Shown in pieces: positions 1-64,000 of a stretch of DNA of 64,000 nt (within the stretch, counting starts at the first letter, position 1; every line of letters begins with the position of its first letter). Position numbers and translations under genes: made by a program. This DNA is from Rhododendron vialii (taxonomy: Eukaryota; Streptophyta; Magnoliopsida; Ericales; Ericaceae), in NCBI RefSeq assembly GCF_030253575.1, contig NC_080567.1:38487001-38551000 (forward strand), in the 5' to 3' direction. The notes under the pieces are model-generated. The model saw only the letters and a program-made list of their open reading frames with translations, searched no databases and was not told the origin of the DNA.

Positions 1-216
1 GCTTCGGCGTCATCCAAATACAACAAACCCGGGGGGCCTGCTGTGCACCTCTGCACAACATCCCTGTCGTGCATCATCTCCCCCGCCCATCTGGGTTTTG
101 GATGATTTGAATTAAAATAAAAAATTTCTAGGGAACAGTTTTGAAATACAACTGAGCTGTTGTGCATGTGGTGTTACAGTACGTGACAAATCAAAGGATT
201 CCGCGGGCCAATGTAT

Positions 217-455
217 GGTTTCATCACCTCTACAGAGTGAGAATGTTGAGTTTGCACTTGCGTAGAGCCTTATGTAACACATGCAAATCCCGTATTCACC
301 CAAAAACCCAAGGAAGAAATAGGAACCATGGTCATCTCTGTGACCCTATAGCACCCCGGTTTCCCATTCTTTGAGGAGCTCATCATCTAAAATGAGTATT
401 TGGTAGGTTATGAGGATTGTAATCTGTTAAGCACATTCGGATTCGGTAAAAAGGG
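217..455 (-). pseudogene. Relic of a GH10 xylanase final exon
   Basis: On the minus strand this stretch aligns with the last exon of the intact xylanase at 1286-1621. Recognisable pieces are DDELLKEWETG (intact gene: VDKLLKEWQTG), then YFFLGFLGEY (intact: YGFYGFLGEY), then NSTFSLCRGDET (intact: NSTFSLCKSDET). An in-frame TAG follows the ETG segment, and the segment between GEY and NSTF no longer matches. No earlier exon of this copy is visible between it and the intact gene, so it looks like a tandem-duplication remnant located 3' of the working copy. It could also be the tail of a longer, mostly lost copy extending left of the window. Confidence 0.75.
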
Positions 456-1285
456 CATCGATAGCCAGTAAAAAAAGAAGCTGCTATCAATGCAGTGCTA
501 TCCGGATAACTATCCCGTTTACAAAAGGGCTTGAGAATTCTTCTCTCAGCGCTGCTTAGTAGTCATCAAACAAGAAATGAAACTCTGGAAGGCTATGTTT
601 GAGAAAATGAGCAGCCAATGGGTCCCCGATTGGTGTGACGTTTCAAAAAATTCAAGTCTGGCATTGCATCAAATGATTCTTGGCTACCAATCTCCGTGTG
701 CACCCTAGCTATCCTTACAAAGAAATTAAGAAGCCCGTCGTTTTTGTAACTACTTTTGGTCGAGAAGGTTGTGTTTGATAGATGGACGTAAGGGAAAGGG
801 AAAAAAAAAGGAAAGAACTTAATCTCCTTCACGCTACACACGTGTAGTTGAGAAAACTGTGAGAAGTAGTGAAATCAATCCTACTGATATCGTGTTGGCC
901 TTATTATTTTGCCTTCTAATTCTGCATGTAAATACGGAATCCCAACGCTTTTGTTTTGTAATACAGACTAGAGATGCCTATATGGGGAGTGACACATTTT
1001 ACCGGGTTTTTTTGGCTAATAGCAAATGGTAGTGACTTCCGAACAAGGTTTTAAACATGAGATACATGCCACGGATTTGGAACTCTAATACTGATTACTG
1101 ACAGCTTACTGTTTGAAATTGTTCAATATTGATTGATACAGGTCGTATTAGTAATACTTATATAAGTATGTCGAAGCCACTGTTTACGAATGTGATCAAC
1201 TCATCATTCGATTAATCGATGTATATTCTACAGATTCAAGCTGCTATAGATCATGCTCTCAACAGACAACAACTATATCACCAAA
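456..1285. other. Spacer 3' of the xylanase gene
   Basis: This holds the 3' flank of the GH10 gene and the 5' side of the relic. Around 530-550 there is weak similarity to the start of the GH10 last exon. An 82-codon open frame at 593-841 (minus) has no recognisable domain. I see no other gene. Confidence 0.5.
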
Positions 1286-4200
1286 TCAAAGTTGAATGTT
1301 AAAATGTCTCGTCTCGTCACTTTTACACAGGGAGAAAGTTGAATTGACAGATCTGTTACCATATGTTACAGTCACCTGATATTCACCTAAGAATCCATAG
1401 AAGCCATAAGCACCATGTTCATCTGTCTGGCCCTGTTCAGGCCCAGTTTGCCATTCTTTCAAGAGTTTGTCGACTACATTACCGGCTGGAAGGTTATTAA
1501 AGTCGTTATCAGTTAGGCACATTTGGTAACAGCCATTTGGATGCAAGGCAGTCCACATCATAATCCCATGAACGGATGGATGAGAGAAGCCTTCTCTCAA
1601 TACTTCTTCTAGATAAATAGCCTGAAAAAGAAGGGGAAAATCAAGTTGGGCATAAAAAGTGACGCAAACTTGCTTGCCTCAACTTATTTGAGAATTGTAC
1701 CACCCTTGGCAAAACAGTGATACTGCTGACATACTGAGATATCTTTATGCGGGCGAAAGCAACCTAAAAGAAGACCCATGTTCCATCAAATCTGCCTTAA
1801 CCTAAGGGGCATTTGGATGGATCGGATGTGGTTCTTTATGAACTCAATGTTTCGATGTTCGTGAGTCGTAAGTTAATGTAGGATATTGAAATCTAACTTC
1901 TCTTCAGTCCGCTCAGATGGTATTATTGGGCCACTATGAGATCCTTTCGATGATCTAAATCATTCATTTTCTAGGCCTCTTGGCGTAGATCATTGTATGG
2001 AAAAGTGGAATGGACTCATAACCATAGCCGATTGGTCATAAAAGAGCAAATGACGAACATGATACCATCCATCGATGTGATCATTGAAATAAGCCTCGTG
2101 TTTGGCTGAGCCCAATAACACCATTCCGTGTACTGGAGAGAAGCTGGAACCTATCTGAGATTATATGGATTTTGCTAGATGTTCAGTTTTTTTAGTTCTT
2201 TTCTTTGTTTATGTCATTTCATGATGCACCATTCTTTTCTCCACGCTTCCCTGCATCAAAACGGTAAAAAGTAAAGCAAGTCACAGTGTAGGCGAATTGC
2301 TCACCTGAGTTTCCTGATCAAGTTTGCTGCTAACATCAACTTCAGTTAGCCAAATTGGAAGCCCAAGCGTAGCCAACTTATCCAGCACAGCTCTTATCAA
2401 AGCAAGGTTTGGTACTGTAAAATGACCCTCCAAACCAATTCCATCCATTTCCACTCCACCTTCCTTCAGTTCCCTCATCCTTTGAATATACACGTCAACT
2501 GTAGAATTCTCATCACTGCAAGTCTCCACCACATTAAACTCATTCATAAACAACGTCACTAAAGGGTCTGCCTCATGCACTGTCTCAAAAAAGTGCAATG
2601 TGGCATTAGGGCCAAGCCTTTGCTCATAGAAATCATAGTGAAGCATTTCGTTACTAACGTCCCAATGGATGAATTCCTCTTTGTATTTGCTCATTAGGCT
2701 TTCTATTCGCGAGCTGACAGCTGATTGCAGCTCCAAACCAGTTAGGTTCCTAACCCATTCTGGTATGTATTTTGGGTCTTCCCAGAAAATGTTGTGCCCT
2801 CTGGCGACGATTTGATTTGCTCGAACAAATTCCAGCATTTGGTCTGACGTGGTGTAGTTGATCTGTCCAGGTTTAGACTCTGTTGCTTCCCACTTGAGTT
2901 CGTTTTCAAAAACTACCGCGTTGAATCGCTCAACGAACCAATTCTGAATCAGTTTGAAACAATTCGATGTGTATTAACTTTAGTGACCAGAAAGTTCAAA
3001 ACTCTAGTATCTTCTAGCTTAGATTTGCGGATAATTCATGTTTTTGTCCTAGTATATGAAAAGAGTTTATAGGCTGAAGTAATACCTGGTATGGAACATT
3101 TCCGAGGATGGTCTTTGCTATAGCAGATCCAAAGGGGAAATCTTTTGAGACTTGCTTTGCCATAATCTCTGCCCCTTGCAATTTGTCTCCATGACCATCC
3201 GAAACATGAACAGTTACTGCGCGCTTCCTTTCCTAGAACAAAACAGGAGGAAAAACTATATTGGTGACTCTTCCTAGAATGTTTCCCTCTGTATTCAAGT
3301 CCTAATGCTTTGTTTCGATGTGAAAACTTTTGGAATTCATAACAATTTCGAATTGGAATCTAATCTTTCGTATAGTCCTTACACTGTTAATCTTATTCTG
3401 CTGGTTCATTCTCCATTGCTCTTTGGTGAAGGGCTGCAAAGAAGCACTTGCAATGGATATATTGATGTTGCTGTCATTTGAATTCTGCGAAGCAAACAAT
3501 GGAAATTGTCAATAAAAATTGACCATTTTGGCCTTAAATCATACTCGGTTAGTCATTTTGTTTAGTCCTTAGATTTTCGTGATTTTGGAAATAGATCGGT
3601 CTTTATCAATAAACCACATGCATTCTAACAAAATCTTGAGTACAGATCCACCTGAAAGTACAGAAGAGAAAAATTTGACGATGAAGTTAATTCGAATCCA
3701 CCCTTGAGAAAAGACCAGCATCCATATTTAGTTACAACAGTCCCTATGCAATTGTAGATTTCATGTTCAGTCATCAGGCTTGCCCTCACATGAGCTGAAC
3801 TTGCACCATTTATCTGCACCCAACCTGTTTGAGATCCAAGGATTTTTATCAGATAGTTATTTTCCTTAGATTTATACAACTTGCTTGATTTCAGTTGGCA
3901 CGGCAGCCGCCTAGTGGTGTGCCACAGTTACCTGGCCAGATATTGCCTTCTCCCCCCTTGAGGTCGGATTCACCTAACTCCACAATGTTGTGAAATTTAG
4001 TAACACTAAGCTTGGTGGTAGCACCACACCAAGTGGCTGTGCAAATGGGAAGCAAACCTCGTGTCATAATAACTTCTGATACAGCAAAATGGATTCTCAA
4101 TAGTCAACTGGACGTCCAATCTAGTTATGTATGAGAGGGACAGTGGATCCCTCTATTCCACTTCATTGACGACATTTCTTTGACAAACATGGTAGACCCA

Positions 4201-5065
4201 CCATTTTGGAGACGAACGGTGGCAATTAAACTTTCCATTTGCTCATCACATTAAACTGTCTCTCTCAGTTACATTCTTCTAATTAGTCATTTTAGAGTTT
4301 GCGAAATTGTTGCCACTTCTCTCCGGCTGGGGGATCCCACCCATTTCGTATGATCTTTCCATCCTAGCTGATCATATGCACCTAGTTTTATTTGCAGATA
4401 ATTTGAATATACTTACGGGTGGCCTAGAATTCGACTTAACTGAGATGCTTGTCATGAATAGAATATTGTCGAGATTGTGCTAGTGATAAGTTTGGAAGAA
4501 GTAAACAGATGAACAACTTAACTGGAGAAGCAGTAAATAGTGCCTTGGGTGAGATTTTGCAACACAAAAGCAGGCCAATAATCTGTGTTTCCATTGTCAC
4601 CGACAATTGGGTGGACATCCAGTGCCTGATTTTTTAGGATCCCTCCATTGTAAAGCGGCTCCTCCGGTTGCACTTTGCACTGTTTGAACAATAAAAACCA
4701 TAAAAGACTAGTTATAGTCGGTTGGGCTCGACTTTAGCATGAAAAAGCTTGCTTGTTTTTGCCGTCTCTATTTTAGTCAAAAAGTCACCTAAGATAGTTC
4801 GATAAGCACAACACAGATGCATTGCCTAATGAAATCCAAAATTTTAACACACTCATTACAACTAACCTTTGTGTGAGCAGAAGAATCATACAGGGGCCCA
4901 TCTGCAGTGAACAAGTCACGAAAAAGTATTGAAAAAAACAATCAAATTAACATTGGTGAAATGTGAATGTAAGTCAGAGAGAGAGAGAGAACCGTATGGG
5001 GAAGCCAAGAAAGAGGCATGGAAGAGGAGGATAACCCCAAGGCAAAAGGATAAAGGGCCTCTCAT
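1286..5065 (-). CDS. Endo-1,4-beta-xylanase, GH10 family with CBM22 (secreted)
   Basis: Eight exons on the minus strand: 5065-4993, 4901-4867, 4679-4523, 3824-3652, 3484-3383, 3232-3086, 2943-2305 and 1621-1286. All junctions are GT/AG, the phases close, and the total is 553 aa, usual for plant GH10 enzymes. Residues 1 to about 21 form a signal peptide (MRGPLSFCLG followed by a leucine-rich core), so the enzyme is exported to the wall. Residues about 37-180 form the CBM22-like xylan-binding module, ending in SLQPFTKEQW. The TIM-barrel catalytic domain covers about 195-540. The acid/base Glu is E328 in HWDVSNE and the nucleophile is E430 in WLTEVDV. RGHNIFWEDP and MMWTALHPNGCYQMCLTD are also family motifs. 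It is expected to hydrolyse beta-1,4-xylan in cell walls. The start is the first ATG giving a signal peptide. Intron 3 (3825-4522) contains an unassigned open stretch at 3891-4100. Confidence 0.93.
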
Positions 5066-5195
5066 ACTCTTTCTGCTTGAACTTCACATCGGCTTCGAAC
5101 ATTGACAAGTAAAGAATGAACACCCACCATCTGTAGAGTGTGGGAATGAATTCATGCATACATTTTGTCCATTGGTAAGCTTTACAAAAGAATCC

Positions 5196-5375
5196 CAGAG
5201 AGAGAGAGAGAGAGAGGGGTACGTATAAGGGAACACAATTCACAAGATAAATAGTAGGGGGGGTGGGGGAGGTGACTGCTCAGGGCTGAGAGAGAGAGAG
5301 AGAGGGGTACGTATAAGGGAACACAATTCACAAGATAAATAGTAGGGGGGGGGGGGGGGGGGGGGGGTGGCTGCT
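5196..5375. repeat. Tandem 88-bp duplication with (GA)n and a 23-G run
   Basis: Two copies of an about 88-bp unit sit directly upstream of the xylanase start codon. Each has a (GA)n tract, then GGGGTACGTATAAGGGAACA, then GATAAATAGTAG and a G-rich tail ending in CTGCTCAG. In the second copy the G-tail is an uninterrupted run of 23 G (5345-5367). The location suggests 5' UTR or promoter. Confidence 0.85.
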
Positions 5376-6749
5376 CAGTGCTCACTAGTGGAGGTGGTCA
5401 CATGATAAGGAACAGCAACAGCTGCATTTTCATGCCAGAATTTTACTCGGGTACATACATACATACATGTAACTACATATATATAGGACGGCTAGTTATT
5501 ACGTTTGCCTTTGTGTCCATTTGTCACGCCCATACTGGTACTGATACTACAGGCCAGATGACTCTGAGGCAGAGCCTCTCTATCTATATTGTCTAGATGC
5601 CAAAGTGAATTGCATTAACAAACAAACGGTCCTCCGAGTCAATTTGGTGTCTTTTTCTTAGGAAACAAACATGTGCTGCTGTGCATCTCTTTTTCCGTAC
5701 TCCTACAATTTTAGAGCAAAGCTGCCATTTCTGAGGCAGAAATCCTGTGACTAAAAGAGCCTATGCTGTTGTCTGTGAGTAGTAGGCCAGGGCCCATACT
5801 TTAGACGTAATGAGCCAATCCAACAAATAACATTCACATTTTTAAGTGACTTTGTTTACACCGAAAGTCTATGTCAAAATCAGAAGACTATCCTAAGGGA
5901 CGAGAAATATTACGACTTTTTGCAACATTATTAACGGTATTTGGTGAGACCAAAATCATGTCAAATATCTAAGTCCTGAGATGATCCCCATTTCCTCTCA
6001 ATGGCTCCTTGATGTCTCGATATTTTGCTAAACTCACCTACATTTCTATCTCCCTGGCCTACTCTCGACACGAGTTCTCTACATGGGCAAACTCAAGAAA
6101 TTCCAGTCCATTTACACTAATTAAACCCGCACATGCACATGTTGGATTCCTAATTCTGGGTCTCAACCCCAATACAAGCAAGAAAACAATAATTACAGAG
6201 ATCCCCACAATAGAAGACATACCAAACAGTTACAACTTTCACAATCTTGCAATTTACTCTTGTTATTTTTAGCAGGCCTCCAATGCCGTTACAATTTACT
6301 CCTATTATTTTTAGCAGGCCTCAAATCAGTTAAACATCCTAGCGAAAAGTCGCTTCAAGTCTTACAAATTTTTATTAGTCAAAAGGCTTTTACCAGAAAA
6401 AACCAAATTGAAAAGTTGATTTTTTTTTTTCTTCTTCTTAAAACATCCCAATAGTGAGTGGTTGGAGAAGAAGGGACCGCATTTGAGGACCAATTTGAGA
6501 TTGGATTTCGTATTATATGTACCTTTGCAGCACGAGTGTACTTTTTAAACTTCGAGCCGAAGAAAGATTCTGAGTCCAGTCCAGCCCGCTGGCCAGAGCC
6601 TGCGGGTGGCCTTCCGCTACCGAGCGTGGGGGTATGGAGCACTCATTGGCTTCAAAACTGCACGCCTAGCTTCTCTCAATACTAGCATTATTAAGGGACC
6701 ACTGGGTAGTACTGCCGGTGGGGGTTTGTTTGTGTGTGTGTATGTGAGA
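5376..6749. other. Intergenic, upstream of xylanase
   Basis: A TATATATA stretch at about 5476-5486 could serve the minus-strand xylanase from 410 bp away. Short ATAC repeats lie at 5453-5467, and a 36-bp direct duplication (AGCAGGCCTC with neighbouring bases) occurs at about 6271-6325. No gene is recognised. Confidence 0.4.
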
Positions 6750-7050
6750 TCTCACAGAGAGAGAGAGCGAGAGAGAGAGAGAGAGAGGAGTGGATACATG
6801 TGGTAGCAAAGCTAAAAAACAGAAGGATCACCATCACCATCTTTGAAGCAGAATCAATATTAGTCACACCCCCTTTGGCATGGGTATTATCAAGACCTAC
6901 AAAACTTTTTAAAATCCAACATGAAGTTGTCACCCTCTTGGGATATTGGAAGGATGTTTTGGCTTTGTAAAACACTTTTACTTGTTACAATTGCCCACCA
7001 AAAGTCCACTTCGTACACATCCGTTCTTTCGCAACGTTAATTTCTTGGTG
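6750..7050. repeat. Duplicated block, copy A
   Basis: A (GA)n tract followed by about 260 bp is repeated, diverged, at 7904-8245. Shared landmarks include ATCTTTGAAGCA, CCTTTGGCATGGGTAT, AGACCTACAAAAC and TTGTAAAACACTT. The copies have the same orientation. No coding content is recognised. Confidence 0.8.
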
Positions 7051-7650
7051 ATCGTATCTAAGTCGAGATTTCACCCGGTTATCTCTCTAATTATTCATAT
7101 TTAATTCAATAACCTTGTCCAACTGCATACGTTGGAGATCATCAAGCCAATCAGCCACATGATTTGAGGTGACCCATGTGACCCTAAGTTTACTCCTCAT
7201 ATCATGCCTTAGTTTCCTATATTTTCTTAAACTGTAATTATGTTTTGGTTTTGTCCTGTTTATATATTTGCTGTAACTTGTAAATCTAGTGTAGTTTTGT
7301 TTCATTACAAAATCTATTCCCTTAACAGCATATTCGTCTCTCCAAGCATGATGTGAAGTCTGCATAGTCGTATTTTTCAGGTATTGTGCTCGTTTGAAAA
7401 ATTGTTGAGCTTGTAATTTTAAGTTTTTAGGAGAACGGGCAAACGAGTGATCTCTAATGTATAAAATTTGCAGGGGTTTCAAAGCTAAAGAGGCTAGGGA
7501 ATTGCTAAGATCATATCTTCGGCAAAACCATGAGGGCTGGGTTTGCATCATCCCATGGTTATTTTCTAACAGGAAAATGGAATTAGGAGCAAGTCTCCAA
7601 TAGAACCATATTAGCAAACGTCAAAGCAATTAATAGGATTAGGAAAAATC
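7051..7650. other. Intergenic, long open frame without ATG start
   Basis: The minus strand is open for 176 codons at 7087-7617. The first codon is TTG, no splice-consistent neighbour was found, and no family is recognised. The fragment NHVADWL near its end resembles the tail of a LINE RNase H domain, but this is too little to name it. Confidence 0.3.
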
Positions 7651-7779
7651 TAAAATCAGCCTACTGGGCTGACAATAAGAAGTGTGAATGTATATTAAAA
7701 AGTGTAAAAATATATATAAAAATATGTGTTTTCCTTATTCTCTTGTGTGCTTATTGTCAACCCACTGGGCTGACAATAG
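7651..7779. mobile_element. Imperfect inverted-repeat MITE
   Basis: The left arm (CTACTGGGCTGACAATAAG) and the right arm (CTTATTGTCAACCCACTGGG then CTGACAATA) are imperfect reverse complements around an AT-rich centre. No target-site duplication could be fixed. Confidence 0.5.
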
Positions 7780-7837
7780 AAAGACCGATATGATTATGAC
7801 AGGAACATATTTATTACTCCCTTAGGGATATTGTTTA

Positions 7838-7900
7838 ACTTACTTCATGAAGTACCTCCGTAACCATATTCGAAATGATCCGCCCGAAGAACCCGAATGC

Positions 7901-7906
<6 letters not shown>
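7838..7906 (-). pseudogene. Relic of an NFD4-like exon end
   Basis: The minus strand reads AFGFFGRIISNMVTEVLHE and then runs into a GTAAG donor, matching the end of exon 2 of the intact gene (SIFGFFGRIISGTVSEYFIK followed by GTAAG). Only about 65 bp is retained, next to the (GA)n tract of duplicated block B. It is a fragment of a second NFD4-like copy lying 3' of the intact one. Confidence 0.75.
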
Positions 7907-7944
<38 letters not shown>

Positions 7945-8245
7945 TGAGGAGTGTACATGTCATTGAAGTGGAAATAGCATAGCTTTGAAGGTAAAAAAGA
8001 AAAAGAGAAGAGAAGGATCGCCATCTTTGAAGCAAAATCAATACTATCCAAATTTAGCCACTTTCCCTTTGGCATGGGTATTTCTAAGACCTACAAAACA
8101 TTTTTGAATCCAACATGAATTTGTCACCCCCTTGGGAAATGGGGCGAGTTTTTTGCTCTGTAAAACACTTAAACTTATCCCGATTATTTATTGCGGACCA
8201 AAAATCCACATCATACACGACCGTTTGCCAAGTATCCCGATTCTT
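7904..8245. repeat. Duplicated block, copy B, with (GA)19
   Basis: This is the counterpart of 6750-7050. It begins with an almost pure (GA)n at 7904-7941 and continues with the shared landmarks. It directly abuts the NFD4-like relic, so the block may have moved together with it. Confidence 0.8.
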
Positions 8246-8844
8246 TCCCAATGGTAATTGCTTGGTTTGCTTTGAGGAAAAACCAGCTTATGGATCTTAA
8301 GCAGGCTGGCAATGCAAGTTATACATGCAGTAAAAGGGCTTTCAATGAATTTGGATCAGGCCTGCAAAAGGATGCCTGTGAGTACTTTGCTGTTGCCTTT
8401 TCTTTCTTAGCCCATTGGCACGCTCTTTGTAAGCCCACTTGTGATTTCTCCTTTTTCCTGGTCCTGGGGGGTGGTAAATAGCGAGAACTATACATCACAT
8501 GCAGTAGTCATAATGAGCAGCCCTTATCATCAAAAGATGAGCAGATTGGTTTGGCCCAAACGAAATGAGAAAATGCAAGCCTACAATCGAGAAATTCAGT
8601 TTGAGTCCAAAAGCTAACCTTGGTTTCAGGATAGCCAATCTGAAGTGCATTATTGGAACATTCAGCTAAAATGTGTTGGAGAACACATCTAACTGATAAC
8701 CAAAAAGAATTGAATTGGTTACAACAACAACGCTAAGGGGATAATCCAATGCCAAATCCTGGGATGGGATGGGATGGGATATCATCGAGTAAATTTGCAT
8801 CAATCAATCCCATACTACATATTTTCTTCCTATTCGACCATCTT
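8246..8844. other. Spacer 3' of the NFD4-like gene
   Basis: This contains a short GGGAT minisatellite (8760-8779) and the probable 3' UTR of the minus-strand gene. Nothing else is recognised. Confidence 0.4.
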
Positions 8845-11800
8845 TTAAGACAAGGCCATTGATTTCTTCGCCTTCTTGCTAGCGTAAATCTTGGCATAGA
8901 CCACCTTCGTCCTAATAACCAGCAAAACATCCAAACCGAATCCAATTACACAAGCAACAGACATGAGCACAAACACCAGCCTGTAACAATGTGCCCCAGT
9001 GCAAGTGTTGCCCCCTCCGGCGGTGGCTGTAGCCTGCGCATCGTATAAGTATCCAGCAAGAAGGCCAGAAAAGAGGAAGGAGCCAAGCGGAAGGTTGAGG
9101 ATTAGAACGTTGTAGACCAGACCATAGTATTTGAGCCCAAATAGTTCAGAGGCAGTGGGAACCGTGATAGCAAGTCGGATCCCGTAGCATATTCCGACAA
9201 CTATTGAGCCAATGTATAGAGAGCCTGGCAAGGCCACAGCCATGATAATATAGCCAACGGCCATCAGAATTTGAGAAGCTGCATTCCAAAGAGGTCTCGG
9301 TGTTCCTGCTATCCTGTTACATAGAAAATGAGAATTAAATATGGACTAGTTGCTTCAATAGAATGTTATGTTAGAACTTGTTTGATTACTACGAGGGTCA
9401 ACCTCTTGTCCATAGAAGTCGAACGCTAGACCTCACGCTCCTTTGGAGCACTGCACGACCATTGGGACAAACCCCAAGGTCGATGGAGTAGCTGTTAATT
9501 GCCTAGAAAGTTCGGATGTTGACTTGATTATAGTAGAGGTCTATATTTAGAAAACCATGTGAGCATCAGTTTCCATTGTTGGTACACAAGATTCAGCAAG
9601 CAATATTGTCAGTTTGGTAAACCAGAGACACATGGGTTTGTGGTCTATGTTCTTTATGAGGCCCAAACGAACCCTTTAAGCATAGACAACATTTCCCTCT
9701 CTCATTTACTAATAATTTGACACCCTTTTTTTGCTTTTCAAGATAAAATTCTTATCCTGCTGTTGTAAGCAACCTAACAAAAAACAAAACTCTAAAGGAA
9801 ACAGAAAGAAAGAGAGCAAGCCAACAAGATGCACGGCTACCATAATAAGGGTTTAAATTTCCGAAATTGAGGATCCACAAATAATATCCCTACCCTAATG
9901 AAATTTGATCTTTACAGAAATAATTAAGAACGTGAGGCCGACGGACTTTAATTTTGTGAAAGTTGAAAGTCTTCCCTCGGTATATTTTCCTCAAATCACA
10001 AGCAAGAAATCACTAGCGACGGTAATAAGCCTTTCATAAAGTTCATTTCTTCCAGAAACAAAAACCAAAAACTTTTGCCAACGTAATTTGATTGCAGTTT
10101 GCAACTACGAACTTTAGACCCTAAAAAATCAACCCACCAAAGCATTAGAGTTTGAATAGAGAAAAGTAATGCCAACTGCGGATACGAAATCAGTATCAAA
10201 GCTGACAAGCATGCAATTTCACCACTAGGCCCACTTGCACTCCTTGGTAGCATTCTTTCTTTCTTTTTTGTTTTTTTGGTCAAATGGAAATTAATTGGTT
10301 GCATTCTTTCAACTCTCAACTTCTCAACCCCTAGTTTAATTTACCAAATCCAAGGAAGTTTTGTTTACTGGTACTCCAATTCTTAGCTTAGCCCTGAAGG
10401 CTGAAGCTATGGAGGAAAAATGAGACCCAGTATCTCTATCTCTTGCTGGTTTGATTACTACGAGAGTCAACCTCATGTCCATAGAAGTCGAACCCTAGAC
10501 CTCACGCTCCTTTGGAGCACTGCACGACCGTTGGGCCAAACCTCAAGGTCGTCGATGGAGTAGCTGTTAGTAATTGCCTAGAAAGTTCGGATGTTGACTT
10601 GGTTATAGTAATAGAAGTCTATACTGTGTGAGCATCAGTTTCCATTACTGGTACACAAGATACGGCAAGCAATAGATTATTGTCAGTTTGGTAGACCAGA
10701 GACACGTAAAGGGTTTGTGGTCCTCGTTCTTTTATGAGGCCCAAAGGAACCCTTTAAGCAAAGACAAGACAACATTTCCCTCTCTCATTCACTAACCCTT
10801 TTTTTGCCAACCTTTTTTGGCTTTTCAAAAGTAAAATTCTTATCCTGCTGTGCTGTTTGTAAGCAACCCAACAAAAAAATCAAACTCTTACTATTAAAGC
10901 AAACAAAAAGAAAGAGAGCAAGCCAACAAATTCGTAGATATATTCCTATAGCATAGTACCATCACAAGGGTTCTAATTTCCCGAATATATTTAGGATCCA
11001 CAAATAATAAATATCCCTAATGAAATAAAAATTTGATCTTTATTTTTATAGAAATAAACTACTAGTATATTAAGAACGTGAGGTTGGCTGATGGACTTTG
11101 ATTTTGTGAAAGTCTTCACCTCAGTATATTTTCCTCAAATCACAAGCAGGAAATCACTAGTGTCTGTAATAAGCCTTTCATAAAAAATTTAAAAAAAAAA
11201 TCATTTCTCAAAAAAAAAAAAAAAATTTCCACTTTTGCCGACGTAATGTGATTGCAACTACCCACTTTAGACCCTAAAAAATCAACCCACCAAGGAGTTA
11301 AGAGTTTGAAAAAGAGAAAATAATTCCAACCGCGGTTGTAACGAAATCAGTATCAATGCTGACAATTCCACCACTACCCCACTTGCACCCGTTGGTTGCA
11401 TTCTTTCTTTTTTTTGGTAAATATATAAAAAACAACATGCTGCATTAACTCTCAACTACTCAACCCCTAGTTTATTTAAAATTTACAAAATCCTATTTAA
11501 GTTTTTTTTACTAGTACTCCAATTCTTTGCTTAGCCCTTAAGCTATGGAGCACTTCCGACATGAAACCACATAATATGCATATATCAGCATATCAAACTC
11601 AACAATTGTCTTAGGTGAATTGGTATGTGAAATTATCTTTTTACCTTCCTCCAAAACGTATCAAACTCAGAGCATCTCTCGTTGATAAATCAATAGATGT
11701 GGGCAAAAAAAAGAAGTTCCGATTTCTTTTACCACCATCGCTTACCGACTTAAGTTCCGGAACAAGTGTAAAGCCCATGAAATCACTGCCTTTGCCACCA

Positions 11801-13966
11801 GAAAGCTTGGTCTAAAAGAATCAATCTTTCTCAAGTTAAGAAGCCAGAGCAAGTTCATGTGAAAGTTCAACTAATACTCGATTTGGATATTAGCTTGATA
11901 CGAATTGTTAGATCCATCCTAAAGTTAACTTTCGGCCCAAACAATAATCCAACATGGTATCAGAACTGTGATTTCGTTTCCAAAACTAAAATTTTCACAC
12001 ATACTATAATTTCTAACAATAAAACGGAATAGTCAACGATTTTAGCAGACTGTCGAAGCAAGTACGGAGAAATTATATGAATCTGACAGGAAAGATAATT
12101 TATCACTTGGGAACTTACTTGATGAAGTACTCCGAAACCGTACCCGAAATGATCCGCCCGAAGAACCCGAATATACTCAGGAGCGACACAAATATGGACA
12201 CATCCGTGTACCCGAGTGCCAATCCGATTTGCCCCATATTGTTCATAACCGTCAAACCCGTCCCCACTCCGCACAGAAACGACACGAACAGAATCCAGAA
12301 ATCAACCGATCTCAACGACTCGAATATCGTGTGTTCCTCTCCGATCACCGGCGGCCGCCTCTCAACCACCACCACCGCCTCTGTCGCCACCTCCTCCGCT
12401 TCCTCTTCCTCCGTCTCCTCCTTCTTCTCTGTTTCTTGAACAGCGATACTTTCTTCATCCAATAACAGCGGTTCGGTTTCGGTCACGTGACCCTCCACGT
12501 CTGAAATCGAGCCTGAACCGGACCGAACCTGGTTCTTGATTGATATATAGATTGGTATCAACAGAGGTGAGGCTAACAGGAATAAAAGAATAATAGCAAA
12601 TGCTAATGAAAAGGAGCTGCTGTGGGTCCCCGTGACGTCGTATACCAAGAGGTACACGGCGACGATAACGGCGAGGGTGTTGATGACGCCGAAGTAACGG
12701 ACTTCTTCTTTCTCCTCGACGGCGGTGGAGGACGGCGGAATTTCGCGGAGGAAGAGGGCGGCGACGAAGCAGACGGCCAAGGGGATGACGGCGAGCATGA
12801 AGAGGAACGTCGAAGCGTCATCGGAGAACAGGGCAACGCATAAGTCGGTGAAAATTGCGGTGCTTAGACCCACATAGCCTTTGAGGATTCCTGAAACGGG
12901 TCCCCTGTTTTTTCTGAAGTTTCGAATGCAGGTGACCAGGACGGCCGTGTTCATCCATGTGGTGCTGTTGCCTCCTAAGCAGAGGAATATACACATCTGC
13001 GCTCACAATTTCAACAACGATTTGTTAGGTACTCTGTAAAAAGATGGAAACTTTTGATTGTGGGTGAAAGGTTCAGTGTGTAAAGATTGAAACTTGTTTC
13101 ATGTAATAATCAAGAAAGTGTTTGTTAAGTATCGCAATGAAGCAGATGAAATAATTATGGATTGATTGAAACTTTTTCGGTTTTTTATTGATAATTAACA
13201 ACTGGAGTTGGTTGCTTATAAAGCGATTGAATTGTATTTTGAGGAACAGTATGATAGGAAAGAGGAGGAAGGAATAAAAACTATAAATTTTCATTTCATT
13301 TCTTACCAAATTACTCAATCCAAAGGGACCTTGTGAGTCTCAATGATGAAGGTGAGATTGTGGGTTGATTAAATAAAGATTGAAACTTTTCCATTTTGCA
13401 GTCAAGAAAGTGCTCGTTCAAATGTCGCCATGAAAAAAGTGAGATAGAGGGTAAAGATTGATCAATCTTTTACATGCTTGCAGTCAAGAAAGTTATAAAT
13501 TGCTTGATTAAATGTCTCAAACGAAGAAGGTGATATTTTGGGTAAAGATTGAAACTTTTTCATGTGGTAGTGAAGAGAAAGTGCTTGATTATTTAGAAGT
13601 GTGGGAATAAAGAAGGTGAGATTGTAGGGGGCTCACCGCCCAATAAGGCAGAGGACTGATGATCTCAGCGACAACAAGCCATTGGACGCCGTAACCGATG
13701 AATCCTTCGATGCCCCCGATGAGGAGGAGGAGAGAAGGGGAGATGTGGTCGGAAGCAAGGCCGGGGAGGAGGCCGAAGGCTTTCCCGACGTCTTTGGCGA
13801 CAGAGAGGTTGTTGAGTTCAACTTGAGTGAGATTCATTAGGGTCTTGAGGGCGTCGGAGTAATTCGAGAAGGTGTAGTTGTTGCCGGATATGGCTTGAAC
13901 CCACACGGCCATGACAAATCCCAGCCATTTCGCGGCGGCAGTCGACGGCGTTATTGTGAAACCCAT
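8845..13966 (-). CDS. NFD4-like nodulin-domain major facilitator transporter
   Basis: Three exons on the minus strand: 13966-13637, 12996-12119 and 9313-8845. The junctions are GT/AG and the phases close to 558 aa. The N-terminal Nodulin-like/MFS half begins KWLGFVMAVWVQAISGNNYT and includes CLGGNSTTWMNTAVLV and GPVSGILKGYVGLS. A hydrophilic, Glu-rich linker at about 269-332 precedes the second half (TIFESLRSVDFWILF, then GIRLAITVPTASELFG). About 12 membrane spans are expected. Members of this group are membrane proteins, and Arabidopsis NFD4 was named from a karyogamy mutant; the substrate is not known from sequence. Intron 2 is 2.8 kb and contains a 1.1-kb tandem duplication. The start codon follows a plausible leader with a TATA box about 105 bp upstream. 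Confidence 0.93.
9381..9482 (-). mobile_element. tRNA-like SINE head, copy 1
   Basis: On the minus strand a pol III A-box-like element (TTTGTCCCAATGG) is followed about 40 bp later by a B-box-like element (GCGTTCGACTTC). No poly(A) tail or target duplication is visible, so it is truncated. It was duplicated with the surrounding intron block rather than by a second insertion. Confidence 0.55.
9381..10414. repeat. Intronic tandem duplication, copy 1
   Basis: This about 1.03-kb segment inside NFD4-like intron 2 is repeated in the same orientation at 10449-11550. Shared landmarks in order are the tRNA-like head, AGAAAGTTCGGATGTTGACT, AACATTTCCCTCTCTCATT, TCACTAGYG and CTCAACCCCTAGTTTA. The copies differ by many substitutions and indels, so the duplication is not recent. 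Confidence 0.9.
10449..10552 (-). mobile_element. tRNA-like SINE head, copy 2
   Basis: This copy is better preserved: minus-strand A box TTTGGCCCAACGG and B box GGGTTCGACTTC, with tRNA-like spacing. It is the same unit as 9381-9482, copied by the block duplication. Confidence 0.6.
10449..11550. repeat. Intronic tandem duplication, copy 2
   Basis: This is the second copy of the 9381-10414 block. It is slightly longer because of A-rich and T-rich expansions (for example around 11190-11225). Confidence 0.9.
13075..13610. repeat. Degenerate minisatellite in NFD4-like intron 1
   Basis: At least four diverged copies of an about 80-bp unit occur here. Each contains AAAGATTGAAACTTTT or a close variant, then GCAGTCAAGAAAGTG or a variant, then a GAAGAAGGTGA-like end. 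Confidence 0.6.
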
Positions 13967-14070
13967 ATTTTGATTTTTTTGGAAACAAACCGTCCTCAGA
14001 AGAATTGAAGGGACGCTGCACTGAAAAAGAGGAGAGACGAGACTGAGAGAGTGAGAGAGTCTTGCTAACG

Positions 14071-14079
14071 CTATTTATA
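14071..14079 (-). promoter_or_regulatory. TATA box of the NFD4-like gene
   Basis: The minus strand reads TATAAATAG about 105 bp upstream of the ATG at 13966, followed by a (GA)-rich leader. Spacing and sequence suit a plant TATA box. Confidence 0.6.
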
Positions 14080-14504
14080 AAGAAGAGTCTTTTGATTAAA
14101 AATGGGAAAAAATCTTTTAGTGGGATGAACGTGGTTAATACTCCGTATGTGATTTCTTTTATTTCTGATTTTTTTAGATAGTAATAATATCAAAATTGTT
14201 TTTGTTGGTATTAAAATTTCGGTGCATAAAAGTCATATACACTACATATGGTACAAGTTTTTTGTGCACTGTAATTTTGACATCAACAAAAATAATTTTA
14301 GTATTATCATTTCCTTTTTACCCCTCCATCACCCCATTTTTATAAAATTTAATACCTACCGTCAACCCCCTTCAGGTTTGCTGCTATCATATTTTTCAAT
14401 AACGCGCAATATCATTAACCGCGCAATATTATTCATCATAATTTAGAATACTCAAAATAAAAATTATTCTTAGTTTCTGTTAACGGCTAAAATATTATAT
14501 TTAT

Positions 14505-14555
<51 letters not shown>

Positions 14556-14791
14556 GCAAAACTAAACTCAAAAAAAGAAATTGGATGAGGCCAAGATGCC
14601 CCAGGATAGCTGACATGGACTTGCATTTGTTAATTCTAACTACCCCAACCCTAAGCTATACAAAAGTATGAAGTTTAAACCTTAACCAAATTTTGTGATT
14701 CCTAAATGCAAAAATTGGTACAACACCACATATAGTATGATTGGTTTGTTACTCTTCTTTCTGAGTGAGAGTTTTAAGTTTGAATCTCCTG
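14080..14791. other. Intergenic with a (TA)n microsatellite
   Basis: AT-rich, with a (TA)n run at about 14508-14552. No gene is recognised. Confidence 0.5.
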
Positions 14792-15550
14792 CACTGCCGG
14801 CTCTGAGCTAAGGCCCAAGAGGCTTGGGCCTTAAGCCCCCAAAAACTGTCAATAAAACAGGGCCCACACTTATTTGTAAGATAGTATATATGTGTTAATT
14901 TGGGGCCCAATTTTAAACCCAAAAAGACATTCTACACTTAAGGCTTAATGGCCCAGAAAAATGGAACACGGAACCGTTGGAACGCAAGAAAAAAAAACAA
15001 AAAGGAGGAATAACAAAAAGTCGCAAGATTGCCAAAATCTTTGGGGCCCTTCAAAATTATTCAATGTGGTGGGTGCATGAATACATCTTTTTTCCCCCCT
15101 TAAACGCTACTACTCTGGGTGCCTGGGTTGCTTATAGAATCCTATTGACTATACCCATTACCGTTGCCTCCGGAGAGAGAAGTTTTTCAAGGTTGAAGTT
15201 GATCAAATTTTATCTTCGCCCAACTATGTCACAAAAAAGGTTAAATGGACTGGCCATCCTATCCATCGAGAATGAAATGGTAGAGGAGATTAATTGTGAG
15301 GGCATAATTAGTACTTTTGCTGCTAAAACTTCAAGAAGAGTGATGTTTAAGTAAAGATAATGATGCTTTTGAAATAGTGTGATATGTTGTATTTTTTGTT
15401 GGGTTTTCCACCTTAAATACATGTATTTGGTTTTGAAATTAAAGTTCATTTATCAACTTTTTATTTGATTTTCGTTTACAATTATTAAGGGCCTCACTTT
15501 CGAAGATCGTCTTAGTCTCTTAGATCTCCAAAATCTCTGAGCCGGCCCTA
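14792..15550 (+). mobile_element. Non-autonomous hAT element with transposase remnant
   Basis: The ends are inverted repeats sharing GCCGGCTCWGAG (left CACTGCCGGCTCTGAG; right end in reverse complement TAGGGCCGGCTCAGAG). They are flanked by an 8-bp target duplication, ATCTCCTG (14784-14791) versus ATCTTCTG (15551-15558), one mismatch. The element is 759 bp, so most of the transposase is gone. hAT transposons make 8-bp duplications. Confidence 0.85.
15105..15354 (+). pseudogene. hAT transposase C-terminal dimerisation fragment
   Basis: The frame reads AYRILLTIPITVASGERSFS, then KLIKFYLRPTMSQKRLNGLA, then ILSIENEM. This is the signature of the C-terminal hAT dimerisation domain found in plant zinc-finger MYM-type/TTF-type hAT transposases. 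The catalytic and BED-type zinc-finger regions are absent. It lies inside the 759-bp hAT element and ends in a stop near 15354. Confidence 0.85.
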
Positions 15551-15748
15551 ATCTTCTGGCAAAGCAAAATTGCAAAAGTTGGTATTAAGAGCAGTTGACT
15601 AATAAAATATTGGTGTGCAAAACTGACTCAATAATTAATTGATATATATGAAGTACAAAATCTAGTATGAACAAGAGATATTAATAGCACAAGTAACAAA
15701 CAATTTAAATAGAGTAATTTGTTTCCTATGAACATTTTCTTCACGACG

Positions 15749-15998
15749 CAGCCTAAGGGTACGTAGGGAAAAAAATTCCAGTGCCGTGTAGTGCCCGTTC
15801 GCACATCCGAGCCATCCATTTCATTTTTGAACGGTTCAGATTTGGAGAGAGAAAATGAGAGAGAGTGTTGGGGTGAGAGGAGAGAGAGGGTTTCAATCCG
15901 AGCCGTCCAAAAGTGTATCGGACGGCTTTGATGAGCCGAACGGATACCACGTGGGATACACCCGCTCGGCACTAAAAAATCTCTCGTACGTAGGAGTT
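15749..15998. mobile_element. MITE with imperfect terminal inverted repeats
   Basis: The left end (GGGTACGTAGGGAAAAAAAT then CCAGTGCCG) and the right end (CGGCACTAAAAAATCTCTCG then TACGTAGG) are imperfect reverse complements. The interior is GA-rich. The target duplication is unclear. Confidence 0.5.
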
Positions 15999-16450
15999 AT
16001 GAATTTCATATATTTTGAAATCTACCAACGGCAATCCCAAGGGGGTGCAAGGGGTCACTCGCGAGTCCCCTGCGCAACTCCAAAAAATACTCTCGCGTAT
16101 TATAACAATTTTTAAGTTAATTAGGAAAAAATTTATAGAATTTGCTACTGCAAGTCCTTTGAGAAAAAAAAACTCGCAAAATTTCTTTACTTCGCATGTA
16201 TGGGGTAAAAATCTCCAAAATTTCAAGTAATTAATCATGGTTTAGGTTGCATATATAAAATTAAACGGTAGCTTTGCATATACACATAATATCGTATTTT
16301 CTTTGGATCTCATGAGTAATAATATATACTTATAAAATATATTTTTATAATCAATATAAAAATGCATTTGATTTGGGCATCTCCTAAACACAAATACATA
16401 CGCCACGGTCTACTAAATAAACATCTTGAATTATCACATAGGACCTTTTG
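15999..16450. other. Intergenic, no gene seen
   Basis: AT-rich. The only structure noticed is a palindromic GGGTCACTCGCGAGTCCC near 16050. Confidence 0.4.
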
Positions 16451-17036
16451 CAGGGGCGGACCCCAGTTGGGCACGTGGGTGGGGTCATGTGCCCCACGCC
16501 TTTTTAAAAAATAATAATAATAATTTAGATATAAATAAATAAAAAAGTTATTAACACAAACCATTTAGCATGGTGTTGCGGTCGCTCCAAGTTGTGAAAA
16601 GTTCTCGGTGACCGGATTTGATTCCCCTGTTTTTTCTTTATTTTTCTATTTTCATTCTACCTTTTATCTTTATTTGTCTATTTTTGTTCTACCTCTTTCC
16701 TTTATTTCTTCATTTTTATTCTACATCTTTCCTTTATTTCTCCATTTTTGTTCTATCTCTTATTGTTTTCCTCCCAATCCACAATATTATGAAAATTAAA
16801 TTACTATATCATTTACTTTACTTGCTCTTGACTTTGACATTAATCTTATAATTGTCACCGCGACAGTTGAAATGGTATTTTTAGCCATGAAGATTGTGAA
16901 AAATCGGTTGCGAATAAAATGAGTGATCAATATTCAATGGTTGAATGATTATTTAGTAGTGTACATACAGAAAAATATTTTTTAAAATTATGAATAATAG
17001 GTGCCCTAGAATATAAAATTTCTGAATCTGCTACTG
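16451..17036. mobile_element. Non-autonomous hAT element with perfect 8-bp TSD
   Basis: The left end begins CAGGGGCGGACCCC, and the right end in reverse complement begins CAGTAGCAGATTCAGAAATT, which fits a decayed CAGGGGCGGA hAT terminus. It is flanked by the perfect 8-bp duplication ACCTTTTG at 16443-16450 and 17037-17044. It is 586 bp with no transposase. Confidence 0.85.
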
Positions 17037-17052
17037 ACCTTTTGTACATCTT

Positions 17053-17598
17053 ATTTTGTGTCTTGAGAGATCGTCTCCTTGATTTCTTGAGCAGAACCCC
17101 ATGTGCGCCAATTCCTTATAGTATTATCAGGAGTAATGCTACACGCACAGCAAATGTGCACAGATTTTGTATACAGATTTTTTGTGAGGCCCACTACGGG
17201 TCCCACACAAATAATCCGAGCCGTTCATTAAATGTAAAACATTTTTTCAAGGGCCCTCGCAAAAAAATCAGCTCAATCCGATACTCATACATGCTTGATT
17301 CAATCATTTAACTTTTCATTCGAATCTCAGGATAATGAAAAGTTAAATGATTGAATCAAATACTTATAGATATCGGATTGAGCTGATTTTTTGGTGGGGG
17401 CCTTTGAAAAAATATTTTACATTTAATGAACGGCTCGGATTATTTGTGTGGGACCCGTAGTGGGCCCCACAAAAAATCTGTGCACATTTGCTGTGCGTGT
17501 AGCATTACTGTATTATCAGTCAATGATTTTGTGTCTTGAGAGATCGTCTCCTTGATTTCGTGAGCAGAACCCCATGTGCCAATTCCTGATAGTATCAG
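17053..17598. repeat. Tandem about 75-bp duplication split by a transposon
   Basis: A unit containing TGTGTCTTGAGAGATCGTCT, AGAACCCCATGTGC and an ATAGTATTATCAG-like end occurs at 17053-17130 and again at 17525-17598. The foldback element at 17131-17509 sits at the end of the first copy. Confidence 0.85.
17131..17509. mobile_element. Foldback Mutator-like MITE
   Basis: Arms of about 185 bp are close to perfect reverse complements around a loop of about 14 nt. The outer ends are AGTAATGCTACACGCACAGC and its complement. The 10-bp duplication GTATTATCAG flanks it (17121-17130 and 17510-17519), which fits the 9-11 bp duplications of Mutator-like elements. There is no coding capacity. A transcript would form a long double-stranded hairpin. 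Confidence 0.9.
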
Positions 17599-19603
17599 TC
17601 CATGGTGCATGTTAATTATATATAAATAATAGACACTGGTACCAAGATAGAGAGGATCAAAAGAAAGTCAGTGATCCCTCAAGCAAGATAATTATAATTT
17701 TTTGCATGTTTAATGCATTTACAGAAAGAGCTACAAAGTCAACGATTCAAAATTCAAATCACCAAATGAAACGACGTTGGATTTCAATTTTGATAACATG
17801 AGGGAAGTATAAAATGATGCCGGGTTTCTTGTTTGATAACGAGGGATGAATTTTTTGCGCATATGTTTCCATGTTATCGGCAGTGCCGACTCAAAGATAT
17901 TTGGAGTCCAGAGCAGAAGTCCCAATAGGGGGCCATCTACCTCTCCATCTTCGAACTAAATTTTGCGAAATGTTGAGGAGAATTCAGGGAGTGGAGATTC
18001 AAAAAACACATCTCTTAAAGCACTTAGAGGATCTAAACTATCACATGACCAATAAGATATTACTCAAAGGCAATTGAAACTCCTCAGTATTATTTAAACT
18101 ATAAACTGTATTTTTTGGAGCTCTCCTCGGACCAAAAGAATTAGGGGCCGGAAGCTCCAAATTTCTCGACTTCTCCTCTAAGCGAGCTCTAGTTATCGGC
18201 TCGATTAGGAAATTGATTGATGCTCTGGTAGAGACAGACAGCACAGCATTCCTTTAGGTTTTTGTCGCACTCAGCCAGTACCACGGATGATTAACAACGA
18301 ACGGGCCATGTTAATATGCGATAAGACCGTACACATATAGGTGGGGGGTGGGCCTCTCTATAATAAGACCATTGTCTTATCAGTTATCAATTCTGTATAT
18401 CCTTTTCCGTGTGAAAGTGAAAGTGAAAGTGTCCGGACAGTGCCGCAACCCAATTTTGCTGTTTACTTTAATGCCAAGGACAGTATACTAGTATCCGGTG
18501 TGTATGAGTCCACATATTTATCGTGTGAAATTTAGATGCATAGTATTATTATTGACATATTTATATTTGGATTTGCGCACTTTAATATGTGTTGTATTTT
18601 GGCTCGGTATTGTCTTCTTAAAACAACAAGTTTAGTGTTACACGCAAAAACATAAACACTTAAATGTGAGTCTGCGTGCATTTGTGTTTGTGCAGTTGTG
18701 TAGTGTTTTAATATTCCCCCTCTCCTACCAGCTCCACAAAGTAAAAGTGATCACTCATCACTTAATGTTTTGTCAAGTCACGATCATTCTTTACCTACCA
18801 ATTTTACTCCATTATTTGTTGCAGGATAGTGATTTTTGCACTTCACAAATTAGTTCAGGTATTTATTTGTGATGTGCGAAAATCAATTCCCTTTAGTGAA
18901 TTATAGTAATTGCAAACAAAATCACAACGGAAGCTAGCTCCAGATAAGGGCGATGGTTAACGGAGTTTCACCAACGATAGCAATTACGGCAAAGAAGATG
19001 ACAACGATCGTCGTGTATATTTTAGATTGATGATGATCTTGATCATATCCAAAATTCATTCTTGGGCAAATTTGACAGTTATCTAATACGATCATTAGTC
19101 TTTTGTGGGGTTTCGCTAGATTTTCTTTTAATCCTATGAATTTGTTTTTTTTTTTTTTTTTTGTTGCTTATTAGTGGTTTGGCTATTCAGGCCAGTAAAA
19201 CAATGCAATTAATTGTATCTAATTTAATCAATGTACATTGCATTAATTTTTTCGTTCCCAAAAAGGAAGAGGATCCTTCACTTCGTCAAGACAGTCCAAT
19301 TAAGGCTATATGAGTCTTTTTCCTAACTCATGTTGATGTTCGAAATCTTTTATTTTGTAAAGTTCATAAAAAAGTTGTATAAAAAATAATGTTGACCAAA
19401 TTTGTATCCACATTACTTTAGAACACACTTATCTACCAGACAAGTACGTGTTGCGAAAATGTTTTTTTGAAATAAATGTGTTCCTGAAATTCGTTTGATC
19501 ATCTAGAAATTCAATCAACATGATCTCATGTGCGCTTAAAGTATTATGAACATGATCTAAAACTTATATAAATATAAATATCTTGACAAGCTCTAAAAAG
19601 TAA
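17599..19603. other. Intergenic, no gene recognised
   Basis: There are several short open frames and no conserved domain. A triple GTGAAA repeat occurs near 18411-18431 and a 21-T run near 19147-19163. Confidence 0.4.
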
Positions 19604-19758
19604 AACGATTTCAATCATTAAAGCGAACTTCCAAAAGATAATAACCCTCAATAGGACCGGCCAATCCCAAAGAGGATCCTAAACGATTTCAATCATTAAA
19701 GCGAACTTCCAAAGGACAATAACCCTCAATACGACCGGCCAATCCCAAAGAGGATCCT
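19604..19758. repeat. Tandem 78-bp duplication
   Basis: Two nearly identical adjacent copies contain AACGATTTCAATCATTAAAG, ATAACCCTCAATA and CCAATCCCAAAGAGGATCCT. They differ at only a few positions, so the event is fairly young. Confidence 0.9.
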
Positions 19759-19807
19759 ATCCAATTCACAAAACTACAAAAGGGTTAGTATTTGGAGTAG
19801 AGTATTA

Positions 19808-20896
19808 GGCCATCCACAGTGGTATAATCAAAAATAGATAATCAAAAGTTGACACATCAGCGTTTGATTATTCACTTAAGAGATTGCTAAGCTTAACAAT
19901 GTTGAGGTTCACAATGGTCACTTCTAGTCTATAACCAAAATAACGGGTCCACTACAATTTCACACAATCTCTCTCTCCCCTTTTGTTTCCCGCCATTCAT
20001 TTCCCTCCATTACGTTTTTTTTTTGGGCAAAAATATATCGAATATATGATGTTCTTCCTAGAGTTATCTATCAAAACAACACCGATTTTTTTTTCTTCCT
20101 ATTCCTATAGCCTATATCACAAATTCACCACTCTCTTAATCTTTCAAAAAAAAAATATCAGATGTGTTCTTAAATTTGGAAAAGAATACAAGGTTCTTCC
20201 TCTTCTTTTTTTTTTTTTGCAAGGTTCTTTGTTTACTCAACCATAGGGGGAGGAACAAAAAAATGAATAACCACTTTTTAGTCAAAAAAATCAATTTTTT
20301 TTGTGCTAAAAAGTGATTATTTATCAAAATACTTGGGTAAAAGTAAAAAAAAAAAACACTTTTCCCGATTCCTCTCGTTGAAACGAATTAATAACCTATA
20401 AAAGTTTGGTTCAAAACAAAAAAATGTGATAAAAATTCAAATAAAGACAATTTTCAGATTTAAGTTAAGTTTAAGTTAAATTCATAAGAATGCAGCCTAA
20501 AATAGAAACGTAAAAGAAGAGTAAAATACCTTAATCCAGCAACGATGAGTTAAATTATAGATGATCGAGAAATATAAGCTTCACTTTTGGAGGAAAAGAA
20601 AGAGAAACAATTTGTGGTTGAAGTTAATAAGATATAGAGCAAGTGAAGAAGAGAAGAATAAAATAGTAGTTGAAATACGTGTATATAAAAATTTTGGAAC
20701 TAGTTAACTTATGTAGTGTGGGATTCACAAATTTTGATTATTGAAAAATGTTGCTAGTTTTGGTTATCCAAAGCCCAAAATTTGATTATTTTTAAGGATG
20801 TTGCTAAGTTTGATTATACCATTGTGAGCCATTTTTTGCACAAATATTGTTAACTTTAACAATAATTATTTTTTGGTTATACCACTGTGGATGGCC
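19808..20896. mobile_element. PIF/Harbinger-like non-autonomous element, copy 1
   Basis: The terminal inverted repeat GGCCATCCACAGTGGTATAA pairs with TTATACCACTGTGGATGGCC at the right. It is flanked by TTA on both sides (19805-19807 and 20897-20899), the target preference of PIF/Harbinger elements. The 1.09-kb interior has no transposase. The internal left segment (TCAAAAGTTGACACATCAGC and following) recurs in opposite orientation in the element at 53929-54743. Confidence 0.85.
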
Positions 20897-21558
20897 TTAT
20901 ATCTATAAAAAATTTATAACACTATATACATGAAATGGAGTGCAATTTTGTTCATCCTCCCTAAAAGAGGGTGAACAAAACCTTCTCTCTCATTGGCGGG
21001 GGAGGGGGGCACTATTAACCCAACCAAAGTTAGCTTTTATTCTTAATTTCAAAAAAAAACCCTAAACAAGTTTTTTTTTTTACTTCGATCTCCCCCTCCC
21101 TAACGACGCTTATTAATTTCATGATTTTAAAATTTTATAATACTATATATCTTCTCGCTTGCAATACCCCAACACCACCTTTTGTTCTGTGATGTATATC
21201 TCAAGCCGTAATTCTCTTCAATTTTTTGCAATACCAACATTTATAATTTATTACAGAAAAGTATTTCAAGTTAATATGAATAAGAACACACACAAAAAAA
21301 GGAGAGGGCAAAAATCAATTCCCATCAATTTCACTGTTATCCTCAAATCTCCTCATCTCTCCTCTGCCAAAATTACCATAAGCAAGCAACCGACCGTATG
21401 TACAATTTAGTTTCTTTAATAAGCAAGGAAAATGGGTCTTCTGGATTAGTTCCTTTAATTTTTGAAAAATGGGTCTTCGAATTTGCCGAATGCCTCGAGT
21501 ACTAAAATGTTGAGTGTTCACTAGGGTGCGTTCTTTTGCACTTAACTTAAAATAAGTT
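20897..21558. other. Intergenic, no gene seen
   Basis: A small hairpin (TTTTGTTCATCCTCCC paired with GAGGGTGAACAAAA) lies at about 20946-20980. Otherwise AT-rich and unassigned. Confidence 0.4.
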
Positions 21559-21828
21559 TGTAACGACCCGCTCCATTTTTGTACAATATTATCAGCTTTG
21601 GATGTCCAAAACCCATAGACTTTTCAGTAGGTCACCCATCCCTGGACTACCCCAGGATGAGCACGCTTAACTGTGAAGTTATTAAGCGCTTTGGCCCGCT
21701 CTTACGGCTTTAAAAGGCCTTGTACAAGTAGGAGGGATCTTTTCTTATAAACCATGACTTGCCCCCTCCTGTTCGGATGGAGCCTGCCATCCTGCGGTAC
21801 CGTCGGCCATCAGAAGCGGGGTATCACA
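21559..21828 (-). mobile_element. Cassandra-type TRIM solo LTR with 5S-rRNA-like sequence
   Basis: On the minus strand the segment begins TGTGATACCCCGC and ends GGGTCGTTACA, the TG...CA form of Cassandra LTRs, and is about 270 bp. Inside, the minus strand carries AGTTAAGCGTGCT (complement at 21660-21672) and GGATGGGTGACC (complement at 21630-21641). These are the internal A-box/IE and C-box promoter parts of plant 5S rRNA. No second LTR or primer-binding site is seen, so it is solo. Flanking 5-mers do not match (AAGTT and ATCAC), possibly because a CACTA element begins two bases beyond the right end. Confidence 0.85.
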
Positions 21829-21830
21829 AT

Positions 21831-22574
21831 CACTACAAGAAAAATGGTCATTCCCGGCATTTTTATTACCGGCATTTTAATTAATGCCGGAAAAGCCATT
21901 ATTACCGGTATTTCAAGAAATGCCGGAAATAAATAATTATTACCGGAATTTGTTTTAAAAAAATGCCGGCAAAAGTCGATTTTTCCGCCAAAATAATACC
22001 ATTAAACTATTACCGGCATTTGTTGAAAAAAATGCCGGAAAAACTCTCCGTATAATATAAATATTTTTCATTGTGCAAGGTGACCCAATATGGTGGCTAG
22101 CCCAGTTGGTAGTCTCACGCGTGCGCGAGGCAAAGGTCACGAGTTCAAATCTTGGGGCAAGCAACTTCTCCACAAAATTTGCGCGCCACGTGGCAGACAC
22201 ATGGACCCAATATGGTGGCTAGCCCAGTTGGTAGTCTCATGCGTGCGCGAGGCAAAGGTCACGAGTTCGAATCTTGGGGCAAGCAACTTCTCCACAAAAT
22301 TTGGGCGCCACGTGGCGCACCCAGGTGGCATTTTGTATTATATGGTATAGTTTTTCCCGGCATTTGTTGTACAAATGCCGCAAATGAGTCCAACTATTGC
22401 CGGCATTTATTGAGACCTTTCTCGGCATTTGTACTTTTACCGACACACTCCTAGACGGCATTTGTAATAAATGCCGGTAATACCAAAAAAATGCTGGTAA
22501 TACTCTTTACCGGCATTTTTTAAACTTTTAGCGGCATTTATGAAATACCGGGAAAAGCAAAATTTCTTGCAGTG
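21831..22574. mobile_element. Small non-autonomous CACTA element
   Basis: The left end is CACTACAAGAAAAATGGTCA, and the right end in reverse complement starts CACTGCAAGAAA. Both flanks are packed with the subterminal motif CCGGCATTT in both orientations. It is 744 bp with no transposase. The flanking triplets AAT and AAA differ at one base. The middle is occupied by two tandem tRNA-like units. Confidence 0.85.
22082..22326 (+). mobile_element. Tandem dimer of tRNA-like SINE heads inside CACTA
   Basis: Two 122-bp copies (22082-22203 and 22204-22326) each carry a pol III A box (TAGCCCAGTTGG; 22098-22109 in the first) and, at tRNA-like distance, a B box (GAGTTCAAATCTT in the first, GAGTTCGAATCTT in the second). 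Each copy ends in GCGCCACGTGGC. No poly(A) tail was seen. The dimer sits centrally between the CCGGCATTT arrays. Confidence 0.75.
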
Positions 22575-22582
22575 AAATTTGT

Positions 22583-22690
22583 TTGGATATCAGTAAAGGG
22601 GTTTACGAAATACCCAAATTTTGCTTCTGAAAATAGGCATTTTCAGAAGCAAAGTTTGGGTATTTCGTAAACCCCCATAACGATATCCAA
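22583..22690. repeat. 108-bp near-perfect hairpin
   Basis: The 52-nt arms (outer end TTGGATATC, inner end TTGCTTCTGAAAAT) are reverse complements with only a few mismatches around a 4-nt loop. It begins 8 bp beyond the end of the small CACTA element. It may be a short foldback MITE and would fold like a small-RNA precursor if transcribed. Confidence 0.8.
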
Positions 22691-23575
22691 ATGAACTAAT
22701 TTTTCATTGAGACCTTAAACAAGACGTTTTGAACAAAATGAGCGGCTCCAATCATCTTTGTGTGACCCAAAATAGGTTCAAATCCCATCTATGTGTGTTG
22801 TTTGTTCTTTGAAATCTATGCTGGTAGGCTTTCTGATATCAAATATACATGCAGATTGTTTTGGGAACTCCATATACTTGGTAGTAACTCTACATATATA
22901 GATTTTAATGGGATATAGCCCTTTCCTCCAGAAAAGAAACTCCTCTAAAGATATTGTGGTTGCTAAATCACATAAATTTTGTTCTGTACGAATGAGAGTG
23001 TGAAAACGTTTTTGAAATACATCCTAAATTACTAAAATCAATGAGGACGATGATTGATGCCACTAAAATTGAAAACGGGAGTAGATGGTATTCTAAAAAA
23101 TTATACTCCTATGTGACTAAGGTCACAGGTCACTAGTTTTTGGAACATTATCACGACCAACCAGAGAATAGTTTCCCAAGTGTACACCAAATGATAGTAA
23201 CCATAGCTTTACTACTGAGAATTTCTACCGACTGGGGCTAGTTTAGTTGATTTTGCAGTGTTTGCTTTTTTTTTTTGAAAAACATTTTTCAAAAGATTCT
23301 TCTTACTGCGGATCAAAAAAAAAAAAAGATTCTTCTTACTTTCAATCATTTCTCTTTCTATCTCTCTCCACTTATTATCTCTACTATTTTTTCAATTTTT
23401 TTTTTCAAAAAATGTTCCAAATAAAGCAAGACTCTTGCATCCTCTTAAAAGGTAAGGGTTTGAATCTTTCCCACCTGCGTGTGGATCAGTGGGTTTTCTT
23501 CCCTTTTTACTTTGGTGGATTTGGTTATAGACTCTCGTAATTAATATAGTATCTCGAACTTGTACTTTGTAAATA
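22691..23575. other. Intergenic, no gene recognised
   Basis: AT-rich. The short sequence AAGATTCTTCTTACT is duplicated at 23294-23340. Confidence 0.4.
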
Positions 23576-23706
23576 GGGAAATTGACAGCTAATGACGTGT
23601 TTTGATAATTAATACCTGCTAAAAACAAACTAAAAATATTTGTTAATACTGAAAATATTCTTGACAGATATTAATTATAAAAACACGCATTGACCGTTAT
23701 TTTCCC
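23576..23706. mobile_element. Foldback MITE, family M1, copy 1
   Basis: The imperfect palindrome reads GGGAAATTGACAG ... TTTTGATAATTAATACC, with the complementary order on the right. The same family occurs at 38414-38543. No clear target duplication. Confidence 0.7.
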
Positions 23707-23976
23707 TTGAAAATAATCTCTTACCTACTGAGAGAATTTGTTGTCAGCTCCAACAGTACAGAGGGTCCTAGATTGCAAATTGGATGTGCAAGTTGGAGTA
23801 CATGAAAACAATGGTTGAAACGACCTAGCTTGTTTTCTATTCCCTTTACTGGATGTCATCCTCACCTCCACTTATTTTCAATCAACAAAACTCTACCTGT
23901 TCCGGACTCCGGAGCGTTCGAAGGTGATGGTATAGTCTATAATAAAAACTTGTGTAATTTGTAAAATATGTTTTAT

Positions 23977-24140
23977 GGATAGCTCAGCTGAATATCTGTT
24001 CTGACTTCTCTCTCAGCGAATAGGACGAATTGAGTGGGCGACATCGCGAAGTGGGTTCCTACAATATTTGTAGGATAGATCAGCTAAATACCTGTTCCGA
24101 CTTCTCTATGCGAGTAGGAGAGGAGTTGAGTGGGCAACCG
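23977..24140. repeat. Tandem diverged duplication
   Basis: Two copies contain GATAGCTCAGCTGAATA or a variant, CTGTTCYGACTTCTCT, and GAGTTGAGTGGGC or a variant. Non-coding. Confidence 0.7.
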
Positions 24141-24748
24141 TATAAATTTTTTCTTAATTGACCAGAATACGTAGTATGTTAAAAAACAAACACTAAGAAA
24201 ATAATTAAAAAATGAATCAGAAAGTTACGTGGCAAATTAAACTATAAAAATACATAGGAGTAACATATGAACCAGAAAATTCATAATTAATTAACCTGAA
24301 AATTCTTAAGCACAAAAGGCATATCTTTATTTTTCTAAGGTACACGTTGTTTGTAAACGGTTCACATCTTTTTCCTACGATTAAATATGAAATTCTTCGT
24401 GTGTGTGGGGTGGGTTTTTTTAACAAGTATTCGATTAACCCCAAGGGTATGGTTTGGTGGCTACAGTTTAAAAAATATAAAGAGATTTGCTCACTTTTAA
24501 AGTCTTGAGTTTAAAAATTCTCAAATACTGTCAATCTTCAGTTACACGATTTTTTTCCTGACTTTTAATTGCCACTCCCTGACAGCGGATGGTGTGACTG
24601 AATTCCGGAAAATTATTTATTCGACGTGCTGGGTGCACTTCCGAAAAATTATTTAAGCATAACAAAAGTTGAAGTAACCGATTGTTGTTGGGATGCGAGC
24701 CTCACCTTATCACAAGCCCCATATCTCCCTCACTCTTCCCCCCCCCCC

Positions 24749-24801
<53 letters not shown>

Positions 24802-25506
24802 TTTCGCGTTAGTTGCATGAGGATGCGCATCAAGCATGCATCTAAAATTCCATGCAAATGGATATCCAGAACAATTATTCTACAATCACAACTATTTACA
24901 CAAATTTATTCATATTAAGACCTACACGTACTTACACAAATAGTTTACATATATACTCATATTTTTTAAGTAGAATTCACACACATAGTGAAGGTGTAAT
25001 GTGTATCTAGACTTCAGTACCAAAGAGAGGAGAGGAGAGAGTAGTGGTACTACTACTTTCAAACAAGTAGACTGGCCACCAAACAGTAAAGACAGCAACC
25101 CTCGATTCCTTCCTATTGGTTATAACAAAAAGCGAGATCTAGCAAATCGGGAATTTTTGACTAGATAAGTTTCCCCTCCTTTTCCCTCGTCCGTCCACAA
25201 ATACAATACTAATATAATATATATAATTAATTACAAACATGCAGTAGGGGAAACCCAACCCATGTGCCATCAATGGGGGAAAGAAAAGATAAAATTTAGA
25301 TAATCCAGAGAAACAGCCAAATGCTGGTCCCTCTGTCTAAAGAATTCAATTCGCATGGCCCATGCGAAAGGGAAACAAGATTAAACAAATCGCATCCATA
25401 CTTATATTTCTCATCTAACCACATTTAAATATACAAAAGAAATTTTAAGTTGCAGAAAAGGCATGTTTCAGGACCAGAAGTACACAAATAAATAAATCAA
25501 TATATA
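24141..25506. other. Intergenic with a (CT)n microsatellite
   Basis: (CT)n at about 24751-24796. No gene domain is recognised in any frame; the Ser-Leu-rich open frames come from the microsatellite. Confidence 0.5.
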
Positions 25507-25736
25507 CTTCCTCGATCCGTTCCAAATTTTTATTTTTTACGATTTTACGTGTAATTTTCAATGACCTATATCTCAAAATATATATTATTTAAAATATACA
25601 ATATAGACATTCTTTAATAGATTTTAATTATTTCTATTAAACAATATTTTCAAAAACATAATATACATTGAGAGATATAAGCAATTGAAAGTTGCATGTA
25701 AAATCGTATAAGACTAAGAATTTGGGACGGAGGATG
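25507..25736. mobile_element. Stowaway-like MITE
   Basis: The ends CTTCCTCGATCCGTTCCAAA and (reverse complement) CATCCTCCGTCCCAAAT fit the Stowaway terminus CTCCCTCCGTYCC. TA dinucleotides flank both sides (25505-25506 and 25737-25738). It is 230 bp, AT-rich and folds on itself. Confidence 0.85.
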
Positions 25737-25738
25737 TA

Positions 25739-26828
25739 TTTAATAATTAGGATTATTCTAACATCTGCCCAAAGTATGAAAGTACATTGATATTCGAGAA
25801 AGATGTATTGATATATGTGAAAGTCTGTTGATCTTCGTGAGATATGCATTGATATCCGAATTTGTTTGGAATTATTAACACATTATCATCTGCCTAATGA
25901 GCGGAGGTAATTAGCAAGACTGATGTAATATATACATATATACTCGTAGTAGTATGTTGATAAAAAATAAAAACGAAAGAAGTTTACCTACACAACTTTA
26001 AAGTATACAACCGATGACGCAATTATATCTAGAGCCGTTTGGTGCATGTGAATCCATGCGCACTGAACGACACCAGACGCAATTTTGCTGGAGTTATAGT
26101 TTGAAGTTGTGTATGTAACATTCCTCTAAAATAAAATAAAAAATCTTGAGGCCTGCCTCTTTCTGAGAAAACGTTTGTCTTGTGTAAGTTACTTTTGGTT
26201 CCTAGAAGAAGGGATTTGAGAACGAAAACAAAGGACAATCTTTTTTTTTTTTTGGTAATGAACGCGAGAAACTAACATTAATAAAAAATAATTAAGTTTG
26301 GCGTATTTAATCCCTACAATGTCTTCCTGTTCAATATTGGCAGCAAGAGTTTAAATAATAAAGTTTGGCGTATTTTTAATCCCTACAATGTCTTCCGGCC
26401 TGTTCACTGATTCCAACTTCCTCTTCTCTGTCAACACTGTCCTCCTCTTTGTCATGAACTAATGGTGTGGTTCTGTCTGTGGATACCTACCGTGGAGCAA
26501 GACGAGGTGAAGCGAAGAGAAACCGCCACCAAAGGAAGGAAGGAACTGTGGCTATAAGCGCAACAAGAAGCCGACATATTCCAGTGAGCCCACACGCATG
26601 CATCTACTGTAAAGTATGACTACTTTCCATTTTTCTTCCTTAAATTCTTGCTTTATGTTACTTTCCTAATTTTCCTTTCATTCAACAAACATTGGCTTTT
26701 CTAGGAGCCCTTTACGCAAAGTTCAATGAGATATTTAAAGGTTAGGAAAGTTAATGTCGGTAGCAAAAATGAAGACAAAGCAATTTCCAATTACATTACT
26801 TTAACAAGGATGGAACTGGGGGTAAGTG
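25739..26828. other. Intergenic, left flank of the large CACTA element
   Basis: A direct duplication of AAGTTTGGCGTATTT ... CCTACAATGTCTTCC occurs at 26293-26330 and 26363-26400. No gene is recognised. Confidence 0.5.
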
Positions 26829-27014
26829 CACTACAACAAATTACACAATTGCCGACCAAATTTCCCGACTAAAAAAAAATTTGTCGCCAAATGTTGAACC
26901 ATTACCGACTAAATATATGTTAGTCAGAAAATGTTTTTCTATTTCCCGACTAAATTACTTTAGTCACTAAATTTTGAATTTTGCCGACCAAAAAATATAT
27001 TTAGTCGGGAAATA

Positions 27015-27700
27015 CAGATTTTTTACCAATTTATAAAATTAATAAATGAAATACATTCCCCGACTAATTACTTTGGTCGGCTTTTATTAATAAAACCCGA
27101 CTAATTATTGTTTTAGTAGGCAAATACAAATTTTTTTACCCTATTATAAAATTAATAAATGAAATATATTCCCCGACTAATTAGTTTGGTCGGGTTTTAT
27201 TCATATTAGCAGACTAATTATAGTTTTAGTCGGCAAATACAAATTTTTCTTACCCATTTATAAAATTAATAAATGAAATACATTTCCCGACTAATTAGTT
27301 TGGTCGGGTTTTATTCATATTAGCCGACTAATTATAGTTTTAGTCGGCAAATACAATTTTTTTTACCGATTTATAAAATTAATAATTGAAATACATTCCC
27401 CGACTAATTAGTTTAGTCGGGTTTTATTCATATTGGCCGACTAATTATAATTTTAGTCGGCAAATACAAATTTTTTTTACCGATTTATAAAATTAATAAA
27501 TGAAATACATTCCCCGGCTAATTAGTTTGGTCGGGTTTTATTAATATTAGCCGACTAATTATAGTTTTAGTCGGCAAATACAATTTTTTTACCAATTTAT
27601 AAAATTAATAAATGAAATACATTCCCCGACTAATTAGTTTGGTCGGGTTTTAGTAATATTAGCCGACTAATTATAGGTTTAGTCGGAAAATATCAATTTT
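27015..27700. repeat. Six-unit, about 113-bp subterminal array
   Basis: Six units each contain TTTATAAAATTAATAAATGA or a variant, then CATTCCCCGACTAATTA, then a TTTTAGTCGGCAAATAC-like end. Every unit therefore presents the CCGACTAA motif in both orientations. Period and sequence are well kept across units, which suggests expansion by unequal exchange. Confidence 0.9.
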
Positions 27701-27826
27701 TACTCTCTTTTTAAAAAAATTCACGAAAGGAAAGATTTGTTTCAACTACATTGATCACAATGTTACCTTCCCGGTCGAAACAGTTTTTTTTTTCTTCTTC
27801 TTAATCCTAAAATTCTTATAAAATTT

Positions 27827-28560
27827 TGGCTTGATCAGGTTTAAGGAAAACCCCTTTATCGGCACTCAAATTCTTAAATAAAAATAAATTTGTTGTCCGA
27901 TCAAGTGTCTATTCATATGCGGTTAACTTCATTTTTTGTATGAATAATTTTATTCGTATTATGTCAAAGATAGATAGTTTCGATTACCAAAAAAGACCTT
28001 AGGCGGGACTCAGTTAGTGGTCTATAACATTTAAACGTCTCCAAACGCATTAAATGTTTTTCGATCAGGTGATCTTCAATATCGAATGATCTCCAATTTT
28101 GGTGACAATACTATAATCAGTAAGATGTGAAATCCTAACGGTTCATATCGGGCATTATGAAAATGACTCGGTAGTTGCCTTAATTTACAATCTGTACTTT
28201 TGATCTTCTTGATAATCAACTAAGTCTTATGTTGCTCTCGTTCTTGCAGTAGCCACACGATTGCAAGACAATGATCATGACAATCGGGATCGTTGATTTT
28301 GTAGCACTCGTTGAATTATTCATTCTTGTGACTTTGTGGCTCGATCAGATTTAGAAAACCCCTTTTATCAAGAAATGAACTCATTAGAAAAATAATATTT
28401 TTTGTTCGATCAATTGTCTAACGGAAAACGATTAACTATAATGAAGTTGATCGCGTATCGTTAAACACTTGATCGGACATAAAAATTTCATTTTATCAAC
28501 GAATTTGCATACCGATGAAGGGGTTTTCTAAACCCGATGGAGCCAAAAATTCGCATGAAT
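27827..28560. repeat. Direct and inverted repeats within the CACTA left interior
   Basis: A segment with GATCAGGTTTAAGGAAAACC and TTGTCCGATCAAGTGTCT (27827-27925) recurs directly at about 28335-28440 and inverted at about 28460-28545 (GATGAAGGGGTTTTCTAAAC). The last two form a large imperfect palindrome. Non-coding. Confidence 0.7.
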
Positions 28561-29729
28561 GATCTAGTCGACAAGCTCAAGGAATTCAACGGTATCAATC
28601 GTCATGTTTGTATTGTAGTTGCATGACTACTATACATTCACCTATAGCAGATGACTTAGTTTACTACAAAATAAGTTGAACGTATAGATTCTAAAGATTA
28701 TTGTTTAATCTATTCTTATAATGGGCAATCTAAACCGTTGGAATTTCATAATTTACCAATTCAATTAGTGCCATCAAAATCGGAGATTATCGGATATCAA
28801 CAACTACTTGATCGGAAGACATTTAATTCATCCGAAGGTATTAAAGTCTCATAATGCACCACCTGAACACCACTCGAGGTATTTATTTGCAATCAAAACC
28901 GTTCATCTTTTGTACGTTGTAGAGTAGATCATTCCTACTGAAAATGAAGTTTAACGGATACACGTAACCACCTCATTGGAATAGTTTAGTAAAGCCGACA
29001 AATGATTAGACTTATCTAATTTTTTTACTGTATAAACGTATTTCGATGAGGTAGTTGAGGATGTTCGATCAATTTGAACTTTCATGTGGGAATTCAATTT
29101 GATGAATCCTACAAGATGAATGGTTCGGATAATTAAGTAAAAATCCGGACGTTAAGAACTAATTGCACCATTCATTGAACCGGCACCGTTTCATGTGTAA
29201 TGCCCAATATTCCACTACAGTGAATTACAAATAGAATACTTAAAATGACACCGTTTAAGACTCACTATTTACCCTTTTCCCTTCCAAAACACATTTCAAT
29301 CTCCCGCAACCTAGAGCTCGAAAAATTTCAAGTCTCGCGCTAGAAAATTTTCCCAGCACTTCCAATCTCCCGTTACCTAGGGCTGCTGCCTCTTCAGAGA
29401 CTTGGAACGATCATCTCCAATAACCTCGTCTTCTCCCCCATTTCGTCTCTTCCCAGAGCCAAACTCCTCAAAACCCTTGGCCAACAGTCTCGTCTCCGAC
29501 CTCGTCAATCGCGCGACTGCTACAGTAACACGTCAGCGGCCAGGGCTACTGTAGCCTCGCATCGCCCCGTCTCTTTCTCTCTGTGGTTGTTCTGTGTTTG
29601 TTGTTGAAGGCAAATCCAGATACGGGCAAAGAAGTCGAGGACGGCGACGGCGCAGGTCTTGCATTGGAGGTAATTTCTTCCGGGTTTTCTTTCTTTAGAC
29701 TCGATTTTTGGTGGTTTCGACTTGTGGGT

Positions 29730-29767
<38 letters not shown>

Positions 29768-30036
29768 GGTGACGGTGCTGGAGAAGAGGTTTCCGATTGT
29801 GGGTTTTCAGAGAATTCGATTTTGGATTTTTCTGGGTTTTCTTTTTGCAGAATCGATTTCTATATAGAACCCTAGTTTCTATGTAGAATCAATTTCTGTA
29901 GATAGTAGATACCTGTGTAAAACCCTAATTTTGATTTTTGAAATTGCTCTATTGTTACAATATTGAATAAGATAAAAGATTTTGTTCACGCTACACTTCT
30001 GCAAGAACAGTTAAAAACTTCATCTCCTTGTGATAG
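28561..30036 (+). other. CACTA interior upstream of captured exons, with 5'-leader-like region
   Basis: From about 29270 base composition becomes C-rich and leader-like, with a duplicated AATCTCCCG...ACCTAG element and then a frame ending in ACGGCGCAGGTCTTGCATTG before a GTAATT donor-like site near 29670. A (GA)n tract lies at 29731-29763. It may be the promoter and first exon of the captured gene, but no protein family is recognised. Confidence 0.4.
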
Positions 30037-31815
30037 AGTATGTGCGAGTTGTAATTCCGAGATTGGTTACGGAAGATTTCTGAATTGCTTGAATATATGC
30101 AGTTTGGCATCCTGAATGTTTCAGATGCCATACCTACAACCAACCAATTTGTGATTATGAGGTAAAAAAACTACTATCTATGCTGCCAAAATACTCTAGT
30201 TCTATTCTGATTTGAATGTTGGACCATCAGTGTACATTAGTAGTCAATAACTGATGTAGAATATTAATTCCTGTGATTTTTTTGGTGCTGAGGTTTTTTG
30301 CATATTGCTTCTTCTGTAGTTTTTGTTGTCTGGGAATTATCCTTATCACAAGTTTTGCTACAAGGAGCACTATCACCCAAAATGCGACGTTTGCAAACAT
30401 TTTGTAAGTATCTTCCAAGTGTCAAGAAATAACTTGTTGATTCTATCTTGCATAATCAGGTTCTAGTGCGAATGGGAAAATTTTAATTCTTCACAGTGCA
30501 ACATGTACTGCATCAAATCTGTATTGTTGTTTCCTTTTTTTTTTCTTCTTTGGACTGAATCATGTTGAAATTTTTTGTGGCCGTGTCAATAACGTTCATG
30601 CCTTTGCATGTCATATCATATAAAGCAATGAATTGATGTCCATGTATTTTGTTGTACTTTGCTATTGCAAATGACAGTGCTTTAAATATATGAAAAAAAA
30701 TTGTATGTTGTGGTGACCACTGACTTTTATTGTTGTTGTACATTATGAAATCTACTTGAGCTTTAATCATACGGATTATAATTAGAACTTAAAAGGAAAA
30801 AATAGAAGAAGCAGCTGGACTGTTTTCTTTTCTTCTGTGACTTTATTTTGATGTCTCTGAAAACTGTTGAGGGATATTAATGAATAGATCAAAATCTTGT
30901 TTTGCCATCAAATACTATCCTGAGATCAAAATCCTAATCTGGGGTCACATACTAACCCAAGTATCCGGGTGGATTCCCTTGAAATTCTATTGTTGCCCTA
31001 GTTCCTTGGAGCAGGTGGTATCACAGCACACTTGCCTTCAATTTTTAGGCTAACAACTGCTGCAACATGTCCTGGAAAGAACAATTGTTTCTTCTTTTTT
31101 TCTTTTGGTTGGACAAATTCTCTGCCATGCTCCTCTATTTGACTTCTGGAGACTAGAAATCCAGGGAAGCTTTCTTATAAGTAAATTTTTCTACCCAAAT
31201 GTTAGCTTCTTGTTGCAATGGGGCCTCCACTCTTTGCTCCCATTAAAAATGCCAAGGGGAATGCCTAGAGAGTTGGATTAGCCAAACTCTTAACCAATTT
31301 ATTAATGATGATACCAGGTAAATATAATCCAGTGTCGTTCTAAATAAACTCAGCAAGCCCATATCCTCCACAAGGCTACTTTGTAGATTTACAAGAGTTG
31401 GTCTAACATAGCTTTAAATGTCCTCATGCAAATTTTTACCTGGGTTTCGGTTGGGAGAACGTGTTGCGGTGTCTTAAACATCTTCGACTTCAAGTATTGC
31501 GAGTCTTGGACATTTGAACCTCTATTCTAACCTGGGCACCTAGGTTCATCTTATGTAAGGAAATCTCGGAAACACTAAAAGGTTTTGTGAATTGGCATCT
31601 TTTTGTAGTGTGAAACTATTACACTTATCTTTCAAGTTCCATTTCTTATCAATTCATGCTGGTCCTTTTTAAAAGTTTTATGATTTTTTTTCCAGATACC
31701 GACAAACGCTGCTGGTCTTATAGAATATAGAGCACATCCTTTCTGGGTCCAGAAGTATTGCCCCTTTCATGAACACGATGGGACTCCTCGGTGCTGTAGC
31801 TGTGAGCAAATGGAG
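30037..31815 (+). pseudogene. Captured DA1-like LIM-domain exons
   Basis: Three exon-like blocks are joined by GT/AG introns: about 30037-30161 (VCASCNSEIGYGRFLNCLN, then WHPECFRCHTYNQPICDYE), 30320-30403 (FLLSGNYPYHKFCYKEHYHP then KCDVCKHF) and 31696-31815 ([20 protein letters not shown] then [20 protein letters not shown]). Together they match the LIM region of DA1/DAR proteins, ubiquitin-dependent peptidases that limit organ size. The ubiquitin-interacting motifs and the C-terminal HEMMH peptidase are absent. The first block changes frame between LNCLN and WHPEC. The second cysteine of the CFRCxxC pair is Tyr (TAC at 30135-30137). It sits wholly within the CACTA element, hence capture. Whether it is transcribed cannot be told. 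Confidence 0.85.
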
Positions 31816-33168
31816 GTTAGTTTAACTTAAATACAATTGATCTAGCGATTTCTTTGGGTGTGCAAAGGGGCATCTGAATCCCATTCCCAGTGATTCCCTT
31901 TTTTCATTCTTGCTAAATTTTAATTTCTAGTGTACATGTGTACCTTAGTTTTATCAGAAAGAGAGGGATTTTATTCCCTTCCTGTCAAATAACAGATGGA
32001 AGTCAGTCTGAGTGGCCATATAGATTGAGATTACTTAGGAAAAAACTACTCAATAATTAACTATTCGTGGTTTAGTTTCGAATTTTTTTGTTGGGTAATC
32101 CATAAACCATCAGTTACCGCCCCCCAGAAAATCCCAACTACAATAAATTGACCATAGCTATCGCACGAAGTTAACAAAAAAGGTGGTTAGTTGGAAAATT
32201 GTAGGTCTTACTGTTACAATTAACTGTTTTTTACATGTTTTACAGTAGCTATTAGCAGTAACAGCAGCATCAAACATCAGTAGTAACAAACAGCAGTGAC
32301 AAACAATAACCAACAGTAGCAGTAGCAGCCAAACAACATAGCACACAACCACATATCTACTGGTACCAGCACAACAGCAGAATAGCAAGCATAACAGCAA
32401 TATACCAGAACACAAAGCTTTGAACCTACTTTAGCTACTGAGATGAATCGTTAAACACCAGCAAAACAATTCTGATCTGACAGAACAGCAGCAACAAAGG
32501 CTCCACCATGACAAGCAGCAACTAGCAGTTGTAATTCAGAGGATATCTAGGGACATGCCCCCTAGGAAAGCTTAAACCACCCAAGGGACAACCCCCACGG
32601 GTAGGTACAAGACAGAGGGATATACCCCCAAGCTCACAAGCACATGAACATCATAGAACAAATGCTTACCAATGAAACTAAATGAAATTAGTCATGGTCC
32701 AGTAAGTTTATTACAGAACAGAGTCAATCAAACAAACACACAGATATACAATGCCCTTGGTATGTTCTTTGTTCTGTAGTCCACAGCTGTCCGGCAACAT
32801 GCTGTCCAGCAATCTGCTGCTATCCTGCTACTGTTATGCTGCATTTTCTGTCTAACTTTGGTATTTTGTTGCTTTGAACCCTGCTTTGGATGCTGCTGTT
32901 CTGTCTAGCAACTGTAAAGTTCTGTCCATTACTTCCATGTCATTTTTGTAATGCTTAGGAGTCCAAACACTTTTCTTACTGCTGCTACTGTCCAGTTCAG
33001 TTGCTGCCAATCACCCTCTTTTGCATGTGTTTCCCTCCCATCTATTAGATGGACTTAAAACATGTGGTGTTTGATATGGTGTTTGTTATGGCTCAATCTG
33101 TCCATTTTTCATTTAGCCCTTGGCTTAGATCCTTGTAGCCACTTGGCTTATTTTCTGTTAGTTTACAG
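31816..33168. other. Long intron-like stretch in the CACTA interior
   Basis: A low-complexity segment rich in CAGTAGCAG/AACAAC triplets spans about 32240-32420, with related CTGCTGCTA-rich sequence in the opposite sense at 32780-33000. No exon is recognised. Confidence 0.4.
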
Positions 33169-33325
33169 GTGCACCTTCAGCAAAGCGGCGGCGTGTGCGA
33201 GGGCCAACACGTGGAAAAAGAATTAGAAGGATAATTGCTGAGAATAAAGGGGAGAGGATCTCAGCTTATGTGACGCCGGAAATCTATGGTACATGGGAGC
33301 AGGGTGATGGTGGCTCAAATATATG
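33169..33325 (+). pseudogene. Exon resembling Ptta/En-Spm transposase N-terminus
   Basis: The block between an AG acceptor (33168) and a GTACG donor (33326) reads GAPSAKRRRVRGPTRGKRIR, then IIAENKGERISAYVTPEIYG, then TWEQGDGG. The RRVRGPTRGK core is typical of the conserved start of plant CACTA-encoded Ptta/En-Spm family proteins. Phase is compatible with the preceding LIM exon, which ends on a complete codon at 31815. The rest of the transposase protein is not found downstream. Confidence 0.6.
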
Positions 33326-36100
33326 GTACGTAGTTTGAGAATATCTCTTTTAGAATTTACTTTGATGCTAAGTAGGAAATCTGGACTGCATTTTTTCTTG
33401 CTGCTTCTGTTTTTTTGGTGTATTGCGATTGGAATGCTTAAAAAAGGTTGAAGCTGGTTGGGTGTTGGTTCCACAACAGTCATTGGATTGCATTCATAAA
33501 GCTAGGAAACCAGTTTTGTGACTGCCATGGACCGAATATGCTAGGGAAGAACTTCAAACTTTTTTCATTCATTCATTCATTCATTCATATAAAACCACAT
33601 TACAGATGGGTGTTTGGCATTTGGAGTGCATGTGCTTCTCATGGCAATGCTAGGAATATGCTTAATTTCATGTGTCCTTTGTTTTTGCCGAATCTGATAT
33701 CTCTATTAAAAGGGTAGAGGAAGAAGGATTGAAAAGAATTAGAGTTTGGCTATTGATTTTAAGGAAAGTCTGTATTTTGGTTTGATTATGCAAAAAAAAT
33801 GGAAGTGATGCATATCTCTTTCCTGTTTTGAGAAATAATACAACCATGGATATCTGAATGTGTAGTTTAGGTTCTGATTAGGTCATGGGATATGAGTTTT
33901 ACTTCAGAAAAATTCGATTAGCTTATGGCTGGGTATACAAGTTAGAGTTCGAACATAAACGAATTTTCCCGGTTCTTGATGAATTTTTATAACCAACTTT
34001 CCGACCTTGAAATTTTTCAATATTTTTATAAGAGATGCCTCTATATGTCTAATTTATTGTGTAAAATCTGTAGAACTGAATTTAAAACGTGGAAGGAATT
34101 AAAAATCATATACTGAACTGCTGTTGCGAAACTCTCAAAGCTGACAGCACTGTCGCACTTCACGGAAACGGCTATAACTCTGCCTAGAAAACTCGAAATC
34201 ACATTCCGCTTTCTTTGTTGGAAACTAGACACATAGAGCTTCAACTATATGTAAGCCATGTGCCTTAGTTGTGCCTGACTAATAACAGATTTCAGTTTGA
34301 AGTTGGCCTAAAATCTGTTTTTTGGAAATCACTGAGTTTTTGGTCTAGTCGGTACCTGTTTAAAAATACTTCCCAAGGTCAGGAAATGCATTCATTTTGA
34401 TATGATCTTCATATGTCCTGGGTTTGTGGTAAAAATCTTATGGAGAACATGGACCAATAGTCTGGTCGTCTTGCGATTTCCTTATTCTTTTGCAATAGCC
34501 AACATGTGTTCTTTCACAAGAGTAGTATTTATCCTACTAGACTGAAGCGTTTATTTTCCACTTGGTGATTCATTGCAGAAGTTCATTAGCTAAGTTCTTA
34601 TACTTGGTCAATTGTGCATCTTCCATTATTGTTTCCGTGGTCTAAAACTTGTACATTTGGATAAGTCAAATAGACCTTCATTTCGCTGGAAAAAGGAAAA
34701 GCATACCTGCTCCATTCCATTTTTGTTCACTAGGACTTGGTGATTTGTTGCCCAAGTTCATTAACTAAGTTCTTAGACTAGGTTAATTATGCATCTTCCA
34801 TTACAGTTTCAGTGTCTTTTTTAACACACTTGCACTCAGAAAAATGGGAACTTTATCAAACAAGTCTCTATTACACTGGGAAAAGCATACCTACTCCATT
34901 CCATATGTATGTAAATTTAAGTTGCTTGGCACATGTTATGGTCATGACATGCATTATGGAAAAAGTATGGTAATATGTGACGTTGATGCCTTTGTTGTCT
35001 ATTTTCACTGCGTCCATTTTGTCATTTTAAATTGGTACTATGGATATGCGAATCAGATCATGATGCTACTTCTTTATTCTTATACATATTGCCTGCCTTG
35101 CAAATTTGCAATGTAAGTTATGTAACTATAAAAAATTATTTATGGATCTTGCGAAGTTACATGCTACGAATTTACATGCTATTAATTTTAGGACAATCCA
35201 TTCTTACTTTTCTTACTTCAGTGATCATTTTTCTTAGAGGTTCCCAGTCACACTTTACATGGTAGTTTTTTAAAAATGGGTTATCTTTGGTTATTCGCTT
35301 TGCTTGTACAACACCCGATAAAGATAGCTCTTGTTCAAAGCATAAAAACCTAGGGATAAAATCCACTGGTTTCCAATTATTTGGTGTGAACATGAGTTCC
35401 CATATGGATTCTAATTTCTATAGCTCTGCTGCTGGGGTAAATTAAGCACAAGGGATATGACTATATCATGCTGCTGGGATACAGACCCTAAGCTGAGGAG
35501 TTTCTATCTTGGGATGTTGTCTATATTATGTTTCCATTTTTTAATGCTGCTTGTTGTGAGACGGGTCAGCTTTTTATGCATTAAGAGGCACAAAATGTCA
35601 AGATAATTTTCCGTTTTGGCTTTTACTTAGTATCTACCTATGTTCATGCTTTAAAGCAATGGGATACACTAGTTCATAAATACTAATGGGGGATTGTTTT
35701 TTTCTATTCTTTTTGTACAGATTGACGCTTAACGGAGTATCCTGCAGTTCTACTTTTGGTTATTGACTATGAAGATCAAAGTTGGATTTTGGTTGCGAAC
35801 GTGCAAATGTTTTTGGGTTATCCAATTGTTGAGGTTGAACTTTTTAGTATTTTGCAATCTAGGAGTTTTGATACATTTTGTTATTGAGCTTGGATTTTTT
35901 TTTTTAATTTCCCCCTCATGGTGACATGTCGTTATTTTACGTTTTAGGAATTTGGATAAAAGTTGTTTTCTAATTACTTGGTGGACATCTCTATTTATGA
36001 AAGTTTGGATTTATTTTTTGGAATTTTATTTTTTATTAAATACATTATGTTGCAATTTTGTGGATGAAAATAAATTTTACAGGGCCGCTCAAATTTACAA
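33326..36100. other. CACTA interior, 3' part
   Basis: Contains an ATTC microsatellite (33566-33588), a duplicated segment at 34561-34910 and many short open frames. No transposase or peptidase domain could be recognised. Confidence 0.4.
34561..34910. repeat. Tandem about 175-bp duplication in CACTA interior
   Basis: Shared landmarks are CTTGGTGATT, AAGTTCATTARCTAAGTTCT, GCATCTTCCATTA and GCATACCTRCTCCATTCCAT. The copies start near 34561 and 34736. Confidence 0.85.
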
Positions 36101-36149
36101 GGAATGAATGGAGAAAAAATTTGTAGAAAATTATGGGATATTGACCAAT

Positions 36150-36637
36150 TTGTACGGACAATAAGTACATTACCCGACTACCAGTTGGTCGCCAATAGGG
36201 TATTTATTTGTTGAATTGCACACACAATTCCCGACTAACAATTTAGTCGGCAAATAGGGTATTTATTTGTTGAATTGCACACAATTCCCGACTAAGAATT
36301 TAGTCGGCAAATATGTAAACATTCCCCGACTAAATAATTAGTCGGCCAATAGGTACCATATTCTCCGACTAAACATTAGTCGGCAAAATATGTACACATT
36401 TCCCGACTAAATAATTAGTCGGCCAATATGGTAAACATTCCCCGACTAACCATTAGTCGGCAAATATGATATATTTAGCCGACTAAACTTTTTTTAGTCG
36501 GCAACAACCTTTGCCGACCTTCTTCCACCGACTAATGTGCCGACCAAAATTTTTAGTCGGGGAAGTCTTTTGCCGACTAAAATTCGTACCATTGCCGACT
36601 AAACCATTAGTCGGGAATGGTGTTTTTTCTTGTAGTG
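36150..36637. repeat. Right subterminal CCGACTAA array of CACTA
   Basis: More than ten CCGACTAA/TTAGTCGG motifs in alternating orientation, spaced about 15-40 bp, run up to the right terminus. Two adjacent copies of GGGTATTTATTTGTTGAATT are also present. Confidence 0.9.
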
Positions 36638-36756
36638 GTGGCAGCAGTCGCCATGACAAAAATTTTAGAAAATGCAATTATTATATGTGAAATTTTTTTT
36701 AATTCTTAACTTATATAGTTTCGCCACTGTTAATTTTTTTTTCTTATTTTTTATTA

Positions 36757-36948
36757 CTCCATCTGTCCCAAAATGTGATATAAAAATAATACAATTTTTG
36801 CAAGAAAATTTTAAATTTTCAACAATTCACTAAATATCGATGAATTCTTTTAATTTATGAAAAAAGTTTGAATTTTTTTATTGAAAGAAATGTATTATTT
36901 TTTAGTTCTCATTTTGCGAACCCGACAAACATTTTGGAACGTAGGTGG
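36757..36948. mobile_element. Stowaway-like MITE
   Basis: The ends CTCCATCTGTCCCAAAATG and (reverse complement) CCACCTACGTTCCAAAATG match, with TA on both sides. It is 192 bp and AT-rich. Confidence 0.8.
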
Positions 36949-37115
36949 TATATACTAGTCATAAATCTTCCTTTTCTTTTTTTCAAGAAAGGAGACCCAA
37001 AAAAGTATTCCAAAACTAAATTCAATGAGCTAAAGTGAAATAATATAAATGATGGTGTAATTAAGAAAAAAAAAACTCCACACTCCAACCCTAAAATAAC
37101 TTAACCTAAAAAATT

Positions 37116-37260
37116 AAGGAAAATTAATTATAATGCCACTCCCCAAATTTATAATGCCACTCCCAAAAGGGAGTGCGATTATCAATTTAGAAAATCCATA
37201 TAAGGATCTGGAGAGTGACATTATAAATTGGGGGAGTGACATTATCAATGTCCAAAATTA
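37116..37260. mobile_element. Short inverted-repeat MITE
   Basis: TTATAATGCCACTCCCCAAA on the left is mirrored by TTTGGGGGAGTGACATTATC-like sequence on the right (about 37222-37250). The motif ATAATGYCACTCCC is also repeated within each arm. Confidence 0.65.
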
Positions 37261-37976
37261 AAGTTAGTCTTTTTTTTTTGTACTCCATGTGCAAATGACT
37301 ATTAATATTGCAATGCATCTTTTTATTTTTTTAGTATACGTTTTGTCACTGCTAGGATAAAATCCTTGTTCTGCCCTTATTACTTACCCTCGTAGTGTCT
37401 ATTAACAAGAGCAGATATGTGGGAACACCACCTTCAATAGGAATTTGAGTACCATTTCCGTTTTGACTTTTTTTCACCACATTGAGTTTGTTTTGTGTTT
37501 AATGCACTCCTGTGTGACTAAGCTAATTAAATTTCATGTGACAACTATAGAAAAGTCATATTCGATCATATAGCCTTCACCGATTCTTTAAACATTAATA
37601 AACAAATTAGGAAAAAAATCAGCGCACCAACAACCAATGCATGTTTTCAATTCATCTATAATCATATGTTTGGCCAAATCATCCAACACGCTTATCCAAA
37701 AATTATTTTATTTTGGTCATTTGGGTATTTTTTTTCTTTCTTCAATCTCTCTGCAACTTTTTTTAATCGCCTGGAGTTATTTGTCAAGAGTTTTTAAAAT
37801 TTTAATAAGTGTCTCAATTAGTTCTTGATTTACATGTGTACCCCTTTGAGTCAACAAAGCGTAACAAAATGCCCCGTGCATCAATTTAGGAGTTTTTTGG
37901 GAGCTAAAAATGTGACAAAGCTTCTAATTAGAAGAGAAGACACCAAAAAGGCTCCTTTCTATATAAGAGAAGACTA

Positions 37977-38120
37977 GAGGCCGGGTACACGAAATACGTG
38001 TGCAAATCGAATTTTAATAGAAAACATGCATAATAGTTTCCCGCTTTGTTTGTTTGATTGAATTTTAACAAAAAAAATATAAAATTCAATTTGCACAGGC
38101 ATTGCATGTGTCCCAACCTC
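37977..38120. mobile_element. 144-bp MITE with TA duplication
   Basis: The about 40-bp imperfect inverted repeats start GAGGCCGGGTACACG and (reverse complement of the right end) GAGGTTGGGACACATG, both continuing to TGTGCAAATYGAATTTT. TA flanks both ends. Confidence 0.75.
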
Positions 38121-38413
38121 TAATAGGATATAATGGAAAGGATGAGTACCTTCGGGTTCTTCCTTCTCAGCCTAGACTTGAAAACGATGACAGTCAAATC
38201 AAACCAATGGTCCCAGTGAGATTTTTATAATAAGTGCATGGATGCAATAGTCTGACTATATTGGTCTAACGTATAGAATCGAGCACATACATCTTATGGG
38301 AGGGATATGGGTACCGAGTTATGTGGGATCCATAAATGCTTTCTTTCTCTTTTTCTCATTGAATTCGCAAACCAAACAGGGCCTTACAGAATTTTCTAAT
38401 GGTTTTTTTTTTG

Positions 38414-38543
38414 CGAAAATGACGGTTCAGGATGTGTTTTGATAATTAATACCCTCCAAGGACATGCTAAGAACAATTGTTAATGCTGAAAACGTCCTTG
38501 GCGAGTATTAATTATCAAAACATGCCATTGGCCGTCATTTTCC
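38414..38543. mobile_element. Foldback MITE, family M1, copy 2
   Basis: An imperfect palindrome with TTTTGATAATTAATACC and its complement TATTAATTATCAAAACA, the same family as 23576-23706. The arms are better paired here. Confidence 0.75.
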
Positions 38544-40692
38544 TTCTTTTTTTAAAAATTTTCTGGGAACATAACTGGGCCAATGCCCTTAACAGGAACC
38601 TTGGGATCGTACACTGCCTTGTAAGTACAAACAAACAACTAGTCTGGCAATGGGAAAGTGTTGGGCTTATTAGGTTGAATCGACGAGACTGGGCGGGCCT
38701 TTGTTAAATGGGCCACTTTGGGCTTAGCTCTCGGGGTGCGGGCTCACTTTACAGCCCAATGACTGATAACATGGTCCGCTTGTGAAGGGGAGGGGCAAAA
38801 AGTGAGTTTCAATCAAATTATAAAGTAGACCAAAATAAAAAATAAAATAAAATTGTAAAGGTTCAAATTCAAATTTATCCCCCAAAAAATAAAAATCCAA
38901 ACATGTTGGTAGACTTTATTCCACATCACTTATCTAAAGTACCCAAACTTGGTTAATATGGTCTAGAGGTTACTCCACCTATTGCTAATTAGTTTTAGGT
39001 TGGAACCCTTCAAGAAATCTAAGATGATATGACGGTTATGTCTTGGACGTCCTCACCTCGCGCGATCAAGTATTCGTTGCCCAAGGGTAATTGCCTCATC
39101 TCATCAATTCATTCCTCCACGTGCATCCGAGTTGCATGAGAGAAAAAATATTAGACTTTATCCATCAACGTTCATTACCTAAGGCATCTAAACTTTATTA
39201 ATATAATTTAGAGGTTACCGCACTTATTGTCAATTAGTCTAAGGTTGAAAATCCTTCACGAAATCTAACACACTTTATGATGCCTTTCCAGTAGCAAATC
39301 TCATTTTACCAAACACAAAACTTCTCTTTCTTGATGCATCTATTGGAGTACTTCAGAATGCCACGTGTTTGTGATACTGAATATATAACTGTAAAAAATG
39401 TGGTTACCTAATCAAACTCGAAATTAAAGAAAGAAGGCAGTTTGACCTCCTGATAGGCTGCTAGCATAAAACAAATTAAAGCTCAATCACGAAATGGGGG
39501 ACACCTGCTGTCCGTCCCTGGGTTAATCTATCACAAAGAGGTCACATGAAGGCTTAAACGCAAAGAGCACAGTAGCACACACATGACTTCCTGTTTGCAT
39601 AAAAGAAAGGCCTAACCATGGGGTCGAGCCCTAAAAAGCTAGATCACATCACATGGCCCCAATCACCGGTTGTTGCTTCCGAGTTCTGACTTTACTAATA
39701 AGTTAAAACTGAACGGTTCCGATACTGAATGAGCATGCCCTCGTCGAGGGTGAACAAAATTGCTCTTGTAGTAGTAAAATTTGTTAACTGAGCTATTACT
39801 GATCTTAGTGGCTTGACATTGAATTTACTTATTACTGGAGATGGCCTAAGGTTCTTTCTACTGAGCTAACCTCAAAGTTAGCAGGCCTCTTTTAATAGTA
39901 GCATGCATCTTCAAGCTTATGATAGCTAAAATGACACACGCTTAAGTCAAAATTTGACATGCTATACTATTACTATAATAAATGGCCTTATCAACTTTCC
40001 TCCAACGTACCACCATTTCTTCACTTTCTTTCTAATTTGTCTAATGCAAATGGTACGTCGAATCCTATCAAGAGAGAAGAGGGAATAATCTTGTCAAAAT
40101 CTGATAGATAAACAACCCTAATGTCATTTATTTGTCATCTTCAAAACCATTCCTTTAACCATGCATTTTCTTTTTGTCTTACGGTAAGGGATGTCTAAGC
40201 TAACTTACGCGTACCTCGACTCTAATTCTCTTCCCATTCCGATCAAAGCAAACCATTCTCGCCGGAAATACGAGTTCATAATAAATTACTTTCTTGAAAC
40301 CGGACCCTAAAAATCGAATGCGATAAATTGTATGACAGAATCTACGTGTGAATGGTGGTAAATTTCCTCCTTACAGAGGCGGTTTGGTCAATGGAGTTAC
40401 CCTTCCAAATGAGTAATTATTTCATGTTTGCGGCGGTATATATCTTAAACTCTTTTCTAGCACAAATTTGTATGAGTTTCACATACTTTGTTGTAAGAAT
40501 CACACAAATGTATGGTAGAGAAAGAGCTTGAGACATTGATCACATGGTGATATCCAGGGCACCAAATAATATTCCCTTCCAAACACCCTCTCTTATTTGG
40601 GTTTTGAGAGAAATTTTTAAAAAATACTAGTAATGAATAGTAAAAAATAGATAAAGAAAACTTGCTCAAGGGTTTTTTGAGGCAAAAAAAAC
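38544..40692. other. Intergenic, no gene recognised
   Basis: A diverged direct duplication of about 110 bp (TTTAGAGGTTACYNCAC..ATTG, then TCTAAGRTTG-like) lies at about 38905-39020 and 39150-39265. No conserved coding sequence. Confidence 0.45.
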
Positions 40693-41098
40693 CAGAAAGA
40701 CTACGGCCACCGAAGGAAAAAAGCGGTGGCCGGCCACCGAACGCCCTTTGGGGCCCACTCCGGGCCCCTCACAGATGATCCGATCCATTCAATAATTTAA
40801 AAAAAAAAACCGAGTGGATCACTCAAGAAATCAGCTCGATCCGATATGTGTAGGTACTCGGATCAAGCTTCTCATCTTTGGAAAATCGAAAAAATGGTTT
40901 TTCCGATTTTCCAAAGATGAGAAGCTTGATCCGAGTACCTACACATATCGGATTGAGCTGATTTCTTATGTGACCCACTCAGTTTTTTTTTTTAAATTAT
41001 TGAACGGATCGGATCATTCGTGCGGGGGCCTGAAGTGCGCCGTCACGGCATTCGGTGGTCGGCCACCGCTTTTTTCCTTCGGTGGCCGTAGTCTTTCT
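40693..41098. mobile_element. Foldback Mutator-like MITE in the promoter of the choline-transporter-like gene
   Basis: Arms of nearly 200 bp pair around a short loop near 40893. The outer ends read AGAAAGACTACGGCCACCGA and its complement. The 10-bp duplication CAAAAAAAAC flanks it (40683-40692 and 41099-41108). Arm sequences such as GGCCCACTCCGGGCCC and ATCGGATTGAGCTGATTT are shared in arrangement with the foldback at 17131-17509, so the two are related. Its right end is 255 bp before the ATG at 41354. Confidence 0.9.
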
Positions 41099-41353
41099 CA
41101 AAAAAAACGAACAAGCATGGTGTGGCGGACTGGATAATTTTCTCCACGTGTAAGCCGGCTTTCCATTTTCTCTTTCTCGTTTCCTTTTCGTCGACTTCCG
41201 AATAACCAAACATCATCATCTTCATCTCCACGATAATCATCTTCTTCCTCACAGGAGACAGCTCATTTCATCAGTCAATCGTATGACTCCCACGCTCATC
41301 TCTAAACAACTCCAACACTTCTCTCTCTCTCTCTCTCTACTATCTCTCTCTGA

Positions 41354-44300
41354 ATGGGTAGCACCGAAGACCAACCCCCTAACCCCTACACCCTCCCGGA
41401 CCCCTCCTCAACCCAACCCCTCCTCTCCAAACCCTACCCACCATCCCTAACCCACGAACCCGTCGCCCTCCTCTCCGATCCAGACCCAGACCAATCCAAT
41501 TACCTCCAGATCTCCTACCACTCCGGCCCGAGGCCCATCAAAGACCTCCCCTTCCTAATCCTCTTCGCCCTCTTCCTCCTCTCCACCTTCGCCTTCGGCA
41601 TCTTCGCCTCCGTCAACCGAAACCCTGACTCCTCCTACGCCTCCTCCTACGTCTACGACTCCAATTCCACCTCTTGCGTCATAGACTCCTCTCTCTCCAC
41701 AAATCACCTATCTTTGAACTCCTCTCTGTCAACCAGTTTGATCTGGACGCTCGTGATCACGTTAATTATCAGCGTGCCCTTTGTACTATCCGTTCTTTTG
41801 TTACTCAAGCATTTCACCAAACAGGTTGTGTACATCTCGCTTCCCTTTTTCATCATCGTACCGATACTAATAAACGTGTACTGGTTCGTTGCCTGTACTG
41901 TTGACTCTTCTTGTAGCGATTTGTTTCCGTTGGTGTATAGAATTTTGGTTCTGGTGTTTGTGTTTTTGGTAATTGGGGTGGTTGTGTGGATAGTTGTGGT
42001 GAATTGGCACCGGATAGAATTGACTGTTAACATTATTGGGGTTGCGTCTCATGCCTTGTGGCGGAACTTGGGTTTGTTTGGGGTTCTTCCAGCTTTGACT
42101 TTGGGGTTGGTTGTTTATTACGTTCCCATTGTTGTGTTTTTGGTGTTTGCGAACGAGAATGGGGAGATTGTGGTTCGGTATAAGAGCGAAGAGTATTATT
42201 GTGCTTGGAAGCAAGATAGTTGGGTTCCCGCATACTATGCGCTGGGAATTCTTACGATGTTGTGGTCTGCCGCAGCAATGGTGGAAGCGCAGGTTTATGT
42301 GACTAGTGGGACTATTGCACAGTGGTACTTTTCCAAGGATGATTCGGGTCCAAGGCGGAGTATACGGAATTCTCTAAGGTAATTTCCTGCCGACGTTAGC
42401 TTCGTTTGTTGCTTGCACCATTCTTTTATGGAGTTTGTTTCATTTGCAGAGAAGTTGGTATTAATTTTCTTTTGATGCGTGATAGTTTTGGTTAGTACGC
42501 TACCATGTTTAAAATTTTGCATATGAGTGAAAGACGTTTAACTTGGATCCAGTGTGGGAATAATCTGTCCCCATTGCCCCTTATGCTGGATGTTATCATC
42601 TTAGTCAGTGCCTGAATCGGCATCAAAGGGCTCACCCTATTACCCTTACTAGACTCAAAAGACTTTCCAGCACGGTTTGCTGGGCGTAATGACTATCAAT
42701 AGAAGCATTCTAGCCTCTCTTTTTTTAGAGAGAAACGATTCCCTCGTCTGAGAACCGCCATTCACGCACTATTCCTCCCCACTAAAAAGAGCGATTGAGA
42801 ATCTCGAGAACCTAAAAAAAAATGCAGAAGTGAGCGTACCCCAAGGAAATCAATACAATAAGACAGACCGACCTTTGAACTCTTTGTCTCTACCCCCGTA
42901 GTCTCCCGAAGATCTATTAAGGCTAGTAGCTTGACCCCCAATAAAATGTTGCTTTCAAAAGTTATGGAGGTTATTTTGAAATCCATTATGTAATAGTGAC
43001 AAGTTATATCTATGTGCATAGGTACAACGGGAGCTAAATAGAATGCAATCTAGCTGTAAGTCAAAAGTAAAAGCAGGGGAAAAGAATCATGGTGCATTGT
43101 TAGCATTGAGCATGTTGTGAGATTATTATTAAGTGATCTCAAATAAAAAAGGGAGACACAAAGTGACACTGTATGTGAAAATTGGAGGAGAGGGTGAATT
43201 TTGTATGTGTTGGGTCCATTGTTGGTCATGCATACCTATGTAGCTTGCAGAAATCTCTTTCAGCAAACGGTCAATAATCAAATGAGAAAAGATCTAGGAA
43301 TCACGTCTGCCTTAGCCTAGCTGAAGGAGGATGCCAATGTGGATGACTGGTCAATGGCATTAATGATAAATTTGACGTTGCACCAACAGAGAGTCAAACG
43401 GAAGTTGAACTATATGGTCTGTCTTGTGTGAGAATTGAGATAGTCCATGAGTGCATTAGCAAGAAGTGTTATGATTCAAATAAGAGGTGGTGAAAGATCT
43501 ACAGGAAGGGCAGGGCGATTTGTTTGGGTTTGTCTTGCTACAAAAGAGAAAAACCAAGGGAAACAATTGTAACATTGTGTGTTTGCATGTGCTAAGATGA
43601 ATAAGTCTTTGTGGAGTTGAGTGGTGTATAGAATTAATAGATTTTTGGCTAATCTTATATGATTTTCTTTCTAAGCTCCGTGGAGCCAATATATGGAGTA
43701 GAAATATGTTTGGGGTGATATCAGCTGCTTCGAAACACGTCTATCCGTTGGTAGTTGTTGCTCCAGGATCATGGAGATGCAATGGTTAATACCCACACTT
43801 CTTTTGATACCTAAATATATTACTTGATATGCTACTAGAATTGGTAGTAAGGTTTATAAGGAAGTGGTTTTAAATGCCCAAATAACTTGTATTCTCTGGC
43901 TCAAGGAAATATGCAATCATTCGTTGTGGCTATGAGATACACCCATAAACCATTTCACATGCATACTATCAAAATATTGACTTTTCACTTGGTCGATCTC
44001 GGATTGTCTTAGAAATTGAAAATTTAAGTTAGTAGTAATTTGAAAACCTATTTCTGAAATCAAACCTTTTTAGGTGAGAGCATTGGTTGAGTTCGTGTCA
44101 ACCTGATTTTAAGAGTTCAGTTGATCCATTCTTAGTGGAGCTGTTTGTCAGTCACTGCATGACCTCCAAACCTTATTTAAGGAGTCAAGGTTTCAAACAA
44201 TTCTCATATCCATTGGTGGATGTAAGGACATAGATTATTGAAAACTAATTTGTTAAACTTGTCCTCAATGCAAGATCAAATGAATGAAAGTATTTTCCTT

Positions 44301-46529
44301 CTTTGGGTCTGAATGTACGGAGAAGAACAAAGCAATGGTGAGATGTGGCTGCACCAACTCATGATCCTTGGTGCATGCAGAATCAAATGAATAAAAGCCA
44401 TTTCCTTGTTGGGGTCTGATTGCAAGGAGAAGAACAAAATCAATTTCCTTGTTTGATGGAGACACTTTCTTGACCTCCAACAGCTAGAAACAAAGATATA
44501 TTGCTGGTAAATTTAGACAATTAAAGGACCATCAGTTTTGATTGTCCAAGGAATAATTGTCCGTCAATTGAAGTTAACCCCACAACTCCGACATGTCAGT
44601 GTAGTTGAAGAAACTTCAAGGAGCTCCCTATTAGAGGTGGCAACCTAGGGAGAGGTTCATGTATAAGTTATGAACATGAAACATACAGTCTCTCAACTGG
44701 AAATTGAACCCTACCCAGTCCTATGTGGGACTTTCAAGTGATGCTACTCAAGTTTTTTTCCGCCCATTTCATACTTTCTCTGAAGTTTTAACAATATCTC
44801 GACTCTCGAGGCCATTTCTCAAAGTCAAACTAATGACATCACAACTACTTGTCCCTTAAACTTGTTTGCAGTAAATCTGGTATTCTGGTTGATTATAATA
44901 TTTGTAAGGACGTCCTCATCCATCTCGGTTGTTTCTTTACCAGATATAAATTGTGGAGTTTTTTTTATGCAGATATCCTTGTACTTTCATGTTGTTTTTT
45001 CAATGCAACTGTCATTCTCACTATCTGTATTGTGTTTGTCCACACTTGCAGAAATGCCTTCGGCCCCTCCTCTGGAACAGTATGTTTATCTGGATTACTT
45101 ATTTGTGTTGTTCGTTTGGTGCGTGCTATGGTTGATAGTGCAAGACAAGAAGGTGCATCAGGGATGGTGAACCTCGTACTGCAGTGCTGTGTTAATGCCC
45201 TTTTGGCAGCTTTCGATTTCCTCAATAAGTTCACCATCAACTTTGCGGCTATAACTGGTGAAGCGTATTGCACTTCTGCAAGGATGGCATACGAACTTCT
45301 GAAGAGGAATCTTCTCTCAGCTGTTTTCGTGGAGACTATCTCCACTCGGTTACTTGCTGGAATTGCTTTTGTATTCTCTGCAATTTATGCAGTTGTGGTG
45401 AGTAGTACTTTCCTTCCATCGTTTTGCCTCCAAGTTACTGTTTTGACTGTAGCCTACATTGCATCCTTGTTAGTAGGCCGACCATGGGTGGATTTGGAAA
45501 ATAAAAAATACAGTACAAAAATTGTAGGGCTATTTGGTGAGGCAGTACATGATACATCGTTATGTATTTGGTCCTTGATGCTTTGTTTTACGGGGGTTGC
45601 TTCTTTTTGTTGTTGGAAAACAACAGTCGTATGCCCAGGTAGTACTATAAATGGGTCTCTGGAAGGGGTAGAATGGGTAAAAACTAACCTTTGGCAGTAG
45701 TTGCATAAAGTGGCTATCACACTGAACACATAACCTGGGGATTGGTGGGCTGAGTATTTTTTTTTATCACTAACCAGTTGTCCTCCCTGATACCACCGAT
45801 GGTGGTAGCCTCGTTGGTTGGGCCTCCCCCTTTCCGTAGGCAAGACTTGGTTTCGAGTCTTGCAACTGGCATGGGATTGGGGACTTTGTGCTCCCACCAA
45901 CGTGTACCTAGGTGGTGCCGTGGTGACGGCCTGTTCTCACGGACAGTAGTTATGGCTCAACCGGACATTCCATTGGCGGGTAGGGAGCCTCTACAGTCAC
46001 GCCCAAGGGGAGTTGCTACACTGGTCGGCCCCTCCCACCCTTTCGGCCCCTCCCACCCTTTTAGATTATCAAAAAAAAAAAAAGAGTTGTCCTCCCTGAT
46101 TAAATCAAAAGGAAGCATGGTAGGAAAAGAAGCAAGTGACCTCATGATATCTGTCTTGTTTATGTTACCTCCTCGGCTATAAATGTCCCAGTCTCCATGA
46201 AAATCGTCTAATTTCGCTAGTGTTTAAACTGGACGAATGCCCTTAAATTCTGTTTCTGACTGCAGGTTTGTGCAATACTAAACTCCGTCAGTGATCTAGG
46301 GGCAGACTCGTACTTTGTGGCTGCAATGGCATGGGTGCTGCTGCTTGTGGTGCTTGGATACTTTGTGCATGTTCTGGACAATGTTATTGATACTGTGTAT
46401 GTGTGCTATGCCATAGACAGGGACAGGGGGGAGGTGAGTAAACAGGAAGTTCATGAAGTTTACGTTCATCTCCCCATCAGTAGGACCCATAGACAGTCTC
46501 TTATTCCCAGAACTCCACTCAGTGCATAA
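41354..46529 (+). CDS. Choline-transporter-like (SLC44/CTL) membrane protein
   Basis: Three exons: 41354-42378, 45052-45397 and 46266-46529. The junctions are GT/AG and the phases close to 544 aa, the usual size of the plant plasma-membrane choline transporter family. The N-terminus (1-60) is Pro/Ser-rich and hydrophilic. TM1 is about 64-86, followed by an extracytoplasmic loop with NXS/T sequons near 104 and 122. Further spans lie at about 126-151, 157-180, 192-216, 240-266 and 293-315, with more in exon 2. The family core is seen in GTIAQWYFSKDD and, across the exon 1/2 junction, SLRNAFGPSSGTVCLSGLL, then CYAIDRDRGEV near the C-terminus. SLC44 proteins are linked to choline movement and membrane trafficking; the substrate here is inferred. 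Intron 1 (2.7 kb) has no recognised gene; intron 2 holds a SINE. Confidence 0.93.
44290..44460. repeat. Diverged direct duplication in CTL intron 1
   Basis: AATCAAATGAATAAAAG...TTTCCTT...GGGTCTGAWTG...GGAGAAGAACAAA occurs twice, about 110 bp apart. The remainder of intron 1 (42379-45051) shows no domain or transposon end that I can name. Confidence 0.6.
45792..46084 (+). mobile_element. SINE with intact 16-bp target duplication
   Basis: The 293-bp body starts ACCACCGATGGTGGTAGCC. It carries a pol III A box (TAGCCTCGTTGG, 45806-45817) and B box (GGTTTCGAGTCTTGC, 45849-45863) and ends in an A-run. The 16-bp duplication AGTTGTCCTCCCTGAT flanks it perfectly (45776-45791 and 46085-46100). It lies in intron 2 of the choline-transporter-like gene in sense orientation. 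The perfect duplication implies a fairly recent retrotransposition. Confidence 0.92.
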
Positions 46530-48479
46530 CCATCCCTTAAATTTAATTTGTCTTGTGTTCTGCTTGTAATTTTGTATTCTTTGTTGCCTTGTACAATAGA
46601 GGGATTTTTTTGCAATAAAATGAGGAAAATTTAGACTGAAAGTTTGCATCACCTTGTAGCAAAAGGTTTCAAGATTTGGGGAGACCATCTATGGAGCAGT
46701 TATAGCTGCTTTTAGCTTTCAACTTGTATTTGATAGGTAGACCTCAGCATCCTCCAAAGTCCAATATAGAGCAAACAGGATGGTGGTTATATTCTATTTG
46801 TTCCATTGTTCTGACTGATTTCATCAGATGAATGCATCGCTCTTTGTAACTGTCTTTTTATCACTCATTCTAATGAGAATCTTTACATACATGAGGCAAT
46901 CAGTTGGTTTGGAACTACATGCATACGTATTACGGTAAAGGGAACCCTCGAGCTTTGGGGAATTGAAACTTGGAATTATACGCACCTAGGATTATTGAGA
47001 AGAACAAACCATAAGGAAGCTTTGGCGACAGAACCTATACAGAAGAATGAATATCTTCCTACGGTTTCTACGTGCAATTTGTTCACTTTTTCTGGAACAA
47101 AGGAAATGAAGTGAATTTTCTTCACTTATGGCAAGAAGCTTTTGGCCAGTTTTGAGTGGTCCTGTATGCAATATTGGCTTTTACGCAAAGACTATAGAGG
47201 AGTGAGAGATGGGTCTGGGTGCGTGCGATCCGAGATGAGATCAGACCAATGTATTCTCTTCGTAGATTTCTGAAAATGGTGTTTTCAGTTGCTATACTGC
47301 ATTCCTCAAAAAGTAGACATTTACTTCACTGCATTTGCATTATTAAAATAAATAAATAAAAAACTTCATTTCATTTTCTTTTTCCTCTAGTTCCACTTTG
47401 CTTTCCCGTTCTTTTTCAAGGTATTCAAGAATTCGATAGGCCTTACACGGAAAGAAGAGAGAAATTTTACACATTTTTTAGTTTGTGTTGTACATGTTTC
47501 TAGTGTCTTTTACCTTGCAAGTGTAGTGATACTTTTTTTTTTTGGAAGAGGATACCCATATTTTTGGTGTATGTTACACATATTTCTTGCCTCACGAGTT
47601 ACACATTTTTATGGCACTAGTTACATAATTTTTGATGAAGTTACGAATGTTATGCATTGTTTTAATTATTTCTGCAATTTTTCATATTAATTATGCATTT
47701 TTAAAGCTAGTTACGCATTTTTTTTACTGACTAGAACTGTTGTACCCACTTTTCTTAATGTGGGACATATGCTTCTAATTTTGAAAGAGGGAGAAAATTG
47801 GAGCTGTGCATGTGGCAAATTATACATTTTATTGATGTTGTAAGATAAATTATACAAAGAACTTCGCGTTGTCACTTACCGTGGCCCCACATTGCTATCT
47901 TCCATTTGGCGATAGATCAACAAAAGCACTACTATAGTAGTCTAGTGCTACTCTGGGTAGGCCTTGAATAACGAGAGTGTTTCTTCTTCTTCTTCTTTTT
48001 TTATATGTCTGTGACTCAGCATTAAATTTGATCTCTAGGTCTGTTTTCTGTGATGTCATTTGGCTTTGATTTGAGGGCATGATTCCGCAGCAAAATAGGT
48101 ATGAACATGAGTGGAACCATGACATCTCGTCAGCGAGCCACAATGTCACAACTAACAAAACACTTCTCCTTGAACCCTCGCACCTTATTTCCCAAATGGG
48201 CAGGATGCCAGGATCAATACATGGATAGACACAGAAGCTTCTACGATACTTAAATACATAAATTACAGTTTAATGTAGGGAAAAAAATATTCAGGTTCCT
48301 CCTCGACAATCCACACACGTGCTCAGGGAGGCAACAGCTCTCAAGAATCCAAGATACTAGTGGGCAACTGGTGTAGTATATACTCTTACAGATTGAGGGT
48401 AATCTGGTCATTTAAACCATGGATATGTCTTATGGTAATTTACACCAATATCAATGGCATTTCCAATTGAGCACATCTC
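46530..48479. other. Spacer between CTL and ADF genes
   Basis: Holds the CTL 3' UTR (an AATAAAATGA-type signal near 46614) and T-rich sequence with repeated GTTACRCATTTTT phrases at 47500-47730. No gene recognised. Confidence 0.45.
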
Positions 48480-48487
48480 TATATATA
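48480..48487 (+). promoter_or_regulatory. TATA box of the ADF gene
   Basis: TATATATA lies about 90 bp before the ATG at 48576, leaving room for a leader of roughly 60 nt. Confidence 0.6.
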
Positions 48488-48575
48488 TTACTACTTCAGC
48501 AGTCATACATTCTCCTCCAACAAATCTCAAAAAAGTCCATTGCTCTTCAATTGCAAGTTTGCAACAACAGCCACC

Positions 48576-49731
48576 ATGGCTATGGCTTTCAAAATGGTAC
48601 GTATCTTCTTATTTCTTCTCTCACACCATTATTCACCCTCTGCTCAAATGGCTCTGTTTTAATTTTTGGGTATGGGTCTGTTTAATTTCTTTCCGATCAA
48701 GCTCCTATCTTTTCATCTGTACGGACTGCGTGACAATGTTTTTTTTAATAACTCAGCTGTCCGAACCAACTTACATACGTAGATGTATATCTGATTGGTT
48801 ATTAAATTAACAGGCGACGACAGGGATGTGGGTGACGGAAGAGTGCAAGAACTCGTTCATGGAGATGAAATGGAAGAAGGTGCACAGGTACATCGTGTTC
48901 AAGATTGATGAAGGGTCAAGATTGGTGACCGTCGATAAGGTGGGCGGGCCCGGAGAAGGCTACGACGATCTAGCCGCCTCTCTTCCCAAGGACGATTGCC
49001 GATACGCCGTCTTTGATTTCGATTTTGTCACCGTGGACAAGTGCCGGAAATCCAAGATCTTCTTCATCGCATGGTCCGTCTCTTTTCTTTCATCTCCAAC
49101 CCAAAAACACACAGCACAGCACACCTACGTTTCACATTGGTTTTTTTCAAATGTTGTGTGCGCATATGTGGTAAATTAAGAGTTTTATCCCCTATTTGAC
49201 TCAAATTTCACTTTGTTACCTATTTTTTTGAATCTTTTGTGAACTTTGATATTCGATTTAGCTCTTATATTTGACATATAATTTGAAAATCTATATATTT
49301 GGAAATTGGAGTAAAAATGGAAAATTGGTTGGTAGACACATGTTTGGACATAGATTTGAAAATCGATATGTTTAGAACCATTTCATGCTTGTATCTCATC
49401 CCATGTTCATTGTCTAGAACCTGCATGTTCATTGTCTAGAACCTGCATGCATCGGATAATACTAACACATTTGTATCTAAATTTATGTTTGGGGGTCTTT
49501 ATCCATAGCATTGCTCATTCGAAATGGTGAAACATAAAAGTGTAATACAGTTGATTTGTAACGTGTGTGTTTTTTTTCAGGTCTCCAACAGCATCAAGAA
49601 TAAGAGCAAAAATGTTATACGCAACATCAAAAGATGGATTGAGGAGGGCCTTAGATGGCATCCACTATGAAGTCCAGGCAACCGACCCTACTGAGATGGG
49701 GATTGATGTCATCCAGGAGAGAGCCAACTAG
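48576..49731 (+). CDS. ADF5: Actin-depolymerizing factor, ADF5 type
   Basis: Three exons: 48576-48596, 48814-49073 and 49581-49731, coding 143 aa with closed phases. Exon 1 encodes only MAMAFKM, the extended N-terminus and intron position typical of the ADF5/ADF9 subclass. Exon 2 reads ATTGMWVTEECKNSFMEMKW, then KKVHRYIVFKIDE and YAVFDFDFVTVDKCRKSKIF. Exon 3 begins SPTASRIRAKMLYATSKDGL and ends GIDVIQERAN. The actin-binding long helix (PTASRIRAKMLYATSKDGLR) is complete. The protein is a cytoplasmic, single ADF-homology-domain actin regulator. Arabidopsis ADF5-class members favour filament bundling over severing, which is known for the family and not visible here. It is a full-length, apparently functional copy. 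Confidence 0.95.
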
Positions 49732-51226
49732 CTTTGAAGATTTTTGCCTTTGTGGATTTGGCTCTCTCTTATTTTACCCTCACAAAACTTGGATTAGTGG
49801 GTGCTTTTTCTTCTTGTTGCCTTTCCCCCCCTAGTTTTGTCTGACTTTTGGCACTAATGTAACCTAATCTTCCAATTTTGCTGTAATACTATACTATGAT
49901 CATGCGAGTAATCCAATGGTAAAGCACCTTTACTGTTTCTCACTTTTATTTCGAAAAAAAAGGGTATCGGCACCTTTTACTTCCAACATAAAGAAAAAGG
50001 AGCATGATCCCACTTTTTACTCTTGGATGTTTGGCACCAGCTTTTCTATAGCTTTTCAAAACTAGTTTGTCTTTGTATTGGTATGATGTTTTTTCCATTC
50101 AACATTAACAAATTTTAAGCTGATTAAAAGCCTAATCAATTTGACAATTTGGTATAATTATTTGGGGTCAAATATCCCAGATCCATGTACTAAACTCTTT
50201 GTTAATTTACACTTGTTCTTTTCTTGAACAACCACACAAAAAAAAAAGGAGTAAAACAAAGCAAGAGAATAATTATGTAAAGATTGTTGGGCGATAAAAT
50301 GTGGCTGTATTTGGGCCTTATTGTTTCATTGCAAACACCTTCACAACGAGTTAAAATATCCGTGAAAGAAAATGCTTGAGACGCAAATGTTAAACATTCA
50401 GATATGAATCTGTCGAGATGTTTGATATGTGTAGGTCCCATGTGCATCGAACGGTTATAGAATAGCACCGCTTGTTGTGGAAAATGACATTGTCAAAGCA
50501 TTCCGGGAGTCCCCGACTCCCCCCTGCAACTTGTTACGATTCTACGAAGAAAAACAGTATCCATTTGAGTGTGCTAATAAGAAGAAACCTTGCTTTCTAA
50601 AGGATAGCTATCGAGCTGCTGGTAACGATAGTGAATCTGGGCCATTAGTTTCTCGTGCTTTGGTTCAGATCGAATTTGTTTCCAACTTTGTAGTACTTAC
50701 AATCAAATCAGATCCTAATCCATTTGAGACAAGCCCGTGAGTAAGTTGTGCCAGCCTCACATTACTCAAAACCTGCAATGCTAACAATAAACCCCACAAA
50801 TCCAATATGCTGATAGGATCTGGGACTAAAGTACGAATAAGGGAAAAGTTTCCGGGGATCTCTTCCAAAATCCTGTTGGAAATCTAGCCTTCTAAAATTG
50901 AAATTCGACTACATCTCTTCTGAAGAATGTAGCACACAAAATCACTTCTAGGTGCGTTATTGAGCCGCACTCAGAAACATAATATTTGTTTCAACAAGAT
51001 AGTGGGCACCGAGTTACAGAAAATTTGCATGCAAACAGGAACTAAATAAAGTACTAGTTTTCCCAAACAATCAAAAGATATCCCTCACTAACCTTAGCGA
51101 AGACATAAAAAAACACCTAATTTATTTAAACCCAATTTAACTGTTCAATATGCAAAATACTTGATTTCTTTTCTAAAAGGGTTAATTGGCCTAAAGGACA
51201 TATTTAAAGAGTTTCTCAAGCAATAA
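49732..51226. other. Spacer after ADF, no gene recognised
   Basis: Contains the ADF 3' UTR. An 87-codon open frame at 50477-50740 begins with GTG and matches nothing I know. Confidence 0.4.
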
Positions 51227-51513
51227 GAGCATCTCCAACCCATACTCCATTTCTTCATTTTGGAGAAAAAACATTCTCCAACCCATCCTCTAAAACTCTC
51301 CTCCATTTGGGAGGATGAACTTTGATCCTCTAAATATAGAGGATGAAGGAAAAAATAGAGGATCTCCTCAAAATATGTGTTGGAGTTGAGAAATAGAGTG
51401 TTAGGTTGGAGTTGAGATAAATAGTATAATCCTCTAAATCTACTTTTCAAATAAAATAGATTAATTTGGTCATCTCAAATAGAGATTTGAAGGGTGTTGG
51501 ATTGGAGATGCTC
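51227..51513. mobile_element. Tourist/Harbinger-like MITE
   Basis: The terminal inverted repeats are GAGCATCTCCAACCC and (right end, reverse complement) GAGCATCTCCAATCC. The TAA duplication is present on both sides (51224-51226 and 51514-51516). The interior is rich in repeated GGATGA/TCCTCTAAA phrases. It is 287 bp. Confidence 0.88.
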
Positions 51514-52902
51514 TAAGGACATCAAAATATTTTCATTCTAGGGGAAGGACACAAAGGGTTTTTCATCCGCCACATCATCACCGAAGAGTCGACTGTTGAC
51601 CGACATGACCATCGTTGACCGGCATTGACCAGATACACCGGTCAACGTCGGTCAAAAGATCGTTTTGTCATTTCATGGATCTTAGACTCTAAATATTATC
51701 CATTAATGGATTAAACAATGGATGAAAAAGAAAGGAAACTAATTTTCGCGCTCCACTTTTTATTGATGACGCTTTAATTTTAACATGGTAACTTTATGAA
51801 CAAAGTAGAATGCCATCAGTAAAAAATGAAACGCGAATATCAATTTCCAAAAAAAAAATGTCCTCTAACTCGAATTGGGCCCTTTAATTTGGACCTATGG
51901 CCAATTTGCTGTTGAACTGGACCTCCAATTTGGATTTGGAATGGTCAATTTACAGTCTAAACTGACTCCAAAGAGGCCCTCGCGTGCTAGGAGAGAGAGA
52001 GACCTTGGCAGGAGTATTAACTATGTGGTGTGCCAGCAAACGGCTTAGACTTGGAAGAGGTCCCACAGCTAGCTGTTTGGCAGAAATTGGTTTACAAACG
52101 AAGGGCGGGCGGACTAACGTGGAAGAATATCGGAAGAAGAAGAAAAACTTGGAAGTTTCGTGGGGGCCCCTGAATAGATTGGTCACTGCATGTAAGGACG
52201 AAATCAGGATTTTATCCTACCAGTAGCGAAATGTATATTAAAAAAATTTAGTGGTAGAGAGACTATATTAGTTGGGCATAATTTTTATCCCATCCTTGAA
52301 TGCATGCGATGACGCAAGCACTCAAAGTTCATTTTGTCCGCGTTTGCACCAATGCTGACAGACAAAAGAGGAAAACTTGTTTACAGATTAGTTGTAATCG
52401 AGTGTATATGGATTTCAATGTCGGTCGTTCAAAAGTGTTTGAAATTATTTGGATTAAAATTAATCTTTGACAAAAATTAAAAATATATCTCAATCGTTGA
52501 TTGTCGAAACGGACGGCTGGGATCACTCAGTTTCATAAAAGAACAAAATGGCTCCGTAAATAAGTTTATCTCCATACAAAATATCCATTAAAGAATATAT
52601 AAATATACTAAGTAAGAACCACCGAGACATTTGTTTCTGTAGAGTAACAAAATTGGTCATGTGTGAATTTAGACAGAAAGGCCCCGTTTGATAACTGGAC
52701 CATATCTTAGGATTGGACTACCAATCTCAAGTGCTTTCAAAACTCATGTTTGATAACTGGATTATTACTCCGTTGGGATGAGCAGTGAGCTCCATAGGAG
52801 GTATTACGAATCCCTCGTGGGACTTGGTATTGATAATCCTATCCCAGGTGGGTTGATCCAAAGAGGCAAAGTTGCCCTCATTTGGTCCTACAATTCTTTT
52901 AG
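51514..52902. other. Intergenic, no gene recognised
   Basis: The segment GACCGACATGACC...GTTGACCGG near 51597-51650 is a small cluster of GTTGACC repeats. A decayed repeat beginning GGCCCCGTTTGATAACTGGA starts at 52680. Confidence 0.4.
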
Positions 52903-53345
52903 GGCTCTTATATGAAAGTTCTAGAGCTAAAAATTAATTATGACCATTTAAGATAAAATGATCAAAAAAATAATATCTTTGCACTGATTTAAACCGATTA
53001 AAAATTGGAGTATTAAATTTTTTGAGACCGTTTATATATTAAAAATACGATTAAAAAATTAAGCGATCCAATTTTCAATCCGTTTAAACCGGTGTGAAAA
53101 TCTTATTTTTTGATCATTTTATTTTAAAGGTTCATAATTATTATTTTTGTCTCTAGAGCTCTCATAATTAAGTATTTTCTCTTTATTTGGTTCTATGATT
53201 ATCTTAGAGCTTGTACATAAGAGCCCTAAAGTTAAAAATTGATTATGACCCTTTAGGATAAAATAATTAAAAAATAAAATCTTCACACCGGTTCAGGCGG
53301 ATTGAAAATTAAAGCACTTAATTTTTTAACTATATTTTTAATATA
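52903..53345. repeat. Palindrome plus a third copy
   Basis: 52903-53163 is an imperfect inverted repeat (TTAAACCGATTAAAAATTGG against CCAATTTTCAATCCGTTTAA). A third copy of one arm follows at 53178-53345 (ATTGATTATGACCCTTTAGG and following). This is probably a decayed foldback MITE with an adjacent half-copy. Confidence 0.7.
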
Positions 53346-53928
53346 TAAACAGTTGATACTGGCTTTGGTTATTTACTTTTTACCCAGTTTGCTTTTGATG
53401 CATAATTCATGATATTGTTATCCTTTAGTTTTGCGTAAGGGCAAAAATGAAAATGTATACTATCAATTCAATCTTATCTCATGTGAAACAAACATACAAA
53501 TTATGAATATCATATTCTTACGAATCCCAACTCATCGTAATACTTTTAACAAACGGGCCAAAGAGTATTGGCAAGTATTCGAAGGGGCATGCACCCAGTC
53601 GTTTCGAGAAGACGGCCTAGCTCGCGCTGACAAAACAGCACATTGCAGCCACCACATTACAGGCGGGCAAGTCATAGATACGGGAATCGACTTCGTCCGG
53701 CGTTTAATGGTGCTTTGTAGTAACCACTGGAGCATGGCGACTTTTAAAGCAAAGCTAGAAAAGCAAACGTTATTTAGAAGTGCTTACATATTTAAGAGCA
53801 CCCTCATTAAAATAATTAAAATTAAAAAGTTGTTAAAGTAAATAATATGTGCTCAAAAAAGTGATTACATTGTAATAATTAAACTTAGCAACCTCTTAAC
53901 TAATAATCAAATTTGGGCATTTGCATTA
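53346..53928. other. Intergenic, remnant of the Harbinger-like family at the right edge
   Basis: A 136-codon open frame at 53431-53841 begins with TTG and has no recognisable domain. From about 53870 the sequence (AACTTAGCAACCTCTTAACT) already belongs to the family of the next element. Confidence 0.4.
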
Positions 53929-54406
53929 GGCCATCCACAGTGGTATAATCAAATGCCAATTGTTTTTAAAGTTAACAATGTTGTTACAAAAGATCGCTCA
54001 CAATGGTATAATCAAACTTAGCAACATCCTTAGAAATAATCAAATTTTAGGCTTTGGATAACCAAAACTAGCAACCTTTTTCAATAATCAAAATTTGTGA
54101 ACTCTACACCACATAAGTTAACTAATTCCAAAATTTGTATACACACGTATTTCAACTGGTCTTTTCTTTTTCTCTTCTTTGCCTACTTTTTTTTTTTTGG
54201 TAAAAAAAAAAATTGAAGAATAAAAATTTTATGTAGCCAAGTTTCTTCGCATACTTTATGTCTTTTTCACTTCACCCACAAACTATTTCTCTTTCTTTTT
54301 CTTCAGAAGTGAAACTCATATCTCTCGATCATTGACAATTCAACTCATCGTTACCGAATTAAAGTGTTTCACCCTTCTTTCCTGTTTCAATTCCCTCTCC
54401 CCCCCA

Positions 54407-54442
<36 letters not shown>

Positions 54443-54743
54443 CACCAAAAAAAAAAAATCATAATAGAAGGGAAAGAAATCACCGATTTTTTTTTTTCCA
54501 AAATTAAGAGAGGGAATCGATATATTTTAACCCATAAAAAACGTAAATGGAGGGAAGTGAATGACGGAAAATGGAGGGGGATAGAGAGTGAAATTGTAGT
54601 GGACCCCATATTTTGGTTATGGACTAGAAGTGACCATAGTGAAGGTTAACATTGTTAAGCTTAGAAACCTCTTACGTGAATAATCAAAAGCTGATGTGTC
54701 AACTTTTGATTATCCTTTTTTGATTATATCACTGTGGATGGCC
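53929..54743. mobile_element. PIF/Harbinger-like element, copy 2, inverted relative to copy 1
   Basis: The ends GGCCATCCACAGTGGTATAA and ATATCACTGTGGATGGCC are the same termini as at 19808-20896. The segment near its right end (GGACTAGAAGTGACCATAG region) is the complement of the left part of copy 1. TTA precedes it and TAA follows, so the duplication is imperfect. It contains (AC)n at about 54409-54440. The sequence on both sides is also family-like, suggesting insertion into an older copy. Confidence 0.75.
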
Positions 54744-55294
54744 TAATCAAAAACTAAAACAATGTTTTTGCCAATAACCAAATTTATTGGACCCCCTTCT
54801 CTCTCTCCTCTTTCCTCTTCCCATCTTCTTCAATTAGAAGGTAGACAACATGTTCATTTGATCAGTTGCCCTTTCGACAGCTAAATGCTTCCAAAAAAGA
54901 GCATCATTGATTCACAGTGAAATAATACTTTCTTTTGTTTTTATTTCAGCTTTCAAGTATAATTTTTCAACTATAATCGACAATCCGAAATTAGCAAAAC
55001 CCACAAAATAACAGAACGGTAGGAAAATTGTTGGGACAAAACGGCGGGAAAATTTTGAAGGGAAGAAATAAGCGTGGAATGGAGGTGAAAATTTTGGAGG
55101 GAAGGAATAGGTGGCAATAAGCCCATTGATTTTGACTATGGGCAAAAGAATAAACAATGTGGAACTTGACATTACTAATTTTAGCAACCTCTAAACACTT
55201 TTTAGATTAAAAAAAAGAATTGATAATGCCAAAATCTTTTTTGTTTCTGCCTAAACTCTTTTTGTTCATGCCAAAACTCAAGGTATACCTTTCA
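54744..55294. other. Decayed remnant of the same Harbinger-like family
   Basis: Phrases such as AACAATGT...CCAATAACCAAATT, TTATTGGACCCCC and GACATTACTAATTTTAGCAACCTCT echo the element interior. No ends can be defined. Confidence 0.5.
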
Positions 55295-55299
55295 TTGTG

Positions 55300-56535
55300 T
55301 TAGAAATAATTGATTTTGATTATATTTTTGGCATAATTGATTTCTTAAAAAGCAATGTTAAAATTGCAGTTATTAAAATCTCTATTGACTTGAACAAACC
55401 AATATACATGATCAATTTGTGTACAAATCTTTTCTAGGAAAGGAAAGTCCCCTGGCTCGTACTTGTCTTTAGCATGACAAATAAAGGAACCCTTTATTAA
55501 ATCTTGGCCCACCTATTTTATGACTTTGGTCCTTACTGGTTTTGGCTATTTATAGGCATCCTATTTTGTCAAATAAAAGAAAAAGTTAGAAGATTTAGAA
55601 ACTCTCTTTTGCAAAGTAGAAACAAGTGGACAACCAGTAGTTTCTACAGTTTTGGTTCAGTTCACCATTGTTGACTTTGGAGTTGTGCATTTAAGCCTCA
55701 AGATCGTTGCAGATCAAAATTTTCCGAAGATTTCGGCAGTTTTGGTTCAGTTCACCATTGTTGACTTTGGAGTTGTGCATTTAAGCCTCAAGATCGTTGC
55801 AGATCAAAATTTTCCGAAGATTTCGGCTCAACGTTCATAAGGTGCATTTAATGAAGATCAATTGTTGTAAAAAAAAAAAAAAAGATTTCGACTCAACGGA
55901 AAGAACACAACGTTCATATTTTCTTCCTTATAAAAGAAAGGCTTCTGCACCAGAAGAAAACAACAAAAAAAAAGCTTCATCAGAAAAAAATACTTAGAGC
56001 AATCTTCTCATACACTTCATTTTTTTTTTCATTTACTTTGAGAGATTTGTGAGCAAAATTGTTATATCTACTCTTTGAGGATTGTTGTAATTGTGAGCTA
56101 CAAATTCTATTATCTTTTGAGCGATCAAGTGTTTGAGAAATCAAACACTGGTTCTGTAATTCCAAAAACAGGGGTTTTTGTTTTTGGAAGGGGTGTTTTT
56201 TTTTTTTTTGTTTAAGGATTTTGTACTTTAAATCCTTGCGGTTGTCTAGCTTCTCCGGAAAGCTAGGAGCGTCGGTAATTGTAAGCACCCGCAAAGCTTA
56301 CTGGTGTAATTCCATTTTTATTAGTGGAACCTTCAAGCGATTGTCTTGGAGAGAAGTGGAGTAGGCTGGACCGTGGACAAATTCAGACCGAACCACTATA
56401 AACTGGTTTTGCACTTCTTAACTCTCTCTCTATATATTTGCTAATTAGTTATTTGCCTTGTAGATTTTAACTGGTAATTTTTAATTAGCAACCGTATTCA
56501 CCCCCCCCCCCCTCTAGGTTGCTGTCTGGGTAACA
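55300..56535 (+). mobile_element. Solo LTR of a retrotransposon (Copia-like)
   Basis: The 1,236-bp segment starts TGTTAGAAATAATTG and ends GGGTAACA. TGTTA and TAACA are perfect inverted termini. The 5-bp duplication CATTG flanks it exactly (55295-55299 and 56536-56540). A TATTTATA box lies at 55547-55554. The C-run followed by TCTAGGTTGCTGTCTGGG near the end is reminiscent of plant Copia LTRs. No internal domain or second LTR is present, so it is a product of LTR-LTR recombination. Confidence 0.88.
55647..55826. repeat. Exact 90-bp tandem duplication inside the solo LTR
   Basis: Two head-to-tail copies, starting CAGTTTTGGTTCAGTTCACC at 55647 and again at 55737, appear identical along their 90 bp. 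The period is a multiple of three, which leaves one frame open through both copies (VQFTIVDFGVVHLSLKIVAD), but no function is implied. Confidence 0.95.
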
Positions 56536-56540
56536 CATTG

Positions 56541-57414
56541 CATGACATAATTGCCCTTCACTACACTTCTTTACAAAAATGCCCCTTGAAATCACGTTCA
56601 CGGAGAAGCAACTACAGATTTTAAACTGAGTGGATCAAGCCCCCATCATAAAACAGAGAAACAACACGCATAAGTCATTACATGTATGCATGCACATGGA
56701 AATCTGATATCGTTTTTACAAGAAACATACAAATGCAATCAGATATTCTATGACCTCTTATCATGTACGTACGTACGTACATAGACAAAAGATATGGGCT
56801 TCTATGGCGGTAACGATCAATTAGCAAAAACACAAGTATATATCACAATACTCCTTCCTAACAAGAGTGATGATCAGTACCTTCCATGAACAGACAACTC
56901 ACGGTAAACACAATTGGAATTAGTTAATAATTCTCAAATCTTAATTAAAAGAAATCGCTGAGGAAAGCCTGTTTCTGTGAACTGCACATTAAACATTTTT
57001 TTATGCTGACAAAAAACAAGCTTGTGAGAAAAGAGAGGACTCCATTAATTTTAAGCAATGGTGTGCCTATGGTTGAGGCAAATTTCTTTATTTATTTATT
57101 TTTTGGCTAAATTCAATACATATTCTTCGTCCTTTAATTTTCTGTCTCTTTTTTTTTTGAAAAACAATTCAAGGTTTTGAAGTAGAAAGTCAGAAACTAA
57201 TTTTTTGTTGAAAAGTTTAGTTTAGCTTGGGAAAGAATTCAAGATGCACATTAACGAAACAAATGTAATGGAGGGCAATTAAGTCATTTAATGAAAAATA
57301 CATCTTGAATTTTGAAAAGAACAAAAAGAATTTTGACATTATCACCTCCCTCAAAAAAAAATTAAAATTCATAATACGATTTGTTTATGTACCATTTTTC
57401 TCTTCAATTTCGTC
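56541..57414. other. Intergenic, no gene recognised
   Basis: Contains a GTAC-repeat palindrome near 56766-56782. AT-rich and unassigned. Confidence 0.4.
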
Positions 57415-57723
57415 TCTTCGGCAGAGTTATGGGCTGTGCGTGACGGGTTGACATTCCCAAAGGAGGAGAGAGCGAGGAAACTATAAATTGAAACAGATGC
57501 TATGGTTATTCTTCGATTGATTAATGATAATAGTCGGTCACACCACCCACTTGGTAATATTCTACTCGATTGTGAATCCGTTATTGAAGAGTTTAAAGCG
57601 GTGTCTATCAAACACATCTATCGAAAAGCAAGTCAATGTGCAGACACATTGACAAATGATGCGCCTATTTTGGCTAAAGACTTTTATGTTTGTCATAGTA
57701 TTTTAAGTTGTAAGGAGTATTAA
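57415..57723 (+). pseudogene. RNase H-like fragment of a LINE-type retroelement
   Basis: The frame reads SSAELWAVRDGLTFPKEERA, an in-frame stop, then IETDAMVILRLINDNS and IKHIYRKASQCADTLTNDA. This is the order of the plant-type RNase H domain at the end of non-LTR retrotransposon polyproteins: the AELWA glutamate, the ETDA aspartate and the final CADTL aspartate. The first acidic residue and all upstream reverse transcriptase are missing. Confidence 0.8.
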
Positions 57724-57764
57724 TAATGTTTTCTATGCGAATTATTAATGCATCTTTTCTTTTC

Positions 57765-57925
57765 GGGAGATGCTAGTGGCACATCAATTTGTCACACATC
57801 AATCATATTCCTCTCATATACATGTGGGTCTCTAGCAGATTTCTATATTGTAAAATTCTCACATATGCATATAAGAGAGATGTAGTTGAAGTGTAACACA
57901 TTTTAATGTGTCCATAGCATTTCCC
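57765..57925. mobile_element. 161-bp MITE with imperfect inverted repeats
   Basis: The left end GGGAGATGCTAGTGGCACAT and the right end (reverse complement) GGGAAATGCTATGGACACAT are clear inverted repeats. The target duplication is uncertain. Confidence 0.7.
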
Positions 57926-58055
57926 TCTCTTTTCTTTACCCAAAAAGGAACAAAGATTGGGTGGAGGCAGCCTAGGGCACCAGGTGTGTTGCTAAAAAAA
58001 ATATAAATAAATTAAGCAAGCGCGCGATGACCAGATGTCGGCACGCGGGTTTTCC

Positions 58056-58770
58056 TAGGGGTGAGCAAAATAACCATGAAACCGTGAATCCAGTCCAAAC
58101 CAATCCAAACCAAATAATTTGATTTGGTTTTTTAATGATGTGGTTAGGTCTTGGTTTAAAAAAAATAAAAACCGTGTTAAATGGTTTGGTTTATGGATTT
58201 ACGTTAATGGTTCTGGTTCCAAACCAATCTGAACCGTGTGATAGACACACACACATATAGTATATAATTTGTTTAGATATACTTAATAAACTTAATTTCC
58301 TTATCTAATACTCTATTCCACCACCCTATTCTTTTCTTTCACTTTCAATATTAATTTCCTAAACTTCCTATTCCTACAATTTCATTACGCTAAACATACA
58401 TGGTTTGGGCTTAGTAAAGTAATTTCCTCCTCTTTTATCTCGGTAACTTACTTACTAATGTATTCTGTTCTTATTTAGTTGATTGATGTTAGTGAGTTTT
58501 GATGATTTTAATATATTAATTTCAATATAACTTTTAGTTTAAGTTATCTATGCAATTTTAAGTACTTAAAATAGTTTATAGTAATGATATCTCGATTTTA
58601 AACGAACCGTGGTTTAAAACCGAAATCAAACCGCCTTTGAACGGTTTGGATTGGTTTGGTTTTATGAATTTTATGGATTGGTTTGGTTCTCTAAATTCAT
58701 AATCCGTAAGTAGTGGTTTGGTTATTGGATTACTATAAAACCAGACCAATCCGATCCATGGTCACCCCTA
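58056..58770. mobile_element. Non-autonomous hAT element upstream of ERD7-type gene
   Basis: The ends TAGGGGTGAGCAAAA and (reverse complement) TAGGGGTGACCATGG are flanked by the perfect 8-bp duplication GGTTTTCC (58048-58055 and 58771-58778). The 715-bp interior is filled with AAACCAAACC/GGTTTGGTTT-type repeats and has no transposase. The right end is about 190 bp from the ERD7-type ATG. Confidence 0.9.
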
Positions 58771-58784
58771 GGTTTTCCCATGGT

Positions 58785-58794
58785 GCCACGTACC
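58785..58794 (+). promoter_or_regulatory. ACGT-core element (ABRE-like) upstream of ERD7-type gene
   Basis: GCCACGTACC contains the ACGT core bound by bZIP factors, 170 bp before the start codon. ERD7 genes respond to dehydration, so an ABRE is plausible, but a single core motif is weak evidence. Confidence 0.35.
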
Positions 58795-58961
58795 TTCCTT
58801 CCACACCAACGAGACACGACCCGACAAGGCCTTGCTTCCCTTTTCTTCGACAGTAAGATAACCCCCAATAAAAACCCTAATTTTCCTGATTCCACCAACG
58901 AGTATCAATCAATTCTATCCAAGTTAAGTATCTGAATTTTCACATTTCTGATCAGCTAGCC

Positions 58962-61900
58962 ATGTCAAACTCAAAGAACTCCCTCTACCCACAAGTAGAC
59001 CAATCCAACCCAGAAGCCATTTCCTCTTCTACAACACCACCACCCTCCATCTACCCATCCGTCGACATGAAAGACCTCGCTGAGAATCTCTTCCCGGACA
59101 ACGAAGACCCACAAAACCCTGACAACTCACAATCCCAACCTCCCCCCGCATTCGAATCCTCCGAGGAAATCCTCATCACGGTCCCCGGCACCGTCGTCCA
59201 CCTCATCGACAAGCAACGGAGCGTCGAACTGGCCTCCGGCGAACTCTCCGTCGTCCGCCTCCGCCAGGGCGAGAACGTCGTCGCGGTGTTCGCGCGCGTC
59301 GGGGAGGAAATCCAGTGGCCGCTGGCCAAGGACGAGGCCTCCGTTAAGCTCGACGAGTCGCATTATTTCTTCACTCTTCGGGTCCCGCCCGACGTCAAAT
59401 CCGACGAGGACGAGGACGACGACGACGTCGTCGTTCAGGGGAGTTCCGAGACGGACGAGAATTTGTTGAATTATGGAGTGACGATCGCGTCGAAAGGGCA
59501 AGAGGGGTTGTTGGACGCTTTCGATTCCATTTTGGACCATTACAGTTCGTTTTCCGTGCAGGTAAGCTTGGTTTGAAAGATTAGCTGTGTTTTAAATATG
59601 TTTAAGCTAATCTCCAATGACCTTGAATTGAGCCGAACGTAATCCAATCTGAGTATCTTGAGTTTTTTTTTTTTGTTTTTTTAATTTATGCTTTATAAGC
59701 TGAACGAGCTTGTTCGAGTTTGGTTTGAAAGCTTGGTATGAAAGCTTTGAAAAATCTTCGTTACTTCATTAAGCTTAAAAAAATGTTAAAGCTTGGTTTG
59801 TTTGTTTTAAAACTGACCTTGAGCAAACTTTTAATGGAAGAACACTATCTCAAACTCCAGTAGGTTAGTTTGTTTATCAGCCCTAGAGACAATTGTTGAT
59901 TTGATTTCTCAATTAGAAATATTATATTTTGCAGCTAATATATTGTGATTTGTTAATCTGCTATTGTTCTAACTTTTGACCCCATACATTGAAAATTTTG
60001 GCTCTGCCCCTTGCAGAAGGTGGCGGAGGCGGTTGACGGGGCGGTGGCGGCGAGGGAGACGACGCCGGAGGAGATGGCGACGGAGGTGGATAAGAGGGAG
60101 AAGGTGGAGGGGAGCGCGACGGCGTATTGGACAACGTTGGCTCCGAATGTGGAGGATTATAGTGGTGGTGTTGCGAAGATGATTGCGGCGGGTTCAGGAC
60201 ATCTGATTTGGGGGATTTTGTGGTGTGGGGATGTGACGGTGGATAGGTTGAAGTGGGGACATGATTTCATGAAGAAGAGGTTGGAACCGGGTTCCAATGC
60301 GGAAATTAGTCCCTTTGTCAAGAAGAGGATAAGAAGGTTGGTGTTTGTTATTTTTTCTTGGTTGTCTCACTGCAAGTTTCGTTTTTTTTTTTTTTTTTTG
60401 CCATTATAACTTGGTTCCTTTCGTAAAGCATATTTTCTCTAGCAGAATGTTGTTTAAATTAAAGTCTGTTTATGGCTTTTTGAAGGGCATCTCTAAGTTG
60501 AACGAATCTTTTGTCAAATGGTAAAATATGAGCTCCAATATTTTCACCTTTGTGGTATTGAATTATGGAAGAATTTAATGAGTCATCCAAAATCATGGAT
60601 GCGATTAGTTTTGCACCAAATCTGTTGAAGAGGCTTGAGGACACGTTTAGAATATCCTGTAAAAAGATTGGAGCATTTTCATCATAATGGTTAGACTTTA
60701 GAGTGGGATTTTGGAATAGTTGAGAGTTTTTTGTTAAACATTTGGTGATGAACCATTGAAGTGGTTCATATTAAAACCAAATCCATACTTAAACGGCTTG
60801 ATTGTTGTTTTTGGGTCTGTTTCCTTTACTAGCTCTGAGTCTTATTTCCCTTGTGATGCAGCATGGGTGATTAGTTTGTGGTAATCTTTCATGTAGGGTT
60901 AGAAGGATGACAAAGAGGTCAGAGAAAGTAGTCACTGGAATCCTTTCTGGGGTTTTGAAAGTTTCTGGATTCTTCACAAGCTCAATCGCGAATTCAACAG
61001 TAGGCAAGAAATTCTTCAGTCTCCTGCCTGGAGAAATCGTTCTTGCGTCCTTGGATGGATTCAGTACGTCTTTCATCTCAATCTCATGTTTATTTTGCAT
61101 TTTTACCTGCCTACATAGTCTGTTTTGCAAGGAAATAGCCATGCGATTATCATCATGTTATCAGTTCTAACCACCTTGGTTCTTTGGTTCTTTGGTTCTT
61201 GGATGCTCGGTCAAACTAACATGAGCTCTGAACTTTCTAAAGCCGTTGATTTTACGACATACTAGTTGAGGTCTTACAACATAAATCTTTCACGACATAA
61301 TCAATCAGGCTGACCTGTACATTGTAAAAACTTGCCATTCAGTTTTCCTGCTCTTTCGACCACTGAGATACAGAATCTCATAGGACATCTTGGCAAAGAA
61401 TATGCAATGCCGATGGAAAATATATATTGTAGTACGCTACATACAACTGTATCTTGAGGCATTAGGATTTCAAATCTTGGTTGGAATGGACAAAGCCCAT
61501 GCAACCAGTTGCTGTGGTGGCTTGAACTTTTTCTCTAAACTGTGTTCTGCACTCTCCCTCTTTTCTGTCTGGTTATTTGGTTTCTTTTAGCGCATCCTTG
61601 AAGATGCTTGGTTAATTTGTCGAGTGTGTTGTGTTATAACGATGTTGATGCCTAATCAGTTCAGATTTGAACTTGAACTTCCATTCTGGCACTGATAACT
61701 TGGAATAATTTAAGGCGAGGTGTTTTCTGTTGTGAATTGACCCTCGAAAACATAGTTGGTTTCTTTGGGAATTTCTTCTGGTTTTGTCCTGCAGTTTGTT
61801 TCCTGCTCATAAGATTACAATTCTGTTTCGGCAAGCAGATAAGGTTTTTGATGCTGTTGAAGTCACTGGAAGAAATGTAATGTCAACCTCATCAGTTGTG

Positions 61901-62682
61901 ACTACAGGACTTGTTTCCCACAGGTATCTCACTGCATGCCTTTAATATGATCTGCAAATACGCATTTGTCATCATTATCATCTTAGTCATCTATAATGTC
62001 ATTGCATTTCAACATTCTTGCTAATACATTATTATCAAGTTCTCACTTCTATGGTGCTGCTGTTTGCATTCAGTGGCCTCTTTATGTTGATATGAGATAA
62101 TTGATAAGACATTAATATTGAACATAATCTTTTTCAACCTTCGATGGAATCTTTATGGTGAGGTAAATTGTTGTTGACTTTGTCGTATTCTGCTTGTTGC
62201 CCACAGAGAGAAACAATGGCCACCCAATCTTATTCTTAGGCTGGTCAATTGGATGAGTATTTTGTATGTTTGAGTAGTCTAGATTTTTGGCAGAAAAAAA
62301 AAGGGAGCCAATTTGATATCAAGACTCGAGTACTTTCTCCAGTTCTTGTGGCCGTCTTGAAACACGGTTATTTCCCCCCTTATTCTTTTTCCCCCGACTG
62401 AGTCAGTGAATCACACAAATACCACTCTCTTTTCCTCGTTTGTTAAGTCGTTGATACGGTTCAGAAGTATTAAAGAATCTGTATCATTCCAGGTATGGAG
62501 AGCAGGCAGGCAAGGTAACCAATGAAGGGCTTGAGGCTGCAGGGTATGGTATTGGGACTGCTTGGGCTGTGTGGAAGATAAGAAAAGCGTTCAACCCAAA
62601 GAGTGTCATCAAACCTACAACCATTGCAAGAGCTGCTGCTAAAGAAAATGCTGCCAAATCGAAGACCAAGCTTATAAAGTAA
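58962..62682 (+). CDS. ERD7: ERD7-type senescence/dehydration-associated protein
   Basis: Five exons: 58962-59561, 60017-60336, 60897-61063, 61839-61923 and 62493-62682. The junctions are GT/AG and the phases close to 453 aa. The N-terminus (1-65) is Ser/Pro/Gln-rich. The conserved N-terminal part spans about 66-143 (EEILITVPGTVVHLIDKQRS). An acidic run SDEDEDDDD follows at about 147-155. The C-terminal senescence domain covers about 165-430, with YGVTIASKGQEGLLDAFDSI, then SGHLIWGILWCGDVTVDRLK, VTGILSGVLKVSGFFTSS and EGLEAAGYGIGTAWAVWKIR. It ends in a Lys/Ala-rich tail. Family members associate with membranes and lipid droplets and are induced by drought, cold and senescence. This is family knowledge; the coding sequence here is intact. 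A hAT insertion lies in the near promoter. Confidence 0.94.
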
Positions 62683-64000
62683 TCGCTAGATAGATTTTGG
62701 GATGCGTTTGCGAACTTTTTCCTGGTTCTTGTACGAGTGTAAAGGCCAAAATATTTGTCTGCTGCATGTCGTAGGAATGAGTAGAATTTGTCAATGTCGT
62801 AGAAATGAGTAATTATTGGTTTCTTAATATCCTTGTAACATATTTTGCATAAATCCAATTTCATTTCTGTGTGGTGTTCTGGTGAAGTCTCAATTGCTCT
62901 TTATCGCTATATACCTTTTGTTCTACTGAATGAAGTTATATTTCTTGGTCTTTCCGTCGGTAACTGCTCTTATATTTCACGAGTCTTGAGTGTCAGGGCC
63001 ATGGAGACAGAGACAGGTCGCAGTATGCACTTAGCGAGGTAGCCACTTCCTGTCCATTGGTTGATCTTTTTCTAATACATGGGGAAGTAGAATGCTAATG
63101 GCCAAATGCCGTAGGCTCCAAGAATTCCAACACACCACTGAAGCAAAGGCATGCACATGGCCTTGACAGTAGTTGCCGAAAGAAATGAAGTTAAGCTTGT
63201 TAACGCCATAGAAAAGAGCAGGCAAGTCATAAGTTGTTACAAAGTCACCGTTTTTCCGCTAATGCAAATACGAGTTGGGGTTAAACCTGCTTCATTGCTG
63301 ATATGTTCATCGGAGGAACAAAGTATTATGTTGTTTGTATCATACATGCCTGCTAACATGGGGAAAAAGTGATCACATTTGCACTGCGTTATAGAGAGAC
63401 TGTTGTCGTCGACCTCAGCATGTGTGCCTTGTAGTTCTGGGTAGCAAGTGATGGCCCATTACTCTATGGGTCTCGACCCTTGGGTTGTTGGAAGTTTTAA
63501 CTGTTGCTTATAACGGGAAAATAAATAACTTGGATTATGTTTCTTTCACTCTATTTCCGAAAAAAAGATATGTTTAATTACCATCCGAGGTCTCGTGAAT
63601 AAACAAAATCAGAAATGCTACATGGTACGGACTGCTACTTGTTCTTTTTAATTTTTTGGCAACTTCCTCAAAAGATGTTTGTTCTGCACACATATAACCA
63701 CAATAGGTTGCTTTCGTACTGAAGCCACGCTCGATAAACTTGATACCGTCCAAGTGACTTGTAAGGACCCGATGTGACCTTGAACAAAAACACATGGCCT
63801 TGTCGGTGTTGAATGTGCAACTTTCGAGAGATTTGAATTGTACAGTTTTCCCTGTTTTCTGGAATTGCAAGTTGCAACGCGGGCTGTGTGATCCCACATA
63901 CCCATGCGTCGAGCCTGCACACTATGTCGGGGAAAGGGCATAAAAATTGCTGCGAGGACGAAGTAGTATCGCCTGTTGCAGCTAAAAAAGATTGGTCGCT
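62683..64000. other. 3' flank of ERD7-type gene and right edge
   Basis: No gene recognised. On the minus strand all three frames are open for 84-107 codons around 63574-63941. One of them (TIQISRKLHIQHRQGHVFLF and following) looks protein-like, but I cannot place it in a family. It may be the edge of a gene lying beyond the window. Confidence 0.35.

What the first reader, a model, noticed from the sequence alone, without database searches (positions are those of the whole stretch)
26829..36637. A 9.8-kb CACTA transposon that has captured DA1-like LIM-domain exons
Sequence shows CACTAC termini, a GTG target duplication, CCGACTAA subterminal arrays at both ends, and between them three exon-like blocks matching the LIM region of DA1/DAR organ-size regulators, introns included. 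Family knowledge: CACTA elements are known to capture host gene pieces. Inference: this is a Pack-CACTA that copied a DA1-family gene at DNA level, because introns are kept, and it could alter DA1 regulation through chimeric or antisense RNA.
Basis: partly seen in the sequence, partly recalled or inferred. Interest (0 to 1): 0.82.

Follow-up and report, generated by a model that had tools for sequence, protein, structure and literature searches.

The report
CACTA transposon carrying a DA1-gene fragment
A plant jumping gene of a well-known type carries a broken three-exon piece that looks like it came from an organ-size gene of the DA1 family; this is a clean but ordinary example of gene capture by a transposon.

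Summary
26829-36637 has the hallmarks of one CACTA element. Its ends start CACTACAA (24 of 30 bases alike, hand count). GTG flanks both sides; of 39 CACTAC...GTAGTG pairs in the window only this one has matching 3-base flanks. All 39 CCGACTAA copies in the window lie in its two ends (chance mean 0.99).

Inside, three spliceable blocks on the + strand encode a LIM domain plus part of a second, LIM-like finger. The spliced product just passes Pfam's LIM cut-off. Its two confirmed bacterial relatives both carry DA1-like peptidase domains. Introns remain, so capture was of DNA. No DA1 peptidase or transposase was detected in the element, nor DA1 on the + strand about 9.9 kb either side.

The piece is decayed: exon 1 has a 4-base frameshift and a zinc-ligand Cys replaced by Tyr, and the predicted chimera stops 21 codons after exon 3. 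A working LIM protein is unlikely.

Best reading: a non-autonomous Pack-CACTA, a new member of a known kind. Any effect on DA1 genes is untested. The host genome search did not complete, so donor, copy number and empty site are unchecked.

The parts
26826..26828 (.). Target site duplication GTG, left copy
   Evidence: only matching pair of 39
26829..26858 (+). Left terminal inverted repeat, CACTACAACAAA...; 24 of 30 bases alike with the right end (hand count)
26865..27699 (.). Left subterminal array: ~113-bp units holding 20 CCGACTAA copies in both orientations
27840..28610 (.). Long imperfect inverted repeat between left array and leader; strong predicted hairpin, perhaps a nested foldback element or MITE (inference)
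   Evidence: I1, I2, I4, z -8.35, 0 of 20 shuffles fold as well
29290..29669 (+). GC-richer leader-like block ending in a possible splice donor (GAG|gtaatt); no ATG in 29290-29668; probable 5' untranslated exon of the element's gene (inference)
   Evidence: sequence
29969..30161 (+). Captured DA1-like exon 1, first part of the LIM domain; 4-nt frameshift at 30095-30098; zinc-ligand codon reads Tyr at 30135-30137; 5' boundary uncertain
30320..30403 (+). Captured DA1-like exon 2, end of LIM and start of LIM-like finger; acceptor TAG, donor GTAAGT
31696..31815 (+). Captured DA1-like exon 3, LIM-like finger; acceptor CCAG, donor GTTAGT
   Evidence: no tblastn hit from the bacterial relatives
33169..33325 (+). 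Exon-like block, KRRRVRGPTRGKRIRRII..., resembling the second (TNPA-like, Ptta/En/Spm) gene of plant CACTA elements by recall; truncated
   Evidence: no Pfam match, so identity not confirmed
35721..36070 (+). Possible last exon / 3' region of the element's gene after acceptor TGTACAG; 3' end arbitrary
36165..36614 (.). Right subterminal array: ~38-bp units, 19 CCGACTAA copies
36608..36637 (-). Right terminal inverted repeat, CACTACAAGAAAA...
36638..36640 (.). Target site duplication GTG, right copy

Best explanation
A non-autonomous CACTA (En/Spm-type) DNA transposon of a plant that carries a genomic fragment of a DA1/DAR-family gene (a Pack-CACTA). Shown here: ends, matching flanks, subterminal arrays, three LIM-type blocks with introns, no transposase or DA1 peptidase detected inside. 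Inferred: it moves, or moved, by cut-and-paste when a related autonomous element supplies transposase that binds the CCGACTAA arrays; the DA1 piece was trapped when two neighbouring CACTA copies were mobilised as one, the model published for Pack-CACTA; the piece sits between a leader-like block and the second-gene-like exon, where the transposase gene usually lies (recall), and may be spliced into non-coding chimeric RNA. The piece appears to be drifting without selection for protein function.
For: TIR and the only matching GTG flanks among 39 end pairs; 39 of 39 CCGACTAA in the two ends; Pfam LIM 23.8 bits against cut-off 22.9 for the spliced piece; 2 of 2 confirmed bacterial relatives (of 8 pattern matches) carry LIM and DA1-like PF12315; introns and splice sites kept; 0 Pfam families in six frames of the element, while the same kind of scan did find a choline transporter next door; no DA1 domain on the + strand about 9.9 kb on each side; frameshift and C-to-Y. 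Capture model: passages of PMC8903248 and PMC13317346.
Against: No empty site, second copy, donor gene or autonomous partner could be sought in the host: the genome search gave no answer in 11 tries. The six-frame Pfam scan also missed the LIM exons that are there, so its silence on short exons is weak. The LIM match is only 0.9 bits above cut-off and needs my splicing and an X at the frameshift. The DA1 (rather than other LIM) assignment rests on bacterial relatives picked by a shared exact peptide, on the second finger and on recall; exon 3 had no tblastn hit from those relatives, and no plant protein was available. The TNPA-like exon is not confirmed.
Confidence: 0.85

Rival explanations
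1. The LIM exons belong to a resident DA1-family gene or pseudogene and the CACTA ends flank it by nested or chance insertions rather than having carried it.
For: Exon order and splice sites look like an ordinary gene; no empty site seen; the scan for flanking exons is of limited sensitivity (one search missed known exons).
Against: No DA1-like domain on the + strand about 9.9 kb either side; the right side gives only a choline transporter; peptidase exons not found inside either; one matched pair of ends with one flank duplication and one type of array.
Confidence: 0.06
2. The element makes a functional product from the captured piece: a LIM decoy, or sense/antisense RNA or small RNA that silences the donor DA1 gene.
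For: Exons 2 and 3 keep open frames, finger cysteines and splice sites; a strong hairpin lies upstream; captured pieces in Helitrons, Pack-MULEs and Sireviruses of maize are reported as siRNA sources for donor genes (review PMC13317346, passages; CACTA not named there); Tgm-Express1 fragments are spliced into chimeric RNAs (PMC1947982, abstract and one section).
Against: Frameshift and lost zinc ligand in exon 1, no ATG in the leader block, stop 21 codons after exon 3 in the predicted chimera. The hairpin does not contain the LIM piece. No expression data.
Confidence: 0.07
3. The captured LIM belongs to another LIM family and not to DA1/DAR.
For: Pfam hit is generic LIM only; the best PDB matches are animal LIM proteins; exon 3 is not hit by the bacterial DA1 proteins in the window.
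Against: A second finger with CxxC/CxxH pairs follows directly, as in the LIM-like region described for DA1 family members (PMC5322733 passages); the two bacterial relatives found are LIM plus DA1-like peptidase proteins, and their pairwise alignments with the spliced piece reach into exon 3 at 25-27% identity.
Confidence: 0.06

Closest known systems
Pack-CACTA elements of Arabidopsis and maize (PMC8903248, passages; Catoni 2019 cited there, itself not held)
   Same: CACTACAA ends, flank duplication, host coding DNA inside, no transposase found
   Different: Different host gene (DA1 type); about 9.8 kb; copy number and mobility unknown here
Tgm-Express1 of soybean (PMC1947982, abstract and section 6)
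   Same: CACTA-type ends around host exon/intron pieces with usable splice sites
   Different: Tgm-Express1 holds five unrelated gene fragments and sits in intron 2 of a flower-colour gene; here one gene type, and no interrupted gene was detected
Gene-fragment-bearing CACTA elements of Chenopodium (PMC8978399, passages)
   Same: Gene fragments in the 5' part, upstream of the element's coding part
   Different: Those described hold Neprosin or AP2 pieces upstream of a conserved domain (TAD) of the element's coding part

Membership tests
CACTA (En/Spm) superfamily | Terminal inverted repeats starting CACTA | tested here: met
   CACTACAA at both ends
CACTA (En/Spm) superfamily | 3-bp target site duplication | tested here: met
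   GTG/GTG, 1 of 39 end pairs; no empty site seen
CACTA (En/Spm) superfamily | Dense subterminal direct and inverted repeats | tested here: met
   20 + 19 CCGACTAA, none elsewhere in the window
CACTA (En/Spm) superfamily, autonomous | Transposase (TNP2/TNPD type) gene | tested here: not met
   0 Pfam families in six frames; the scan misses short exons but found a choline transporter nearby
CACTA (En/Spm) superfamily | Second gene (TNPA-like) | tested here: inconclusive
   33169-33325 resembles it by recall; Pfam silent
Pack-CACTA | Host coding DNA between the ends, no transposase | tested here: met
   LIM exons with introns; absence of transposase is by Pfam scan only
Pack-CACTA | Identifiable donor gene elsewhere in the genome; more than one copy of the element family | not tested
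   The genome search gave no answer
DA1/DAR family | LIM domain | tested here: met
   PF00412 23.8 bits, cut-off 22.9, after splicing by hand and an X at the frameshift
DA1/DAR family | LIM-like finger after LIM | tested here: inconclusive
   CDVC, CPFH and CCSC present in exons 2-3, which could be three of the four pairs mentioned in PMC5322733 (pairing is my inference); no plant sequence to align
DA1/DAR family | C-terminal DA1-like peptidase (PF12315) | tested here: not met
   None detected in the element or + strand flanks: a fragment, not a member gene
DA1/DAR family | N-terminal ubiquitin-interacting motifs | tested here: inconclusive
   Residues before the LIM (KIKDFVHATLLQEQL...) could be a remnant; no Pfam match

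The most novel reading that the evidence does not exclude
The captured LIM piece persists because its RNA (chimeric read-through, or small RNA from the element) tunes an intact DA1-family gene in trans, making this transposon a mobile regulator of organ size.
Probability: 0.05. Interest if true: 0.65.

Novelty: new member of a known kind. Interest (0 to 1): 0.27.

Why it matters
It is a tidy, well-delimited case of DNA-level gene capture by a CACTA element. The probable donor family is a growth regulator of interest to breeders, so genome annotators should not count this fragment as a DA1 gene, and it could be used to date a capture event once donor and copies are known. It does not change the understanding of CACTA elements or of DA1.

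Tried and rejected
So donor, copy number, empty site and autonomous partner remain unchecked.

Viral contigs: the LIM piece matched no pattern. Element against the rest of the window: only a 21-base match at E below 1e-3, so no second copy nearby. Joined flanks against the window: only the two flanks themselves. Rfam and ARAGORN found nothing in the window.

Literature: two searches pairing CACTA with DA1/LIM terms (18 of 18 listed, none on this topic by title, 0 papers), one for DA1-type peptide strings (0 papers) and one for Pack-CACTA and gene fragments (25 of 158 listed) showed no report of a CACTA element with a DA1 piece in what was listed. A search for TNPA-like peptide strings found one unrelated paper. 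This covers only the open-licence library. One search was used to find DA1 papers; passages of three were read, none printing the peptide strings sought in two of them.

Considered and rejected: a generic LIM, a resident gene, and antisense capture (the LIM blocks and the element-like exons are all on the + strand).

Full report
Observation. Both ends of 26829-36637 begin CACTACAA; over 30 bases 24 agree (counted by hand). The three bases outside are GTG on both sides. In the whole window there are 39 CACTAC...GTAGTG pairs 0.2-20 kb apart, and this is the only one with identical 3-base flanks. CCGACTAA is found 39 times where 100 shuffles give 0.99 on average and 4 at most: 20 copies in the left array, 19 in the right, none in the interior and none outside. 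The left array is made of about 113-bp units, the right of about 38-bp units. These are features of a CACTA element as summarised in the passages read of PMC8978399.

Interior. Three blocks on the + strand can be spliced at usual sites: about 29969-30161 (donor gtaaaa), 30320-30403 (TAG acceptor, gtaagt donor), 31696-31815 (CCAG acceptor, gttagt donor). Spliced by hand, with an X at a frameshift, they match Pfam LIM at 23.8 bits, just above the cut-off of 22.9, and the best PDB matches are animal LIM domains at E about 5e-5. The DA1 assignment rests on three things. First, a second finger follows the LIM directly, with CDVC, CPFH and CCSC; PMC5322733 (passages) describes a LIM-like motif of DA1 family members and four CxxC/H pairs in related Roseiflexus proteins. 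That these are three of those pairs is my inference. Second, a scan of genome contigs (one genome for each of 84,980 bacterial and archaeal species) gave 8 pattern matches, of which 2 were confirmed relatives (a Caldilineales genome and Kistimonas); both carry LIM and the DA1-like peptidase domain PF12315. Third, exon 3 resembles plant DA1 proteins that I recall; that is a lead only.

Control and its limits. tblastn of the two bacterial proteins' LIM regions into the window gave 30.0 bits for the best single hit and 58.9 for the best ordered pair, above all 60 dinucleotide shuffles (maxima 26.9 and 44.6). The two proteins had been picked because they share an exact peptide with the window, so this control is not independent. 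With whole proteins as queries the single E-values were weak (0.024 and 0.040 at best), and exon 3 was not hit in the window, although pairwise alignment with the spliced piece reaches into it at 25-27% identity.

Decay. Exon 1 changes frame: it is read 29969-30094, then four bases, then 30099 onward. Its LIM finger reads CHTYNQ where both bacterial relatives (sequences) and the 3 PDB chains shown have Cys; by LIM knowledge this is a zinc ligand. Exons 2 and 3 stay open. Joined to the next exon-like block, exons 2-3 run 21 further codons and stop. The leader-like block 29290-29668 has no ATG. A working LIM protein is therefore unlikely.

Rest of the element. A block at 33169-33325 (KRRRVRGPTRGKRIRRII...) resembles, by recall, the second gene of plant CACTA elements (TNPA-like); Pfam finds nothing, so this is not confirmed. 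Its frame reaches a stop at the predicted junction with 35721 (read by hand; the script used one base too many there and gave a stop a few codons later). No Pfam family, hence no transposase, was found in six frames. That scan also failed to see the LIM exons, so it is weak for short exons; it did see a choline transporter nearby. A long inverted repeat at 27840-28610 folds far better than its shuffles (z -8.35, 0 of 20); it does not include the LIM piece.

Surroundings. On the + strand, 16900-26828 gave no family except one match below its cut-off (Desmo_N, E 0.058), and 36638-46566 gave only a choline transporter. So no DA1 gene was seen to continue past the element. The minus strand of the flanks was not scanned by Pfam.

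Mechanism. Introns are kept, so the capture was of DNA, not of a spliced RNA. The published model for Pack-CACTA is that neighbouring insertions are mobilised together, taking in the DNA between them (PMC8903248 and PMC13317346, passages). That fits but was not tested here. The LIM piece lies between the leader-like block and the second-gene-like block, where a transposase gene would usually lie (recall), so it may have replaced it. Transposition would need transposase from another element. Chimeric splicing as in Tgm-Express1 (PMC1947982, abstract and section 6) is possible. An effect on DA1 genes through siRNA is possible, as the review reports for captured genes in maize Helitrons, Pack-MULEs and Sireviruses, but nothing here shows it.

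Verdict. It is a new member of a known kind, with modest interest. The main gap is the host genome, which could not be searched. The species was not determined; that it is a plant follows from the genes and the transposon type by general knowledge.

Noticed in passing
21831-22574: A second, much smaller CACTA-like element of another family: ends CACTACAAGAAA / CACTGCAAGAAA, flanks AAT/AAA (imperfect), and 10 of 10 CCGGCATTT copies of the window within it.
   Followed up: partly
22082-22323: Inside that small element, two tandem 120-nt copies 122 apart (95% alike), each with tRNA-type A-box and B-box pattern matches: looks like a dimeric tRNA-derived SINE. ARAGORN and Rfam report nothing.
   Followed up: partly
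27840-28610: Strong imperfect hairpin inside the CACTA element (z -8.35), perhaps a nested foldback element and a possible source of small RNA.
   Followed up: partly
40694-41098: Two 201-nt arms, 89% complementary, 3 nt apart, with CAAAAAAAAC on both sides, just upstream of the open frame at 41354 that belongs to a choline-transporter gene: a MITE-like or foldback insertion.
   Followed up: no
17158-17496: Two 163-nt arms, 88% complementary, 13 nt apart: another foldback or MITE-like repeat.
   Followed up: no
36766-36919: A diverged inverted repeat just outside the right end of the element (162-base match of the right flank to its own opposite strand, 70% identity).
   Followed up: no
19804-20900 and 53925-54747: Inverted pairs of 150-272 nt, 79-88% alike: probably two copies of one repeat in opposite orientation about 33-35 kb apart.
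   Followed up: no
14917-15354: Open frame resembling, by recall, the C-terminal dimerisation region of hAT transposases.
   Followed up: no
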